Positions 1-44,625 of a DNA stretch of 44,625 nt are shown piece after piece (position 1 is the first letter of the stretch; each line of letters starts with the position of its first letter). The notes beneath the pieces were generated by a model, which was given only the letters and a program-made list of their open reading frames with translations, made no database searches and was not told the DNA's origin. A program made the position numbers and the translations under genes. Source of the stretch: Candidatus Jordarchaeia archaeon (GTDB lineage Archaea; Asgardarchaeota; Jordiarchaeia; Jordiarchaeales; Jordiarchaeaceae); assembly GCA_018383815.1 (NCBI GenBank), contig JAHAWU010000009.1, forward strand, positions 1-44,625. Reading direction: 5' to 3'.

Positions 1-95
1 ATATGTGGAACACAAAAATTAGCCTAAACCATAAAATTCACAGAATTATACAACACAGCACTCTTCTATGGCATCCTTAATTACTGTTCCTTAAA

Positions 96-105
96 TTTAT
101 ATAAG
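96..105 (+). promoter_or_regulatory. TATA-like box before the Gfo/Idh gene
   Basis: TTTATATAAG resembles an archaeal TATA box. It would place transcription initiation near base 130, giving a leader of about 70 bases before the preferred TTG start at 201. A short inverted repeat, GGTTTT-CT-AAAACC, lies in that leader at 145-158. Assigned from sequence appearance and spacing only. Confidence 0.4.
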
Positions 106-200
106 AGAAATGGTTGAACTTTAATTTAAAAATTTATTAAATGCTGGTTTTCTAAAACCGGTTGGTCTTTTTTGAAATTTGGATTTGTAAGGTGTTAAAG

Positions 201-1277
201 TTGAAGCCTCTGGGTGTTGGAATTATTGGGTGTGGTCGGATTTTCGACCTTAATGTTCTTGGTTACCTACAGACTGATAAGGCTAAGATTGTGGCTCTTT
301 GTGATTCGAGAGGAGTGAGGGCAAAAAAGAAGGCTAAAGAGTATGGTTTATCCGAAGCTAAAATTTACAGGGATTACAATGATTTACTCAAGGACGAACA
401 GGTAGACATGGTGGAGATACTACTTCCCCACTATTTGCATAAAGAGGTGGCTGTCGCCGCGGCTGAAGCTGGTAAGCATATTTCGGTTCAGAAACCACCC
501 GCCATGAATGTGAAGGAAATGGATGAGATGATAAGCGCCGCCAGAAAAGCGGGAGTCAAGTTTAAGGTATATGAAAACTTCATCTTCTATCCACCTTACC
601 GCAAGGCAAAGGAGCTAATGGACGCTGGAGAAATTGGAAACCCACACATGATTCGAATCAAGATGACTTCGGGCTCCGTGGAATGTGGCTGGGAGGTGCC
701 CCTAGAGGCTTGGATGTGGCGCTTTACCCCAGAACAGTGCGGTGGGGGACCCACCATTTGGGATGATGGCTATCACAAGTTTTCCATCGCACGCTACTTT
801 ATGGGAGAGGTGGAAAAAGTGTTTGCTTGGATTGAAACCACGGAGCTGGGACCAGGCTTACTTCTTGACTCTCCAGCCATAATTATGTGGAAATATAAGT
901 CTCCCGGAAAATTGGGGGTATGGGACACATCCTTCGCTCCAGATATGAAAATTAAATCCAAGTATTATGGCACTGACGAGAGGGTGGAAATCACAGGGAC
1001 AAAAGGTTACATCTGGATAAACCAGTGCACTGGACAACTGCTCGACATCCCCCCTGTCATAATGTATAAGGATGGAGAATTGACATGCTTTGAGAATCTC
1101 AGATGCGATTGGGCGGACAGCTTCATTGACTCCACCCTCCACTTCATTGACGCCATATTAGAAGACAAGGAACCAATACTATCCGGCGAGGAGGGAAAAA
1201 AGACTCTCCAATTCGCCCTCGCCGCCCTAAAATCCGCAGAAACCCACAAAGAAGTAAGCCCAGACGAAATAAAATAA
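201..1277 (+). CDS. Gfo/Idh/MocA-family NAD(P)-dependent oxidoreductase
   Basis: The protein begins with a Rossmann nucleotide-binding motif (GIIGCGRIFD, about residues 6-15), has a QKPP motif near residue 97 where the family usually has EKP, and a WDDGYHKF stretch matching the usual substrate-pocket Asp/His region. At about 358 residues it has the normal family length. Members oxidise or reduce sugars, inositols or related hydroxy compounds; the substrate cannot be read here. The open frame extends up to a TTG at 162, but TTG at 201 follows AAGGTG by six bases and starts right at the Rossmann fold, so it is preferred; GTG at 192 is the other option. The gene is single and converges on the next one. 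The neighbouring IlvD-type dehydratase and hydroxyacid dehydrogenases make a sugar or sugar-acid role plausible, as inference only. Confidence 0.85.
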   Translation: MKPLGVGIIGCGRIFDLNVLGYLQTDKAKIVALCDSRGVRAKKKAKEYGLSEAKIYRDYNDLLKDEQVDMVEILLPHYLHKEVAVAAAEAGKHISVQKPPAMNVKEMDEMISAARKAGVKFKVYENFIFYPPYRKAKELMDAGEIGNPHMIRIKMTSGSVECGWEVPLEAWMWRFTPEQCGGGPTIWDDGYHKFSIARYFMGEVEKVFAWIETTELGPGLLLDSPAIIMWKYKSPGKLGVWDTSFAPDMKIKSKYYGTDERVEITGTKGYIWINQCTGQLLDIPPVIMYKDGELTCFENLRCDWADSFIDSTLHFIDAILEDKEPILSGEEGKKTLQFALAALKSAETHKEVSPDEIK

Positions 1278-1422
1278 AGAAAAACTAACTAAACACCCCG
1301 AAGATCCAAAAAAGTGTAATAAGCTGAGAAAATGAAAAGGGTAGAAAAAGGAATTACACACTTGCACATTCACTGAACTTCTTTTTCCTTTTAGCAAGCT
1401 GTTAAAGAATGGGTTGTCATCT
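1278..1422. terminator. Convergent intergenic region with T-rich termination signals
   Basis: This stretch separates two convergent genes. An imperfect inverted repeat (AAGTGTAAT at 1312-1320 and ATTACACACTT at 1353-1363) lies between them. T-runs occur on the plus strand at about 1380-1396 and on the minus strand opposite 1330-1353, as expected for archaeal oligo-T termination in both directions. No gene is seen. Confidence 0.35.
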
Positions 1423-3174
1423 CTATTTTTTTAGGTATTTGGGTATAGGGACGTCCCACCAGCCGTATGCTTTACCCTGACTTCTGGGATGCTCTATTGC
1501 CACCTCTAATTCTATCACTGCAGGTTTACCTGAGCTCATTGCATTTTTTATAGCCACTGCTACCTGTTCACCCTTGTCTATTTTTTCCGAGTAGCATCCA
1601 AAGGATTCAGCCAGTTTTACATAGTCTGGGGAGTAAAGCTGTCCGGCTTTGTTCCTAAACTCCACACCGTAGCTTCTTTCTTTACCATAAACGTCAATTT
1701 GCAGGTCGCGTATAGCAATCCAGCCATAATTATTGAAAACAGTGACCAGTATAGACACTTCATACTGCACAGCTGTTGCCAGTTCTTGGCAAGTCATAAG
1801 GAATGAACCATCACCCTCCATGGCAATAACTGGCGTCTCAGGTTTGGCCAGTTTGGCCCCTATGGCTGCGGGGACACCGAACCCCATAGTTGAAAACCCG
1901 CCGGGAGAGATATGAGTTCTAGGATAGTAAACTGGGAACTCCTGGAACGCCGACGCTTGGGCGTGTCCAGCGCTGGTCACCACTATGGTTTCACGAGGCA
2001 AAGTCTTCCTTAACTCCTTAAGATAGCGTGATATGGTAGTGGGATAGCCCTCCCTCAGCTTTTGCAACTCCTTTTCCCAATCTTCCTTAAGTCTGCAAAG
2101 CCTTTTGAAGTAGTCTGACTGCTCATACTTCCTTTTTGAAGTTATTTTTTGAAGGGTTTTAAGCAGCTCTCCCAAAACACTCTTCGCGTCACCCAGTATT
2201 GGTACCTCAACTGGATAATTTTTCCCAATTTCGCCCGGGTCGATGTCCACATGTATCAGTTTAGTGGGAGGAATGCTAAATGATTCACCAGGCTTATAGG
2301 AACTGGTGGTTTCGTCGGCAAAGCGGCATCCCACCGCAAGAAGCACATCTGCTTCCCTTCCAATTTTGCTTCCCACAGGTGAACCTTTGGAACCAGTATA
2401 AAAGGCGCTCAGCGGATGATCCTCTGGAATCACGCCCTTTCCCATCATGGTTGTTATTACTGGGGCTCCCAAAAATTCCGCAAGCTCCACAAGCTCTTTT
2501 TCAGCATTTGAGAGTATTACTCCTCCACCAGCAAGAATCGCAGGTCTCTCAGCCTTTGCCAAAAGTTTGGCGGCTTCAAGTATTTTCTCGGGATCACCCT
2601 GAACTCTTCCCCCAAGTTTGGAACCCACAGGTTCGGGAAGATCCACCTCAGCGGCTTCTGCCTGAACATCCATAGGTAAATCTATATGTACGGGTCCAGG
2701 CCGCCCGCCCAGAGCGGTCCTGAGAGCATTGTTTAAAACCCATGGCAGCTGGTCAACTCTGGTTACCTGATAACTCTTTTTCACCACAGGCTCCATGACT
2801 CTGGGGAAATCAGCCCAGTGTTTTCTTTCAATTTCTTGAAGAACACCCCTTCCAAACATGTAGGTGTGAACCGACCCAGTAAAAATCAGCATTGGAATAC
2901 TGTCCAGATAAGCGGTGGCTGCACCAATAACCGTGTTACAGGCGCCGGGACCTATAGAGGTGAAAACCGCTAATGGTTTACCCGTGACCCTACAGTAACC
3001 GTCCGCTAGGTGGCATGCGGACTGCTCGTGTCTAACCTGAATAATAGGAACCTCATGTTCTTTAAAGGCATCAACCAAACCGAGATTACCATGTCCAGGA
3101 ATTCCAACTGCATAAGGAATTTTCTCAGCCAAGAGAGTCTTGGCAATCATCTCTCCACCAGTCAAGTAAGGCAT
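1423..3174 (-). CDS. ThDP-dependent enzyme of the acetolactate synthase large-subunit family
   Basis: The 583-residue protein shows all three domains of the acetolactate synthase/pyruvate oxidase family. The N-terminal pyrimidine-binding domain carries the ThDP-activating glutamate in RHEQSACHLADGY (Glu50) and a GPGACNTVIG loop. A central domain contains GRPGPVHIDLP. The C-terminal domain has the Mg-ThDP motif, GDG at about 454-456 and NN at 481-482. Family members condense or cleave 2-oxo acids or acyloins. No small regulatory subunit (IlvN) or ketol-acid reductoisomerase (IlvC) lies in the window, so biosynthetic acetolactate synthase is only one option; an acyloin- or hydroxyacyl-cleaving carboligase is another. 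ATG at 3174 is used, preceded by a weak GGGTGTG. A second, diverged paralogue lies at 9885-11588. Confidence 0.85.
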   Translation of the reverse strand: MPYLTGGEMIAKTLLAEKIPYAVGIPGHGNLGLVDAFKEHEVPIIQVRHEQSACHLADGYCRVTGKPLAVFTSIGPGACNTVIGAATAYLDSIPMLIFTGSVHTYMFGRGVLQEIERKHWADFPRVMEPVVKKSYQVTRVDQLPWVLNNALRTALGGRPGPVHIDLPMDVQAEAAEVDLPEPVGSKLGGRVQGDPEKILEAAKLLAKAERPAILAGGGVILSNAEKELVELAEFLGAPVITTMMGKGVIPEDHPLSAFYTGSKGSPVGSKIGREADVLLAVGCRFADETTSSYKPGESFSIPPTKLIHVDIDPGEIGKNYPVEVPILGDAKSVLGELLKTLQKITSKRKYEQSDYFKRLCRLKEDWEKELQKLREGYPTTISRYLKELRKTLPRETIVVTSAGHAQASAFQEFPVYYPRTHISPGGFSTMGFGVPAAIGAKLAKPETPVIAMEGDGSFLMTCQELATAVQYEVSILVTVFNNYGWIAIRDLQIDVYGKERSYGVEFRNKAGQLYSPDYVKLAESFGCYSEKIDKGEQVAVAIKNAMSSGKPAVIELEVAIEHPRSQGKAYGWWDVPIPKYLKK

Positions 3175-3390
3175 AGAATCACACCCAAAACATTTTGCGT
3201 CAGAAAATGTATGAACCCTTTCCCCTAATAATCGTTATCCAACAACATTCCTAATAAAAATCAGTAAAAAATTTACACAGCCAAAAACCAATTTTCCCGA
3301 AAAGGACACCAAACAATAAAAAAGTGGAAGAAGGAGTGTATACTTAAGTAATCAGTGGACAGCAAAATAAATGGGGCTGGGGCGTTTTTC

Positions 3391-3723
3391 TTATGATTCG
3401 CTTATGTTTATCTTTACTTTGAGTTTTTCCATCTTCTCCTTTAGATCTGGGTGCTCCTCTAGGTAGGCCTTTATTTCTTCTTTGTGTTCTTTTTGGTATT
3501 TGAGGAATTCTTCGGCTGTCATTCCTGTTTTTTTCTTGATTTGGGGCTCAAATTTTTTGGTGACTTCCATTGTAACTTCCATCATTTTTTGCATTACGAG
3601 AAAAGGGTTCTTTTCCTTCTTTTTGTTTAATTGTTTGTTTAGCTCCGCCATTCTAGAAGTCACTTCGTCCCTGATGGGTGGAAAAATCTCCAAAAAATTT
3701 GCAACATAAGTTTCAGTGTCCAT
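3391..3723 (-). CDS. Small charged, helix-rich protein of unknown function
   Basis: This 110-residue frame is not one I recognise. It is strongly charged and predicted by eye to be almost wholly helical, with Lys/Glu-rich stretches in the middle and at the C-terminus, a run of Met residues (QKMMEVTMEV), and no cysteines, signal peptide or membrane segment. The last third (EEFLKYQKEHKEEIKAYLEE) looks amphipathic. It lies between the ThDP enzyme and the IlvD-type dehydratase on the same strand, 48 bases after the latter's stop in transcription order from its own start, with an AT-rich region (AAATATAT) just ahead of its ATG. It could be a small accessory or structural protein. The codon use and clean frame suggest a real gene, but the evidence is modest. 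Confidence 0.5.
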   Translation of the reverse strand: MDTETYVANFLEIFPPIRDEVTSRMAELNKQLNKKKEKNPFLVMQKMMEVTMEVTKKFEPQIKKKTGMTAEEFLKYQKEHKEEIKAYLEEHPDLKEKMEKLKVKINISES

Positions 3724-3771
3724 AAGATAATATATTTCAAAACCAAAAATATTCTTTTTGTGTGTCGTGGA

Positions 3772-5472
3772 TTATTTGCTTAAGGCAGGGTCGCCATTTG
3801 GTTCTTTAAGTATTGCACCCTTGTCTGCGGAAGTGACGAAAAAGAGGTAACGCTGAAGATAACCCTCCGCCCCCTTAAGTTTTGGCCTTTTTCTGTTCCA
3901 CTCTTCTAGACGCCTTTTAAGTTCATCGTCAGACACTTCCATGTTTAGTCTCCTTTTGGGAATGTCAATTGATATTATATCTCCATTCTTTACTACTGTT
4001 ATGGGTCCGCCTTCGGCGGCTTCGGGGGAGACGTGTCCAATCATGGCTCCTCTGGTAGAGCCAGAGAAACGTCCATCCGTTATTAATGCTACTTTGTCCC
4101 CTAGCCCCATACCATTTATTATGGAGGCTATCTGGTGCATTTCACGCATTCCCGGTCCCCCCTTCGGTCCCTCATACCTGATGATTATGACATCGCCGGC
4201 CGCTATTTGGCCATCTAGTAGGGCTTCGATAGCCTCCTCCATGGATTCAAAAACCTTTGCGGGGCCCCTGTGAACCAGCATTTCTTTAACCACCGCTACA
4301 TGTTTACACACAGACCCGTTTGGGGCTAGATTTCCTCTTAGGACAGCGAGCCCTCCCTCCGGGTGAACTGGGTTGTCAAAGGGTCTTATGACTTCTGGTC
4401 TCAATATTATTGCATCACTAATATTTTCTCTAACTGTTTTTCCAGTCACTGTAATACAATCAAGATTGAGAATTCTGCTCAGCTCCTTCATAACCGCGGG
4501 GATTCCCCCCGCCTCATCTAAATCTTTAAGGTTATAGGGACCCGATGGCAGAAGGTTGCAAATGTGGCGTGTTAACGAGTTTAACTTCTCCATCATTTCT
4601 AGGTCGATGTTTAGCTTTGCCTCCCGGGCTATGGCTGGAATGTGTAGAGTAGCATTAAGAGAGCCGCCCAGAGCCAAGTCCACCATGATAGCGTTTTCAA
4701 ATGCTTTCTGCGTCATTATATCCCTGGGAAGCAATCCTTGCTCCAAAAGTTTGACTGCTCTTTTTCCAGTCTCATGAGCTATGCGGATCTTTTTGGCATC
4801 CACAGCATGGGCTGTAGCGCAGCCGGGAAGCGACATACCCAGCGCTTCAGTAACTGCGGCCATGGTGTTTGCGGTTCCCAGCATGGCACAGGAACCCGGA
4901 CCCGGGCATGCTAATCCCTCAATTATGTTCAGCTCCTCCTCGCTTAGCTCACCCAATTTAAATTTGCCCATAAACTCTCGCATCTCTACCGTGGTAATCT
5001 TTTTACCCCTATACGAGCCGGGAAGCATGGGGCCACCCGTTACCACGATGGAGGGGATATTCAGTCTGGCCGCGGCCATTAAGTGTCCCGGAACAGTTTT
5101 ATCACAGGAGGGGATAAGTACCATGGCGTCAAACATGTGGGCCTGAACCATAACTTCAATGCTATCCGCGATAATTTCTCTACTGGGGAGGGGGTACCTC
5201 ATACCAATAGTTCCCTGACATAAACCGTCACAAATAGCTATGGTGTCAAACTCAAAGGGTGTACCCCCTGCAGAAATAATCCCCGCCTTAACTGCTTTAC
5301 TAATTGATCTGAGATGTATGTGACCCGGAACAATCTCATTCCAGGAGTTAACCACCGCCACCCAGGGCCTCTCAATAGCCCCATCGTCTAGACCCAAAGA
5401 TTTAAGCAGAGCCCTCTGAGTACACCTCTGAACCCCCTTCTTAATAAAGTCACTCCGCAAACCCTGCTTCAT
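3772..5472 (-). CDS. ilvD: IlvD/Edd-family dehydratase (dihydroxy-acid dehydratase type)
   Basis: The protein has the family length (566 residues) and its signature sites: [10 protein letters not shown] with the cluster ligand Cys123, GPGSCAML with Cys195, and a C-terminal [12 protein letters not shown] motif. The place where [2Fe-2S] enzymes carry their first cluster cysteine (near residue 49) reads VPGH, as in E. coli IlvD, which has an oxygen-labile [4Fe-4S] cluster. That fits an anaerobe. Dihydroxy-acid dehydratase makes 2-oxo acids for valine and isoleucine synthesis, but the same family includes aldonic-acid dehydratases. Because IlvC and IlvN are absent nearby and hydroxyacid dehydrogenases and a Gfo/Idh protein are present, a sugar-acid dehydratase cannot be excluded. 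The start is ATG at 5472. Confidence 0.85.
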
Positions 5473-5635
5473 ACAAATTCACATCCCTAAAGGTTCCATT
5501 TGACATCTCATCCAAACTTTTCACACTATTCTCACATAAACATTGGCAACTGGAAAAGTAAGTAGTGATGCAAGGGTTTTTAAAACTAGTTATAACGAGG
5601 AAATAAAAATTTTGGGAGACCGGATTCAAACCCTT

Positions 5636-6820
5636 TTAGGCTACGTGCTCTAACATTAACTCTGATAAATCATAAAGTTTGAGTTTTGAATCCAATCTCT
5701 TAATAGCCAGGTCCAAATTTGTTCTACAGAGTGGGCAAGTTGTAACTATTGCATCTGCTCCGGTTTCCTCGGCTTCCTTTATACGTTTTTCAGCGATTTC
5801 CACAGAGTTTTCTGGAAACGCGGTAAAGTATCCTCCTCCACCGCCACAACACTGTGAATCTTCCCTGCTGTGCTCCATCTCTACTAGGTTCACTCCGGGA
5901 ATGGATCTGATTACTTCGCGGGGAGCATCATAGATTCCAGCGTGTCTCCCCAAGTGGCAAGGATCGTGGTAGGTTACTTTCATGGGAGATGTTTTCTTGA
6001 GTTTGAGCTTGCCTTTCTTAATCAGATCCAGTAGCAGCTCTGAGAAGTGCATCAGTTTAAAGTCGAAATTTTCCACGAGCATAGGATAGGCGTTTTTGAA
6101 GGTAGAATAGCATCCAGCGCAAGCGGTGACTATCTGCTTCGCTCCCGTTTTTCTGAATATTTCCAAGTTTTCCCTGGCTATTTCTGCGGAGAGTTTAATT
6201 TCTCCGTCCCAGTAGGGGTGCATACCACAGCAGCCCTCATCAGGAGTTATTGTGAATTTATACCCCGCCTTCCTGAGCAGTTCTACAATGGCTCTGCCCG
6301 TTTCCCCATACCGGTAAGCTGTTACACAGCCGAAATAGAACAGAGTATCCGCAGTTTTTGGAACCTTAACCTCTAACCAGTTAAAACGTTCCTCCTGAGG
6401 CTCCTTGTAAGGATTCTTATACTCCCTTATCCTCCTATCCATCTTTTTCTCCTCTGGAAGAGGACCCAGACCCTGTTCTGTGAATTCTCTTCTCGCAACT
6501 TTGAGAATGTCAAATGGGCGAACCTCAGCATCGCACTGCTGGTTACAAATCTGACAGGTGGTGCAGGAGAAAATTCTCTCAGCAACCTGTGGTGTGGGCT
6601 TAATCCACCCCTTAACCACATTCCTGAGTAGTTGCATCTTTCCTCTTGGTGTCACAGACTCCCACTTAACCTGTTGATAAACTGGACACCTAATTCTACA
6701 AAAGGCACAAATATTACACATAGCAAGCTGTGTTCGAAAATCATTCAGAGTCTTCTTCTCTGCAGCCTTTAATTTTTCCCAATCTTCCATCGCTTTCCTT
6801 TTCTCTTCATCTGTAGACAT
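5636..6820 (-). CDS. glcF: GlcF/HdrD-like Fe-S oxidoreductase with two CCG domains
   Basis: The 394-residue protein has an N-terminal ferredoxin-like domain with two cluster motifs, CxxCxxCxxxCP at Cys35-Cys45 and CxxCxxCxxxCD at Cys86-Cys96. In the second motif the usual proline is replaced by Asp. Two cysteine-rich CCG domains follow (GCCGMH with CAGC; then HDPCHLGRH, CCGGGGGY and CPLC). This is the layout of GlcF, LutA-like and HdrD-type subunits that pass electrons from a flavin dehydrogenase to a quinone or disulfide-type acceptor. Its ATG overlaps the stop of the preceding GlcD gene by one base (TAATG), so the two are surely co-translated partners. The stop is followed downstream by the dehydratase gene at a distance of about 160 bases. 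Confidence 0.88.
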   Translation of the reverse strand: MSTDEEKRKAMEDWEKLKAAEKKTLNDFRTQLAMCNICAFCRIRCPVYQQVKWESVTPRGKMQLLRNVVKGWIKPTPQVAERIFSCTTCQICNQQCDAEVRPFDILKVARREFTEQGLGPLPEEKKMDRRIREYKNPYKEPQEERFNWLEVKVPKTADTLFYFGCVTAYRYGETGRAIVELLRKAGYKFTITPDEGCCGMHPYWDGEIKLSAEIARENLEIFRKTGAKQIVTACAGCYSTFKNAYPMLVENFDFKLMHFSELLLDLIKKGKLKLKKTSPMKVTYHDPCHLGRHAGIYDAPREVIRSIPGVNLVEMEHSREDSQCCGGGGGYFTAFPENSVEIAEKRIKEAEETGADAIVTTCPLCRTNLDLAIKRLDSKLKLYDLSELMLEHVA

Positions 6821-8259
6821 TACTTCACACCCGCCATATAAACAAATTCATCTTTTGGTATTTCGGTTAATCCCATAACCATGGGGTTCAGAATGTTGTG
6901 GGGGTCAAAAACCTTCTTAATTCCCCGCATCAGGGTAAGGGTGTCCCGGTGTTCCAACTCAATAAACGCCGCCTTTGATACCCCTGTCCCATGCTCCGCC
7001 GACAGAGTTCCACCATGCTTCTTAATAATAATGTCTGCCGCTTCACTTGCAAACTTCACAGCCATCTCCCTCTGCGCAGGATCCTCCACATTTATGGCGC
7101 TACCTAGGTGGACGTTGCCATCTGCGATGTGTCCAAAGGCCACCATAAGTCTTCCATATTTGGCGGCCAGAGCTTTAACCTCTTTAATAGCCTCTGGCAC
7201 GTGAGATATGGGTACTGCAAAGTCTTGAATACTGTTTATCGCAATGTTTTCTCCCCTCAGTTTTGCCAACAGGTTTGCCAAGGAATGTCTAAGTTTCCAC
7301 AGCTCCTCCGTTTTCTTAGGATCTGTGGAGTATATAATTTGTTTCACACCTATTTTTTCACAAACCTTTCTAACTGTATCTGCCTCCTCCTTGACAACCT
7401 CCTGGTTGCTTCCATCCACCTCAATAAATAACACTGCGCCAGCCGGCGGGAGTCTGTCCTGCTCCTTAAGAGCAGAATTCAGAACCATTATGCATACATC
7501 GTCCAGAATCTCCATCGCTGAGGGCAGAATGCCTGTATTAATAATTTCCGTGGCCGCATCCAACCCCTGCTCATACTTTTCGAAAACTGGCACTATCATG
7601 GCAGTATACTTTGGTGCAGGTGTTATCTTCAAGATTATTTCTGTGAATATTCCCAGGCTTCCCTCAGAACCCACCAGTAGCTTAGTCAGGTTATAACCCG
7701 AGGAGCTTTTCCAGACACGCCCTCCGGTCCTGATAATTTTGCCTCCTGGCAGAACAACCTCCAAACCGAGAACATGGTCCACTGTGGCTCCATACTTTAC
7801 CGCTCTAATTCCGCTGGCGTTGTTTCCCACCATTCCCCCCACAGTGCAGGCAATTGCGGAGCCTGGGTCTGGGGGGAAGCAGTAGCCATACTTTCTAAGT
7901 TCCTTGTTTAGCTCTCCGTAGATTACTCCAGGTTGAACAACCGCCACTCTATCTTTCAGGTTGATTTCTAAGATTTTATCCATTTTAACGAAATCTATGA
8001 GAATCGCGTTGTTATACGCTAAGGATTGCCCCGCGTAACTCGTTCCCGCACCCCGGGGTGTAACTGGTATTCTGTTTTCGTCTGCGAATTTGAGGATTTC
8101 TGCGACTTCCTCCTTGTTTTCTGGTCTTACGACCGCCACTGGTATGGCCCTCAGAAACGAGGCATCCGAAGCGTAGGCCACCAGCTCAACTGGATCTATG
8201 GTAACGTCGTCCTCACCCACAATCGCCGCAAGGGCTTCATAAATCTCCTTTTGATCCAT
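6820..8259 (-). CDS. glcD: FAD-linked 2-hydroxyacid dehydrogenase, GlcD family (copy A)
   Basis: This 479-residue flavoprotein has the VAO/GlcD fold: an N-terminal FAD-binding domain with VTPRGAGTSYAGQSL, PPDPGSA and NNASG, and a C-terminal FAD-oxidase domain with GHIADGNVHLG and GGTLSAEHGTG, which carry the metal and substrate histidines. Such enzymes oxidise D-lactate, glycolate or other 2-hydroxyacids and hand electrons to a GlcF-like partner, which is encoded directly downstream with a one-base overlap. ATG at 8259 follows GGGTGA by about seven bases and is preferred to GTG at 8262. It is a clear paralogue of copy B upstream; the two share a tract of almost identical DNA at 7703-7929. The substrate is not determinable here. 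Confidence 0.88.
   Translation of the reverse strand: MDQKEIYEALAAIVGEDDVTIDPVELVAYASDASFLRAIPVAVVRPENKEEVAEILKFADENRIPVTPRGAGTSYAGQSLAYNNAILIDFVKMDKILEINLKDRVAVVQPGVIYGELNKELRKYGYCFPPDPGSAIACTVGGMVGNNASGIRAVKYGATVDHVLGLEVVLPGGKIIRTGGRVWKSSSGYNLTKLLVGSEGSLGIFTEIILKITPAPKYTAMIVPVFEKYEQGLDAATEIINTGILPSAMEILDDVCIMVLNSALKEQDRLPPAGAVLFIEVDGSNQEVVKEEADTVRKVCEKIGVKQIIYSTDPKKTEELWKLRHSLANLLAKLRGENIAINSIQDFAVPISHVPEAIKEVKALAAKYGRLMVAFGHIADGNVHLGSAINVEDPAQREMAVKFASEAADIIIKKHGGTLSAEHGTGVSKAAFIELEHRDTLTLMRGIKKVFDPHNILNPMVMGLTEIPKDEFVYMAGVK
7703..7929. repeat. Near-identical tract shared by the two glcD paralogues (copy A)
   Basis: Aligned by eye at a constant offset of 1586 bases, this segment matches 9289-9515 with about six mismatches in 227 bases, including synonymous positions. 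The flanking coding sequence of the two genes is clearly more diverged. The pattern suggests recent gene conversion within older paralogues. Confidence 0.8.
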
Positions 8260-8411
8260 CACTTATTCACCCAAAAATTATCTGTTTTACAAAGATTAAC
8301 TATAATTATATCCTTTACTCCTAACAGGCATTAAACCTAACGTTTTGAACTCTAGCTATGTTTTCCGAGATAGAATTAACCAACCCACCTAGGCTCTTGC
8401 TTTCCCCCAGA

Positions 8412-9845
8412 TTATTTTGCTCCTGGCATGTAAATGTATTCGTCCTCTGGTATTTCGGTTAGTCCCATCACCATGGGGTTCATTATGTTGTGTGGGTCAA
8501 ATACTCTTTTAATTCCACGCATAAGCTCAATTGTTTCTCCGTGTTCAAGCATTACAAGATGAGATTTAGCCTGTCCGAGGCCGTGCTCCGCAGTTAAAGT
8601 GCCCCCATATTTCTTTATTATGGATTCTGCCGCTTGCCTAGAAAACTTGGTGGCGGCCTCCCTCTCCTTAGGATCCTCTACATTAATTGCCGAGCCAAAA
8701 TGTACGTTTCCATCCCCAATGTGCCCCAAGGCTGCCATAAGCCTTTGTTCCTTGGCTGCCAAAGCTTTTATCTCCCTTACTGCTTGTGGTACCTGTGATA
8801 TGGGCACCGCGAAGTCCATGATGCTGCTTATGGCCATTTTTTCCCCTCTTATTTTTGCAAGCAAGTTTGCCAAAGTGTGTCTTAGATTCCAGAGTTCCTC
8901 TGTCCTCTTAGGATCTATAGATTGTATTACTTGCTTGGCTCCAAGTTTTTCGCAAATATTCCTAACTATATTTGCTTCGTCTCTTATTGCCTTTTGGTTG
9001 TTTCCATCAACCTCAATAAATAAAAGCGCTTCAGCTTGGGGGAGTTTTTCTTCCAGAAAGGAGTTCATAACCATGATGCAAAGGTCGTCCAGAATTTCCA
9101 TTGCTGAGGGCAAGATACCTGCATTTGTGATTTCTGTGGCTGCCTCCAAACTTTGATCAAATTTTTCGAAAACCGGAACTATCAGCGCGGCATACTTTGG
9201 TATTGGCGTTATCTTCAGTATGATTTCGGTGAACACTCCTAGGGTTCCCTCAGATCCTACCAGCAGCTTTGTCAGGTTGTAGCCCGAAGAGCTTTTCCAG
9301 ACACGCCCTCCGGTCCTGATAATTTTGCCTCCTGGCAGAACAACCTCCAAACCGAGAACATGGTCCACTGTGGCTCCATACTTTAATGCCCTTACTCCGC
9401 TGGCGTTGTTTCCCACCATTCCCCCCACAGTGCAGGCAATTGCGGAGCCTGGGTCTGGGGGGAAGCAGTAGCCATACTTTCTAAGTTCCTTATTTAGCTC
9501 TCCGTAGATTACTCCCGGTTGAACCACCGCAATTCTATCTTTGAGGCTGATCTCCAAGATTTTGTCCATTTTGACCATGTCCATTAGAATTCCATTTTTG
9601 TAGGCTAGGGATTGCCCCGCGGTACTTGTTCCCGCACCTCTAGGTGTAACTGGTATTCTGTTTTTGTCTGCGAATTTGAGGATTTCTGCAACTTCCTCCT
9701 TGTTTTCCGGCCGCACCACAGCCACTGGCACAGCTTTTAATTGTGATGCGTCCGAAGAGTAGGCCAAAAGTTCAACGGGATCTACGGTAACATCTTCTTC
9801 ACCCACAATGGGTGCAAGGGCTTTAAAAATCTCGTTCTGATCCAT
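8412..9845 (-). CDS. glcD: FAD-linked 2-hydroxyacid dehydrogenase, GlcD family (copy B)
   Basis: This is a full-length paralogue (477 residues) of copy A, with the same FAD-binding signature (TPRGAGTSTAGQSL, PPDPGSA, NNASG) and C-terminal motifs (GHIGDGNVHFGS, GGTLTAEHGLG). The substrate-side sequence differs in several places, for example EHGLGQAK instead of EHGTGVSK, so the two may prefer different hydroxyacids or form a heteromeric enzyme with the single GlcF. ATG at 9845 aligns with the start of copy A and lies eight bases after AGGTGG; GTG at 9857 is the longer option. It follows the second ThDP enzyme by about 40 bases and precedes copy A by about 150, so the ThDP enzyme, both GlcD genes and GlcF may be one transcription unit. 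Confidence 0.87.
   Translation of the reverse strand: MDQNEIFKALAPIVGEEDVTVDPVELLAYSSDASQLKAVPVAVVRPENKEEVAEILKFADKNRIPVTPRGAGTSTAGQSLAYKNGILMDMVKMDKILEISLKDRIAVVQPGVIYGELNKELRKYGYCFPPDPGSAIACTVGGMVGNNASGVRALKYGATVDHVLGLEVVLPGGKIIRTGGRVWKSSSGYNLTKLLVGSEGTLGVFTEIILKITPIPKYAALIVPVFEKFDQSLEAATEITNAGILPSAMEILDDLCIMVMNSFLEEKLPQAEALLFIEVDGNNQKAIRDEANIVRNICEKLGAKQVIQSIDPKRTEELWNLRHTLANLLAKIRGEKMAISSIMDFAVPISQVPQAVREIKALAAKEQRLMAALGHIGDGNVHFGSAINVEDPKEREAATKFSRQAAESIIKKYGGTLTAEHGLGQAKSHLVMLEHGETIELMRGIKRVFDPHNIMNPMVMGLTEIPEDEYIYMPGAK
9289..9515. repeat. Near-identical tract shared by the two glcD paralogues (copy B)
   Basis: This is the partner of 7703-7929. The few mismatches cluster in a short stretch around 9386-9395 (five) plus one at 9492, leaving two blocks of about 100 bases that are identical. 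Confidence 0.8.
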
Positions 9846-9884
9846 CAATTGACCCACCTCTCACCTCCTTAAAATAAAATTGGG

Positions 9885-11588
9885 TTATCCGCGTATTCCT
9901 CTTGTAGCCTTTTCTGCGTCTATGCCTCTTAGTCTTGAGCTCGCTTTTAGGTTTAATGGCGGAAATGCTGCGGGATCTATTTTTACATCTATTACCGCTG
10001 GTTTTCCACAGTCCATTGCGCTTTTCACAGTGTCGGCAATCTCACCTGGTTTCTCCACGGTCCAACCACATGCTCCGAAGTTTTCAGCTACCCTGGCAAA
10101 ACTGGGGTTGGTGTAATCGTTGCCGAAATCTGTTCCGAAGTTTACCTTTTGGAACATCTTGGGTGCAGCGTAACAGTTATTATTCATGATAATTGTTACC
10201 ACGTTGAAGCCGCATCTCACAGCGGTTTCCAAATCCATGATGGTCATCATAAAGTCTCCGTCTCCCACAAGACACACCACTGTTTCTTCGGGTTTAGCGG
10301 CCTTTGCACCTATCGCGGCGGGGAATGCGAAACCCATGGCTCCCAGATTAACTGAGCCAATGAAGGTTCTGGGATGAATTGTCTTTGTATAAGCAGTTAT
10401 GAACAAGCGATGAAGTCCAGCTCCAGAGACAATTATGGACTTTTTAGGAATAGTCTTTTGTACATCCCGAAGCAAACGCTGAGGCTTCACAGGTACACTT
10501 TCTGAATTTATATCTGCTCCCCAGATGGCGTTCCACTCCTCCTTCTTCTTTTTTATTTCTTCCACCCTTGAAGATGACTTTTTTACTGCTCCCTTGGAAT
10601 CAAGGATTTTTATCATCTCTTGAAGCACTGTTTTCGCGTCTCCCACTATGCCATAGTCACAGTGATAATTTTGACCTATTGATGAGGGATCAATATTGAT
10701 TTGAATGATATCCCCTTTTATTGGGGTTGTGAAGTTATATGTGGTCAGGGAAGAAATAGTACAACCCACTGCGAGGACGACGTCAGCCTCCTCCAGAGCA
10801 TCGTCAGCCACACTTATTCCCCCACACCAGCCACTTACTCCCAATGCTAAGGGGTGATCCTCTGGGAAGCATCCTCTGCCATTCTGGGTTGTTGTTACAG
10901 GTATCTGAAGCATCTCCGATATGGTTTTAAGCTCCTCTGAAGCATTAGACCATATTACTCCTCCGCCAGCCAAAATTACCGGTTTTTCGGCTTCTATCAA
11001 TCTATCCGTTGCTTCCTCAATAATTGAAGGGGAAACTATTTGCGAATCAACTCTAATTGGAAAATCTGGTTCCACCTCTCCTTCCTCATTGTATATATCC
11101 TCAGGCATCTCCACCATAACTGGTCCAGGTCTACCCGCTTTTGCCAAGTAAAAGGCATTATTGATAATCCTCGGAATGTCGTTTACACGCCCAATGCGTT
11201 GGCAGGATTTGGTATAGGGCTTAAGAACCGCAAACTGGTTGGCCTCACCGAAGATTTCGCGTCCAATAAGTTTCCTCTCCACTTGGCCTGCGAGCAGAAC
11301 GACTGGAGAGGAATCCCTATAAGCGTCGACTATACTAAGCACACCGTTTAACGTTCCAGGGCCAGAATGCATCTGGCAAACGCCGACCCTTCCGCTAGCA
11401 CGAGCGTAACCATCGGCCATGCTACCTGCGCACCGCTCATGACGCGCAACCACATACTTTATGCGATTCTCCGTGCTCAGTGCAGATAAAAATCCAGCAA
11501 CAGAAGTGCCACAAATCCCGAATACATATTCCACATCGTTTTCTACAAGTGCATCTACAATTGCCCTATTTCCCTTTACAGTAACCAT
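9885..11588 (-). CDS. ThDP-dependent enzyme of the acetolactate synthase family, second paralogue
   Basis: The 567-residue protein has the activating glutamate in RHERCAGSMADGYARA (about Glu51), a GPGTLNGVLS loop, GRPGPVMVEMPED in the linker region, and a Mg-ThDP motif running from GDGD near 442 to NN near 470. Overall layout matches acetolactate synthase, oxalyl-CoA decarboxylase and 2-hydroxyacyl-CoA lyase relatives. It is only distantly similar to the paralogue at 1423-3174, so the two probably catalyse different reactions. ATG at 11588 has TAGGAGG nine bases upstream and is preferred to TTG at 11591. It heads a probable operon with the GlcD pair and GlcF, which favours catabolism of a 2-hydroxy- or 2-oxoacid over branched-chain amino acid synthesis. 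That is inference from context. Confidence 0.85.
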   Translation of the reverse strand: MVTVKGNRAIVDALVENDVEYVFGICGTSVAGFLSALSTENRIKYVVARHERCAGSMADGYARASGRVGVCQMHSGPGTLNGVLSIVDAYRDSSPVVLLAGQVERKLIGREIFGEANQFAVLKPYTKSCQRIGRVNDIPRIINNAFYLAKAGRPGPVMVEMPEDIYNEEGEVEPDFPIRVDSQIVSPSIIEEATDRLIEAEKPVILAGGGVIWSNASEELKTISEMLQIPVTTTQNGRGCFPEDHPLALGVSGWCGGISVADDALEEADVVLAVGCTISSLTTYNFTTPIKGDIIQINIDPSSIGQNYHCDYGIVGDAKTVLQEMIKILDSKGAVKKSSSRVEEIKKKKEEWNAIWGADINSESVPVKPQRLLRDVQKTIPKKSIIVSGAGLHRLFITAYTKTIHPRTFIGSVNLGAMGFAFPAAIGAKAAKPEETVVCLVGDGDFMMTIMDLETAVRCGFNVVTIIMNNNCYAAPKMFQKVNFGTDFGNDYTNPSFARVAENFGACGWTVEKPGEIADTVKSAMDCGKPAVIDVKIDPAAFPPLNLKASSRLRGIDAEKATRGIRG

Positions 11589-11624
11589 CAATTTTAGCCT
11601 CCTAATCTTTAGTTATACACATTA

Positions 11625-11636
11625 CAATATAAAAAG
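11625..11636 (-). promoter_or_regulatory. TATA-like box of the ThDP-GlcD-GlcF gene group
   Basis: On the minus strand this reads CTTTTTATATTG, about 40 bases before the ATG at 11588. The position suits a short leader containing the GGAGG site at 11598-11602. Confidence 0.4.
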
Positions 11637-11822
11637 AATTATGCCAACTTCCCAAAAATAAAATCTCCTATCCCGTTTAATTGTCTCTATATATAGATAA
11701 TTTGAAAACAGTATTCGCCCCCTTGGAAACACCACAAATCCCTGTTTTTATCCTAATTCATAGGAAGACTAATATGCCTGATGTTCAAAATTGAATTAAA
11801 CCATCTTATGGAGGAAATTTTT

Positions 11823-13322
11823 ATGGACAAATTCCCTTGGTGGAACGAAACTCAAAAAAAGCTTGCAGATGAGGTAGAAGCCTTCGCAGACCAATACTAC
11901 CCAGACGCCGAAGAAGCCGCCTGGAGGAAACAAACTCCCTGGAAAGTTCTAAACGCCGTAAAAGAAAAAGGATGGTTCGGGGCACTAATCCCCAAAAGGT
12001 ATGGAGGAATGCGGGAGGAATTAGCAATAACAGGCGCCTGCATAATAAACGAGGGAATATCAAGACTAGGAGTAGTAGGAACAATATATGGAGGATCACA
12101 ATTCGGGGGAGTGCACCAGATTGAAACCTTCGGAACCGACGAGCAGCGTGAGAGATGGCTACCTGCAATGGCAACCGGCGAAAAAATAGGCGCAATATGC
12201 ATAACTGAACCACCAGTAGGTTCAGACGCGGCTGCGGTGGCAACAGAGGCTAAACTAGAGGGAGATTATTACATCATCAATGGTAAGAAAAGATTTACCA
12301 CGGGTCTGGGAATCGCAGACATATACATGTTATATGCTAGAACCAGCCAAGACCCCAAAGACAGAGCGGCGAACAGACACCTAACCGCATTCATTGTAGA
12401 AAAAGGCATGAAAGGATTCACGGTGGAAAAGATAAACGAACTATGCGGAGGAGACGGATTACTTAACGGGTACCTCAACCTAGACGAGGTAAAAGTGCCA
12501 GTAGGAAACCGCTTAGCTGGGGAGGGAGACGGCTGGACAATCATGATGTCCGGCTTAAACGTGGAGAGAACCATAGCCTCATCCCAACTACTCGGACAAA
12601 TGAAGGAATCAATAAGATTCGCCCACTTCCACTCACAAAGAAGAGTCCAATTCGACCAGCCCACAATGCTGGCCCAAACCAACCAGTTCAAGATAGCGGA
12701 CATGATAATGCGCCTCAAAACCTGCACACTACTCGTCTACTACGCAGCACACCTCCTAGACATTGGAGGAGGTGGCCCCTACGGACCAGTAATAGAAGCC
12801 ACAGCAGCAAAACTTATGACCTCCGAATCCTACGTGTGGACCTCAGCCAACGCCATGCAAGTAATGGGCGGAGATGGCTGGACACGCTTTTATCCAGTTG
12901 AAGCAGCATACAGGGCCTCCAAAGTAACAGAGATTGCCGCCGGGACAAGTGAAGTTATGCGCATGATACTCTATCGCCTGGGCACGAGGCTCATGGAAAA
13001 TGAGATAAAGCCTCCGCGGAGAGTTATTCATCCGGAACTTAAGGTTCCTCTCGACTATTTCGACAAGGTTCCCGACTCAGAAAAAATGAAAATAACTGAG
13101 GAAAGCGTACTCCAGGTACTTGCTGAGAACTACCGCGTAAACCCAGGATTGTACATGTCTCGCGAAGACCTTTTAATGTATTTGAAGGGAACCGAGGAAG
13201 AACTCGACGAAGTTCTTATGGAGCTGGAGGAAAAGAAGCTCGCGGTCCTAAGCAGAGACCGGAGGGGCGTCATTAAACTGCGAATGCCACCTACGCCGGC
13301 CTTAAGAAAGCCCACCCGCTAG
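11823..13322 (+). CDS. Acyl-CoA dehydrogenase-like flavoprotein with a winged-helix-like C-terminal extension
   Basis: The core is an acyl-CoA dehydrogenase: ICITEPPVGSD for FAD/substrate contact, the middle beta domain, and a C-terminal helical domain with QVMGGDGW. The usual catalytic glutamate in the I-Y-E-G-T loop is missing: the loop reads IAAGTSE, with Ala373. A glutamate in LNVERT (Glu248) sits where isovaleryl- and long-chain acyl-CoA dehydrogenases carry their base, so activity is probably kept. About 80 residues beyond the normal end (residues 418-490) look like a winged helix, with alternating helices and a final strand pair. The longest frame starts at 11781, but ATG at 11823 has GGAGG eight bases upstream and starts right at the domain, giving 499 residues. 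Two hydroxyacyl-CoA dehydrogenases downstream suggest acyl-CoA oxidation. The electron acceptor is unknown; no ETF genes are in the window. Confidence 0.85.
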   Translation: MDKFPWWNETQKKLADEVEAFADQYYPDAEEAAWRKQTPWKVLNAVKEKGWFGALIPKRYGGMREELAITGACIINEGISRLGVVGTIYGGSQFGGVHQIETFGTDEQRERWLPAMATGEKIGAICITEPPVGSDAAAVATEAKLEGDYYIINGKKRFTTGLGIADIYMLYARTSQDPKDRAANRHLTAFIVEKGMKGFTVEKINELCGGDGLLNGYLNLDEVKVPVGNRLAGEGDGWTIMMSGLNVERTIASSQLLGQMKESIRFAHFHSQRRVQFDQPTMLAQTNQFKIADMIMRLKTCTLLVYYAAHLLDIGGGGPYGPVIEATAAKLMTSESYVWTSANAMQVMGGDGWTRFYPVEAAYRASKVTEIAAGTSEVMRMILYRLGTRLMENEIKPPRRVIHPELKVPLDYFDKVPDSEKMKITEESVLQVLAENYRVNPGLYMSREDLLMYLKGTEEELDEVLMELEEKKLAVLSRDRRGVIKLRMPPTPALRKPTR

Positions 13323-13601
13323 AATATTATCAATACTATCCGAAATGGGTAAACATGGACGAGCTATTCTAAAAAACCGCACCTTCCCCTCTTTTTTTGG
13401 GATATCTACAGATAGGTAAAAGACGGTAGACATGAACGACTACGTCTCAATTATGATCATTGTCTCTGAAAAATGCCGAGGCACTTACCAAAATGAGAGA
13501 TAAATAGAGTGGATGTTACTCTCAGTTCTTTTATTTATTCTTCGTTAATATGTGAAAAATTTTCTACCATAGAATTAGGAGCTTACATGTTTAGCTACTT
13601 T

Positions 13602-15338
13602 TTATATGGTTTCTGGGTGCATCATTTTTTCCATCACGCTCTTATCTACCTGTTTCAGCTCCTCCTCTTTCTCTAATAACTTTCTGATCTTCTCGTCCAT
13701 GATTCTTTTTCGTTCCATTGCCAGTCTTTTCTCCTCTTCTCCCCTTTCTTTTTGTCTCGTGGCGTTGATAAAATCATCAACCCTTAAAATGGTGGTGGCG
13801 GTTTCGCTTGCGGCTTTAAATGCATGCTGTTTAACTTTATATGACTCCACCAACCTTTCCTCCACCACATCTTCAATCTCCCTTTTTGCAGCGTTGACTC
13901 CCAGATTTGTGAATCCATTAGTATGTCTGGATCTTAACTCCACTAAAACATTAATCGGATCCAGTCCCGCGTTGGTTGCGAGGGTCTTCGGAATAGCTTC
14001 CACGGCAGACGCAAAGGCCTCTATTGCCAGCTGTTCCCTTCCCTTAAATGTTCTTGAAAAGTCTCTTAATCTTCCAGCAATCTCCATTTCTATGGCTCCG
14101 CCACCCGCGATGATTTTTCCACACTCAATTGTAACAGCCACAGCTTTAAGGCTGGCTTTAATAATCCTCTCCAATTCCTCTACTACATGCTCTGTTCCCC
14201 CCCGGATTAGGATTGAGGTTGCTTTCGGGTTTTTGCAACGATCAATAAACAGCATCTCGTTACCCGAGATTTTTCTAAACTCCACCAAACCAGCTTCACC
14301 CAAGTCCCTTTCAGTTAACTCATTTATGCTTGACACGATTTTGCCCCCCGTGGCCTTCTCCAATCTTGCCATGTCCTTCTCTCCGGTCATGTCCAGAGCC
14401 ATTATCCCCTCCTCAGCAAAGCAGTTAAGTATCGATTCACTAATACGCTTACGGCAGAACAAAACTTGGGCACCAACACGTTTAACGTTCTCCACGACTC
14501 CCCTGTTAAATTCCTTCTCCCCCTCAATGAATTCTTTCAGTTGCTCAGGCGTCTTAATTAAATATTCTTTTCTCCAATCCATGTTTTTTCGCGTGAAGGG
14601 TTCAAGTGAGCATTTAAGTAGGGCAATTTTGGCATTCTCCACCCTCCAAGGCATTCTTGGATGAGGTCTTCCTTTATATATGATTAATCCATTCATTAAT
14701 TCCGAATCGTTCAGGCTTCCTCCGCCTTTTTTAGTGAAGTCAACATTATCTAAATTTACAATTATTTTGCCCAAATTCTCCTCCGCAACACGTTTAGCAG
14801 CAATGACAACGATGTCAGCAAGTCTGTTCTGCAAATCCATAGCTATTCTGCTTCCTATAACCATTCGCGCAACATTTTTCAATGCTTCATCGTCTTCGAT
14901 GGACACTGGTTTCGATAGGAGTTCTAAAATCTCCAAAGTCTTCCTGGTAGCTTCCTCATACCCCTTAATTATAACTGTGGGATGAATATTTTGATCCAGC
15001 AACTTCCCTGCTTCCTTCAGCAGTTCAGCTGCAAGTATTACTACGGTCTTCGTTCCATCACCAGCTATAGTATATTGTGTCTTCGCAGCATCTATGAGAA
15101 TTCTAGCTATAGGGTGTGTAACATTTAATTTCTCCAGTGTTGTCTTTCCCTCACTTGTAATCACCACATCTCCAGTAGCGGTGACTAGCATTTTGCTCAT
15201 TCCCTTAGGTCCCAGCATCGTTTTCAGAATCTCGGAAATCACGGTTGCAACCATAATGCTTGTTCTTCTAGCCTCCTCATGTCTAATACGATCCCTAGAC
15301 AAAGTCGACGTTGGACGGCTAGTTAGTGTTGCGGCCAT
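13602..15338 (-). CDS. Group II chaperonin (thermosome/CCT-like) subunit with altered ATPase residues
   Basis: The 578-residue protein aligns over its full length with thermosome subunits: LGPKGM near the N-terminus, AGDGTKT, the apical segment ending in CKNPKATSILIRGGTEHVVEE, and the equatorial C-terminal half (AGGGAIE, NAGLDPI). Three nucleotide-site positions differ from the norm. The TNDG loop reads TSEG (Glu63, at the GroEL Asp52 position). The GDGTTT loop reads GDGTKT (Lys97). The catalytic aspartate equivalent to GroEL Asp398, usually in (T/E)DSL or (E)DAI, is Ala395 in KASLKAV. The protein may therefore bind nucleotide but hydrolyse it poorly or not at all. The C-terminus lacks the GGM tail. 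ATG at 15338 has GAGG eight bases upstream, preferred to GTG at 15347. It is a lone gene between fatty-acid genes. Confidence 0.92.
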   Translation of the reverse strand: MAATLTSRPTSTLSRDRIRHEEARRTSIMVATVISEILKTMLGPKGMSKMLVTATGDVVITSEGKTTLEKLNVTHPIARILIDAAKTQYTIAGDGTKTVVILAAELLKEAGKLLDQNIHPTVIIKGYEEATRKTLEILELLSKPVSIEDDEALKNVARMVIGSRIAMDLQNRLADIVVIAAKRVAEENLGKIIVNLDNVDFTKKGGGSLNDSELMNGLIIYKGRPHPRMPWRVENAKIALLKCSLEPFTRKNMDWRKEYLIKTPEQLKEFIEGEKEFNRGVVENVKRVGAQVLFCRKRISESILNCFAEEGIMALDMTGEKDMARLEKATGGKIVSSINELTERDLGEAGLVEFRKISGNEMLFIDRCKNPKATSILIRGGTEHVVEELERIIKASLKAVAVTIECGKIIAGGGAIEMEIAGRLRDFSRTFKGREQLAIEAFASAVEAIPKTLATNAGLDPINVLVELRSRHTNGFTNLGVNAAKREIEDVVEERLVESYKVKQHAFKAASETATTILRVDDFINATRQKERGEEEKRLAMERKRIMDEKIRKLLEKEEELKQVDKSVMEKMMHPETI

Positions 15339-15762
15339 CTTCACCACCTCATTTAGGCAACTAAAAATCCAGCCTAAGAACAGTCCAGAACCAGATTAAA
15401 CTAAACTAATAAAAATGGCACATACTTATTTATCTTCCCATCAGTTTTACCTGTCCTCACACTAAGGCATTTTTGCGCTAAAAATAAAGAGATCGCTATT
15501 TCCACTGTGATGATCTCCCACGTTACAAACTAGGCTAATAACTTTAACCCATAAATAAGCTTCTAATATTTTTCTAAAAAAGGTCACCTTATAAACAATC
15601 GATGAGTATATGGAATGGATTGAAGGATTTTTAATTGATGTCACGAAATAAATGTCAAAATTTAAATTCTCTTAACCTCCATCTTAATACTAGGTGGACT
15701 GGGCGGCTTGTGAATAGCTCGCAATACAAATTTGTCAATTCAAAAGATTATAGGAGGCTGAT
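15339..15762. other. Intergenic region between divergent thermosome and hydroxyacyl-CoA dehydrogenase genes
   Basis: About 420 bases of AT-rich sequence between divergent genes. It should hold both promoters: AT-rich, TATA-like stretches occur around 15400-15437 for the thermosome (minus strand), and TAGGAGG at 15751-15757 is the ribosome binding site for the plus-strand gene. A GTGATGA at about 15506 resembles a C box but has no matching D box. I see no tRNA, repeat array or convincing small gene. Confidence 0.5.
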
Positions 15763-16674
15763 ATGTTGAGTAAGGAAATTAAAGTAGTTGCTATGATTGG
15801 TGCTGGATGGATGGGAAAACAGATTTCATCTTGGGTGGCGACCAAGGGTTACGCTGTACGCATTTATGACGTTAGCCCCAAGGCCCTCAAGGCTGCAAAG
15901 GAATTTGTGACCCAGACAGTTGAACTCACCTTCATGTCGCCAGAAGATAAAGGAAAGCTGCAAGAAATTCTGGGGAAAATCACTTATCACGATAAACTCG
16001 CTGAATCAGTTAGGGATGCAGACCTAATAATAGAGGCAGTACCTGAAAACCTAGATTTAAAGAGGGAAGTTTTCTCAGAAATAGATAAATTAGCCCCACC
16101 CCACGCAATTATCGCCACTAACAGTTCCTCAATTCCAGTTTCAAAAATTGAGGATGCCGTTAAACGAAAAGATAAGGTGCTGAACATCCACTTCTACGCC
16201 CCCATATACCAGAGACCCATGGTGGACATCATGAGGGGAACCAGAACTAGTGACGAAACATTCGAGATGGGCAAGGCGTGGATTGAAAGCATAGATTGTG
16301 TTCCCCTAGTGGTGAAAAAGGAGTGCCTGGGCTTCGTGTTCAACAGAGTGTGGCGGGCAGTGAAAAAGGAGTGCCTGAAAATCTGGGCTGGGGGATACGC
16401 AGACTTCAGGGACGTTGACCGTGGATGGAGAATATTCACAGGCATGAACATGGGACCATTCGCATTAATGGACGCAGTAGGCCTAGATGTGGTTTACGAT
16501 ATTGAAATGTCCTACTACAATGAGAGCGGCAACCCCGACGACAAACCACCAAAAGCTCTAAAGGACATGATCGATAGAGGAGAGCTAGGGATGAAGTCTG
16601 GAAAAGGTTTCTATGACTGGAAGGGCCCCCTCGATTTCACATCTCCAGAGTTTATTAAGCCCAAGAAGAAATAA
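15763..16674 (+). CDS. 3-hydroxyacyl-CoA dehydrogenase family protein (first copy)
   Basis: The 303-residue protein has an N-terminal NAD-binding motif (MIGAGWMGKQI), the TNSSSIPVS segment, and the family's catalytic-histidine region, here NIHFYAPIYQRPMVDIM with His143. The usual partner glutamate (LVEV) is an aspartate in MVDIM (Asp154), and the usual HFFNP reads HFYAP. The C-terminal dimerisation domain has FVFNRVWRA and ends in GMKSGKGFYDW, typical for the family. It should interconvert 3-hydroxyacyl- and 3-oxoacyl-CoA with NAD(H), the third step of beta-oxidation, though the altered dyad may mean another hydroxy substrate. A strong GGAGG site lies five bases before the ATG. A hairpin terminator follows, before the second paralogue. 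Confidence 0.88.
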   Translation: MLSKEIKVVAMIGAGWMGKQISSWVATKGYAVRIYDVSPKALKAAKEFVTQTVELTFMSPEDKGKLQEILGKITYHDKLAESVRDADLIIEAVPENLDLKREVFSEIDKLAPPHAIIATNSSSIPVSKIEDAVKRKDKVLNIHFYAPIYQRPMVDIMRGTRTSDETFEMGKAWIESIDCVPLVVKKECLGFVFNRVWRAVKKECLKIWAGGYADFRDVDRGWRIFTGMNMGPFALMDAVGLDVVYDIEMSYYNESGNPDDKPPKALKDMIDRGELGMKSGKGFYDWKGPLDFTSPEFIKPKKK

Positions 16675-16692
16675 TACTCTTTGGAGGACTTT

Positions 16693-16722
16693 GGAAAGGG
16701 AAACCATACCCTTTCCCCTTTT
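16693..16722 (+). terminator. Hairpin with T-tail after the first hydroxyacyl-CoA dehydrogenase
   Basis: GGAAAGGG (16693-16700) and CCCTTTCC (16709-16716) form a perfect 8-bp stem with an 8-base loop, followed by CCTTTT. It lies 20 bases after the stop codon and would separate the two hydroxyacyl-CoA dehydrogenase genes into different transcripts or attenuate read-through. Confidence 0.55.
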
Positions 16723-16802
16723 AGAAACATTAAGGTGCCTAAGTGGGAATAAATGAATTTGGTTGGGCTTCTTTTTTATGAATTAGTTAGGAAAGATGTG
16801 TT

Positions 16803-17744
16803 ATGGATGCAAAAAACGTTAAGAAGGTTCTAGTTGTTGGTGCAGGTGTGATGGGGCACTCTATCGCACAGGTCTTTGCACAAGCTGGAATTGAGGTTGG
16901 CCTCGTAGATTTAAATGAAAAGATTCTGGAACGCGCCACTAATCTAATCAAGTCTAATCTGGGTATCTTAGCGGAGTTTAAACGTGTACCCAGAAACAAG
17001 ATTTCCACTATTCTTAAACGCATTCACCCCACAACTAGTGTAGCTGACGCGGCTCAGGGAGCAGACTTTGCAATTGAGGTGGTATCTGAAGTCGCCGAGG
17101 TAAAGAAAAAGGTGTTTGCCCAACTCGATGAACTGTTCTCGGAAGACGTCGTTTTGGCCAGCAACACCTCTGGGTTAGATATATTCAGCATTGCGGAGGT
17201 CAAAAAACTCGAAAGACTGATCATAACCCACTGGTTTGCTCCACCACACATAATACCCCTAGTTGAAGTGGTTCCCGGACCAAAGACATCCAAAGACGTG
17301 GTCACATTTACCAAAGAATTAATGGAGAGGCTAGGTAAAAGACCAATAGTATTAAGGGAATTTGTACGTTCCTTCATCGTTAACCGCATCCAAAACCAAA
17401 TATCCCTTGCAGTTTTAGAGATTTTGGAGAAGGGCTGGGCCACCCCTGAGGAAATTGACCTAGCGGTGAAGAGCAGTCTAGGAATCAGACTCCCCATAGT
17501 GGGGGTAGTCCAAACTTATGACTTTACCGGATTAGATTTGGTGCTTGACATAATGAAGAGTTACGGAGTAAGCCACCCCATATTCGAGGAAAAGGTGAAA
17601 AAGGGACACCTTGGAGCTAAAACCTCTAAAGGATTCTACGATTATGGCGGACGGAGCGAAGAAGAAATTCTCAAAAAAAGAGATAGGCTATACCTCAAAA
17701 TGCTAGACCACCTAGAAAAAATAAATGCCTTCGAACCAATATAA
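16803..17744 (+). CDS. 3-hydroxyacyl-CoA dehydrogenase family protein (second copy)
   Basis: The 313-residue protein begins VLVVGAGVMGHSIAQ, the family's NAD-binding motif, and keeps the catalytic pair in THWFAPPHIIPLVEVVPG (His and the LVEV glutamate). The segment SNTSGLDI replaces the usual TNTSS, and FIVNRIQNQ covers the conserved NR region. It ends with GAKTSKGFYDYGG and a short helical tail. Compared with the upstream copy it is closer to the classical enzyme, while its HWFAPP motif differs from the common HFFNP. It is expected to act on 3-hydroxyacyl-CoA with NAD(H). A weak AGGAAAG precedes the ATG. The gene converges on the HdrA gene at 17821. Confidence 0.88.
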   Translation: MDAKNVKKVLVVGAGVMGHSIAQVFAQAGIEVGLVDLNEKILERATNLIKSNLGILAEFKRVPRNKISTILKRIHPTTSVADAAQGADFAIEVVSEVAEVKKKVFAQLDELFSEDVVLASNTSGLDIFSIAEVKKLERLIITHWFAPPHIIPLVEVVPGPKTSKDVVTFTKELMERLGKRPIVLREFVRSFIVNRIQNQISLAVLEILEKGWATPEEIDLAVKSSLGIRLPIVGVVQTYDFTGLDLVLDIMKSYGVSHPIFEEKVKKGHLGAKTSKGFYDYGGRSEEEILKKRDRLYLKMLDHLEKINAFEPI

Positions 17745-17820
17745 AAATCCCCTACAATAGCAGCCCCAATAACCTTAGTACTAATGAAAAGCTTCAATGG
17801 GGGGTTGCGTTAGGATGAGG

Positions 17821-20154
17821 CTAGCCTTTAGAGAGGGGCGTAGTTTTAGCGACTATCTTTCCAATTTTTTTAATCCTTGAGAGGTATGTCTCCACCAAGT
17901 AGGGCAGAGACTTGTATGCCGGAATTGCTAGGGGCTGATAAAACACTCTCTCCTTCTCTATTCCCCTTTTCTCAAGCTCCATCTGCGTTTTCTTCACATT
18001 CTCCTCTGTTAACTCTCCCTCCTTAGTGTCTCCGTTCTCACAAAGCATAATTCCATCTGCACCCATCTCTAAAGTTTTGATAAGCGTATCTGTATCTATA
18101 AGAGCAGTGGATGGCACCCTCACAATCAGTAGGTTCGGGGGATAGTTTAGCCGTGACACGCCGGCAGCGTCTGCCGCTGGGTAAGCAGTAGAGTCCCCAA
18201 AGAATCCAATTATCCTAATATCCTCTGTGGGCACAGATAGAAGTCCCCTTACTTCCTCCAGTATTTGCTCCTTCGTATAGTGAGCCAACTGTAAAGCTTT
18301 GTTAGGGCATGCGGGGACACAGGCTCCACAACCATTACAGGCCAGTATATTTATCTCCGCCTTACCAGTTTTCTCGTTTAACGTTATGGCGTTGTGAGGA
18401 CATACCTTCACACACTCCCCCGCACCCCGACATTCACCCACCAGCCTAGCTTTTATCGGTGAGATGTCCTTGTATCCTTCCCCCAAGAACTCTATTGCTT
18501 GGGCCGCGGTGGACCTGGCATCTACCACGGATTCTCTGATATCTTTTGGGCCAAGGGCTGTTCCCGCAGCGTATATTCCTTCCCTCAGGGTGGAAACTGG
18601 ATTAAGTTTAATGTGCTTTTCCGCGATAAAGCCGTCCTCACCCGTAGATATGTTGAGTTTACTCGCTAGTTCCCCCAAGTCTCTTGAAGGAATCATGGCT
18701 GGGCATAAAACAACGAGATCCAAAGAGTTCCTTATTACTTGGCCCGTGTCAATGTCCTCAGCCACAATCTGGAGTCTTCCAGATTCTGGGTCTACACTCA
18801 CTTCTGCGGGCTTGCCATGGATGAAGTTTATGTTCATTTCACGCGCCTGCCTGTAGAGTTCTTCGTATCCCCGGCCAGCCATTCTCAAATCGATGTAGTA
18901 GATCCATATGCGGAGATAGGGCAGAGTCTTCTTCAGCAGTATCGCTTCCTTAACCGCGTAGGGACAGCAGACCTTGCTGCAGTAGGAAACACCCTTATGC
19001 GGATTCCTGGAGCCTACACAGAGAATAAACGCTACGTCTTTTATGCGTTTACCCTTGGAATCTTTAAGAACCTCCCCCGCTGCCAGCTCATTCTCTATAA
19101 GTCTCTCCAATTGGAGTGAAGTTATGGTGGATTTCTCGTCAACCTTGTATCTTTCTATCTCACCCCTATCTAAGAGGTCGTAGCCAGTAGTAACTATTAT
19201 CGCTCCCACATTGAAGGTCTCCACCCTCTCCTCTTGGTTAATGTTTATGGCTTCGGCTGGGCACTCCTTTTGGCAGGTTCCGCATTTTCTGCAGGTCTCA
19301 AAATCAATGGTGTAAGCCGCGGGAACAGCTTGCGCAAATGGTAAATATATTGCTTTGCGGGTGTAGAGTCCTGCCTCATACTCGTCTGGAACCTCCACCT
19401 CGCAAACCTTCTCACACTTGCCACACCTTAAACACTTCTCAACATCCACTCCTCGGGGCTTAACCTTAACTTTTACTTCGTAGTTTCCCGGTCCTCCGGA
19501 TACCTTTTCCACCTCTGAGTTGGTTAGCAGTGTGATGTTGGGGTTTTTGTCCACATCAGCCATTCTGGGGCTGAGGATGCAGGGTGCACAGTCTAGGGTG
19601 GGGAAAACCTTGCTCAGCTGAGCCATCCTGCCTCCTATGCTCGGCTTTTTTTCCACCATTATAACGTGGTATCCGGAGTTTGCTAGCTGTAGCGCCGCTG
19701 TTATTCCTGCTATTCCGCCGCCAATAACCATAACCTCCTTAGAGATCTCTACTCTGGTCTTTTGGAGGGGCTCCAATTTTCTTGCTCTGCCCACTGCCCC
19801 CGATATTATGGCTATGGCCTTCTCGGTGGCCTTCTTTTTATCCTTGGTGACCCAGGAGTCCTGCTCCCGAATATTGGTGTGAACAAACATGTAGGGATTC
19901 AGCCCTGCTTCCACCACTGTTTCCCTAAAGGTCTCTTCATGCATGTGTGGGGAACAAGATGCAACTACCACTCGGTCTAGGTTCTGTTTTTTGACAGAGT
20001 CCACTATCATTTTTAGACCCAGTTTGGAGCATAGAAAACGATTGATTCTCACGGTTTTTACGTCGGGAATTTTTTGGATGGCTTCCTTCACCGCGTTAAC
20101 GTCAACCACATCTCCAATGTTTCCTCCACACTCACAAATATAGACGCCAATCAT
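17821..20154 (-). CDS. hdrA: HdrA flavoprotein with a degenerate C-terminal MvhD-like domain
   Basis: This 777-residue protein has the full HdrA plan. An N-terminal domain (about 1-140) opens with GVYICECGGN. An FAD-binding Rossmann motif GGGIAGI follows, with an inserted ferredoxin of two clusters (CLRCGKCEKVC and CRKCGTCQKECP). The HdrA-specific cysteine set is CVGSR...YCSKVCC. A C-terminal two-cluster ferredoxin (CRGAGECVKVCP, CNGCGACVPACP) comes next. After it, about residues 655-740 still show the MvhD fold signature (AADAAGVSRLNYPP, then GADGIMLCENGD), but the cysteines that bind the [2Fe-2S] cluster are gone. It thus cannot carry the MvhD cluster. It forms a hdrC-hdrB-hdrA operon with the two genes upstream; the ATG lies six bases after GGGGTGA. 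HdrA normally holds the bifurcating flavin; whether this one bifurcates is unknown. Confidence 0.9.
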   Translation of the reverse strand: MIGVYICECGGNIGDVVDVNAVKEAIQKIPDVKTVRINRFLCSKLGLKMIVDSVKKQNLDRVVVASCSPHMHEETFRETVVEAGLNPYMFVHTNIREQDSWVTKDKKKATEKAIAIISGAVGRARKLEPLQKTRVEISKEVMVIGGGIAGITAALQLANSGYHVIMVEKKPSIGGRMAQLSKVFPTLDCAPCILSPRMADVDKNPNITLLTNSEVEKVSGGPGNYEVKVKVKPRGVDVEKCLRCGKCEKVCEVEVPDEYEAGLYTRKAIYLPFAQAVPAAYTIDFETCRKCGTCQKECPAEAININQEERVETFNVGAIIVTTGYDLLDRGEIERYKVDEKSTITSLQLERLIENELAAGEVLKDSKGKRIKDVAFILCVGSRNPHKGVSYCSKVCCPYAVKEAILLKKTLPYLRIWIYYIDLRMAGRGYEELYRQAREMNINFIHGKPAEVSVDPESGRLQIVAEDIDTGQVIRNSLDLVVLCPAMIPSRDLGELASKLNISTGEDGFIAEKHIKLNPVSTLREGIYAAGTALGPKDIRESVVDARSTAAQAIEFLGEGYKDISPIKARLVGECRGAGECVKVCPHNAITLNEKTGKAEINILACNGCGACVPACPNKALQLAHYTKEQILEEVRGLLSVPTEDIRIIGFFGDSTAYPAADAAGVSRLNYPPNLLIVRVPSTALIDTDTLIKTLEMGADGIMLCENGDTKEGELTEENVKKTQMELEKRGIEKERVFYQPLAIPAYKSLPYLVETYLSRIKKIGKIVAKTTPLSKG

Positions 20155-20160
20155 TTTGAA

Positions 20161-21045
20161 TCACCCCTTAACCCCTACTTTGTCCAGTAAGGGTTGTACA
20201 TCCACCTTGTTGTATTCGAATCCCAACTCTTTTGGATCAATGCCAAAAGCCAAACCCATAATCTGGGGTAGGAAGAGAACTGGAATGTTGTAAGGCTCGC
20301 AGCCAAACTGTTCTTCAATAAACTTTTGGTGGCCGTCATACATTATGGAGCAGAAGGGACAGAATAAAACCAAAGCATCCACATTAGCCTTCTTGACGTT
20401 GTCCAGTTTCTTCTTAGCCAGCATAACACCCAACTTTTGATCGAAAGTTAAAGTGCCCCCACCACAACAATCAAGCTGACCCCCATAATTTACTACTGTG
20501 GCACCCAGAGCCTCAATAATCTCCTTCACGCTTTTGGGATGTTCTGGATCATCAAATTCATCGTATATTTCAGACGGTCTCAGATAGTGGCAGCCGTAGT
20601 GTATAGCCACCCTGAGGCCCTTCAGAGGGTTTTTCACATGTTCCCTTATCTTGTCCACACCGTAATCCTCATACAGGTATCTCACAAAGTGCTTGACCCA
20701 AACCAATCCCTTAAAGGTTAACCCCTGCTTTTCCAGCTCCTTTTTGACCTGTTCACCCACCGGATTTTCCCTATTAACTCTAGCCTCAGTCAATGTTCCG
20801 GCGCAGGCGCTGCAAATGGTAAGTATGTTAAGTTTCTTGGATTCTGCGAGAGCCAGGTTCGCCGTAGCCATGGATTTAGCGGCAACCACATCCACATTTT
20901 TTAAGGGGTAACCGCAACAGGAAAAATTAAGGTCAACAAGTTTAATTCCCAGCTCCTCCGCCACTCTCCTCGTAGACACCTCGTAACCCAGGCACCTCAC
21001 AGGTATGGTGCATCCCAAAAACAATGCAAACTCTCTTTCACTCAA
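20161..21045 (-). CDS. hdrB: HdrB-type heterodisulfide reductase subunit (two CCG domains)
   Basis: The 294-residue protein has two cysteine-rich CCG domains: SCCGYP with ICSAC, then HYGCHYLRP, LDCCGGG and FCPFC. In methanogen HdrB these bind two noncubane [4Fe-4S] clusters where the disulfide is reduced. All cysteines appear present here. The substrate may not be CoM-S-S-CoB, since no methanogenesis genes are in view. The start is a TTG at 21045 whose last two bases form the hdrC stop (TTGA), a four-base overlap. It is the middle gene of hdrC-hdrB-hdrA, and only six bases separate it from hdrA. Confidence 0.9.
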   Translation of the reverse strand: MSEREFALFLGCTIPVRCLGYEVSTRRVAEELGIKLVDLNFSCCGYPLKNVDVVAAKSMATANLALAESKKLNILTICSACAGTLTEARVNRENPVGEQVKKELEKQGLTFKGLVWVKHFVRYLYEDYGVDKIREHVKNPLKGLRVAIHYGCHYLRPSEIYDEFDDPEHPKSVKEIIEALGATVVNYGGQLDCCGGGTLTFDQKLGVMLAKKKLDNVKKANVDALVLFCPFCSIMYDGHQKFIEEQFGCEPYNIPVLFLPQIMGLAFGIDPKELGFEYNKVDVQPLLDKVGVKG

Positions 21046-21551
21046 GAACGTTCACCCAGCAATTTTTTCCTGTCAATTTTGAAAATCTTAACATCCGGTT
21101 CAAGTTTAGGTAAATCTAGCATCTCCCTCTCCTCCTGAGTGAACTCCTCCAAGGGGTAAACTCTTCCGTGCTCCTCTAAGTTCTCCACAATTTTCTTCAC
21201 TGCTGCCGGAATTATTCCCTCCTCCACAGCTATATTCTTAATAGCTCTCATAACCTCAGAGGGATTAACTCCTTGAGGGCAACGCTCGGTACAGGCGTTG
21301 CAATCCGCACAGAACCAGACAAAATCACTGGAAAGCACCTGATTCTTCATGCCTAGAATGGTTTTCTTCACAATTTTTCTAGGATTATACTCGGGATTTA
21401 TGAGCCTCAAAGGACAGCTGGAGCTGCAGACTCCACACTGGAAACAGACAAGAATCTGTTCGCCGCCTGGATGTTTAAGTACTTTTCTCAGAAATGAAGA
21501 GTCCAGATTTTCCGCATCTACAACTGTTTTTTCTGCGTCAGCTCCCGCCAT
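21042..21551 (-). CDS. hdrC: HdrC-type ferredoxin subunit
   Basis: The protein has two classic cluster motifs, CFQCGVCSSSCP and CADCNACTERCP, that carry electrons from HdrA to HdrB. A proline- and charge-rich C-terminal tail follows, typical of HdrC. The longest frame starts at 21596, but ATG at 21551 follows GGAG by about ten bases and gives a 169-residue protein starting MAGADAEK, close to its paralogues. It is the first gene of the small hdrCBA operon and overlaps hdrB by four bases. Confidence 0.9.
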   Translation of the reverse strand: MAGADAEKTVVDAENLDSSFLRKVLKHPGGEQILVCFQCGVCSSSCPLRLINPEYNPRKIVKKTILGMKNQVLSSDFVWFCADCNACTERCPQGVNPSEVMRAIKNIAVEEGIIPAAVKKIVENLEEHGRVYPLEEFTQEEREMLDLPKLEPDVKIFKIDRKKLLGERS

Positions 21552-21898
21552 TACACCACCACTCCAAAAATATTTCACACGGGAACCCATGAACAATAAT
21601 TTCTACTCTTTTTTATTGTTTCTGATTACTTCCCTAGCCAATTGATGTTTAATCTTTCCTTTTACGAAAATAAACATTTCCCAAAAAGATATGCTACAAA
21701 ATTGTGATGATCCACCAAGTATCCCTTCACTGAAACATTTTTCACATCGCAATTAGTTCACAAACTGGTACCCACACAAAACACAAATTCCGCTTACAAT
21801 AACTTTTTCCATGCTTTGAATCCGTCTCGAAATTTTTTTCACCCCCTTCGGCCCCATATTCGCAAAGCTTTTATTAGCTAGCTGCCTTTGTTGGTTTA
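21552..21898. other. Intergenic region between divergent hdrC and NSUN genes
   Basis: About 350 bases, AT-rich, with no gene seen. It should hold divergent promoters. GTGATGA (21704-21710) and CTGA (21730-21733) resemble a C box and a D' box 19 bases apart, but no C'/D pair follows, so a C/D guide RNA is not supported. Confidence 0.45.
21868..21877 (+). promoter_or_regulatory. TATA-like box of the NSUN-NIP7 genes
   Basis: CTTTTATTAG is centred about 26 bases before the ATG at 21899, and no ribosome binding site precedes that ATG. The spacing suggests a leaderless transcript, common in archaea. Confidence 0.45.
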
Positions 21899-22783
21899 AT
21901 GTCTGGGAAGGAGTTTTTCACTGGTCGCTACAGAGAGTTAGGCTGGCATTTTAGGGAAGTTACCCCAAAACAAGCCATTAGAATAAACACCATAAACACT
22001 AAAGGTGTTAACATTGTTGATAGACTTGAGGGTTTGGGTGTCAAGCTTGAGAAAATTCCCTTCCTAGAAAACGGCTACTGGGTTGCGGAGGCAGAGTTCA
22101 GCATAGGTGCGACATTCGAATACCTTTTGGGATACTACTCAATTCAGGAAGCCGCGGCGCAGATTCCCGCAACGCTCTTCACGGAGCTAAAGAACAGTAT
22201 GGTTTTAGATGCCTGTGCAGCTCCCGGTGGAAAAACCATTCAGCTCGCAGATCTAATGGACAACACTGGAGTTATAGTGGCTTTAGACGTTAAGAGGAGA
22301 AGACTTAACGCCCTCGCAAACCAGCTTGAACGCTGCAGAGTAAAAAACACACTTGTATACCATTTGGACGCGACGCAAGCATCGAAACTCGGTTTAAAAT
22401 TTGACAGAATACTTCTAGATGTTCCTTGCTCCGGAAACTTCGCCACGGACAAACAGTGGTTCGAGAGGAGAACCATTACAGATGTCGAAAGAAACGTAAG
22501 GCTGCAGAGAGAGATCTTGGCTGAAGCCGCAAAAATTCTCAAGGATGACGGCGAAATAGTTTACGCCACATGTTCCCTGGAGCCTGAGGAAAACGAGTTC
22601 AACATAAACTGGGCTTTGGAAAACCTCAAACTCGAGACAGTACCCATAAATTGTTATGGCGAAGAATCTCCCACGAAAATTTTTGATAAAAAATTGGACA
22701 GCCTGATAAACAACTGTAGGCGAATATGGCCAAGCGAAGGAACCCAAGGCTTCTTCGTATGCAAACTCAAGAAGAGGGGATAA
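21899..22783 (+). CDS. NSUN/RsmB-family RNA (cytosine-5) methyltransferase
   Basis: The 294-residue protein has the class I methyltransferase motifs of this family. Motif I is VLDACAAPGGK, for S-adenosylmethionine binding. Motif IV is LLDVPCSG. Motif VI is YATCSLEPEENE. The TCS cysteine is the expected nucleophile and the PCS cysteine the release residue. It should make 5-methylcytosine in tRNA or rRNA. The length fits the short archaeal forms with only a brief N-terminal domain; no PUA domain is fused. A PUA/NIP7-type protein follows five bases after the stop, so the pair may act together on RNA, as fused PUA domains do in other NSUN proteins. Leaderless start inferred from the TATA spacing. 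Confidence 0.9.
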   Translation: MSGKEFFTGRYRELGWHFREVTPKQAIRINTINTKGVNIVDRLEGLGVKLEKIPFLENGYWVAEAEFSIGATFEYLLGYYSIQEAAAQIPATLFTELKNSMVLDACAAPGGKTIQLADLMDNTGVIVALDVKRRRLNALANQLERCRVKNTLVYHLDATQASKLGLKFDRILLDVPCSGNFATDKQWFERRTITDVERNVRLQREILAEAAKILKDDGEIVYATCSLEPEENEFNINWALENLKLETVPINCYGEESPTKIFDKKLDSLINNCRRIWPSEGTQGFFVCKLKKRG

Positions 22784-22787
22784 ATTG

Positions 22788-23309
22788 ATGAAGTCCTTGA
22801 AACTTTTCCTGGAAAGGTTCGCTGTCCAAATAGATTTGAATGAGGCCTTAATCGATGTTGTAGGAAAAAAATACTTCCTGCTAAACGACACATTGAAGGA
22901 CTTAGCTGCTAGAATCCTCAAAAAATACCATTACGCTGGTGTCCCACTCGGAGAGTCGAAAAATGACTTTTTCCTTCCAAGCCTCCAACTACTTTTCATG
23001 ATTGCCGAGAAAGCCGTAAACAAAATTTTCGTGAACGATAAGACTGCTTGGCTCTTCATATGTGGAAGGGACATACTCAAAGAAGGCATCACACGCGTTG
23101 AAGGCTCACCAAAAAAGGGCGATTACACACTAATTTTAAACAAGCATGGTGAATGTTTGGGCTTCGGCGTAGTAAAACAACTCCCCCAAGAAGCGGAAAA
23201 AGGCGTAGTGGTAAAAAATATTTTGGACCTGGGAGACTTCCTCAGAAGAGAGCAAAAGCAAAACCGAAAAAAGCCGAAAAATTCGAAAAGCTCCAGCAAA
23301 AAGGTTTAG
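22788..23309 (+). CDS. nip7: NIP7-like PUA-domain protein
   Basis: The 173-residue protein has a helical N-terminal half and a C-terminal PUA domain (WLFICGRDILKEGITRV, then KGDYTLILNKHGECLGFGVV), the layout of archaeal NIP7-like proteins. PUA domains bind structured RNA; eukaryotic NIP7 acts in large-subunit and pre-rRNA maturation. The tail after about residue 150 is strongly basic and Lys/Ser-rich, suiting RNA contact. ATG at 22788 is taken over the TTG one codon earlier; GAGGGG in the end of the preceding gene serves as its binding site. It is co-transcribed with the RNA methyltransferase. Confidence 0.75.
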   Translation: MKSLKLFLERFAVQIDLNEALIDVVGKKYFLLNDTLKDLAARILKKYHYAGVPLGESKNDFFLPSLQLLFMIAEKAVNKIFVNDKTAWLFICGRDILKEGITRVEGSPKKGDYTLILNKHGECLGFGVVKQLPQEAEKGVVVKNILDLGDFLRREQKQNRKKPKNSKSSSKKV

Positions 23310-23482
23310 GGTCCATGCAGATACATGTATGGATGGCTTCTTCCACTCCTTTCCAAATATTATTTTTAGAGTGGCGTGAAGCAAGTTTGGAGAAGGGCAG
23401 TCAACCCATAATAAACTCGCACCCCTTCGAGGAATAGTTGTTTTGGTGTATGGCTGTACCTGTATAGTTTTTAGAATGTTAC

Positions 23483-24346
23483 CTATTTTGAAAATTTTTT
23501 GATTACTGAGGCGTCTATGCGGTTTTCGTTGATGGCTAAATCTTGATAGCTGATTCCCATGGCTAAACCTAGGAGCTGAGAATAATGTACTATGGGAATA
23601 TCGATGGGGTTGTTTGGGGGCATTTGGCTCTGCTCATACATCAAGTAGCAAAATGGGCAAACGGTGACCATTATATCGGCATACCTTTTAACTGTTGAAA
23701 GCTTTTCCCTAGCTATTTCAGTGGCTAACTCGTTTCTTCGTTTTATTGTCAGCAGTGGTGCGGAGCAGCAGTCCAGCTTACCCGGATAGTCTACACTAAC
23801 TGCCCCCGTAATATTAACCAGTTCATCTAGGGAAGTGGGGTCTTCAGGGTCATCAAAATTCATTATCTTGAAAGGCTTTAATAAATGGCACCCGTAATGC
23901 ACCGCCACCCTTAAACCCTCCAAGGGGTTCGAAACATGGGCGCGAATTCTATCAATTCCCAAATCCTCAAAAAACATTCGCACAAAATGTTTAACCTCCA
24001 CCTTCCCCCTAAACTCCCGATCCACTCCCGCAAGGATGTTGTTCACATCGTCTCTCAGTTCAACTTCCTTTTTCAGCGTGTTGTTGGCGTCTGTGAGGAC
24101 TTCTGTGCAGCCATTACACAAAGTGACAATGTTAATCCCCATATCCTCCGCTATGGATATGTTCCGGGCGGCCAAGGCAAGCGCCGTTATAGGGTCTATA
24201 CACTTTAGATAGGTGGTTCCACAACATCCCGCTCCCTCCATATCCAAGAGCTCCACACCCAAAGCTTCGGCTACTTTCCTTGTGGAAACCTCGTAGCTCG
24301 GAAGCCTGGCTAAAGTTGTGCACCCCACAAAAAATGCATACTTCAT
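23483..24346 (-). CDS. hdrB: HdrB-type subunit, last gene of the large Hdr gene run
   Basis: The 287-residue protein has CCG-domain cysteines GAGCCGTT with LCNGC, then HYGCHLLKP, LDCCSAP and VCPFC. In the second domain the CCG triplet is CCS, but all cysteines needed for two noncubane clusters are retained. The ATG at 24346 follows hdrC after seven bases, with GAGGAGG in the end of that gene as binding site. It pairs with the HdrC at 24353-24898. Together they are the most distal C-B pair of the run, and lie beyond a winged-helix gene that separates them from the second pair. Confidence 0.9.
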   Translation of the reverse strand: MKYAFFVGCTTLARLPSYEVSTRKVAEALGVELLDMEGAGCCGTTYLKCIDPITALALAARNISIAEDMGINIVTLCNGCTEVLTDANNTLKKEVELRDDVNNILAGVDREFRGKVEVKHFVRMFFEDLGIDRIRAHVSNPLEGLRVAVHYGCHLLKPFKIMNFDDPEDPTSLDELVNITGAVSVDYPGKLDCCSAPLLTIKRRNELATEIAREKLSTVKRYADIMVTVCPFCYLMYEQSQMPPNNPIDIPIVHYSQLLGLAMGISYQDLAINENRIDASVIKKFSK

Positions 24347-24352
24347 AATTTT

Positions 24353-24898
24353 TTAGTCCTCCTCTATTTCTATTCCTACAAGTTTGTCAAGTCCCGTCAT
24401 TTTCATAATTTTTCTAACCTCACCAATGTTAACTTTGGGGGCAGGTGGGAGCTCCCTCATCTCCCTATCTTCCTCTATAAATTCAGTAAGTTCGTAGATG
24501 TAACCATGACTGGCTAAGGCTTCAATAACCTTCTTCATGGAGGGGTGCAGGTAGCCCTCTCTAGCCGCGATTCCTCGCAGAGCGGAAATTATCTCCGCCA
24601 GCTCCACATTTTGGGGGCAACGCTCAAGACACGTATAACACTGGAGGCAAAGCCACAATAAATCTCCTTGAAAGAGCACCTGCTTCATTCCAAGCTTGGT
24701 CATCATGGCTATCAACCTGGGCTTATACTCCTGGATGTGTCTTCCAATTGGGCAGTCGGCGCTGCATGTGCCGCATTGGAAGCAGAGCATAAGCTTTTCG
24801 CATCCCGGAATTTTGCTAATCTCCTCCTGTAAGCTGGTATCCAAATCCTGGAGTTTGATGACTGTTTGCTTTTCACCAGAAGAATTCGCCTCAGTCAT
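24353..24898 (-). CDS. hdrC: HdrC-type ferredoxin subunit
   Basis: The 181-residue protein carries CFQCGTCSADCP and CLQCYTCLERCP, two [4Fe-4S] motifs that connect HdrA to HdrB. The region between them (the helical ALRGIAAREGYLHP part follows the second motif) and the PPAPKVN tail match its paralogues. The start is ATG at 24898 after a GGTGA. It lies 34 bases downstream of the winged-helix gene, the largest gap in the whole Hdr run, so an internal promoter for this last C-B pair is possible. Confidence 0.9.
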   Translation of the reverse strand: MTEANSSGEKQTVIKLQDLDTSLQEEISKIPGCEKLMLCFQCGTCSADCPIGRHIQEYKPRLIAMMTKLGMKQVLFQGDLLWLCLQCYTCLERCPQNVELAEIISALRGIAAREGYLHPSMKKVIEALASHGYIYELTEFIEEDREMRELPPAPKVNIGEVRKIMKMTGLDKLVGIEIEED

Positions 24899-24932
24899 TT
24901 CGAGTCACCACTCTTAAAATTTATTCTTTGCT

Positions 24933-25301
24933 TCATCTAACCAACTCGTATAAATACATGTTCTCTTTCTCACCTGCAAAGGCAACCCGCCCCATTCTTC
25001 TCAGGGCTAGTAGGTGCTTCACTACTGCTTGTTCTGGAAGTCGGGTTGCCTTGGAAAGGTCTTTGACTGATAGTGGCCCCTGTCTTTCGATTTCATTCAT
25101 AATAAGCCATCTCTCAAGCTCCTCTCTCATAATCTTCCTCATAAGCTGCTCCAAACCTTCCTCGGTGATGGTTCCTGATTCCAAAAGGGCTTGGCTTCGT
25201 CCGATGAGCCACCTGACACGAATGTCTCCCAGAACTCCAACAGCTGCCTCCAATCTTTTTCTTAAATCTTCAGACAATGTGAGTTCAGCCTCCCGAACCA
25301 T
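24933..25301 (-). CDS. Winged-helix DNA-binding-type protein inside the Hdr run
   Basis: This 122-residue protein has a helical N-terminal part and a C-terminal winged helix: SVKDLSKATRLPEQAVVKHL as helix-turn-helix, then LRRMGRVAFAGEKENMYLYE as wing. The same region is recognisable in the C-terminal domain of the MvhD fusion at 30127-30897 (SVKELAERLNLSPQRVLRH, then MRRKNLVAVE...PLYMALE). It has no cysteines, so it does not itself bind a metal cluster. It may regulate the run, or interact with the Hdr proteins. The ATG at 25301 overlaps the end of hdrB and lacks a binding site; a TTG at 25277 follows GGGAGG by eleven bases and could be the true start. Confidence 0.75.
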   Translation of the reverse strand: MVREAELTLSEDLRKRLEAAVGVLGDIRVRWLIGRSQALLESGTITEEGLEQLMRKIMREELERWLIMNEIERQGPLSVKDLSKATRLPEQAVVKHLLALRRMGRVAFAGEKENMYLYELVR

Positions 25302-26151
25302 TTTTCAATATTTTTGAAATCCTAACTCTGTGATCATTTAAAGCCAGCTCGTCTGGTTCAATGCCCAAAGCCAGCGCTAAAAGCTCAGGGTAGTGAAGCA
25401 CTGGGAGCTCAAATTTCTCACCAAAAAGTTTCTCTATTCGTGACTGGTTAAGGTCAAAGGCCAGGTAGCAGGAAGGGCAAATAGTAATTAGGGCATCGGC
25501 TCCTGCTTCCTTCATGTGCCTAAGTTTGTCCCCCGCTAGTTGAAAAGGAATTTTTTCATCTATGGCCATGATGGGGTAGCCACAGCACTCCCTTTTGTTC
25601 ACGTAATTCAGACATGTAGCCCCCGTGGGTTCAATTAATTGTCTCAGAATGGTAGGGTTCTCAGAGTCGTCAAATTTCATGTATTCCTTTGGTCGCAGAA
25701 TGTGGCAGCCATAATGCTCCACCACTTTGAGACCCCTATGTGGTTTCACAATTTTTTCCTTGATCTTTTCAGTGCCCACATTCTCCACCAGTACCTGAAC
25801 CAGATGCTTAACTTCCCTATTTCCCTTATATTCCATTCCATCCCTTTTCAAGAAGTTGTTAATATTTTCCCTAGCTTTCTTATCTTCTCTAAGGATAGTG
25901 TTCACCTTGTGTAGAGTGCCACTACAGCCGGGGCAGAGAGTCAATATGTCAAGCTCCTCTCTTTCCGCTAAGCAAAGGTTCCAAGCAGCCAAAACCATCA
26001 TCATTTCGTGGCTGATGGGATCTATGGGAAGACCACAACAGTTAAACTCGGGCATATCCACTAACTCGACATCCAATCTGCTAAGAACCTTTCTTGCTGC
26101 AACCTCATAACTGGGAACCCTGTAGGGAATTAGACAGCCCAAATAAAGCAA
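25285..26151 (-). CDS. hdrB: HdrB-type subunit (second C-B pair)
   Basis: The 288-residue protein has two canonical CCG domains (NCCGLP with LCPGC; HYGCHILRP, ECCGYP and ICPSC), expected to carry two noncubane clusters. The given start is TTG at 26151 (MLYLGC), which has no binding site. The frame is open further upstream to an ATT at 26169 that sits just behind GGAGGGAGG, and would add the residues ISDSTY, resembling the MSEREF start of the HdrB at 20161-21045. The true start is thus uncertain. It follows hdrC by at most 19 bases and overlaps the winged-helix gene. Confidence 0.88.
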   Translation of the reverse strand: MLYLGCLIPYRVPSYEVAARKVLSRLDVELVDMPEFNCCGLPIDPISHEMMMVLAAWNLCLAEREELDILTLCPGCSGTLHKVNTILREDKKARENINNFLKRDGMEYKGNREVKHLVQVLVENVGTEKIKEKIVKPHRGLKVVEHYGCHILRPKEYMKFDDSENPTILRQLIEPTGATCLNYVNKRECCGYPIMAIDEKIPFQLAGDKLRHMKEAGADALITICPSCYLAFDLNQSRIEKLFGEKFELPVLHYPELLALALGIEPDELALNDHRVRISKILKNGSGG

Positions 26152-26170
26152 GTAAGTTGAATCCGAAATT

Positions 26171-26692
26171 TTACCTCCCTCCTTCCACCTTTTTTGCCTT
26201 TTTTAGGAATCCCGCAATTTCTGTGAGTCTGGCAAGCCTTTTGGGATTAGCCTTTGGTAATGGAGGAAGCCCTGCAGCCTCCCTCTTCTTCATTCTGGAT
26301 TCCGATATTTCGTAAGCGTAACCCGTTTCCAGAACGTTAGAAGCCAATTCCCTAAAACCATCTGGAATATGTCCTTCCTTCACGGCAAGGTTTCTGAGCA
26401 CTCTCAATAAGCTGGAAAACCTTACACCCCTCGGACAGCGGTCAGTACAGGTATAACAAGAGGCGCAAAGCCAAAGTTCACCAGCTGAAAGAACATCCGA
26501 TTTTAACCCAAAAAGAACCATTCTCAATATCTTAAGAGGCCTATATGCCCCGCTGAAGCGAGCCACAGGGCAGTCCGCGGTACACGTTCCACACTGCATA
26601 CAAAGCATAAGGTTCTCTATTTCTGGCACATGGCTGAGCTCATATTTGAATTGGCGATCAGCCTCTGATAGCTTGATGACTTCTTCAGTCAT
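26171..26692 (-). CDS. hdrC: HdrC-type ferredoxin subunit (second C-B pair)
   Basis: The 173-residue protein has [12 protein letters not shown] and [12 protein letters not shown], then a helical middle and a Lys-rich tail. It passes electrons between an HdrA and the HdrB encoded next. Its ATG overlaps the MvhD stop by four bases (ATGA), so its translation is probably coupled to MvhD. This places D-C-B in direct sequence after the fused double HdrA. Confidence 0.9.
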
Positions 26693-27117
26693 TTCCCGTC
26701 ACCTCCATCACTGAGTGGGCTTGGACCCAGTTCCTTTATCTTTTGAGTCATTTCTTTCACAACCGCCGCAAATTTGTCTCCCTCCGAGGCAGAAATCCAC
26801 TCCAACCTTAAACGTTCCGGCTCTATTCCGAGTTGTTTTAACAGATTTCGGGTCAGGGCTATTCTACGCTGAGCCCTCAGGTTTCCTGTCAGATAGTGGC
26901 AATCCGATGGTATGTGGCATCCTGCTACCAGCACTGCATCAGCACCGTTTTTGAAGGCTTCCAGTACAAATGTGGGGTCTATTCTTCCGCTGCACATAAC
27001 CCTAATTATTTTAACATTTGTCGGATACTGAAACCTACTCACTCCCGCCAAATCGGCGCCGGCGTAGCTACACCAGCTACAGCAAAAAGCCACTATTTTG
27101 GGTTCAAACTCCGCCAC
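26689..27117 (-). CDS. mvhD: MvhD-type [2Fe-2S] electron-transfer subunit
   Basis: This protein of about 142 residues has the MvhD cysteine pattern: FCCSWCSY, then MCSGRIDP, then [10 protein letters not shown]. The last motif has one residue more than the usual GCxPGDCHY. In methanogens MvhD links HdrA to the hydrogenase MvhAG or to formate dehydrogenase; neither is encoded in this window, so its electron donor is unknown. GTG at 27117 follows GGAGG by eight bases and is preferred to GTG at 27126, which would overlap the binding site. It comes two bases before the end of the fused HdrA and overlaps hdrC. Confidence 0.9.
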
Positions 27118-27118
27118 A

Positions 27119-30100
27119 TCATCCACCTCCTAGTAAGGCTCTAATCTGAGCCAGAATCTGTTTATCAGTAAAATGCTCAATGGTTATTGCTCCCGAGGGG
27201 CAGGCGGCGCTACACAGTCCACACCCCTTACAGAGGGCTTCTATTATGTTTGAAACGTGTCTTCCATTCTTTTCCACGATTTGCGCAGCTCCACTCTCAC
27301 AGATAGATACACAGACTTTGCACGCAGCACAAAGATCTTCGTCAACCTTAGCTATTGCCCCTTCTATTTCCAGCGCCTCTTTGGATAGGATGGTGGCTGC
27401 TCGAGCAGCCGCGCCACAGGCTTGAGATATGCATTCGTCTATGAATTTTGGTGACTGTGCCAGTCCACAGAGAAAAATTCCCTCTGTGGCGAAATCAACT
27501 GGGCGAAGCTTCATGTGTGCCTCTAGGAAAAATCCCTCCTTACTTAAGGGAACTTTTAGCATCTGAGCCAAATTTCTATTATCGGGGTTTGGATGTATCC
27601 CCGCACTTAGCACAATTAGGTCGGGCTCAATTTCTATTTTCTTCTTAATGATGGGATCCCTAACTTGTACCCTGAGTGTTCCCTCATTTGTCACTTCCGG
27701 TTTGTGCTCTTCGTCGTAGCGAATAAATATTATTCCCCTCTTCTGAGCTTCCTGATAATACTTCTCCCGGAAACCATAAGTTCTCATATCCCTATATAGC
27801 ACATAGACCTCTGTTTCTGGGTTTAACTCCTTAATTTTTAAAGCGTTCTTAATTGCATCGGAACAACAAACTCTGGAGCAGCTCGGGTGTTCACCATTTC
27901 TGGAGCCGATACACTGTATCATAACCACAGTATCCGCGCCGAATTCCCCGTTTGCCAACTTTTCCTCTAATTCCAGCTGTGTTAGTACCCGGTCATCCAT
28001 TCCGTAGAAATACTCAGTAGGTTTATACTCAGTCCCACCCGTAGCTACAATTATTACCCCATGCTGAATCTCCCTTCTCTCCCCATTAACTAGTATAGCT
28101 GTCTTAAAGTTTCCAACATACCCCTCAACACCCACCACTTCCGCTTCTGTGTAAACATGTATTTTCCCGTTCTCTTCCACTCTCCTTATTAAAGATTCGA
28201 GTCTTTCGCTGGGTTTGTCGCCGTTGAGAAGAAATTTTATTCTACGGAGATTTCCTCCAAGCTGTTTCTCCCTCTCCACTAAGTGGACCTCGAATCCTTG
28301 CTCTGCAAGCTCCAAAGCCGCAGTCATTCCCGATAACCCCCCACCAATAACTAGGCCCGCTGGTATAATATTTATCATTGGTTTTTGAAGAGGTCTAAGC
28401 AGTCTGGCCTTTGCCACAGCGCTCCTTACCAGGTCTATGGCTTTCTGTGTTGCCTTCTCAGGCTCAAGCATGTGTACCCAGGAGCATTGATCCCTTATGT
28501 TTGCCATTTCAAAGAGGTAGGGGTTTAAGCCTCCTTCCCGAATTGTGTCTCTGAAGAGGGGCTCATGTGTTCTTGGAGTACATGATGCCACCACAACACG
28601 GTTAAGGTCATGTTCCTTTATGGCTTCCACTATGCGTGCACCAGTATCTTGAGAGCAAGTGTAGAGGTTGTGCTCAGCATATACCACGTTTGGAAGTGTT
28701 TTGGCATATTCCACTACTCTGGGTACGTCAACTACTCCACCAATGTTTATCCCACAGTGGCAAACGAAAACTCCGATTCGAGGCTCCTTTCCCTCCACAT
28801 TTTTCTCAGGCGGGTACTGCTTTTTAGCGATTAGTTTTCCCCTCGCTGAGGATATGATGCTTCCCGCTTTGGCGGCGGCGCCGCTTGCTTGTGCTACACT
28901 GTCTGGAATGTCCTTGGGGGAAGAGAATGCTCCACAAACATAGATGCCTGGCACCGAGCTTTCAAGTGGGGTAAAATCATCTGTTTTGCAGAAGCCATAC
29001 TCGTTAAGTTCTATGCCCAGTTTTTCCGCTATTTCCCGGGCATTCTTTGGTGGCTTCATTCCAACTGAGAGTACTACAAGGTCAAATTCTTCCTCTTTAG
29101 GCTCGCCGTCCTCAATATATTTTACAAGAAGATTGTGTGATTTGGGTATTTCCTCTATGCTGGCAACCCTAGATCTGACAAATCTTACGCCATATTCTTC
29201 CTCAGCCCTCCTATAGTAACCGTCGAACTCTTTTCCATAGGAACGCATATCTATGAAAAATATGGTGCAATCCAGGGGGCTCTGAGTGTGTTCCTTAGCA
29301 ATCACCGCTTCCTTGATTGCAAACATACAGCACACAGCGGAGCAGTAACTGTTCCCCAGACGGGTGTCACGAGAACCAACACACTGAATAAACGCAATAT
29401 TTTTGGGAATCTCACCATCGTAGGGGCGAATAACTAGACCACCATAGGGCCCAGAAGCACTAAGGATACGTTCAAACTCTATACTTGACACCACATTGGG
29501 GAAGCGCCCATAACCATATTCTTGCAGGGCTTCCGCCTCAAATTCCTCAAAACCCGGGGCAAGTATTATGGAGCCCACATCCAAAACTAGATCTTGCTCC
29601 TCCTGCTCATATTCGATTGCTTTCGCCCTGCACACCTCGCTACATATCCCACATCCTATACATTTCTCTCTATCAATTGAATATACTAGGGGAACTGCCT
29701 GTGGATACCTAACAAATATTCCTCCCCGATTACCCAATCCTTCATTAAACTCATCAATAGCCTCAACGGGACACCATCTAGCACACACCCCACACCCAGT
29801 GCACTTCTTCTCATTAACACGTCTAGGTCTCTTAGTAATAGTGACTTTGAAGTGGCCTGCACTTCCTTCGACCCCCCTTATAGAGGCATTAGTTAAAAGT
29901 TGAATGTTGGGGTGCCTCCCGCAACCAACCAGCTTTGGTGCAAGAATACACATTGCACAATCATTTGTGGGGAAGGTCTTATCCAGTTGAGCCATCACAC
30001 CTCCAATGGTGGGCGTCTCATCCATCAAGTAGACTTTGAAGCCGGAGTCTCCCAAATCAAGAGCGGCTTGGATTCCTGCTATTCCGCCTCCCACAATTAG

Positions 30101-30124
30101 GACCGCCCCAACCTTATCCTCCAT
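27119..30124 (-). CDS. hdrA: Fused double HdrA flavoprotein
   Basis: At about 1001 residues this is two HdrA units in one chain. The first (about 1-430) starts directly with the FAD motif GGGIAGI, has DCAMC, an inserted ferredoxin ([12 protein letters not shown] and [11 protein letters not shown]) and the HdrA cysteine set CVGSR...YCSAVCC. It lacks the HdrA N-terminal domain and the C-terminal ferredoxin. The second (about 445-1001) starts with the N-terminal domain [10 protein letters not shown], has its own GGGLSGM FAD site and CIGSR...CSRVCC, no inserted ferredoxin, and ends in a two-cluster ferredoxin ([24 protein letters not shown]). The order equals the separate gene pairs at 32845/30894 and 36305/34614. 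ATG at 30124 has GGAGG seven bases ahead, preferred to GTG at 30130. A two-flavin electron-splitting subunit is inferred. Confidence 0.92.
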
Positions 30125-30126
30125 AT

Positions 30127-30897
30127 TCACACCTCCAGAGCCATGTATAGAGGGGACCTTCCCTCAATTCTTTCAACTGCTACCAGGTTTTTCCGCCGCA
30201 TAGCCGCAATGTGGCGCAGCACCCTTTGGGGGCTCAGATTCAGTCTTTCAGCCAGCTCCTTAACTGACAGGGAGCGGTCTTTTACCATACGGAGTATTCT
30301 GTGTCGGTCGAATTCGTCATCAATGTACTCAGTTAACCTCCTCTCAAATTCTTCTTTGGATACCACTTCTCCGTACACGTTTCCTTTCTCGGTAATCTGT
30401 CTCTTCTTGCCAACTAGTTCTCTTAAGCGTACATCGGCAACAGTATCCCTAACCACTGCCAATAGTTCCATTATGTTTTTGTCTGGGTTCCCTCCCGCCA
30501 GGGGCGATGGGCCTAAGGATAACAGCTGGTTTGTGAAGTCTTCGACAACCTCTGCGAAGAGGACTCCTCCCGAAGCTGGGATCCATTCCAGACGTAGTCT
30601 TTCTGGCTCCAATCCGGTTTTGGCTATCAAATTTTTCAAAATTTTTATTCTAACTTCTGCGTTGAGGTTACCCTCCACATAGTGGCAGTCGCCTGGAAAA
30701 CATCCTGCAATTAAAACTCCATCGGCGCCATTAATGAGAGTGTCCACTACGATTACTGGGTCAATTCTGCCACTGCACATTAATCTCACAATGCGTATGG
30801 TTGGTGGGTAACTAATTCTACTCATGCCAGCCAAATCAGCGGCTGAGTAGGCGCACCAATTGCACAGAAACCCAACTATTTTTGGCTCATAACTCAT
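30127..30897 (-). CDS. mvhD: MvhD-type subunit fused to a C-terminal winged-helix domain
   Basis: Residues 1 to about 140 are a complete Mvh[22 protein letters not shown] and GCFPGDCHY, all cluster cysteines present. A helical linker (about 145-190) leads to a winged helix in the last 60 residues (SVKELAERLNLSPQRVLRH, then a wing ending PLYMALEV). The same domain stands alone at 24933-25301. A redox protein joined to a DNA-binding-type fold could sense the electron state of the complex, or the domain may serve as a protein contact. The ATG overlaps the preceding HdrA stop (ATGA), and its own stop overlaps the region before the fused HdrA, so translation is coupled on both sides. Confidence 0.88.
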   Translation of the reverse strand: MSYEPKIVGFLCNWCAYSAADLAGMSRISYPPTIRIVRLMCSGRIDPVIVVDTLINGADGVLIAGCFPGDCHYVEGNLNAEVRIKILKNLIAKTGLEPERLRLEWIPASGGVLFAEVVEDFTNQLLSLGPSPLAGGNPDKNIMELLAVVRDTVADVRLRELVGKKRQITEKGNVYGEVVSKEEFERRLTEYIDDEFDRHRILRMVKDRSLSVKELAERLNLSPQRVLRHIAAMRRKNLVAVERIEGRSPLYMALEV

Positions 30898-32843
30898 GGT
30901 TCTCCCCTTCCTAATGCGGCGAGTGATTGGGCGAGGATTTGCTCATCTGTAAAATGAAATATTGTAATGGCCCTTGCTGGGCAGCTTGCGGCGCAAGCGC
31001 CACAACCCTTACATAGAATCTCTGTAACTTGCGCTTTTCCTCCCTCACCCTTCTTTATTGCTCCATAAGGGCATATACTCTGACAAGTTCCGCACTCAAT
31101 ACAAAGATCTTCATTAACTGAGGCTACTATGGGTTCCACGTCTACTTTACCTTTGGACATGGGAATAGAGGCCCTTGAAGCTGCTCCGCATGCCTGAACT
31201 ATACACTCGGTGATATCCTTAGGAAACTGGGCGGCGCCAGCAAGGTATATCCCTTCAGAATTTGTGTCAAGAGGCCTGAGCTTAGGATGCGCCTCTCGGA
31301 AAAAGCCGTCTGGTGTACGTGTAACTCCCATTTTTGAGCCCAACTCTGCGGAGTCCTTCCTGGGGGTCATAGCCTCAGCAAGAATTAGTAGATCCGTGGG
31401 AATCTCGATAGTCATTCCCAGTGTAGGATCATATACCTCTACCTGAATCTGAGAGTTGTTTGGTTTGGAAACCTTTGGGGGATTATCTGGTGAATATCTG
31501 AAGAAGTTTATGCCTGCTAATCGCGCTTCTCCATAAAGTTCTTCCTGTCCCTTACCAAAGCTTCTGATGTCTCGGTAGAGAATGGAGATCTGTGTTTCCG
31601 GATATTCTTTTTTGATGAGCATAGCGTTTTTTAATGCCACCGAGCAGCAGACTCTGGAGCAATATTGCCTCTGTGGGTTTCTGGAACCCACACAAAGAAT
31701 AAAAACCACGTTCTTGGGCACCTGTCCCTTGGAAGGTTTCACTAACCGTCCACTGGTGGGACCATTTTTGCTGAGCATTCTCTCCAGTTGGAACTGGGTG
31801 ATTACATCTTCATACTCTCCAAAGCCATATTCACCTTGGGGCAAATAGGGATCATAACCGGTAGCGAGAATAATTGTTCCCACCGTAATGTTTTTGCTTT
31901 GGGGTTTGCTGTCCAGAGAAATGGCATCTTGCTTGCAGACCCTGATGCACTTCCCGCAGCGTGTGCAGTTAGCCTCATCAATAGTAAGAATTCTGGGCAC
32001 AGCCTCACTGTAAGGAATGTATATAGCCTTCCTATTGTTTAGTCCAAAGTTAAATTCGTCTGGTACCTCTACGGGGCATACTTCTAGGCATTTCCCGCAC
32101 AGGTTGCAGTTTTGGTTAACGAAACGGGGTAGTATCTTTAGCTTTATTTCAAAATTGCCAATATAGCCGCCCACTTCCTCGATTTCGGTGTTAGTGAATA
32201 TCTCAATGTTCGGATTGCCTGTTAGTGCGTTCAGCTTTGGTTTAAGAATTTCTGAGGCTCTTTCATTGGTTAAAATTACCCTGTTTAACTGTGCTACTCT
32301 TCCTCCAAGGTAGGGTGACTTCTCTACAAGATAGGTGGAAAATCCCCTATTGGCTGGTTCCAAAGCTGCCTGTATTCCAGTTACTCCTCCACCTACAATT
32401 AGAGTTGCGGGTTTAACTTGAACCTCCCTTTTTTCTAGGGGTTGAAGCAAGCGAACCTTAGCAACAGCCATTCTTAATATGTCCTTTGCCTTCTCGGTGG
32501 CCTTTACGGGATTATTTGCATGGGCCCAAGAACACTGCTCTCGAAGATTAGCCATTTCGAAAAGATATCGGTTTAGTCCAGCCTCCTCCACAACAGAGCG
32601 GAATGTGGATTCATGCATCTGTGGAGAACAGGAAGCCACCACAACCCTATTCAAATGGTAGTCTTTGATATCCTTTTTTATTAGTTCCTGACCAGGCTCC
32701 GAGCACATGTAAACATAGTGCCTTGCAACCACGACGCCCGGGAGTTTTCCCGTGGCTTCCGCCACTTTTTCAACATCAATTACTCCTGCAATATTCAGTC
32801 CACAATGGCAAATGTAGCACCCAACACGTAATTCTTCCTCCAT
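30894..32843 (-). CDS. hdrA: HdrA flavoprotein, long type (second A-A-D module)
   Basis: The 649-residue protein has every HdrA part: N-terminal domain (GCYICHCGLN), FAD motif GGGVTGI, inserted ferredoxin (CNLCGKCLEVCP, CTRCGKCIRVC), the HdrA cysteine set CVGSR...YCSRVCC, and a C-terminal ferredoxin (CIECGTCQSICP, CKGCGACAASCP). Unlike the short type it lacks the DCxxC motif after the FAD domain. It is the only long-type HdrA of the run that keeps the inserted ferredoxin, so this module has more clusters than its two neighbours. ATG at 32843 has GGAGG seven bases ahead and lies one base after the short HdrA stop. Confidence 0.92.
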   Translation of the reverse strand: MEEELRVGCYICHCGLNIAGVIDVEKVAEATGKLPGVVVARHYVYMCSEPGQELIKKDIKDYHLNRVVVASCSPQMHESTFRSVVEEAGLNRYLFEMANLREQCSWAHANNPVKATEKAKDILRMAVAKVRLLQPLEKREVQVKPATLIVGGGVTGIQAALEPANRGFSTYLVEKSPYLGGRVAQLNRVILTNERASEILKPKLNALTGNPNIEIFTNTEIEEVGGYIGNFEIKLKILPRFVNQNCNLCGKCLEVCPVEVPDEFNFGLNNRKAIYIPYSEAVPRILTIDEANCTRCGKCIRVCKQDAISLDSKPQSKNITVGTIILATGYDPYLPQGEYGFGEYEDVITQFQLERMLSKNGPTSGRLVKPSKGQVPKNVVFILCVGSRNPQRQYCSRVCCSVALKNAMLIKKEYPETQISILYRDIRSFGKGQEELYGEARLAGINFFRYSPDNPPKVSKPNNSQIQVEVYDPTLGMTIEIPTDLLILAEAMTPRKDSAELGSKMGVTRTPDGFFREAHPKLRPLDTNSEGIYLAGAAQFPKDITECIVQACGAASRASIPMSKGKVDVEPIVASVNEDLCIECGTCQSICPYGAIKKGEGGKAQVTEILCKGCGACAASCPARAITIFHFTDEQILAQSLAALGRGEP

Positions 32844-32844
32844 A

Positions 32845-34146
32845 CTACTTCCTCCCTCTCAAAAAAGTTACCGCCTTCATGGCCGCAGCGCTGGCTTCAG
32901 ATACACTATCTGGCACGTCCTTGGGGCTCAAAGCTGTTCCCGCCACAAAAATACCTGGAACTTTTGTTGAAACAGTATCAACCTTGATGTCTGCTTCCTC
33001 TATGTAACCATAATCGTCTAGGGGCACTTCCAATATTTTGCTCAGCTCTGCTATTCCGTCTGGTGGTGTTAAACCCACAGAAAGAACTACCATCTCAAAT
33101 TCTTCCTGTAAAATCGCCCCAGTTTCGGTGTCCTCAACCCTCACTATCAGGTTCTGGTTTTCTGGAATCTCATAAATTCTTGCCACCCTTCCCCGCTTGA
33201 ATTGAACCTTAAACTCTTCCCTAGCCCTTTGGTATAGTTCTTCAAATCCTTTACCATAGGTTCTAACATCCATGTAAAATATGGTGACGTCAACATCAGG
33301 TATATGCTCCTTAAGCAGTATACTGTCCTTTACAGCATACATGCAACAGACTCTGGAACAGTAGGGATAACCATAGTGTGAGTCTCTTGAACCTACACAC
33401 TGAACAAAAGCCACTCTTTTAGGTATGCAGCCATCTGAGCGTCTCAAAATATGTCCCGCAGTCGGCCCAGCGGCGGAGAGAAGTCTCTCAAGCTCCAAGG
33501 CTGTTAAAACATTGGCATATTTCCCGTAACCGTAAGCCTTCTTTTGTTTAGCGTCAAAAGGTTTATAGCCAGTAGCAACAATAATCGCCCCCACATTGAG
33601 CTTAACCTCCTCAGGCGCCTGATCCAAGTTTACCGCCCCTGCCCCTATGGATTCACATATCCTTTTGCAGAGCTCACACCTAATACAATGCTCTTCATCT
33701 ATAGTGTACTTTAATGGAACTGCCTGAGGAAAAGGCACATAAATCGCCTTCCGAACATCCATCCCCGCGTTAAAATCGTCAGAAACCTCTACCGGGCAGT
33801 ATCTGGCGCAAACCCCACACCCCGTACACTTGGATACGTCAACGTATCTCGGCTTTTTCACAATCTCTACTTCAAAAACTCCACCATTCCTCTTAACTTT
33901 TCTTACCTCAGAATAAGTTAGAAGCTCAACATTGGGATGCCTGCCGACGTCCACCATTTTTGGAGTGAGGATACAAGCTGAGCAGTCAAGTGTGGGAAAA
34001 GTCTTATCCAACATAGCCATATGTCCACCCACACTGGGTGTACTTTCAACTACATAGGCTTTGATTCCCTGGTCGGCTACATCTAATGCGGCCTGAATTC
34101 CCGCTATGCCTCCACCTATTATTAGAACACCCTCATTCCCATCCAA
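32845..34146 (-). CDS. hdrA: HdrA flavoprotein, short type (second A-A-D module)
   Basis: The 433-residue protein begins with the FAD motif (GVLIIGGGIAGI) and contains LDCSACIL, an inserted ferredoxin ([23 protein letters not shown]) and the HdrA cysteine set CVGSR...YCSRVCC. It has no N-terminal HdrA domain and no C-terminal ferredoxin, and so corresponds to the first half of the fused protein at 27119-30124. It ends at FLRGRK, and the long-type HdrA starts one base later. The start is TTG at 34146 with GGAGG eight bases ahead. It probably forms a heterodimer with that long type, in place of the HdrA homodimer seen in methanogens. Confidence 0.92.
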   Translation of the reverse strand: MDGNEGVLIIGGGIAGIQAALDVADQGIKAYVVESTPSVGGHMAMLDKTFPTLDCSACILTPKMVDVGRHPNVELLTYSEVRKVKRNGGVFEVEIVKKPRYVDVSKCTGCGVCARYCPVEVSDDFNAGMDVRKAIYVPFPQAVPLKYTIDEEHCIRCELCKRICESIGAGAVNLDQAPEEVKLNVGAIIVATGYKPFDAKQKKAYGYGKYANVLTALELERLLSAAGPTAGHILRRSDGCIPKRVAFVQCVGSRDSHYGYPYCSRVCCMYAVKDSILLKEHIPDVDVTIFYMDVRTYGKGFEELYQRAREEFKVQFKRGRVARIYEIPENQNLIVRVEDTETGAILQEEFEMVVLSVGLTPPDGIAELSKILEVPLDDYGYIEEADIKVDTVSTKVPGIFVAGTALSPKDVPDSVSEASAAAMKAVTFLRGRK

Positions 34147-34161
34147 GCAGTCTACCTCCCA

Positions 34162-34590
34162 TCATTCTCTTAAAAGTAGCGGTCCCATTCTTTTGAGCTC
34201 CCCAACCATTTCCTGAACTACTTGTACAAATCTTCTACCTTCCATAGCAGATATCCATTCTATCCGCAGCCGCGCCGGGCTAACACCAATTTCTTCCATA
34301 AGCATTTTCAAAAACTTGACTCTGACTTCTGCCTGCCTATTTCCCCCACCGTATCGGCAATAGTTGGGGTGGCACCCAGCAATAATCACTCCGTCAGCTC
34401 CATTTAAGAAAGCCCTCATCACGAATAGTGGATCCACTCGACCAGTACACATAACTCTAATTATCTGAACGTTAGAGGGATAAAATGTCCTACTTATTCC
34501 TGCTTGGTCAACACTGGAATAACTGCTCCAATTACAGGTAAAAGCCACTATTTTTGGCTCAAACTCCCTTATTCCCTCTACTTCCTCCAT
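34162..34590 (-). CDS. mvhD: MvhD-type subunit with an altered cysteine motif
   Basis: This 142-residue protein is MvhD-like throughout, but its first motif reads TCNWSSY instead of CNWCxY, losing the second cysteine of CxxC. MCTGRVDP and GCHPNYCRY keep their cysteines. If the ligand set follows the other MvhD proteins, its cluster is incomplete, altered in potential, or bound with a serine. ATG at 34590 has GAGGT eight bases ahead. It follows the long HdrA of the first module (gap 23 bases) and precedes the short HdrA of the second (gap 15). Confidence 0.88.
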   Translation of the reverse strand: MEEVEGIREFEPKIVAFTCNWSSYSSVDQAGISRTFYPSNVQIIRVMCTGRVDPLFVMRAFLNGADGVIIAGCHPNYCRYGGGNRQAEVRVKFLKMLMEEIGVSPARLRIEWISAMEGRRFVQVVQEMVGELKRMGPLLLRE

Positions 34591-34613
34591 TTTGCTAACC
34601 TCTTCTTACTCCT

Positions 34614-36308
34614 TTATTTAAGAGCTGCCTCCACCTCCGCAAGTATCTGTTCATCCTTAAAGTCCTTCATGACTATTGCTTTGGGGGGGCAAGCGGCGGC
34701 ACACGTACCGCAGCCTCGGCACATGGCTTCTATTACCATGGATTTTCCCTCCGCAAAGGTGATGGCGTGCACTGGGCAAAGGTCTAGGCACAGTTGACAT
34801 CCAATGCATAAATCTTCATTAACCTCCGCGGTTATGGCCGGAATATTTACTTTTTTGTGGAGCATGGAAGTTGCTGCCAGCGCCGCTGCGGCGTATGCCT
34901 GGGTTATACTCTCATCGATACTTTTGGGTCCCTGGGCAGTTCCACAAACATAGATGCCATTAACACCGAGGGCTGTTGACCGCATTTCCATGTAGGCTTC
35001 TTTGAAGAAGCCGTCGGAACCCAAAGGAACTTTGAGAATTTTTGCAATTTCTTTTACATCCATGTTGGGAATAAGTGGTGTGGATAGGATAACCAAATCA
35101 CTATCAATGGTTAAGGTCTCACCCAGCAAAGCATGGTAAACTTTCACTCCTAACCTGCCGTTCCCATTAGGAACCACTTCTGGACGGCGCTCTGGGGTGT
35201 ATTCCATAAATTTTATTCCCAGCTCTCTTGCCTTTGACTGATACTCCTCGTTCTCCTTACCGTAGGTTTGTAGATCGCGGTAGATGATGTAGACCTCACA
35301 GTCGGGATACAATTTCTTTATCAATGTGGCGTTTTTAATTGCAACCATACAGCATATTCTAGAACAGTAGGTTAATCCTTTCTCTTCCCGGGCTCCCACG
35401 CATTGTATCATAACAACTTTTTCTGGATGTTTCAATTTTCCTTGTTTTAGAATTTGTTCCAATTCCAGCTGAGTAACAATCCCCTCATGTTTCCCATATC
35501 CATACATTCCAAAGGGTTCAAATGCTTCGGCTCCAGTGGCCAGAATTATGGTTCCCGCCCTAAATTTTTCTGTTCCCCCATTGAAAGAAACTGTAACTTC
35601 AAAGTCCCCGAAGTATCCTTCTACCTCCTTTACAGATGCTGATGTGAGGATTCTGATGTTTTTATGTTTTCTTACCGACTGGATAACCGGATTCAGAATT
35701 TCAGAAACTTCCTGATTGGTAAGATATAGCTTATAGAGTTTGTTTAACATGCCACCTATGTTGGGCTCCTTCTCAACTATGAGTACATTGAAGCCCTGAT
35801 TGGCCAGGCAAAGGGCTGCAGTCATTCCCGATATTCCGCCTCCAATAATCAGTGTGGAGGGGCGTACCTCTATTTCCAACTCTTGCAGGGGCTCCGATTT
35901 TTGAAGACGCGCCACGGCCATTCGCACAGTATTAATAGCTTTCCTGGTGGCTTCCTTTGGCCTGTCCTGATGCGCCCAGGCGCACTGTTCTCTAATGTTT
36001 GCAAAAGCAACAAGATACCTGTTAATCCCCGCTTTTTGACAAACAGATTCGAAAAGTGAACCATAGTTTTTGGGAGAGCAACCCGCGAAGACAACCCGAT
36101 CCACACTGCTCTTCTTTATAATTTCCCTTACCTTTTTCGTTCCAGCGGTAGAGCAGAGCGAATTATCTCTCTCCACAAATGCAACACAGGGCATTCCTTT
36201 AGAAGCTTCAATAACTTGGGGAATATCAATGATGCCACTGATGTTTGCTCCACAATCACAGAGGAATACTCCAATTCTTGGCTCTCGGTTCAGGTTAGCT
36301 TCACTCAT
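34614..36308 (-). CDS. hdrA: HdrA flavoprotein, long type without inserted ferredoxin (first A-A-D module)
   Basis: The 564-residue protein has the N-terminal domain (GVFLCDCGAN), the FAD motif GGGISGM, the HdrA cysteine set CVGAR...YCSRICC and a C-terminal ferredoxin (CIGCQLCLDLCP, CRGCGTCAAACP). The usual inserted ferredoxin is replaced by a few residues, and the DCxxC motif is absent. Those parts are supplied by the short HdrA encoded just upstream, so the pair together covers one complete HdrA plus a second flavin. It equals the second half of the fused protein at 27119-30124. Its ATG overlaps the stop of the short HdrA (ATGA). Confidence 0.92.
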   Translation of the reverse strand: MSEANLNREPRIGVFLCDCGANISGIIDIPQVIEASKGMPCVAFVERDNSLCSTAGTKKVREIIKKSSVDRVVFAGCSPKNYGSLFESVCQKAGINRYLVAFANIREQCAWAHQDRPKEATRKAINTVRMAVARLQKSEPLQELEIEVRPSTLIIGGGISGMTAALCLANQGFNVLIVEKEPNIGGMLNKLYKLYLTNQEVSEILNPVIQSVRKHKNIRILTSASVKEVEGYFGDFEVTVSFNGGTEKFRAGTIILATGAEAFEPFGMYGYGKHEGIVTQLELEQILKQGKLKHPEKVVMIQCVGAREEKGLTYCSRICCMVAIKNATLIKKLYPDCEVYIIYRDLQTYGKENEEYQSKARELGIKFMEYTPERRPEVVPNGNGRLGVKVYHALLGETLTIDSDLVILSTPLIPNMDVKEIAKILKVPLGSDGFFKEAYMEMRSTALGVNGIYVCGTAQGPKSIDESITQAYAAAALAATSMLHKKVNIPAITAEVNEDLCIGCQLCLDLCPVHAITFAEGKSMVIEAMCRGCGTCAAACPPKAIVMKDFKDEQILAEVEAALK

Positions 36309-37651
36309 GCCTTATTCCTCCCCATTTTCGCCAAAGTAATGGTTTCAATAACTCTCCCCGCAGCAGCACTAGCTTGAGTGGCAGATTCGGATATTCCTCT
36401 GGGTCCCCTACAGTAACCGCAGGTAAAAACGCCTTTTAGGGTGGTGTCAAAAGGCTGTGACACGGGATTTGGACTTTTAAAGAAACCATGTTCATCTAAT
36501 TCTAGGCCTAAAAATTCAGCTAATCTTCTATTATTAGGATGAGGTAATAGGGCGGGAGATAGGACCACCATGTCCACTCTCAACTTCTCCGCCCTCTGGG
36601 TAAGCGTGTTTTCAAAACTAATAATAAGATCCCTTGTTTCTGGATCTTCCCATATTCCCCCTGGGCGGCCCCTAATATAATTTACACCTAGACTGTTTCT
36701 AACTTTGTTGAAGAGTTCCTGGTAACCTTTTCCAAAGACTCGGAGATCAATATAGAAAACGTATACCTCTGTTTCCGGTTTTAAAATTTTTACTAGGGCA
36801 GCGTCCTTGGCAGTATACATGCAACATACTCCGGAGCAGAAATTGTTATTTGTCCTTCTGCTTCTTGACCCCACGCATTGAATAAAGGCTATACTTTTTG
36901 GCTCTTTTTTATCTGAAATCCTAACAATTTTACCTCCCGTGGGGCCATATATACTAGTCATTTGTTCAAGGTCAAGGATAGTGATGACATTCTTGTATCT
37001 CTTGTATCCATATTCCCTTATTCTGCCGGGGTCAAAGAGAGAAAGTCCAGTCGCAAGAATTATGGCTTCACTCTTAACTCCAATACTCACATCTTCATCG
37101 TTGAAATTTATTGCCCCAGTAGGACAGACCTCTGAACATTTTTCGCAGGTTCCACTCCTAAAATGTAAGCAATTCTCTCTATCGATGATTGGAACCTGAG
37201 GAAATGCCTGTGGAAGAGGAAAGTGGATAGCTTTCTTCCTTCCCTTGACCATGTTAAACGCGTCGAAAATTTCAACTGGGCACTTTTCGGTACAGGCACC
37301 GCAACCAGTGCATTTATCTTCATTGACAAAGCGTGGCTTTTTTAAAACATTCAAATAGAAGTTTCCAGCGGAACCAGAAATACCCATAATTTCGGCGTTT
37401 GTTAGAACCTTAATGTTTGAGTGATGGTAGCACTCAACTATCTTATGTATAACTGGGCAAATGGAACAATCCATAGGAACTTCAAGGCGGCAGGAAGAAC
37501 AGTTGAGTTCAATAATCCGCCCCCCGATACTGGGATTCTCCTCAACCAAATAGACAAGTGTTCCCAAATTCGCTAGTTCTAATGCTGCCTGTATTCCCGC
37601 AACTCCACCACCAATTATAGTGACAGAACCCGCTTTTTCCAAATGGATCAT
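36305..37651 (-). CDS. hdrA: HdrA flavoprotein, short type (first A-A-D module)
   Basis: This 448-residue protein starts at the FAD motif (VTIIGGGVAGI). It has a cysteine-rich segment after the FAD region (NCSSC and MDCSIC, more cysteines than its paralogues), an inserted ferredoxin (CTGCGACTEKCP; the second motif CLHFRSGTCEKCSEVCP has longer spacing than usual), and CVGSR...FCSGVCC. N-terminal and C-terminal HdrA domains are missing. ATG at 37651 has GGAGGG six bases ahead and is preferred to the longer frame from 37684, which would overlap hdrB. It is the most diverged short HdrA in the run. Confidence 0.9.
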   Translation of the reverse strand: MIHLEKAGSVTIIGGGVAGIQAALELANLGTLVYLVEENPSIGGRIIELNCSSCRLEVPMDCSICPVIHKIVECYHHSNIKVLTNAEIMGISGSAGNFYLNVLKKPRFVNEDKCTGCGACTEKCPVEIFDAFNMVKGRKKAIHFPLPQAFPQVPIIDRENCLHFRSGTCEKCSEVCPTGAINFNDEDVSIGVKSEAIILATGLSLFDPGRIREYGYKRYKNVITILDLEQMTSIYGPTGGKIVRISDKKEPKSIAFIQCVGSRSRRTNNNFCSGVCCMYTAKDAALVKILKPETEVYVFYIDLRVFGKGYQELFNKVRNSLGVNYIRGRPGGIWEDPETRDLIISFENTLTQRAEKLRVDMVVLSPALLPHPNNRRLAEFLGLELDEHGFFKSPNPVSQPFDTTLKGVFTCGYCRGPRGISESATQASAAAGRVIETITLAKMGRNKA

Positions 37652-37667
37652 TCTCCCTCCTTCAAAT

Positions 37668-38558
37668 TTACCTAATTTTTTCAAGAAGCGGAGATGGATC
37701 TATCTTATGGATATTCATTCCTAGTTCTCGGGGCTCGATTCCCAACGCTAACCCCAACAAATCTGTGTAATTAAGCACGGGCATATTGTATGATTCTCCT
37801 GTTCTTCTCTTGAAAAGAAGCTGCCCCATCTCAATCTGTAGAAAACAGTAGGGGCACGTTACAACCACACAATCCGCCTTAGCTTCCAGCGCGCTTTCCA
37901 GAATATCTACGCTCAATCTTAGGGCGGCCTCCTCTGCCACCTCACCAAAAAAGCTCCCACATCCTATGCAGCACCCAGTCCTCTCCCTATGCATGACACT
38001 AGTAGCCCCCGTAACATTGATAAGCTCATCAAGCTTTTCAGGAAACTCTGTATCATCAAATGACAGGTATTCCTGGGGTCTAATAAGATGGCAGCCGTAA
38101 AAAGGAGCAGCCTTGATTCCCTTGAGGGTTTTGGAAACCTTGTTTTTTAGGTTTACAAGGCCGATGTCTTCGTATAGGGCAGTGATTGAATGTTTAATGC
38201 CCACTTTGCCTCGGTAAACTCTTCCTACGGTGGCTAGAAGCTCATCTACTCTACGCCTAAGGTTTCCATTTTCAGACATGAGTTTTTTTGCTCTCCAAAG
38301 ATTGCCGTAACAGCTAACACAAAGTGTCAAAATATCCCTATCCAACTCGTCGGCGACGCAGAGATTTCTAGAAGTTAGTGCAAGTCCAGTCGCATAGTCA
38401 AAGGAATGAACTAGACAGGCAGGCATGCAACAAGTAAAATCTTCCACATCGTGAAGTTCCACATCTAAAGCTTCAAAAACCTTCCGAGCGGAAATCTCGC
38501 AGCTAAATTCCCGAGCAGAAGTTACACATCCTGGAAAAAGCGAATATTCCAGATTCAG
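37668..38558 (-). CDS. hdrB: HdrB-type subunit with an apparent CTG start (first C-B pair)
   Basis: The HdrB reading frame carries FTCCMP with LCVSC, and GCHLIRP, GCCIGCG and TCPYC. The first usable ATG/GTG/TTG is a GTG at 38462, but the frame upstream to 38558 encodes a normal HdrB N-terminus (LFPGCVTSARE, then FSCEISARKVFEAL) matching all paralogues, including the first cluster cysteine. No ATG, GTG or TTG occurs in that part, and a TAG lies just before it. A CTG at 38558 overlaps the hdrC stop as CTGA and has GGAGGG seven bases ahead. The hdrC/hdrB junction at 21042-21045 has the same layout with TTGA. The second CCG domain reads GCCIGCG, with an extra cysteine. With the CTG start the protein has 296 residues. 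Confidence 0.8.
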   Translation of the reverse strand: MNLEYSLFPGCVTSAREFSCEISARKVFEALDVELHDVEDFTCCMPACLVHSFDYATGLALTSRNLCVADELDRDILTLCVSCYGNLWRAKKLMSENGNLRRRVDELLATVGRVYRGKVGIKHSITALYEDIGLVNLKNKVSKTLKGIKAAPFYGCHLIRPQEYLSFDDTEFPEKLDELINVTGATSVMHRERTGCCIGCGSFFGEVAEEAALRLSVDILESALEAKADCVVVTCPYCFLQIEMGQLLFKRRTGESYNMPVLNYTDLLGLALGIEPRELGMNIHKIDPSPLLEKIR

Positions 38559-39052
38559 CCTCTAACCCTCCAGGTTGAGCTTTTCCCAGTTATAATATTA
38601 ATTTCTCTTAAGGCCTTTTTCGAAACAGTTTTCCCAATCTTTAGCAGTCCAAGTGCTTCTCGTTTCCTGTCTCGTGCTGGTGTGACTTCCAGTGTTCGTC
38701 CAGACTTTAAAATCTGCTTTATTAGATTTGTGGGCTGCTTGGGAAAGTACCCCTTCTCAACAGCTAGGTTTCGAGCTAAGAGAAAAATTTCCGTAGTTTT
38801 TATACCTTGAGGGCATCGTTCATAGCACGCGTAGCACCAAGCGCACAGCCAAAGTTCATCCTCAGTCAATGTTTTGCCCAAGTCAAAGAAAATTTTCTGC
38901 AGCAGTCCCCTAGGGTTAAAGCTCTCAGGGATTACCTTTGCCACAGGGCAGCTAGCTGTACAGGTACCACACCCATAACAGTACCTTAGTTTTTCAGCGT
39001 CTATTGACTTCTGTAAGAGCTCCTTTGAAATGCTTGCTATTTCTGCCTTCAA
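38555..39052 (-). CDS. hdrC: HdrC-type ferredoxin subunit, first gene of the large Hdr run
   Basis: The 165-residue protein has CYGCGTCTASCP and CAWCYACYERCP, both complete [4Fe-4S] motifs, followed by a helical region and a basic tail. The start is TTG at 39052, right after an in-frame TAA; GGAGG lies twelve bases upstream and AAAGGG nearer. Being first in the run, it should be preceded by the main promoter (TATA-like box at 39121-39132). It partners the HdrB encoded next and, by position, the first A-A-D module. Confidence 0.9.
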   Translation of the reverse strand: MKAEIASISKELLQKSIDAEKLRYCYGCGTCTASCPVAKVIPESFNPRGLLQKIFFDLGKTLTEDELWLCAWCYACYERCPQGIKTTEIFLLARNLAVEKGYFPKQPTNLIKQILKSGRTLEVTPARDRKREALGLLKIGKTVSKKALREINIITGKSSTWRVRG

Positions 39053-39120
39053 TTACCCTTTCTGCCTCCTTGAAAAAAATTACAGTGAATGAATTTGATA
39101 GGATAAATAAGTTATACTTT

Positions 39121-39132
39121 CTTATATATTTT
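39121..39132 (-). promoter_or_regulatory. TATA-like box of the large Hdr run
   Basis: On the minus strand this reads AAAATATATAAG, about 70 bases before the hdrC start at 39052. Initiation near 39095-39100 would leave a leader of about 45 bases that contains GGAGG at 39065-39069. It is the only clear promoter-like element before the 15-gene run. Confidence 0.5.
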
Positions 39133-39400
39133 ACCTAGCAGTACTAAAAACGGATTTTTTTAGAAAAAAATGTTCCCTTTTAGGAAAAAAAAGATTAAAA
39201 ATGTTCAAAAATAGTACAAAACTGGACTAAAATCTCAATTCTGCTTATCTTCTAGAGATTGTTTTGGAGAACCTTTTGACCGAAATAATAATATTGTTAT
39301 GTGTTTCGACGAGCTTTTTCAAAATCCATTTTTAAAGTGAATTATTCTAGTTCGGATTTTTTAGGACAGCAAAATTTTTTAATAAATAATATACTACTAT

Positions 39401-39410
39401 AATATATAAT
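39401..39410 (+). promoter_or_regulatory. TATA-like box of the GNAT gene
   Basis: AATATATAAT lies about 65 bases before the ATG at 39471; a strong AAGGAGG follows at 39455-39461. The surrounding sequence is so AT-rich that the exact box is uncertain. Confidence 0.35.
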
Positions 39411-39470
39411 AAAAAATATTTCTCTTAATACGTATCTAAATTGTAAATTTTTTTAAGGAGGCGTCAAGGA

Positions 39471-39956
39471 ATGAAATCACTAACAGAAGAAAGTCCCATA
39501 GAAATAGAACAGGTGACAGAGTACGATTATGATGACGTGACAAAGCTAATGCTCTGTTTATGTGAATTCATGGGAACAAAATTCGACGAAGATCGCTGGC
39601 AGAGCACCCTCGAAAAATATATTCTCAAGCCAGAGAATTGTGCAGGATTCATTGCAAGAAGAGGGGAGACCCCCGTAGGTATGGTTTTTGTGGAGGTTAA
39701 AGGCAAATCAGGCCTTATAAAAAACGTATACATTATCCCTGAGGAAAGAAACACTGTGACTATTGGACCCGCTAGATTTCCCAAGTCAGAAACCCCTCTA
39801 GGAGAGCTTCTCCTGCAAAAGGCCATTGATTTTATACGCGAAAAGGGAGGCAAAGAAGCTCTAATCAATCTAAGGAAAGGTGTGAAACCAGCAGAGAAAC
39901 TATACCAAAGAATGGGATTCACGGAAAAATACGTAGTCCTATCCAAAAAAGTATAA
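39471..39956 (+). CDS. GNAT-family N-acetyltransferase
   Basis: The 161-residue protein has the GNAT plan: an acidic N-terminus, GFIARRGETPVGMVFVEV as strands 2-4, a loop IKNVYIIPEERN leading to the acetyl-CoA pyrophosphate-binding region, a helix (LGELLLQKAIDFIREKG), and a final LYQRMGF followed by a last strand (EKYVVL), a common GNAT ending. The usual RxxGxG/A pyrophosphate loop is not obvious; the segment has KSETPLGELL instead, so the call rests on the overall pattern. The substrate is unknown. GGAGG lies nine bases before the ATG. It is divergent from the Hdr run and shares its control region, but nothing else ties it to that system. Confidence 0.72.
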   Translation: MKSLTEESPIEIEQVTEYDYDDVTKLMLCLCEFMGTKFDEDRWQSTLEKYILKPENCAGFIARRGETPVGMVFVEVKGKSGLIKNVYIIPEERNTVTIGPARFPKSETPLGELLLQKAIDFIREKGGKEALINLRKGVKPAEKLYQRMGFTEKYVVLSKKV

Positions 39957-40326
39957 AAAAGAACAACTCCCCCTCAATATTCTAATACTTTTCACATTCA
40001 ATATCCTTTCCTATTGACACTCCCCACGACTACAAGTCTGGGGCTTTCTCGCCAACGATTTGTAAGGTGGCTCCACTAACCGCGAAAGGGGCAAATAGTA
40101 GAATAATAAGAAAGAACAACAAATTTTATCCAACCTGGAAAAAGGGTGGGGAAGACACCAACAGATGGTTAAGCTCGATATACATAATAGCGTGAATCTC
40201 TGAAATTTAGCTAAAAACCTCGTTGTAGGCGCATTTCCATTTGATATTAACAAATTTTAACTTCCAAAAACCTTTTATTTATGAATTTTGTAATTATACT
40301 ACAGAAAAATTTAAGATAACAAAAAT
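39957..40326. other. Intergenic region holding a probable transposon end
   Basis: About 370 bases without a supported gene. The first part (40011-40100) looks like the end of an IS200/IS605 element, described separately. The rest is AT-rich, with no long frame carrying a recognisable protein. A TTTATTTATGAATTTTG stretch near 40274-40290 may serve the following gene as promoter. Confidence 0.5.
40014..40110 (+). mobile_element. Probable left end of an IS200/IS605-type element (remnant)
   Basis: The sequence TTGAC at 40014-40018 is followed at once by a subterminal hairpin: CCCCA (40022-40026), ACT (40029-40031), loop ACA, AGT (40035-40037), TGGGG (40039-40043), with a small internal loop. TTGAC next to ACTCCCC and such a hairpin is the look I know from IS200/IS605 left ends in archaea and bacteria. 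No TnpA or TnpB frame is found in the window, so it would be a non-autonomous copy or a remnant. The other end was not located. Confidence 0.45.
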
Positions 40327-40788
40327 GTGGTGAACCTTTTGATCCACGCCATATACATTCTTTCAAGTGAGGGAGAAGCACTATACATCAAAGAAAACTC
40401 CAAGAGAGACATAAATATCAAGGAACTCACCAATTTCGTCTCCGCACTGTCAGACTTCTCCAGCGTTTTCACCGAAAAAAAGGATGACAATGGCTTCTCC
40501 TCATTCGTCATAGGCGAAAACGGATTCATATTCCACAAAGACACAAACTTCACAATGATAGCAGTAACTGCCCCCCAACAGGAACCATCAGACATTTCCA
40601 AGCTCAAAAAAATCTACAAAAAAATCCGAGAGAAATACGACACCCTATTCAAAGATGAAAAAAACAACAAAGAAGAACTAGAATACCTAGAGAGCGAAAT
40701 CCAAAAAATACTTGAGGGAAACAATCTAGATCGCATAATAAACTTCAAAGCCATAGAAGACCTTCTCTGGAGTAATATGAAAAACTAA
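40327..40788 (+). CDS. Possible longin/roadblock-like small protein
   Basis: I do not firmly recognise this 153-residue protein. Its first 85 residues show alternating strands and helices in the order of longin or roadblock-type domains: IHAIYILSSEGEALYIKE as two strands, LTNFVSALSDFSSVF as helix, FSSFVIGENGFIFHKDTNF and MIAVTA as three strands. The C-terminal 60 residues are charged and helical, with Lys/Glu repeats. Such domains regulate Ras-like GTPases in archaea, and two of these lie 2-3 kb downstream. The start is uncertain: GTG at 40327, GTG at 40330 or TTG at 40339, none with a good binding site. A cytosolic protein is expected; no signal peptide or membrane segment is seen. Confidence 0.55.
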   Translation: MVNLLIHAIYILSSEGEALYIKENSKRDINIKELTNFVSALSDFSSVFTEKKDDNGFSSFVIGENGFIFHKDTNFTMIAVTAPQQEPSDISKLKKIYKKIREKYDTLFKDEKNNKEELEYLESEIQKILEGNNLDRIINFKAIEDLLWSNMKN

Positions 40789-40894
40789 TAACCGGGAACC
40801 AACAAAAAATTATGCATGAAACGTGGAGCCCTAATAGAGAGAGGGAAAGTAAAAAAATCACAAAAATCCAGAACCAACAAACCTTATTTGAGCT

Positions 40895-41464
40895 CTAATC
40901 TAGATTTATAATCCCGCTTCTTATAATAGCTCTAGAAAGTAGGCGTGCGGTCTTCAAGGGTTCAGGAACAGAGCCCTGAAGAGTAAACTTGTTCAAAACC
41001 CTCACCGCCTCCTCCCTGCTCAGTCCCAAGTAACGCACAAAAATCTCATAACCCGTATTAAGCCTAAGAGGCTCCCTATCCCCCAGTCTACTATAAATCT
41101 TTAGCCTCTCCTCCCAATCTGGAAAGTATTCTTTAAAGTATTTCTCTAACCCCTCAGACTCCTCATAAGTCACACACACCAAAGGGATACCCAACTCACC
41201 ATGAACTTGATTCAAATCCACAATGTTAAACCAACTAATGACACAACCATTCAAAAACAAAAACCTAATATCACTTCTGTCAAGCACTCGGTAAAGCTTA
41301 AGCACGCTCTCAGTGGCGTCCAATCCTCCCACAGTAACTGTAGAGAAGGCGAAGCCATCAATCTGAAGATCACTCCTCATAACCACACCTGCGAGAACCG
41401 AACGCTTACTAGCACCCTTAACAAAACTCTCCGCCACACCTAAAACCCTAACACCAGTCTTCAA
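40895..41464 (-). CDS. DUF99 family (endonuclease V-like) protein
   Basis: The 189-residue protein matches the archaeal DUF99/UPF0215 pattern: RVLGVAESF near the start, VLAGVVMRSDLQIDGFAFS, TVGGLDATESV, LFLNGCVISWFNIVDL, VTYEESEGLEKYF, and a C-terminal VPEPLKTARLLSRAI. The fold is related to endonuclease V (RNase H-like); DUF99 proteins are common in archaea but their role is not settled. Acidic residues in DGFAF and the VTYEES segment could be metal ligands. The start is TTG at 41464 with GGGG eight bases ahead. It follows a small gene on the same strand after 72 bases. Confidence 0.88.
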   Translation of the reverse strand: MKTGVRVLGVAESFVKGASKRSVLAGVVMRSDLQIDGFAFSTVTVGGLDATESVLKLYRVLDRSDIRFLFLNGCVISWFNIVDLNQVHGELGIPLVCVTYEESEGLEKYFKEYFPDWEERLKIYSRLGDREPLRLNTGYEIFVRYLGLSREEAVRVLNKFTLQGSVPEPLKTARLLSRAIIRSGIINLD

Positions 41465-41536
41465 AAAATCAACCCCAAAACAAAAGAAGCAAGAGACAAA
41501 AATAAACCTTTCACCAAAGTCGCTACAAAAACCAGT

Positions 41537-41890
41537 TCACTCACCCGGAACCTTAGAATCAGAAGTCACAATCTTAGTTAAAGCATTCTTAGCATACCAA
41601 ACACATTCATAAGTCAAAAAATAATCCCCACTGCAAAAAGCCCGCTGAGCCTCCCTAACCTTCTCCTCAGCCAAATTCAAAAGCTTCAAATCCCTATTCT
41701 GCTCCCTCCTCTTTACGCTAGGTCCAGAAGGCGGCTCCCTCTCCTCCAAACCGTATAGGAGAACCAACTTAACGAGAAAAAGCTCCAAACTAGCTCGAGC
41801 CATCCAAGCCTCAAGCTTTAAACCCTCAACATCCTCAGCAGACCTAGCCCTACCAATATGCTCCAGAACTTCCCCCAACAACTCTTCCAT
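41537..41890 (-). CDS. Small helical protein of unknown function
   Basis: This 117-residue protein is not one I recognise. It looks all-helical, with EAWMARASLELFLVKLVLLYG as a long hydrophobic helix, a short basic linker (SVKRREQNRD), and a C-terminal helical hairpin (LLNLAEEKVREAQRAF, then GDYFLTYECVWYAKNAL). The last part has a GDY...A..YA rhythm slightly like DUF357 or TPR-type helices, too weak to assign. The first helix is probably core packing and not a membrane segment, because it holds Glu and Lys. The start is ATG at 41890. The next gene on the strand is DUF99. Confidence 0.6.
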   Translation of the reverse strand: MEELLGEVLEHIGRARSAEDVEGLKLEAWMARASLELFLVKLVLLYGLEEREPPSGPSVKRREQNRDLKLLNLAEEKVREAQRAFCSGDYFLTYECVWYAKNALTKIVTSDSKVPGE

Positions 41891-42383
41891 GAAATCACTT
41901 CACTCCAACTATTGCCTAGGGTTAATAACGATAATTAACAAAACCATATAAAATTTGCTTCCACAAGTAAAAAATAGAAAGGAATATAGCCCTCACAAAA
42001 TATCCAAGCCACCCTCTTTAAAATTTTAGATTTTCTTGACAAACACCCATACGCTAAGCGTCCCAGACAGATAGGAAAACCAAGTTTTTCATAGTAAACC
42101 CTCATAAGTTCCGTGTTTCAGATAAAGAACAAAAATTGTTTCGAGGCAAAATGTCAGGTGTAGAAGAATTAGAGAACTTTCCTCCGACTTATGAAAAGAG
42201 CCAGTAAAAAATGAGTAAAAAAGGTATACACGGAACTTTAATTACCTTATACGAAAAACAAATATTACACCTTTCTAACATATTTACTCAAAAGAAAAAT
42301 CTTAGGAATGCAGAGAAGTGAGAGTATAAGCAAAGGCAAAACAAAAGCAATTCCATAAAAACTAAACATTGGATGTGAGAAAA
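41891..42383. other. Gene-free region with an inverted repeat
   Basis: About 490 bases between a divergent minus-strand gene and the first GTPase. It contains an 11-base perfect inverted repeat (AAGTTCCGTGT at 42106-42116 and ACACGGAACTT at 42228-42238), with a second short inverted pair inside (TCATAAGT at 42102-42109, ACTTATGA at 42187-42194). A possible 18-codon frame lies between them, at 42151-42207, after GAGG. No known RNA is recognised. Confidence 0.4.
42106..42238. repeat. 11-base inverted repeat with a 111-base spacer
   Basis: Arms AAGTTCCGTGT (42106-42116) and ACACGGAACTT (42228-42238) are exact complements. The spacer has a mini-frame and a smaller inverted pair. It may be a structured RNA leader, a regulatory site, or a trace of a short mobile element. 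Confidence 0.6.
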
Positions 42384-42923
42384 ATGTCCAGAGAAGTAAA
42401 AGCACCAAAAGAACTAATGTACAAAGTAATTCTGGCAGGCGACGGAGCTGTGGGTAAAACAAGCCTAATTGAAAAATTCATTACGGGAAAATTCCAAAAA
42501 GATTACAAGATGACATTGGGAACAAATATTTTTGCCAAGAGCCTTAGTGTTGAGGGTACTTCTGTTAAACTTATTATCTGGGACTTGGCAGGGCAGCCCC
42601 ACTTTAAACACGTAAGATCGGGATTCTATTTAGGTGCTGTTGGTGCACTTTTGGTTTATGATGTTACCCGTAAGTCGACTTTGGACAATCTTGAGAATTG
42701 GAGAACTGAAATGATGAATAATACAAATGATGTTGCAGCGGTGGTGGTTGTTGGCAACAAGTGTGATTTGAAGAATCTCAGGGAGGTCAAGAAGAGCGAG
42801 GGGGAAGAGTACGCGAAGAGTTTGGGTGCGCCATTCTTTGAAACCTCAGCTAAGGATGGAGATAATGTAGAAGCTGCTTTTCTGGCACTAGCTAAGGGCA
42901 TTATTCAAAATAAAGGCGTCTGA
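42384..42923 (+). CDS. Ras/Rab-like small GTPase
   Basis: All five G motifs are present: G1 GDGAVGKTS, a G2 threonine in the switch I segment (KMTLGTNIF), G3 WDLAGQP with the catalytic glutamine, G4 GNKCDL and G5 ETSAKDG. At 179 residues it is a bare G domain with a short basic N-terminal arm and no C-terminal prenylation cysteine or membrane helix, so membrane attachment, if any, needs a partner. Such Rab-like GTPases occur in Asgard and some other archaea. ATG at 42384 is preferred to the longer TTG start at 42369. A second GTPase follows after about 190 bases on the same strand. Confidence 0.93.
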   Translation: MSREVKAPKELMYKVILAGDGAVGKTSLIEKFITGKFQKDYKMTLGTNIFAKSLSVEGTSVKLIIWDLAGQPHFKHVRSGFYLGAVGALLVYDVTRKSTLDNLENWRTEMMNNTNDVAAVVVVGNKCDLKNLREVKKSEGEEYAKSLGAPFFETSAKDGDNVEAAFLALAKGIIQNKGV

Positions 42924-43116
42924 TTCTATCCAACGTTTTTATTATATTTCCTTCTCTACGCATTTTTGGGCCTCTCTGCTTATTAAGGGCCCCTTTCCCA
43001 GGTCTTTGGTTAATCTTTATTTTGATGATTCACATTTTTTTATGCAGGATTCGCTTCGTTGTAGCTTGCTGTTTTGTTGTGGGTCGTAAAAAGGTCTGCT
43101 AAAGGGGTTATTTGAA

Positions 43117-43650
43117 GTGGTGTCTGATAAAGAGTTAATACTTAAAGTGGTTTTGGTTGGTGACACTGGGGTTGGTAAAACGAGTATCACTCGTAGGTTT
43201 GTCCATGGGGTTTTTGTTGAGGGTTACAAGGGAGCTGACTTTACTCGCATATCGAATAGGGAGCTGGATTTTGGGGGCAGGCGTATTAGTTTGAGTATTT
43301 TTGAGATTGGGGGTCAGGAGAAGTTCCGCTTCGGAGAAAACATACTTTATAGGGGTTCCGACGGCATTATGCTAGTTTTTGATATTACTAGTGAGGAGAG
43401 TTTTGAGGGTTTGAGAGATTGGTTTGAGCAAATCAGGTCTAGTTTGAGCAAAGATGTTCCTTTAATTCTCGTGGGCAACAAGTACGATTTGGCTTCTTTG
43501 CGTAGGGTGCCAAAAGAGAGAGCTGTTGACTACGCTAGGAGTATTAGGGTTGATTACTTAGAGTCCTCGGCTAAGACGGGCAAAAATGTGATAATGGCTT
43601 TTTACAAACTAGTGGAAAAGATTCTTAGCACTCCAAAATATCGCACATAA
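43117..43650 (+). CDS. Ras/Rab-like small GTPase with an altered G3 motif
   Basis: The 177-residue G domain has G1 GDTGVGKTS, G4 GNKYDL and G5 ESSAKTG. The G3 motif reads FEIGGQE: the Mg-contacting aspartate of DxxGQ is a glutamate, while the catalytic glutamine is kept. Switch I (YKGADFTRISN) keeps a threonine. The change may weaken Mg binding or hydrolysis. The C-terminus (STPKYRT) lacks prenylation cysteines. Its GC-richer, T-biased codon style (many GTT, TTG, GGG) resembles the start of the first GTPase gene's downstream half. GTG at 43117 is used, with AGGGG about ten bases ahead. The pair probably arose by duplication long ago, as their sequences differ greatly. Confidence 0.92.
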   Translation: MVSDKELILKVVLVGDTGVGKTSITRRFVHGVFVEGYKGADFTRISNRELDFGGRRISLSIFEIGGQEKFRFGENILYRGSDGIMLVFDITSEESFEGLRDWFEQIRSSLSKDVPLILVGNKYDLASLRRVPKERAVDYARSIRVDYLESSAKTGKNVIMAFYKLVEKILSTPKYRT

Positions 43651-43719
43651 ATTAGAGGTGGGCTGGTTTTTCCGCCTTTGGTTCCTTAGCACTAATTAGC
43701 TTTCCGCGCTCTTTTTTAT

Positions 43720-44382
43720 TCAAGTTAGGAGAGTTTCCAATATTTCCGACATTTTTCTGATTAAGGCCTCGAATATTTTCTTCCCCTTTTCAGGTGTGGC
43801 TTTTGTGGGATCTCCAATTACTCCTGATTGGGAGTAGTTTATGGTTTTCCAGCCATTTGGGAGAGGGGATTTTGATTGTGGGTCAAGTTGGGGAACATAT
43901 TTAACTATGTCTTCGGTTATTTTTTCCCTCCTCACTAGGTCGGGTTTGAGATACAGCATGAGAGATGTTTCTGCTTCACACGCGTGGCAGATTCCACCCA
44001 TATCTGTTTCTCTTAAGTTTTCCAGTATTCCTTTTAGGGTTTGAAATAGGTCCACTATGACGATTTTCTCGTTTTTTAACCTTTGAAGTGTTGAGGTGTT
44101 TCCTCCATGGGAGTTGATAATTATGATTTTTTGGTAGCGTTTTAATAGACTTTCACTTATGTCCTTTAAGACTTTCAACAATGTTTTGGATTGGATGCCG
44201 ATTGTTCCGGGGAAACCCGCGTGCTCTGCTGATACACCGTAACTCAGCGTGGGCACTAGGTCGATTTTCAACTCTGCGGCGAGGGCTTCAGATATTCTTT
44301 TTGCAATATAGGTGTCGGTGCCTAGTGGCAGGTGGGGCCCATGTTGTTCAGTGCTTCCAATGGGCAATAGGACATGATTCAA
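43720..44382 (-). CDS. arfB: ArfB-type formamide hydrolase (creatininase family)
   Basis: The 220-residue protein has the creatininase-family metal sites: GSTEQHGPHLPLGTD near the N-terminus, GHAGFPGT-like VSAEHAGFPGT, NSHGGNTS, and HACEAETSLML. Archaeal ArfB removes the formyl group from the ring-opened GTP product in riboflavin and F420 synthesis. The call is favoured over a generic creatininase because the upstream partial gene is an ArfC/RibD-type reductase, the next step in the pathway. TTG at 44382 has GGAGG five bases ahead. The flavin-rich enzymes of this window would depend on this pathway, but there is no direct link. Confidence 0.85.
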   Translation of the reverse strand: MNHVLLPIGSTEQHGPHLPLGTDTYIAKRISEALAAELKIDLVPTLSYGVSAEHAGFPGTIGIQSKTLLKVLKDISESLLKRYQKIIIINSHGGNTSTLQRLKNEKIVIVDLFQTLKGILENLRETDMGGICHACEAETSLMLYLKPDLVRREKITEDIVKYVPQLDPQSKSPLPNGWKTINYSQSGVIGDPTKATPEKGKKIFEALIRKMSEILETLLT

Positions 44383-44395
44383 TTATTCCTCCCTC

Positions 44396-44625
44396 CTAAG
44401 TTTTCAGTACTTTGTATGTGAGGACCATGCATTTACCCACCTGTTCACATTTAACCTGCTCTAGTTTTACACCTTCACTTACTTTGGCGTATCCTTCTCC
44501 TTCCACTAGGGTTGTGGCTTTTTTGCCTCCTACTATTACTGGAGCTATTGCGATTCTGATTTCGTCTACGAGTCCTTTGCTTAGCATTCCCCAGTTCAAG
44601 TTTCCTCCTCCCTCTAGCTATCAAA
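44396..44625 (-). pseudogene. arfC: 3' part of an ArfC/RibD-like diaminopyrimidine reductase, cut by the window and apparently frameshifted
   Basis: The readable frame ends in LNWGMLSKGLVDEIRIAIAP, VIVGGKKATTLVEGEG and a final strand, the C-terminal part of RibD_C/RIB7-type reductases that reduce the ribosylaminopyrimidine in riboflavin synthesis. Upstream, LEGGGN is in frame, but TAG and TGA follow immediately (44618-44623). Removing one base at about 44615 would join LIA to EGGGN, giving LIAEGGGNLNW, which is what the family shows. So there is either a one-base sequencing or assembly error near the sequence end or a true frameshift. Thirteen bases separate it from arfB, with which it forms an operon. 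If the frameshift is an error, the gene is normal and continues outside the window. Confidence 0.7.

Follow-up and report, generated by a model that had tools for sequence, protein, structure and literature searches.

In the literature consulted, bifurcation by heterodisulfide reductase (Hdr) systems takes place at a single flavin site or, as has been proposed, at two in tandem. The QmoAB-HdrCB system of sulfate reducers combines a short and a long HdrA-like protein with an MvhD-like domain and HdrCB, and class II benzoyl-CoA reductase (Bam) clusters contain tungsten BamB and NuoEFG-like subunits. In the available text of a paper from 2022 (PMC9012536), HdrA heterodimers were proposed in which the N-terminal cluster domain and Cys197 are lost in a complementary manner. 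As far as the accessible part of PMC12054007 goes, the bifurcation residues are kept in 75% of type II HdrA, and some type II HdrA clusters add another HdrA and HdrD. The preliminary description of the DNA analyzed here had stated that Hdr systems in methanogens use one set of HdrA, HdrB, HdrC and MvhD. A restriction of known systems to one HdrA set is not supported: these two sources describe HdrA pairs, tandem or fused, together with MvhD in ANME and methanogens, acetogens have an HdrA with two flavin domains (available text of PMC9430772), and arrays of three and four A-A modules were found elsewhere.

The window, i.e., the whole stretch of 44,625 nucleotides that was analyzed, lies on a contig of the Asgard group (Jordarchaeia/Freyarchaeota), which are uncultivated archaea. 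Using ORF calls and Pfam, 15 genes, all intact, were found on the minus strand from 39052 to 23483 (Table 1). They are transcribed in the order C, B, A-short (As), A-long (Al), D, A-short, A-long, D with winged helix (W), fused A-A (AA), D, C, B, winged helix, C, B, and both this order and the three A-A-D units agree with the preliminary description. Intergenic distances ranged from -17 to +34 bases, mostly overlaps (-4 bases for HdrC1-HdrB1), which supports its view that the genes are probably one operon; co-transcription would be expected. The HdrB1 gene was present as described; its listed GTG start at 38462, however, could not be kept, as the cysteine-rich domain begins upstream. The likely start is CTG 38558, with GTG found at the same place in three relatives; an alternative start instead of a frameshift accounts for this gene. 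Both cysteine-rich motifs were present in all three HdrB. A TATA-like element, the core of which is common to the four genomes compared, is a candidate promoter. No Rfam model matched the window when gathering thresholds were applied.

Table 1. Features of the Hdr block and its surroundings in the window.
Feature	Position	Strand	Properties
TATA-like element	39121..39132	-	about 70 bases upstream of HdrC1
HdrC1	38555..39052	-	two [4Fe-4S] motifs
HdrB1	37668..38558	-	CX(n)CCX(n)CXXC motif present twice; CTG as likely start
HdrA-short 1 (As1)	36305..37684	-	FAD domain, Cys197; lacks the N-terminal cluster domain and a C-terminal ferredoxin
HdrA-long 1 (Al1)	34614..36308	-	FAD domain with N-terminal cluster domain and C-terminal ferredoxin; no Cys197, no inserted ferredoxin
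MvhD-like D1	34162..34590	-	CNWS replaces CNWC in four of four genomes; no winged helix
HdrA-short 2 (As2)	32845..34146	-	FAD domain, inserted ferredoxin, Cys197
HdrA-long 2 (Al2)	30894..32843	-	aligns with methanogen HdrA over nearly full length; no Cys197
D2W	30127..30897	-	MvhD-like domain and C-terminal winged helix; model pLDDT 90.8, pTM 0.89
Fused HdrA-HdrA (AA)	27119..30130	-	1003 aa; first half As-like, second half Al-like; model pLDDT 89.3, pTM 0.90
MvhD-like D3	26689..27126	-	usual cysteines present; no winged helix
HdrC2	26171..26692	-	Pfam
HdrB2	25285..26151	-	both cysteine-rich motifs
Free winged-helix protein W	24933..25301	-	distant relative of the W domains in D proteins
HdrC3	24353..24898	-	Pfam
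HdrB3	23483..24346	-	both cysteine-rich motifs
HdrC-HdrB-HdrA(MvhD-fused) operon	17821..21596	-	neighbouring; outside the 15-gene count

The block was found in all four sampled genomes of the genus, that of the window and three with colinear loci (L021, L022, L040). Values of dN/dS between 0.02 and 0.20 were obtained for 43 of 45 gene comparisons (dS was saturated for D3 in the other two) and indicated purifying selection. Degraded copies, which the preliminary description had named as a refuting finding, are ruled out by this selection. A recent tandem duplication is ruled out as well, since distances among block paralogues (1.27-1.63 for As-type, 1.36-1.48 for Al-type proteins) exceeded those to the nearest outside relatives (0.42-0.85 and 0.43-0.89, respectively). 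Of the "three tandem modules" originally described, the three units stand, while the implied duplication does not; the modules are ancient and mutually unlike. Their nearest outside relatives differ part by part and are mostly Bathyarchaeial: C1B1 and C3B3 were nearest to Bathyarchaeial loci (L030/L031/L033), C2B2 to the L128/L027/L032 type, and As2-Al2 to loci in Asgard genomes.

All three HdrA pairs of the block showed the complementary loss proposed for heterodimers, one partner having the N-terminal cluster domain without Cys197 and the other the reverse, in both As/Al pairs and between the two halves of AA. Across the loci compared, Cys197 was present in 104/107 first and 0/107 second halves of AA proteins, in 47/51 separate As, 10/62 separate Al and 6/8 MvhD-fused Al, where the misses in 4/51 As and 3/107 AA first halves are alignment gaps left unrepaired. 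A neighbourhood test placed 68 of 70 Al-type genes, with five at contig edges set aside (two of these keep Cys197). The cysteine was kept in none of the 47 Al encoded directly after an As gene versus 14 of the 16 without a preceding As, being absent from two. The E356/K409 bifurcation signature was found at six of six flavin sites of the block, in line with the six flavins counted previously. Across the loci compared it occurred in 107/107 AA first halves, 50/51 As, 55/62 separate Al and 92/107 AA second halves, the full signature missing from the other 15. Judged by sequence, the block probably encodes an unusually large electron bifurcating or confurcating flavin/Fe-S enzyme.

By Pfam, PDB matches for A and D, and cofactor motifs, the block belongs to the soluble HdrABC-MvhD family in the broad sense, and AA, a single chain with E356/K409 and two FAD domains of the thioredoxin-reductase type, to type II HdrA. 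Using the methanogen equivalog models of NCBIfam, HdrB1-3 scored 275-299 against a cut-off of 345 and 103-121 against 450, and As, Al and AA all stayed below the HdrA cut-offs of 1100, 1300 and 1400, AA coming closest with 1034 against 1100 for HdrA2. No MvhAG hydrogenase subunits were found among the 15 genes by Pfam. Comparing described systems, the tandem and fused HdrA of ANME share paired HdrA, complementary N-domain/Cys197 and clusters with MvhD and HdrBC. However, the N-domain half comes first in ANME HdrA3/4 fusions and the Cys197 half in AA, the block has three pairs and three C-B pairs, and its winged helix finds no mention in the available text (PMC9012536). Type II HdrA likewise carry two thioredoxin-reductase-type domains per protein, but 14% of their genes occur with FdhB and a molybdopterin protein, according to the accessible part of PMC12054007, and the block has none. 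Methanogen HdrABC-MvhADG and Elp-Hdr (matches to 5odc and 8rvu) are similar in the HdrA/B/C/D folds and motifs with D as connector; in the available text of PMC12350162 they are, unlike the block, dimers of one HdrA with a bound hydrogenase or F420H2 module. The acetogen MetVF-HdrABC-MvhD also has D, C and B and an HdrA carrying two flavin domains, yet only one HdrA gene and MetVF as partner (available text of PMC9430772). Class II benzoyl-CoA reductase, which the same paper touches on, resembles the block by an HdrA-like subunit, two bifurcation-type flavins and proposed tandem bifurcation. No Pfam domain of Bam subunits was found in the 15 genes. QmoAB-HdrCB, as generally described, is alike in its short/long pair, MvhD-like domain and HdrCB; at E 1e-15 no Qmo model of NCBIfam was matched, the presence of such a model there being unconfirmed.

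Bacteria as well as Bathyarchaeia, Lokiarchaeia and Thermoplasmata have A-A modules joined by an MvhD-like D, and one to four modules were counted per locus. In other loci a [NiFe] hydrogenase, Fer4_22 and FAD/NAD-binding proteins, or MTHFR are encoded near the D end. The exact 15-gene order was confined to the Jordarchaeia genus among the loci compared, and no published description of it was found in a literature search; the preliminary description likewise knew of none. The block is a larger composite of a modular enzyme design known from many anaerobes and not a new type of machine.

We consider it about an even call that the operon encodes one soluble heterodisulfide-reductase-type bifurcating/confurcating system, with As1-Al1, As2-Al2 and fused AA as asymmetric HdrA cores that are chained by D/W docking. 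In favour of this are the conservation of the 15 genes under purifying selection, their mostly overlapping ends, the complementary losses in the HdrA pairs, the flavin signature, the AA model and the partners encoded near the D end in other loci. Each core would be one-armed instead of two-armed, and the free site left by As would serve as docking point for the next unit via D and W, with W fused in D2W and supplied to D1 by the free W protein. The predicted chain runs C1B1 - As1/Al1 - D1(W) - As2/Al2 - D2W - AA - D3 - C2B2/C3B3. Six bifurcating-type flavins would carry the electrons between ferredoxin, three HdrB sites for thiol/disulfide couples, and a partner of intermediate potential that binds at a D. 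D1 has lost a conserved cysteine, so that its [2Fe-2S] cluster may not be a normal one. Nor does every junction need a D, as L159 has AA-AA without D and L057 AA-CB-AA. We counted both points against the chain proposal, together with the two Al that lack Cys197 despite having no As neighbour, the 15 AA second halves with an incomplete flavin signature, and the plain D before A units described below. More tentatively, such arrays might form a family of linear multi-stage complexes whose number of modules is set by the lineage, in which one-armed HdrA heterodimers are strung by D and winged-helix docking for serial bifurcation in one soluble particle; the Jordarchaeia version would swap the hydrogenase end for HdrCB heads, linking thiol/disulfide couples mutually and to ferredoxin.

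Gene order is no proof of a single complex, and three jointly regulated enzymes fit it too. Three related, separate Hdr complexes, each an A-A-D unit with one C-B, using different donors or disulfides and sharing an operon for joint regulation, are a possible but less favoured alternative. The numbers of A-A-D units and C-B pairs match, the parts are of separate origin (C1B1/C3B3, C2B2, As2-Al2), and C-B pairs are also found separately from A-A modules. On the other hand, C-B pairs lie at both ends of the block instead of one with each module, several lineages share the order As-Al-DW-AA-D as a unit, and the genes for D2W and AA, neighbours in four of four genomes, have a 4-base overlap in the window. 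An unlikely reading is a serial enzyme linked to a hydrogenase, as in Bathyarchaeia, but with this hydrogenase encoded at other loci of the genome and acting in trans. Small and large [NiFe] subunits come after DW-AA-D-C-B in the near relatives L024, L025 and L032 (Pfam support given for L024), and PF00374 matches were found in G000 on contigs C104, C221 and C133. However, the hydrogenases on C104 and C221 adjoin their own HdrA-D genes, no HdrA was seen in the 14 kb surrounding the C133 match, and the block terminates with W-C3-B3 instead, a further C-B pair occupying the hydrogenase position of the Bathyarchaeial relatives.

The winged helix was found at the C-terminus of 69 of 78 D proteins encoded just before an A unit versus 7 of 86 other D, counts that include L153, L155, L156 and the HdrA with a GltD-like insert and leave out L141, a duplicate of L037; as the loci are related and mostly picked by AA similarity, the p value is overstated. 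No paper on this pattern was found in a literature search. Nine D before A units were plain, five of them outside Jordarchaeia D1, and these together with L159 rule out an exceptionless rule. W also occurs as a free protein, encoded here in the operon of the plain D1, and on an FrhB-type protein in four of four Jordarchaeia genomes (weak scores, 21-32 bits). An ArsR-like fold (Pfam and Foldseek; best E 0.003) and a high pI (8.1 for free W, 9.6 for the W domain of D2) are as expected for a DNA-binding protein and would suit W and the D2 domain being redox-linked transcription regulators beside ordinary Hdr subunits with no docking logic, but this is improbable given the fusion to D before A units in both archaea and bacteria, and docking is favoured over gene regulation because W is found fused to D, free, and on the FrhB-type protein.

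Mcr was rejected as the heterodisulfide source, as no MCR_alpha match was found in the genome (95.6% complete), though a ComA match exists; the block bears on Hdr use by an Asgard archaeon without detected Mcr. If the arrays are physical chains, they would provide serial energy coupling with countable stages, of which the natural range of one to four modules offers a direct test, and the winged-helix domain of such redox operons would gain a candidate role from archaea to bacteria. In L022 and L040, 186 and 162 bases, respectively, separate the end of the block from the HdrC-HdrB-HdrA(MvhD-fused) operon next to it.

ORF analysis and Pfam searches of the window, which is contig C109 of a genome of 3.79 Mb, recovered all 15 Hdr genes of the preliminary description in the order it had given. 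HdrA occurs in short (As), long (Al) and fused (AA) form, accompanied by HdrC (C), HdrB (B), MvhD-like proteins (D) and a winged helix (W), either free or at the C-terminus of D (DW). Spacing inside the block ranged from -17 to +34 bases, and a TATA-like stretch lies about 70 bases upstream of C1, its core common to four genomes. A syntenic-block search yielded the identical 15-gene order in L021, L022 and L040; the window's own genome included, the block was found in all four members of the genus in a 195-genome sample. Nearest records to the fused HdrA belonged to Candidatus Jordarchaeia (96% identity), Candidatus Freyarchaeota (85%) and Ca. Jordarchaeum madagascariense (84%). Together with two Ras-family GTPases in the window, this marks the source as an Asgard archaeon. 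In the other family of the order (four genomes), D2W was matched no better than at the level of a lone D domain (best E 3e-53 to 4e-51), and As1 identity was 43-45% among the matches listed. That the modules might be degraded copies found no support: comparing gene order and dN/dS in the four genomes, no signs of decay were detected in the block. All 15 genes were present in 4/4 genomes, and dN/dS, computed pairwise with our own Nei-Gojobori script, was 0.02 to 0.20 in 43 of 45 comparisons, with the remaining two saturated. The 15-gene block, probably one operon, is real, conserved and intact.

Coordinates of the analyzed features (window positions unless another locus is named)
Feature	Position	Strand	Remarks
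15-gene Hdr block	39052-23483	(-)	C1, B1, As1, Al1, D1, As2, Al2, D2W, AA, D3, C2, B2, W, C3, B3 (ORFs, Pfam)
HdrB1	37668-38558	(-)	probable CTG start codon at 38558; GTG there in three related genomes
D1	34162-34590	(-)	CNWS in place of CNWC, 4/4 genomes
Second HdrC-HdrB-HdrA operon	17821-21596		HdrA with C-terminal MvhD-like domain without usual first cysteines
Oxidase genes	5636-9857		two GlcD-type oxidases, GlpC/TfrB-like CCG protein
Small GTPases	42369-43650		tandem pair, Ras family
Second locus of own genome (contig C50)	L137:2616-13039		C-B-HdrD-like-AA-D, then HdrA and D with in-frame TGA, possibly selenocysteine; W-like stretch fused to FrhB-type protein
Four-module array	L036:4792-21373 / L140		four AA, four DW; 101- and 102-residue unknown ORFs between two of its DW and AA genes
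Asgard array	L159:2269-14735		three AA, two adjoining without D between

The wording 'three tandem modules' of the preliminary description suggests a duplication, which was not borne out. In FastTree trees built from the collected loci (L-numbers), paralogues inside the block were more distant from one another than from their nearest outside relatives, which rules out duplication and indicates a composite of old, specialised units. Nearest to AA, D2W, D3, C2 and B2 were Bathyarchaeial DW-AA-D-C-B operons; D3, C2 and B2 were also near contig L128, from an Asgard-sample genome with 12% contamination. The closest counterparts of the C1B1 and C3B3 pairs were C-B pairs from Bathyarchaeial L031, L033 and L030; for As1-Al1 the closest was Bathyarchaeial L024, and for As2-Al2 they were L132, L133, L137 and L138, the last two being other loci of the window's own genome. 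L024 is colinear with the block from As onward, but lacks D1-As2-Al2, carries [NiFe] hydrogenase genes at the place of W-C3-B3, and starts with a fusion of C1-like and GltD-like parts where the block has C1-B1.

Arrays with as many modules as the block, or more, occur elsewhere. Of 586 candidates containing an AA relative, the best 80 supplied an initial set of 79 loci, to which more were added later. After removal of fragments and duplicates, 101 sequences contained 103 same-strand clusters, within a distance limit, with at least two HdrA flavin units: 2 units in 43, 3 in 11, 4 in 36, 5 in 2, 6 in 7, 7 in 3 (including L022 and L040, where the adjoining HdrC-HdrB-HdrA operon falls inside the limit) and 8 in 1. 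The largest array was DW-AA-DW-AA-DW-AA-DW-AA-D of Methanomassiliicoccales bin396 (L036). The Lokiarchaeal records L067 and L089, as well as L135 from the same phylum, had three-module arrays like C-B-As-Al-DW-AA-DW-AA-D; two-module arrays were also found in bacteria (L059, L062, L087). Among 121 genomes in the class of the L025 genome, at least two (G198, G293) had a contig carrying a pair of DW roughly 3.8 kb apart. Heterodimeric/type II HdrA systems have been described before; the operon is a large, composite and new variant of them.

Al1 and Al2 carry an N-terminal cluster domain and a C-terminal ferredoxin, whereas As1 and As2 have neither; AA has an As-like half first and an Al-like half second. 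In methanogen HdrA dimers the N-terminal cluster of one HdrA is completed by Cys197 of the other (PMC9012536). The position was located at the second DCSxC cysteine in the 8rvv alignment, with a numbering offset to 5odc; on this basis both As proteins and the first AA half have Cys197, while Al1, Al2 and the second AA half lack it. Among the aligned loci it was found in 104 of 107 first and 0 of 107 second AA halves; the counts were 47/51 for separate As, 10/62 for separate Al and 6/8 for MvhD-fused Al. By gene neighbourhood, with 68 of 70 Al-type genes placed and five at contig edges set aside (two with, three without Cys197), it was kept in 0/47 Al directly 3' of an As gene and in 14/16 without a preceding As (exceptions L052, L054), as predicted for HdrA heterodimers. 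E356 and K409 serve to distinguish bifurcating from non-bifurcating flavins (PMC9430772, PMC12054007). Both residues occurred at 6/6 flavin sites of the block. The AA structure model was confident overall (pLDDT 89.3, pTM 0.90), its best matches being HdrA of solved Hdr complexes. Each of the three HdrB contained both cysteine-rich motifs and each of the three HdrC two cluster motifs. The six flavins proposed earlier are matched by six sites; for the many Fe-S clusters, motifs and our assumed cluster content of HdrA give an estimate of roughly three dozen beside six FAD.

As-type proteins have neither arm domain, so that each As-Al core is expected to carry one arm only, with an empty site opposite. 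This arm would serve the As flavin, and D and W of the neighbouring module might fill the empty site. W was found on 69 of 78 D directly before an HdrA unit versus 7 of 86 other D (two plain D at contig edges set aside), counts whose Fisher value is no fair probability because the loci are related and mostly picked by AA similarity. A plain D preceded an HdrA unit in nine cases: four were Jordarchaeia D1, and the rest lay in L045, L046, L050, L060 and L137. Junctions without D exist (L159, L057). In 4/4 Jordarchaeia genomes an FrhB-type protein at a second locus bears a W-like stretch (weak W scores, 21-32 bits; FrhB confirmed by Pfam in L137), which favours a docking role for W; its ArsR-type fold and high pI speak against docking. 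The free Jordarchaeia W was nearest, though distantly (1.06 to 1.29 substitutions/site), to W of the C-B-As-Al-D-W operons L128, L032/L035 and L131. The D-W rule, the one-arm argument and C-B heads replacing the hydrogenase end were not found described in the literature searched, mostly open-access and without preprints.

Partner genes near the clusters, named by Pfam on one member per group, were [NiFe] large (20 loci) and small subunits (19; Bathyarchaeia, Thermoplasmata, others), Fer4_22 and FAD/NAD-binding proteins (26 each, many Lokiarchaeia), FrhB-type proteins (24) and MTHFR (11); none of these was present in the Jordarchaeia block. We take the Fer4_22 and NAD-binding pair to resemble HydB/HydG. 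The window's genome gave no match to MCR_alpha; it does contain a ComA homologue. For Jordarchaeia, a thiol-linked oxidation of D-lactate involving Hdr has been proposed, and the oxidase genes of the window resemble Dld-Hdr subunit D clusters described there (PMC9723677). Soluble Hdr genes are among the most transcribed metabolic genes of wetland Asgard archaea, including a Freyarchaeia genome, according to a report that does not name the 15-gene block in the passages concerned (PMC11291895).

The cysteine change of D1, or alanine, was also seen in Bathyarchaeial DW of L025, L026, L027, L028, L029, L039 and L049. The second HdrC-HdrB-HdrA operon lies 186 and 162 bases past the block in L022 and L040 and in opposite direction in L021. 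Comparison by eye showed a similar stretch upstream of its HdrC in L022, L040 and the window, possibly a promoter of its own.
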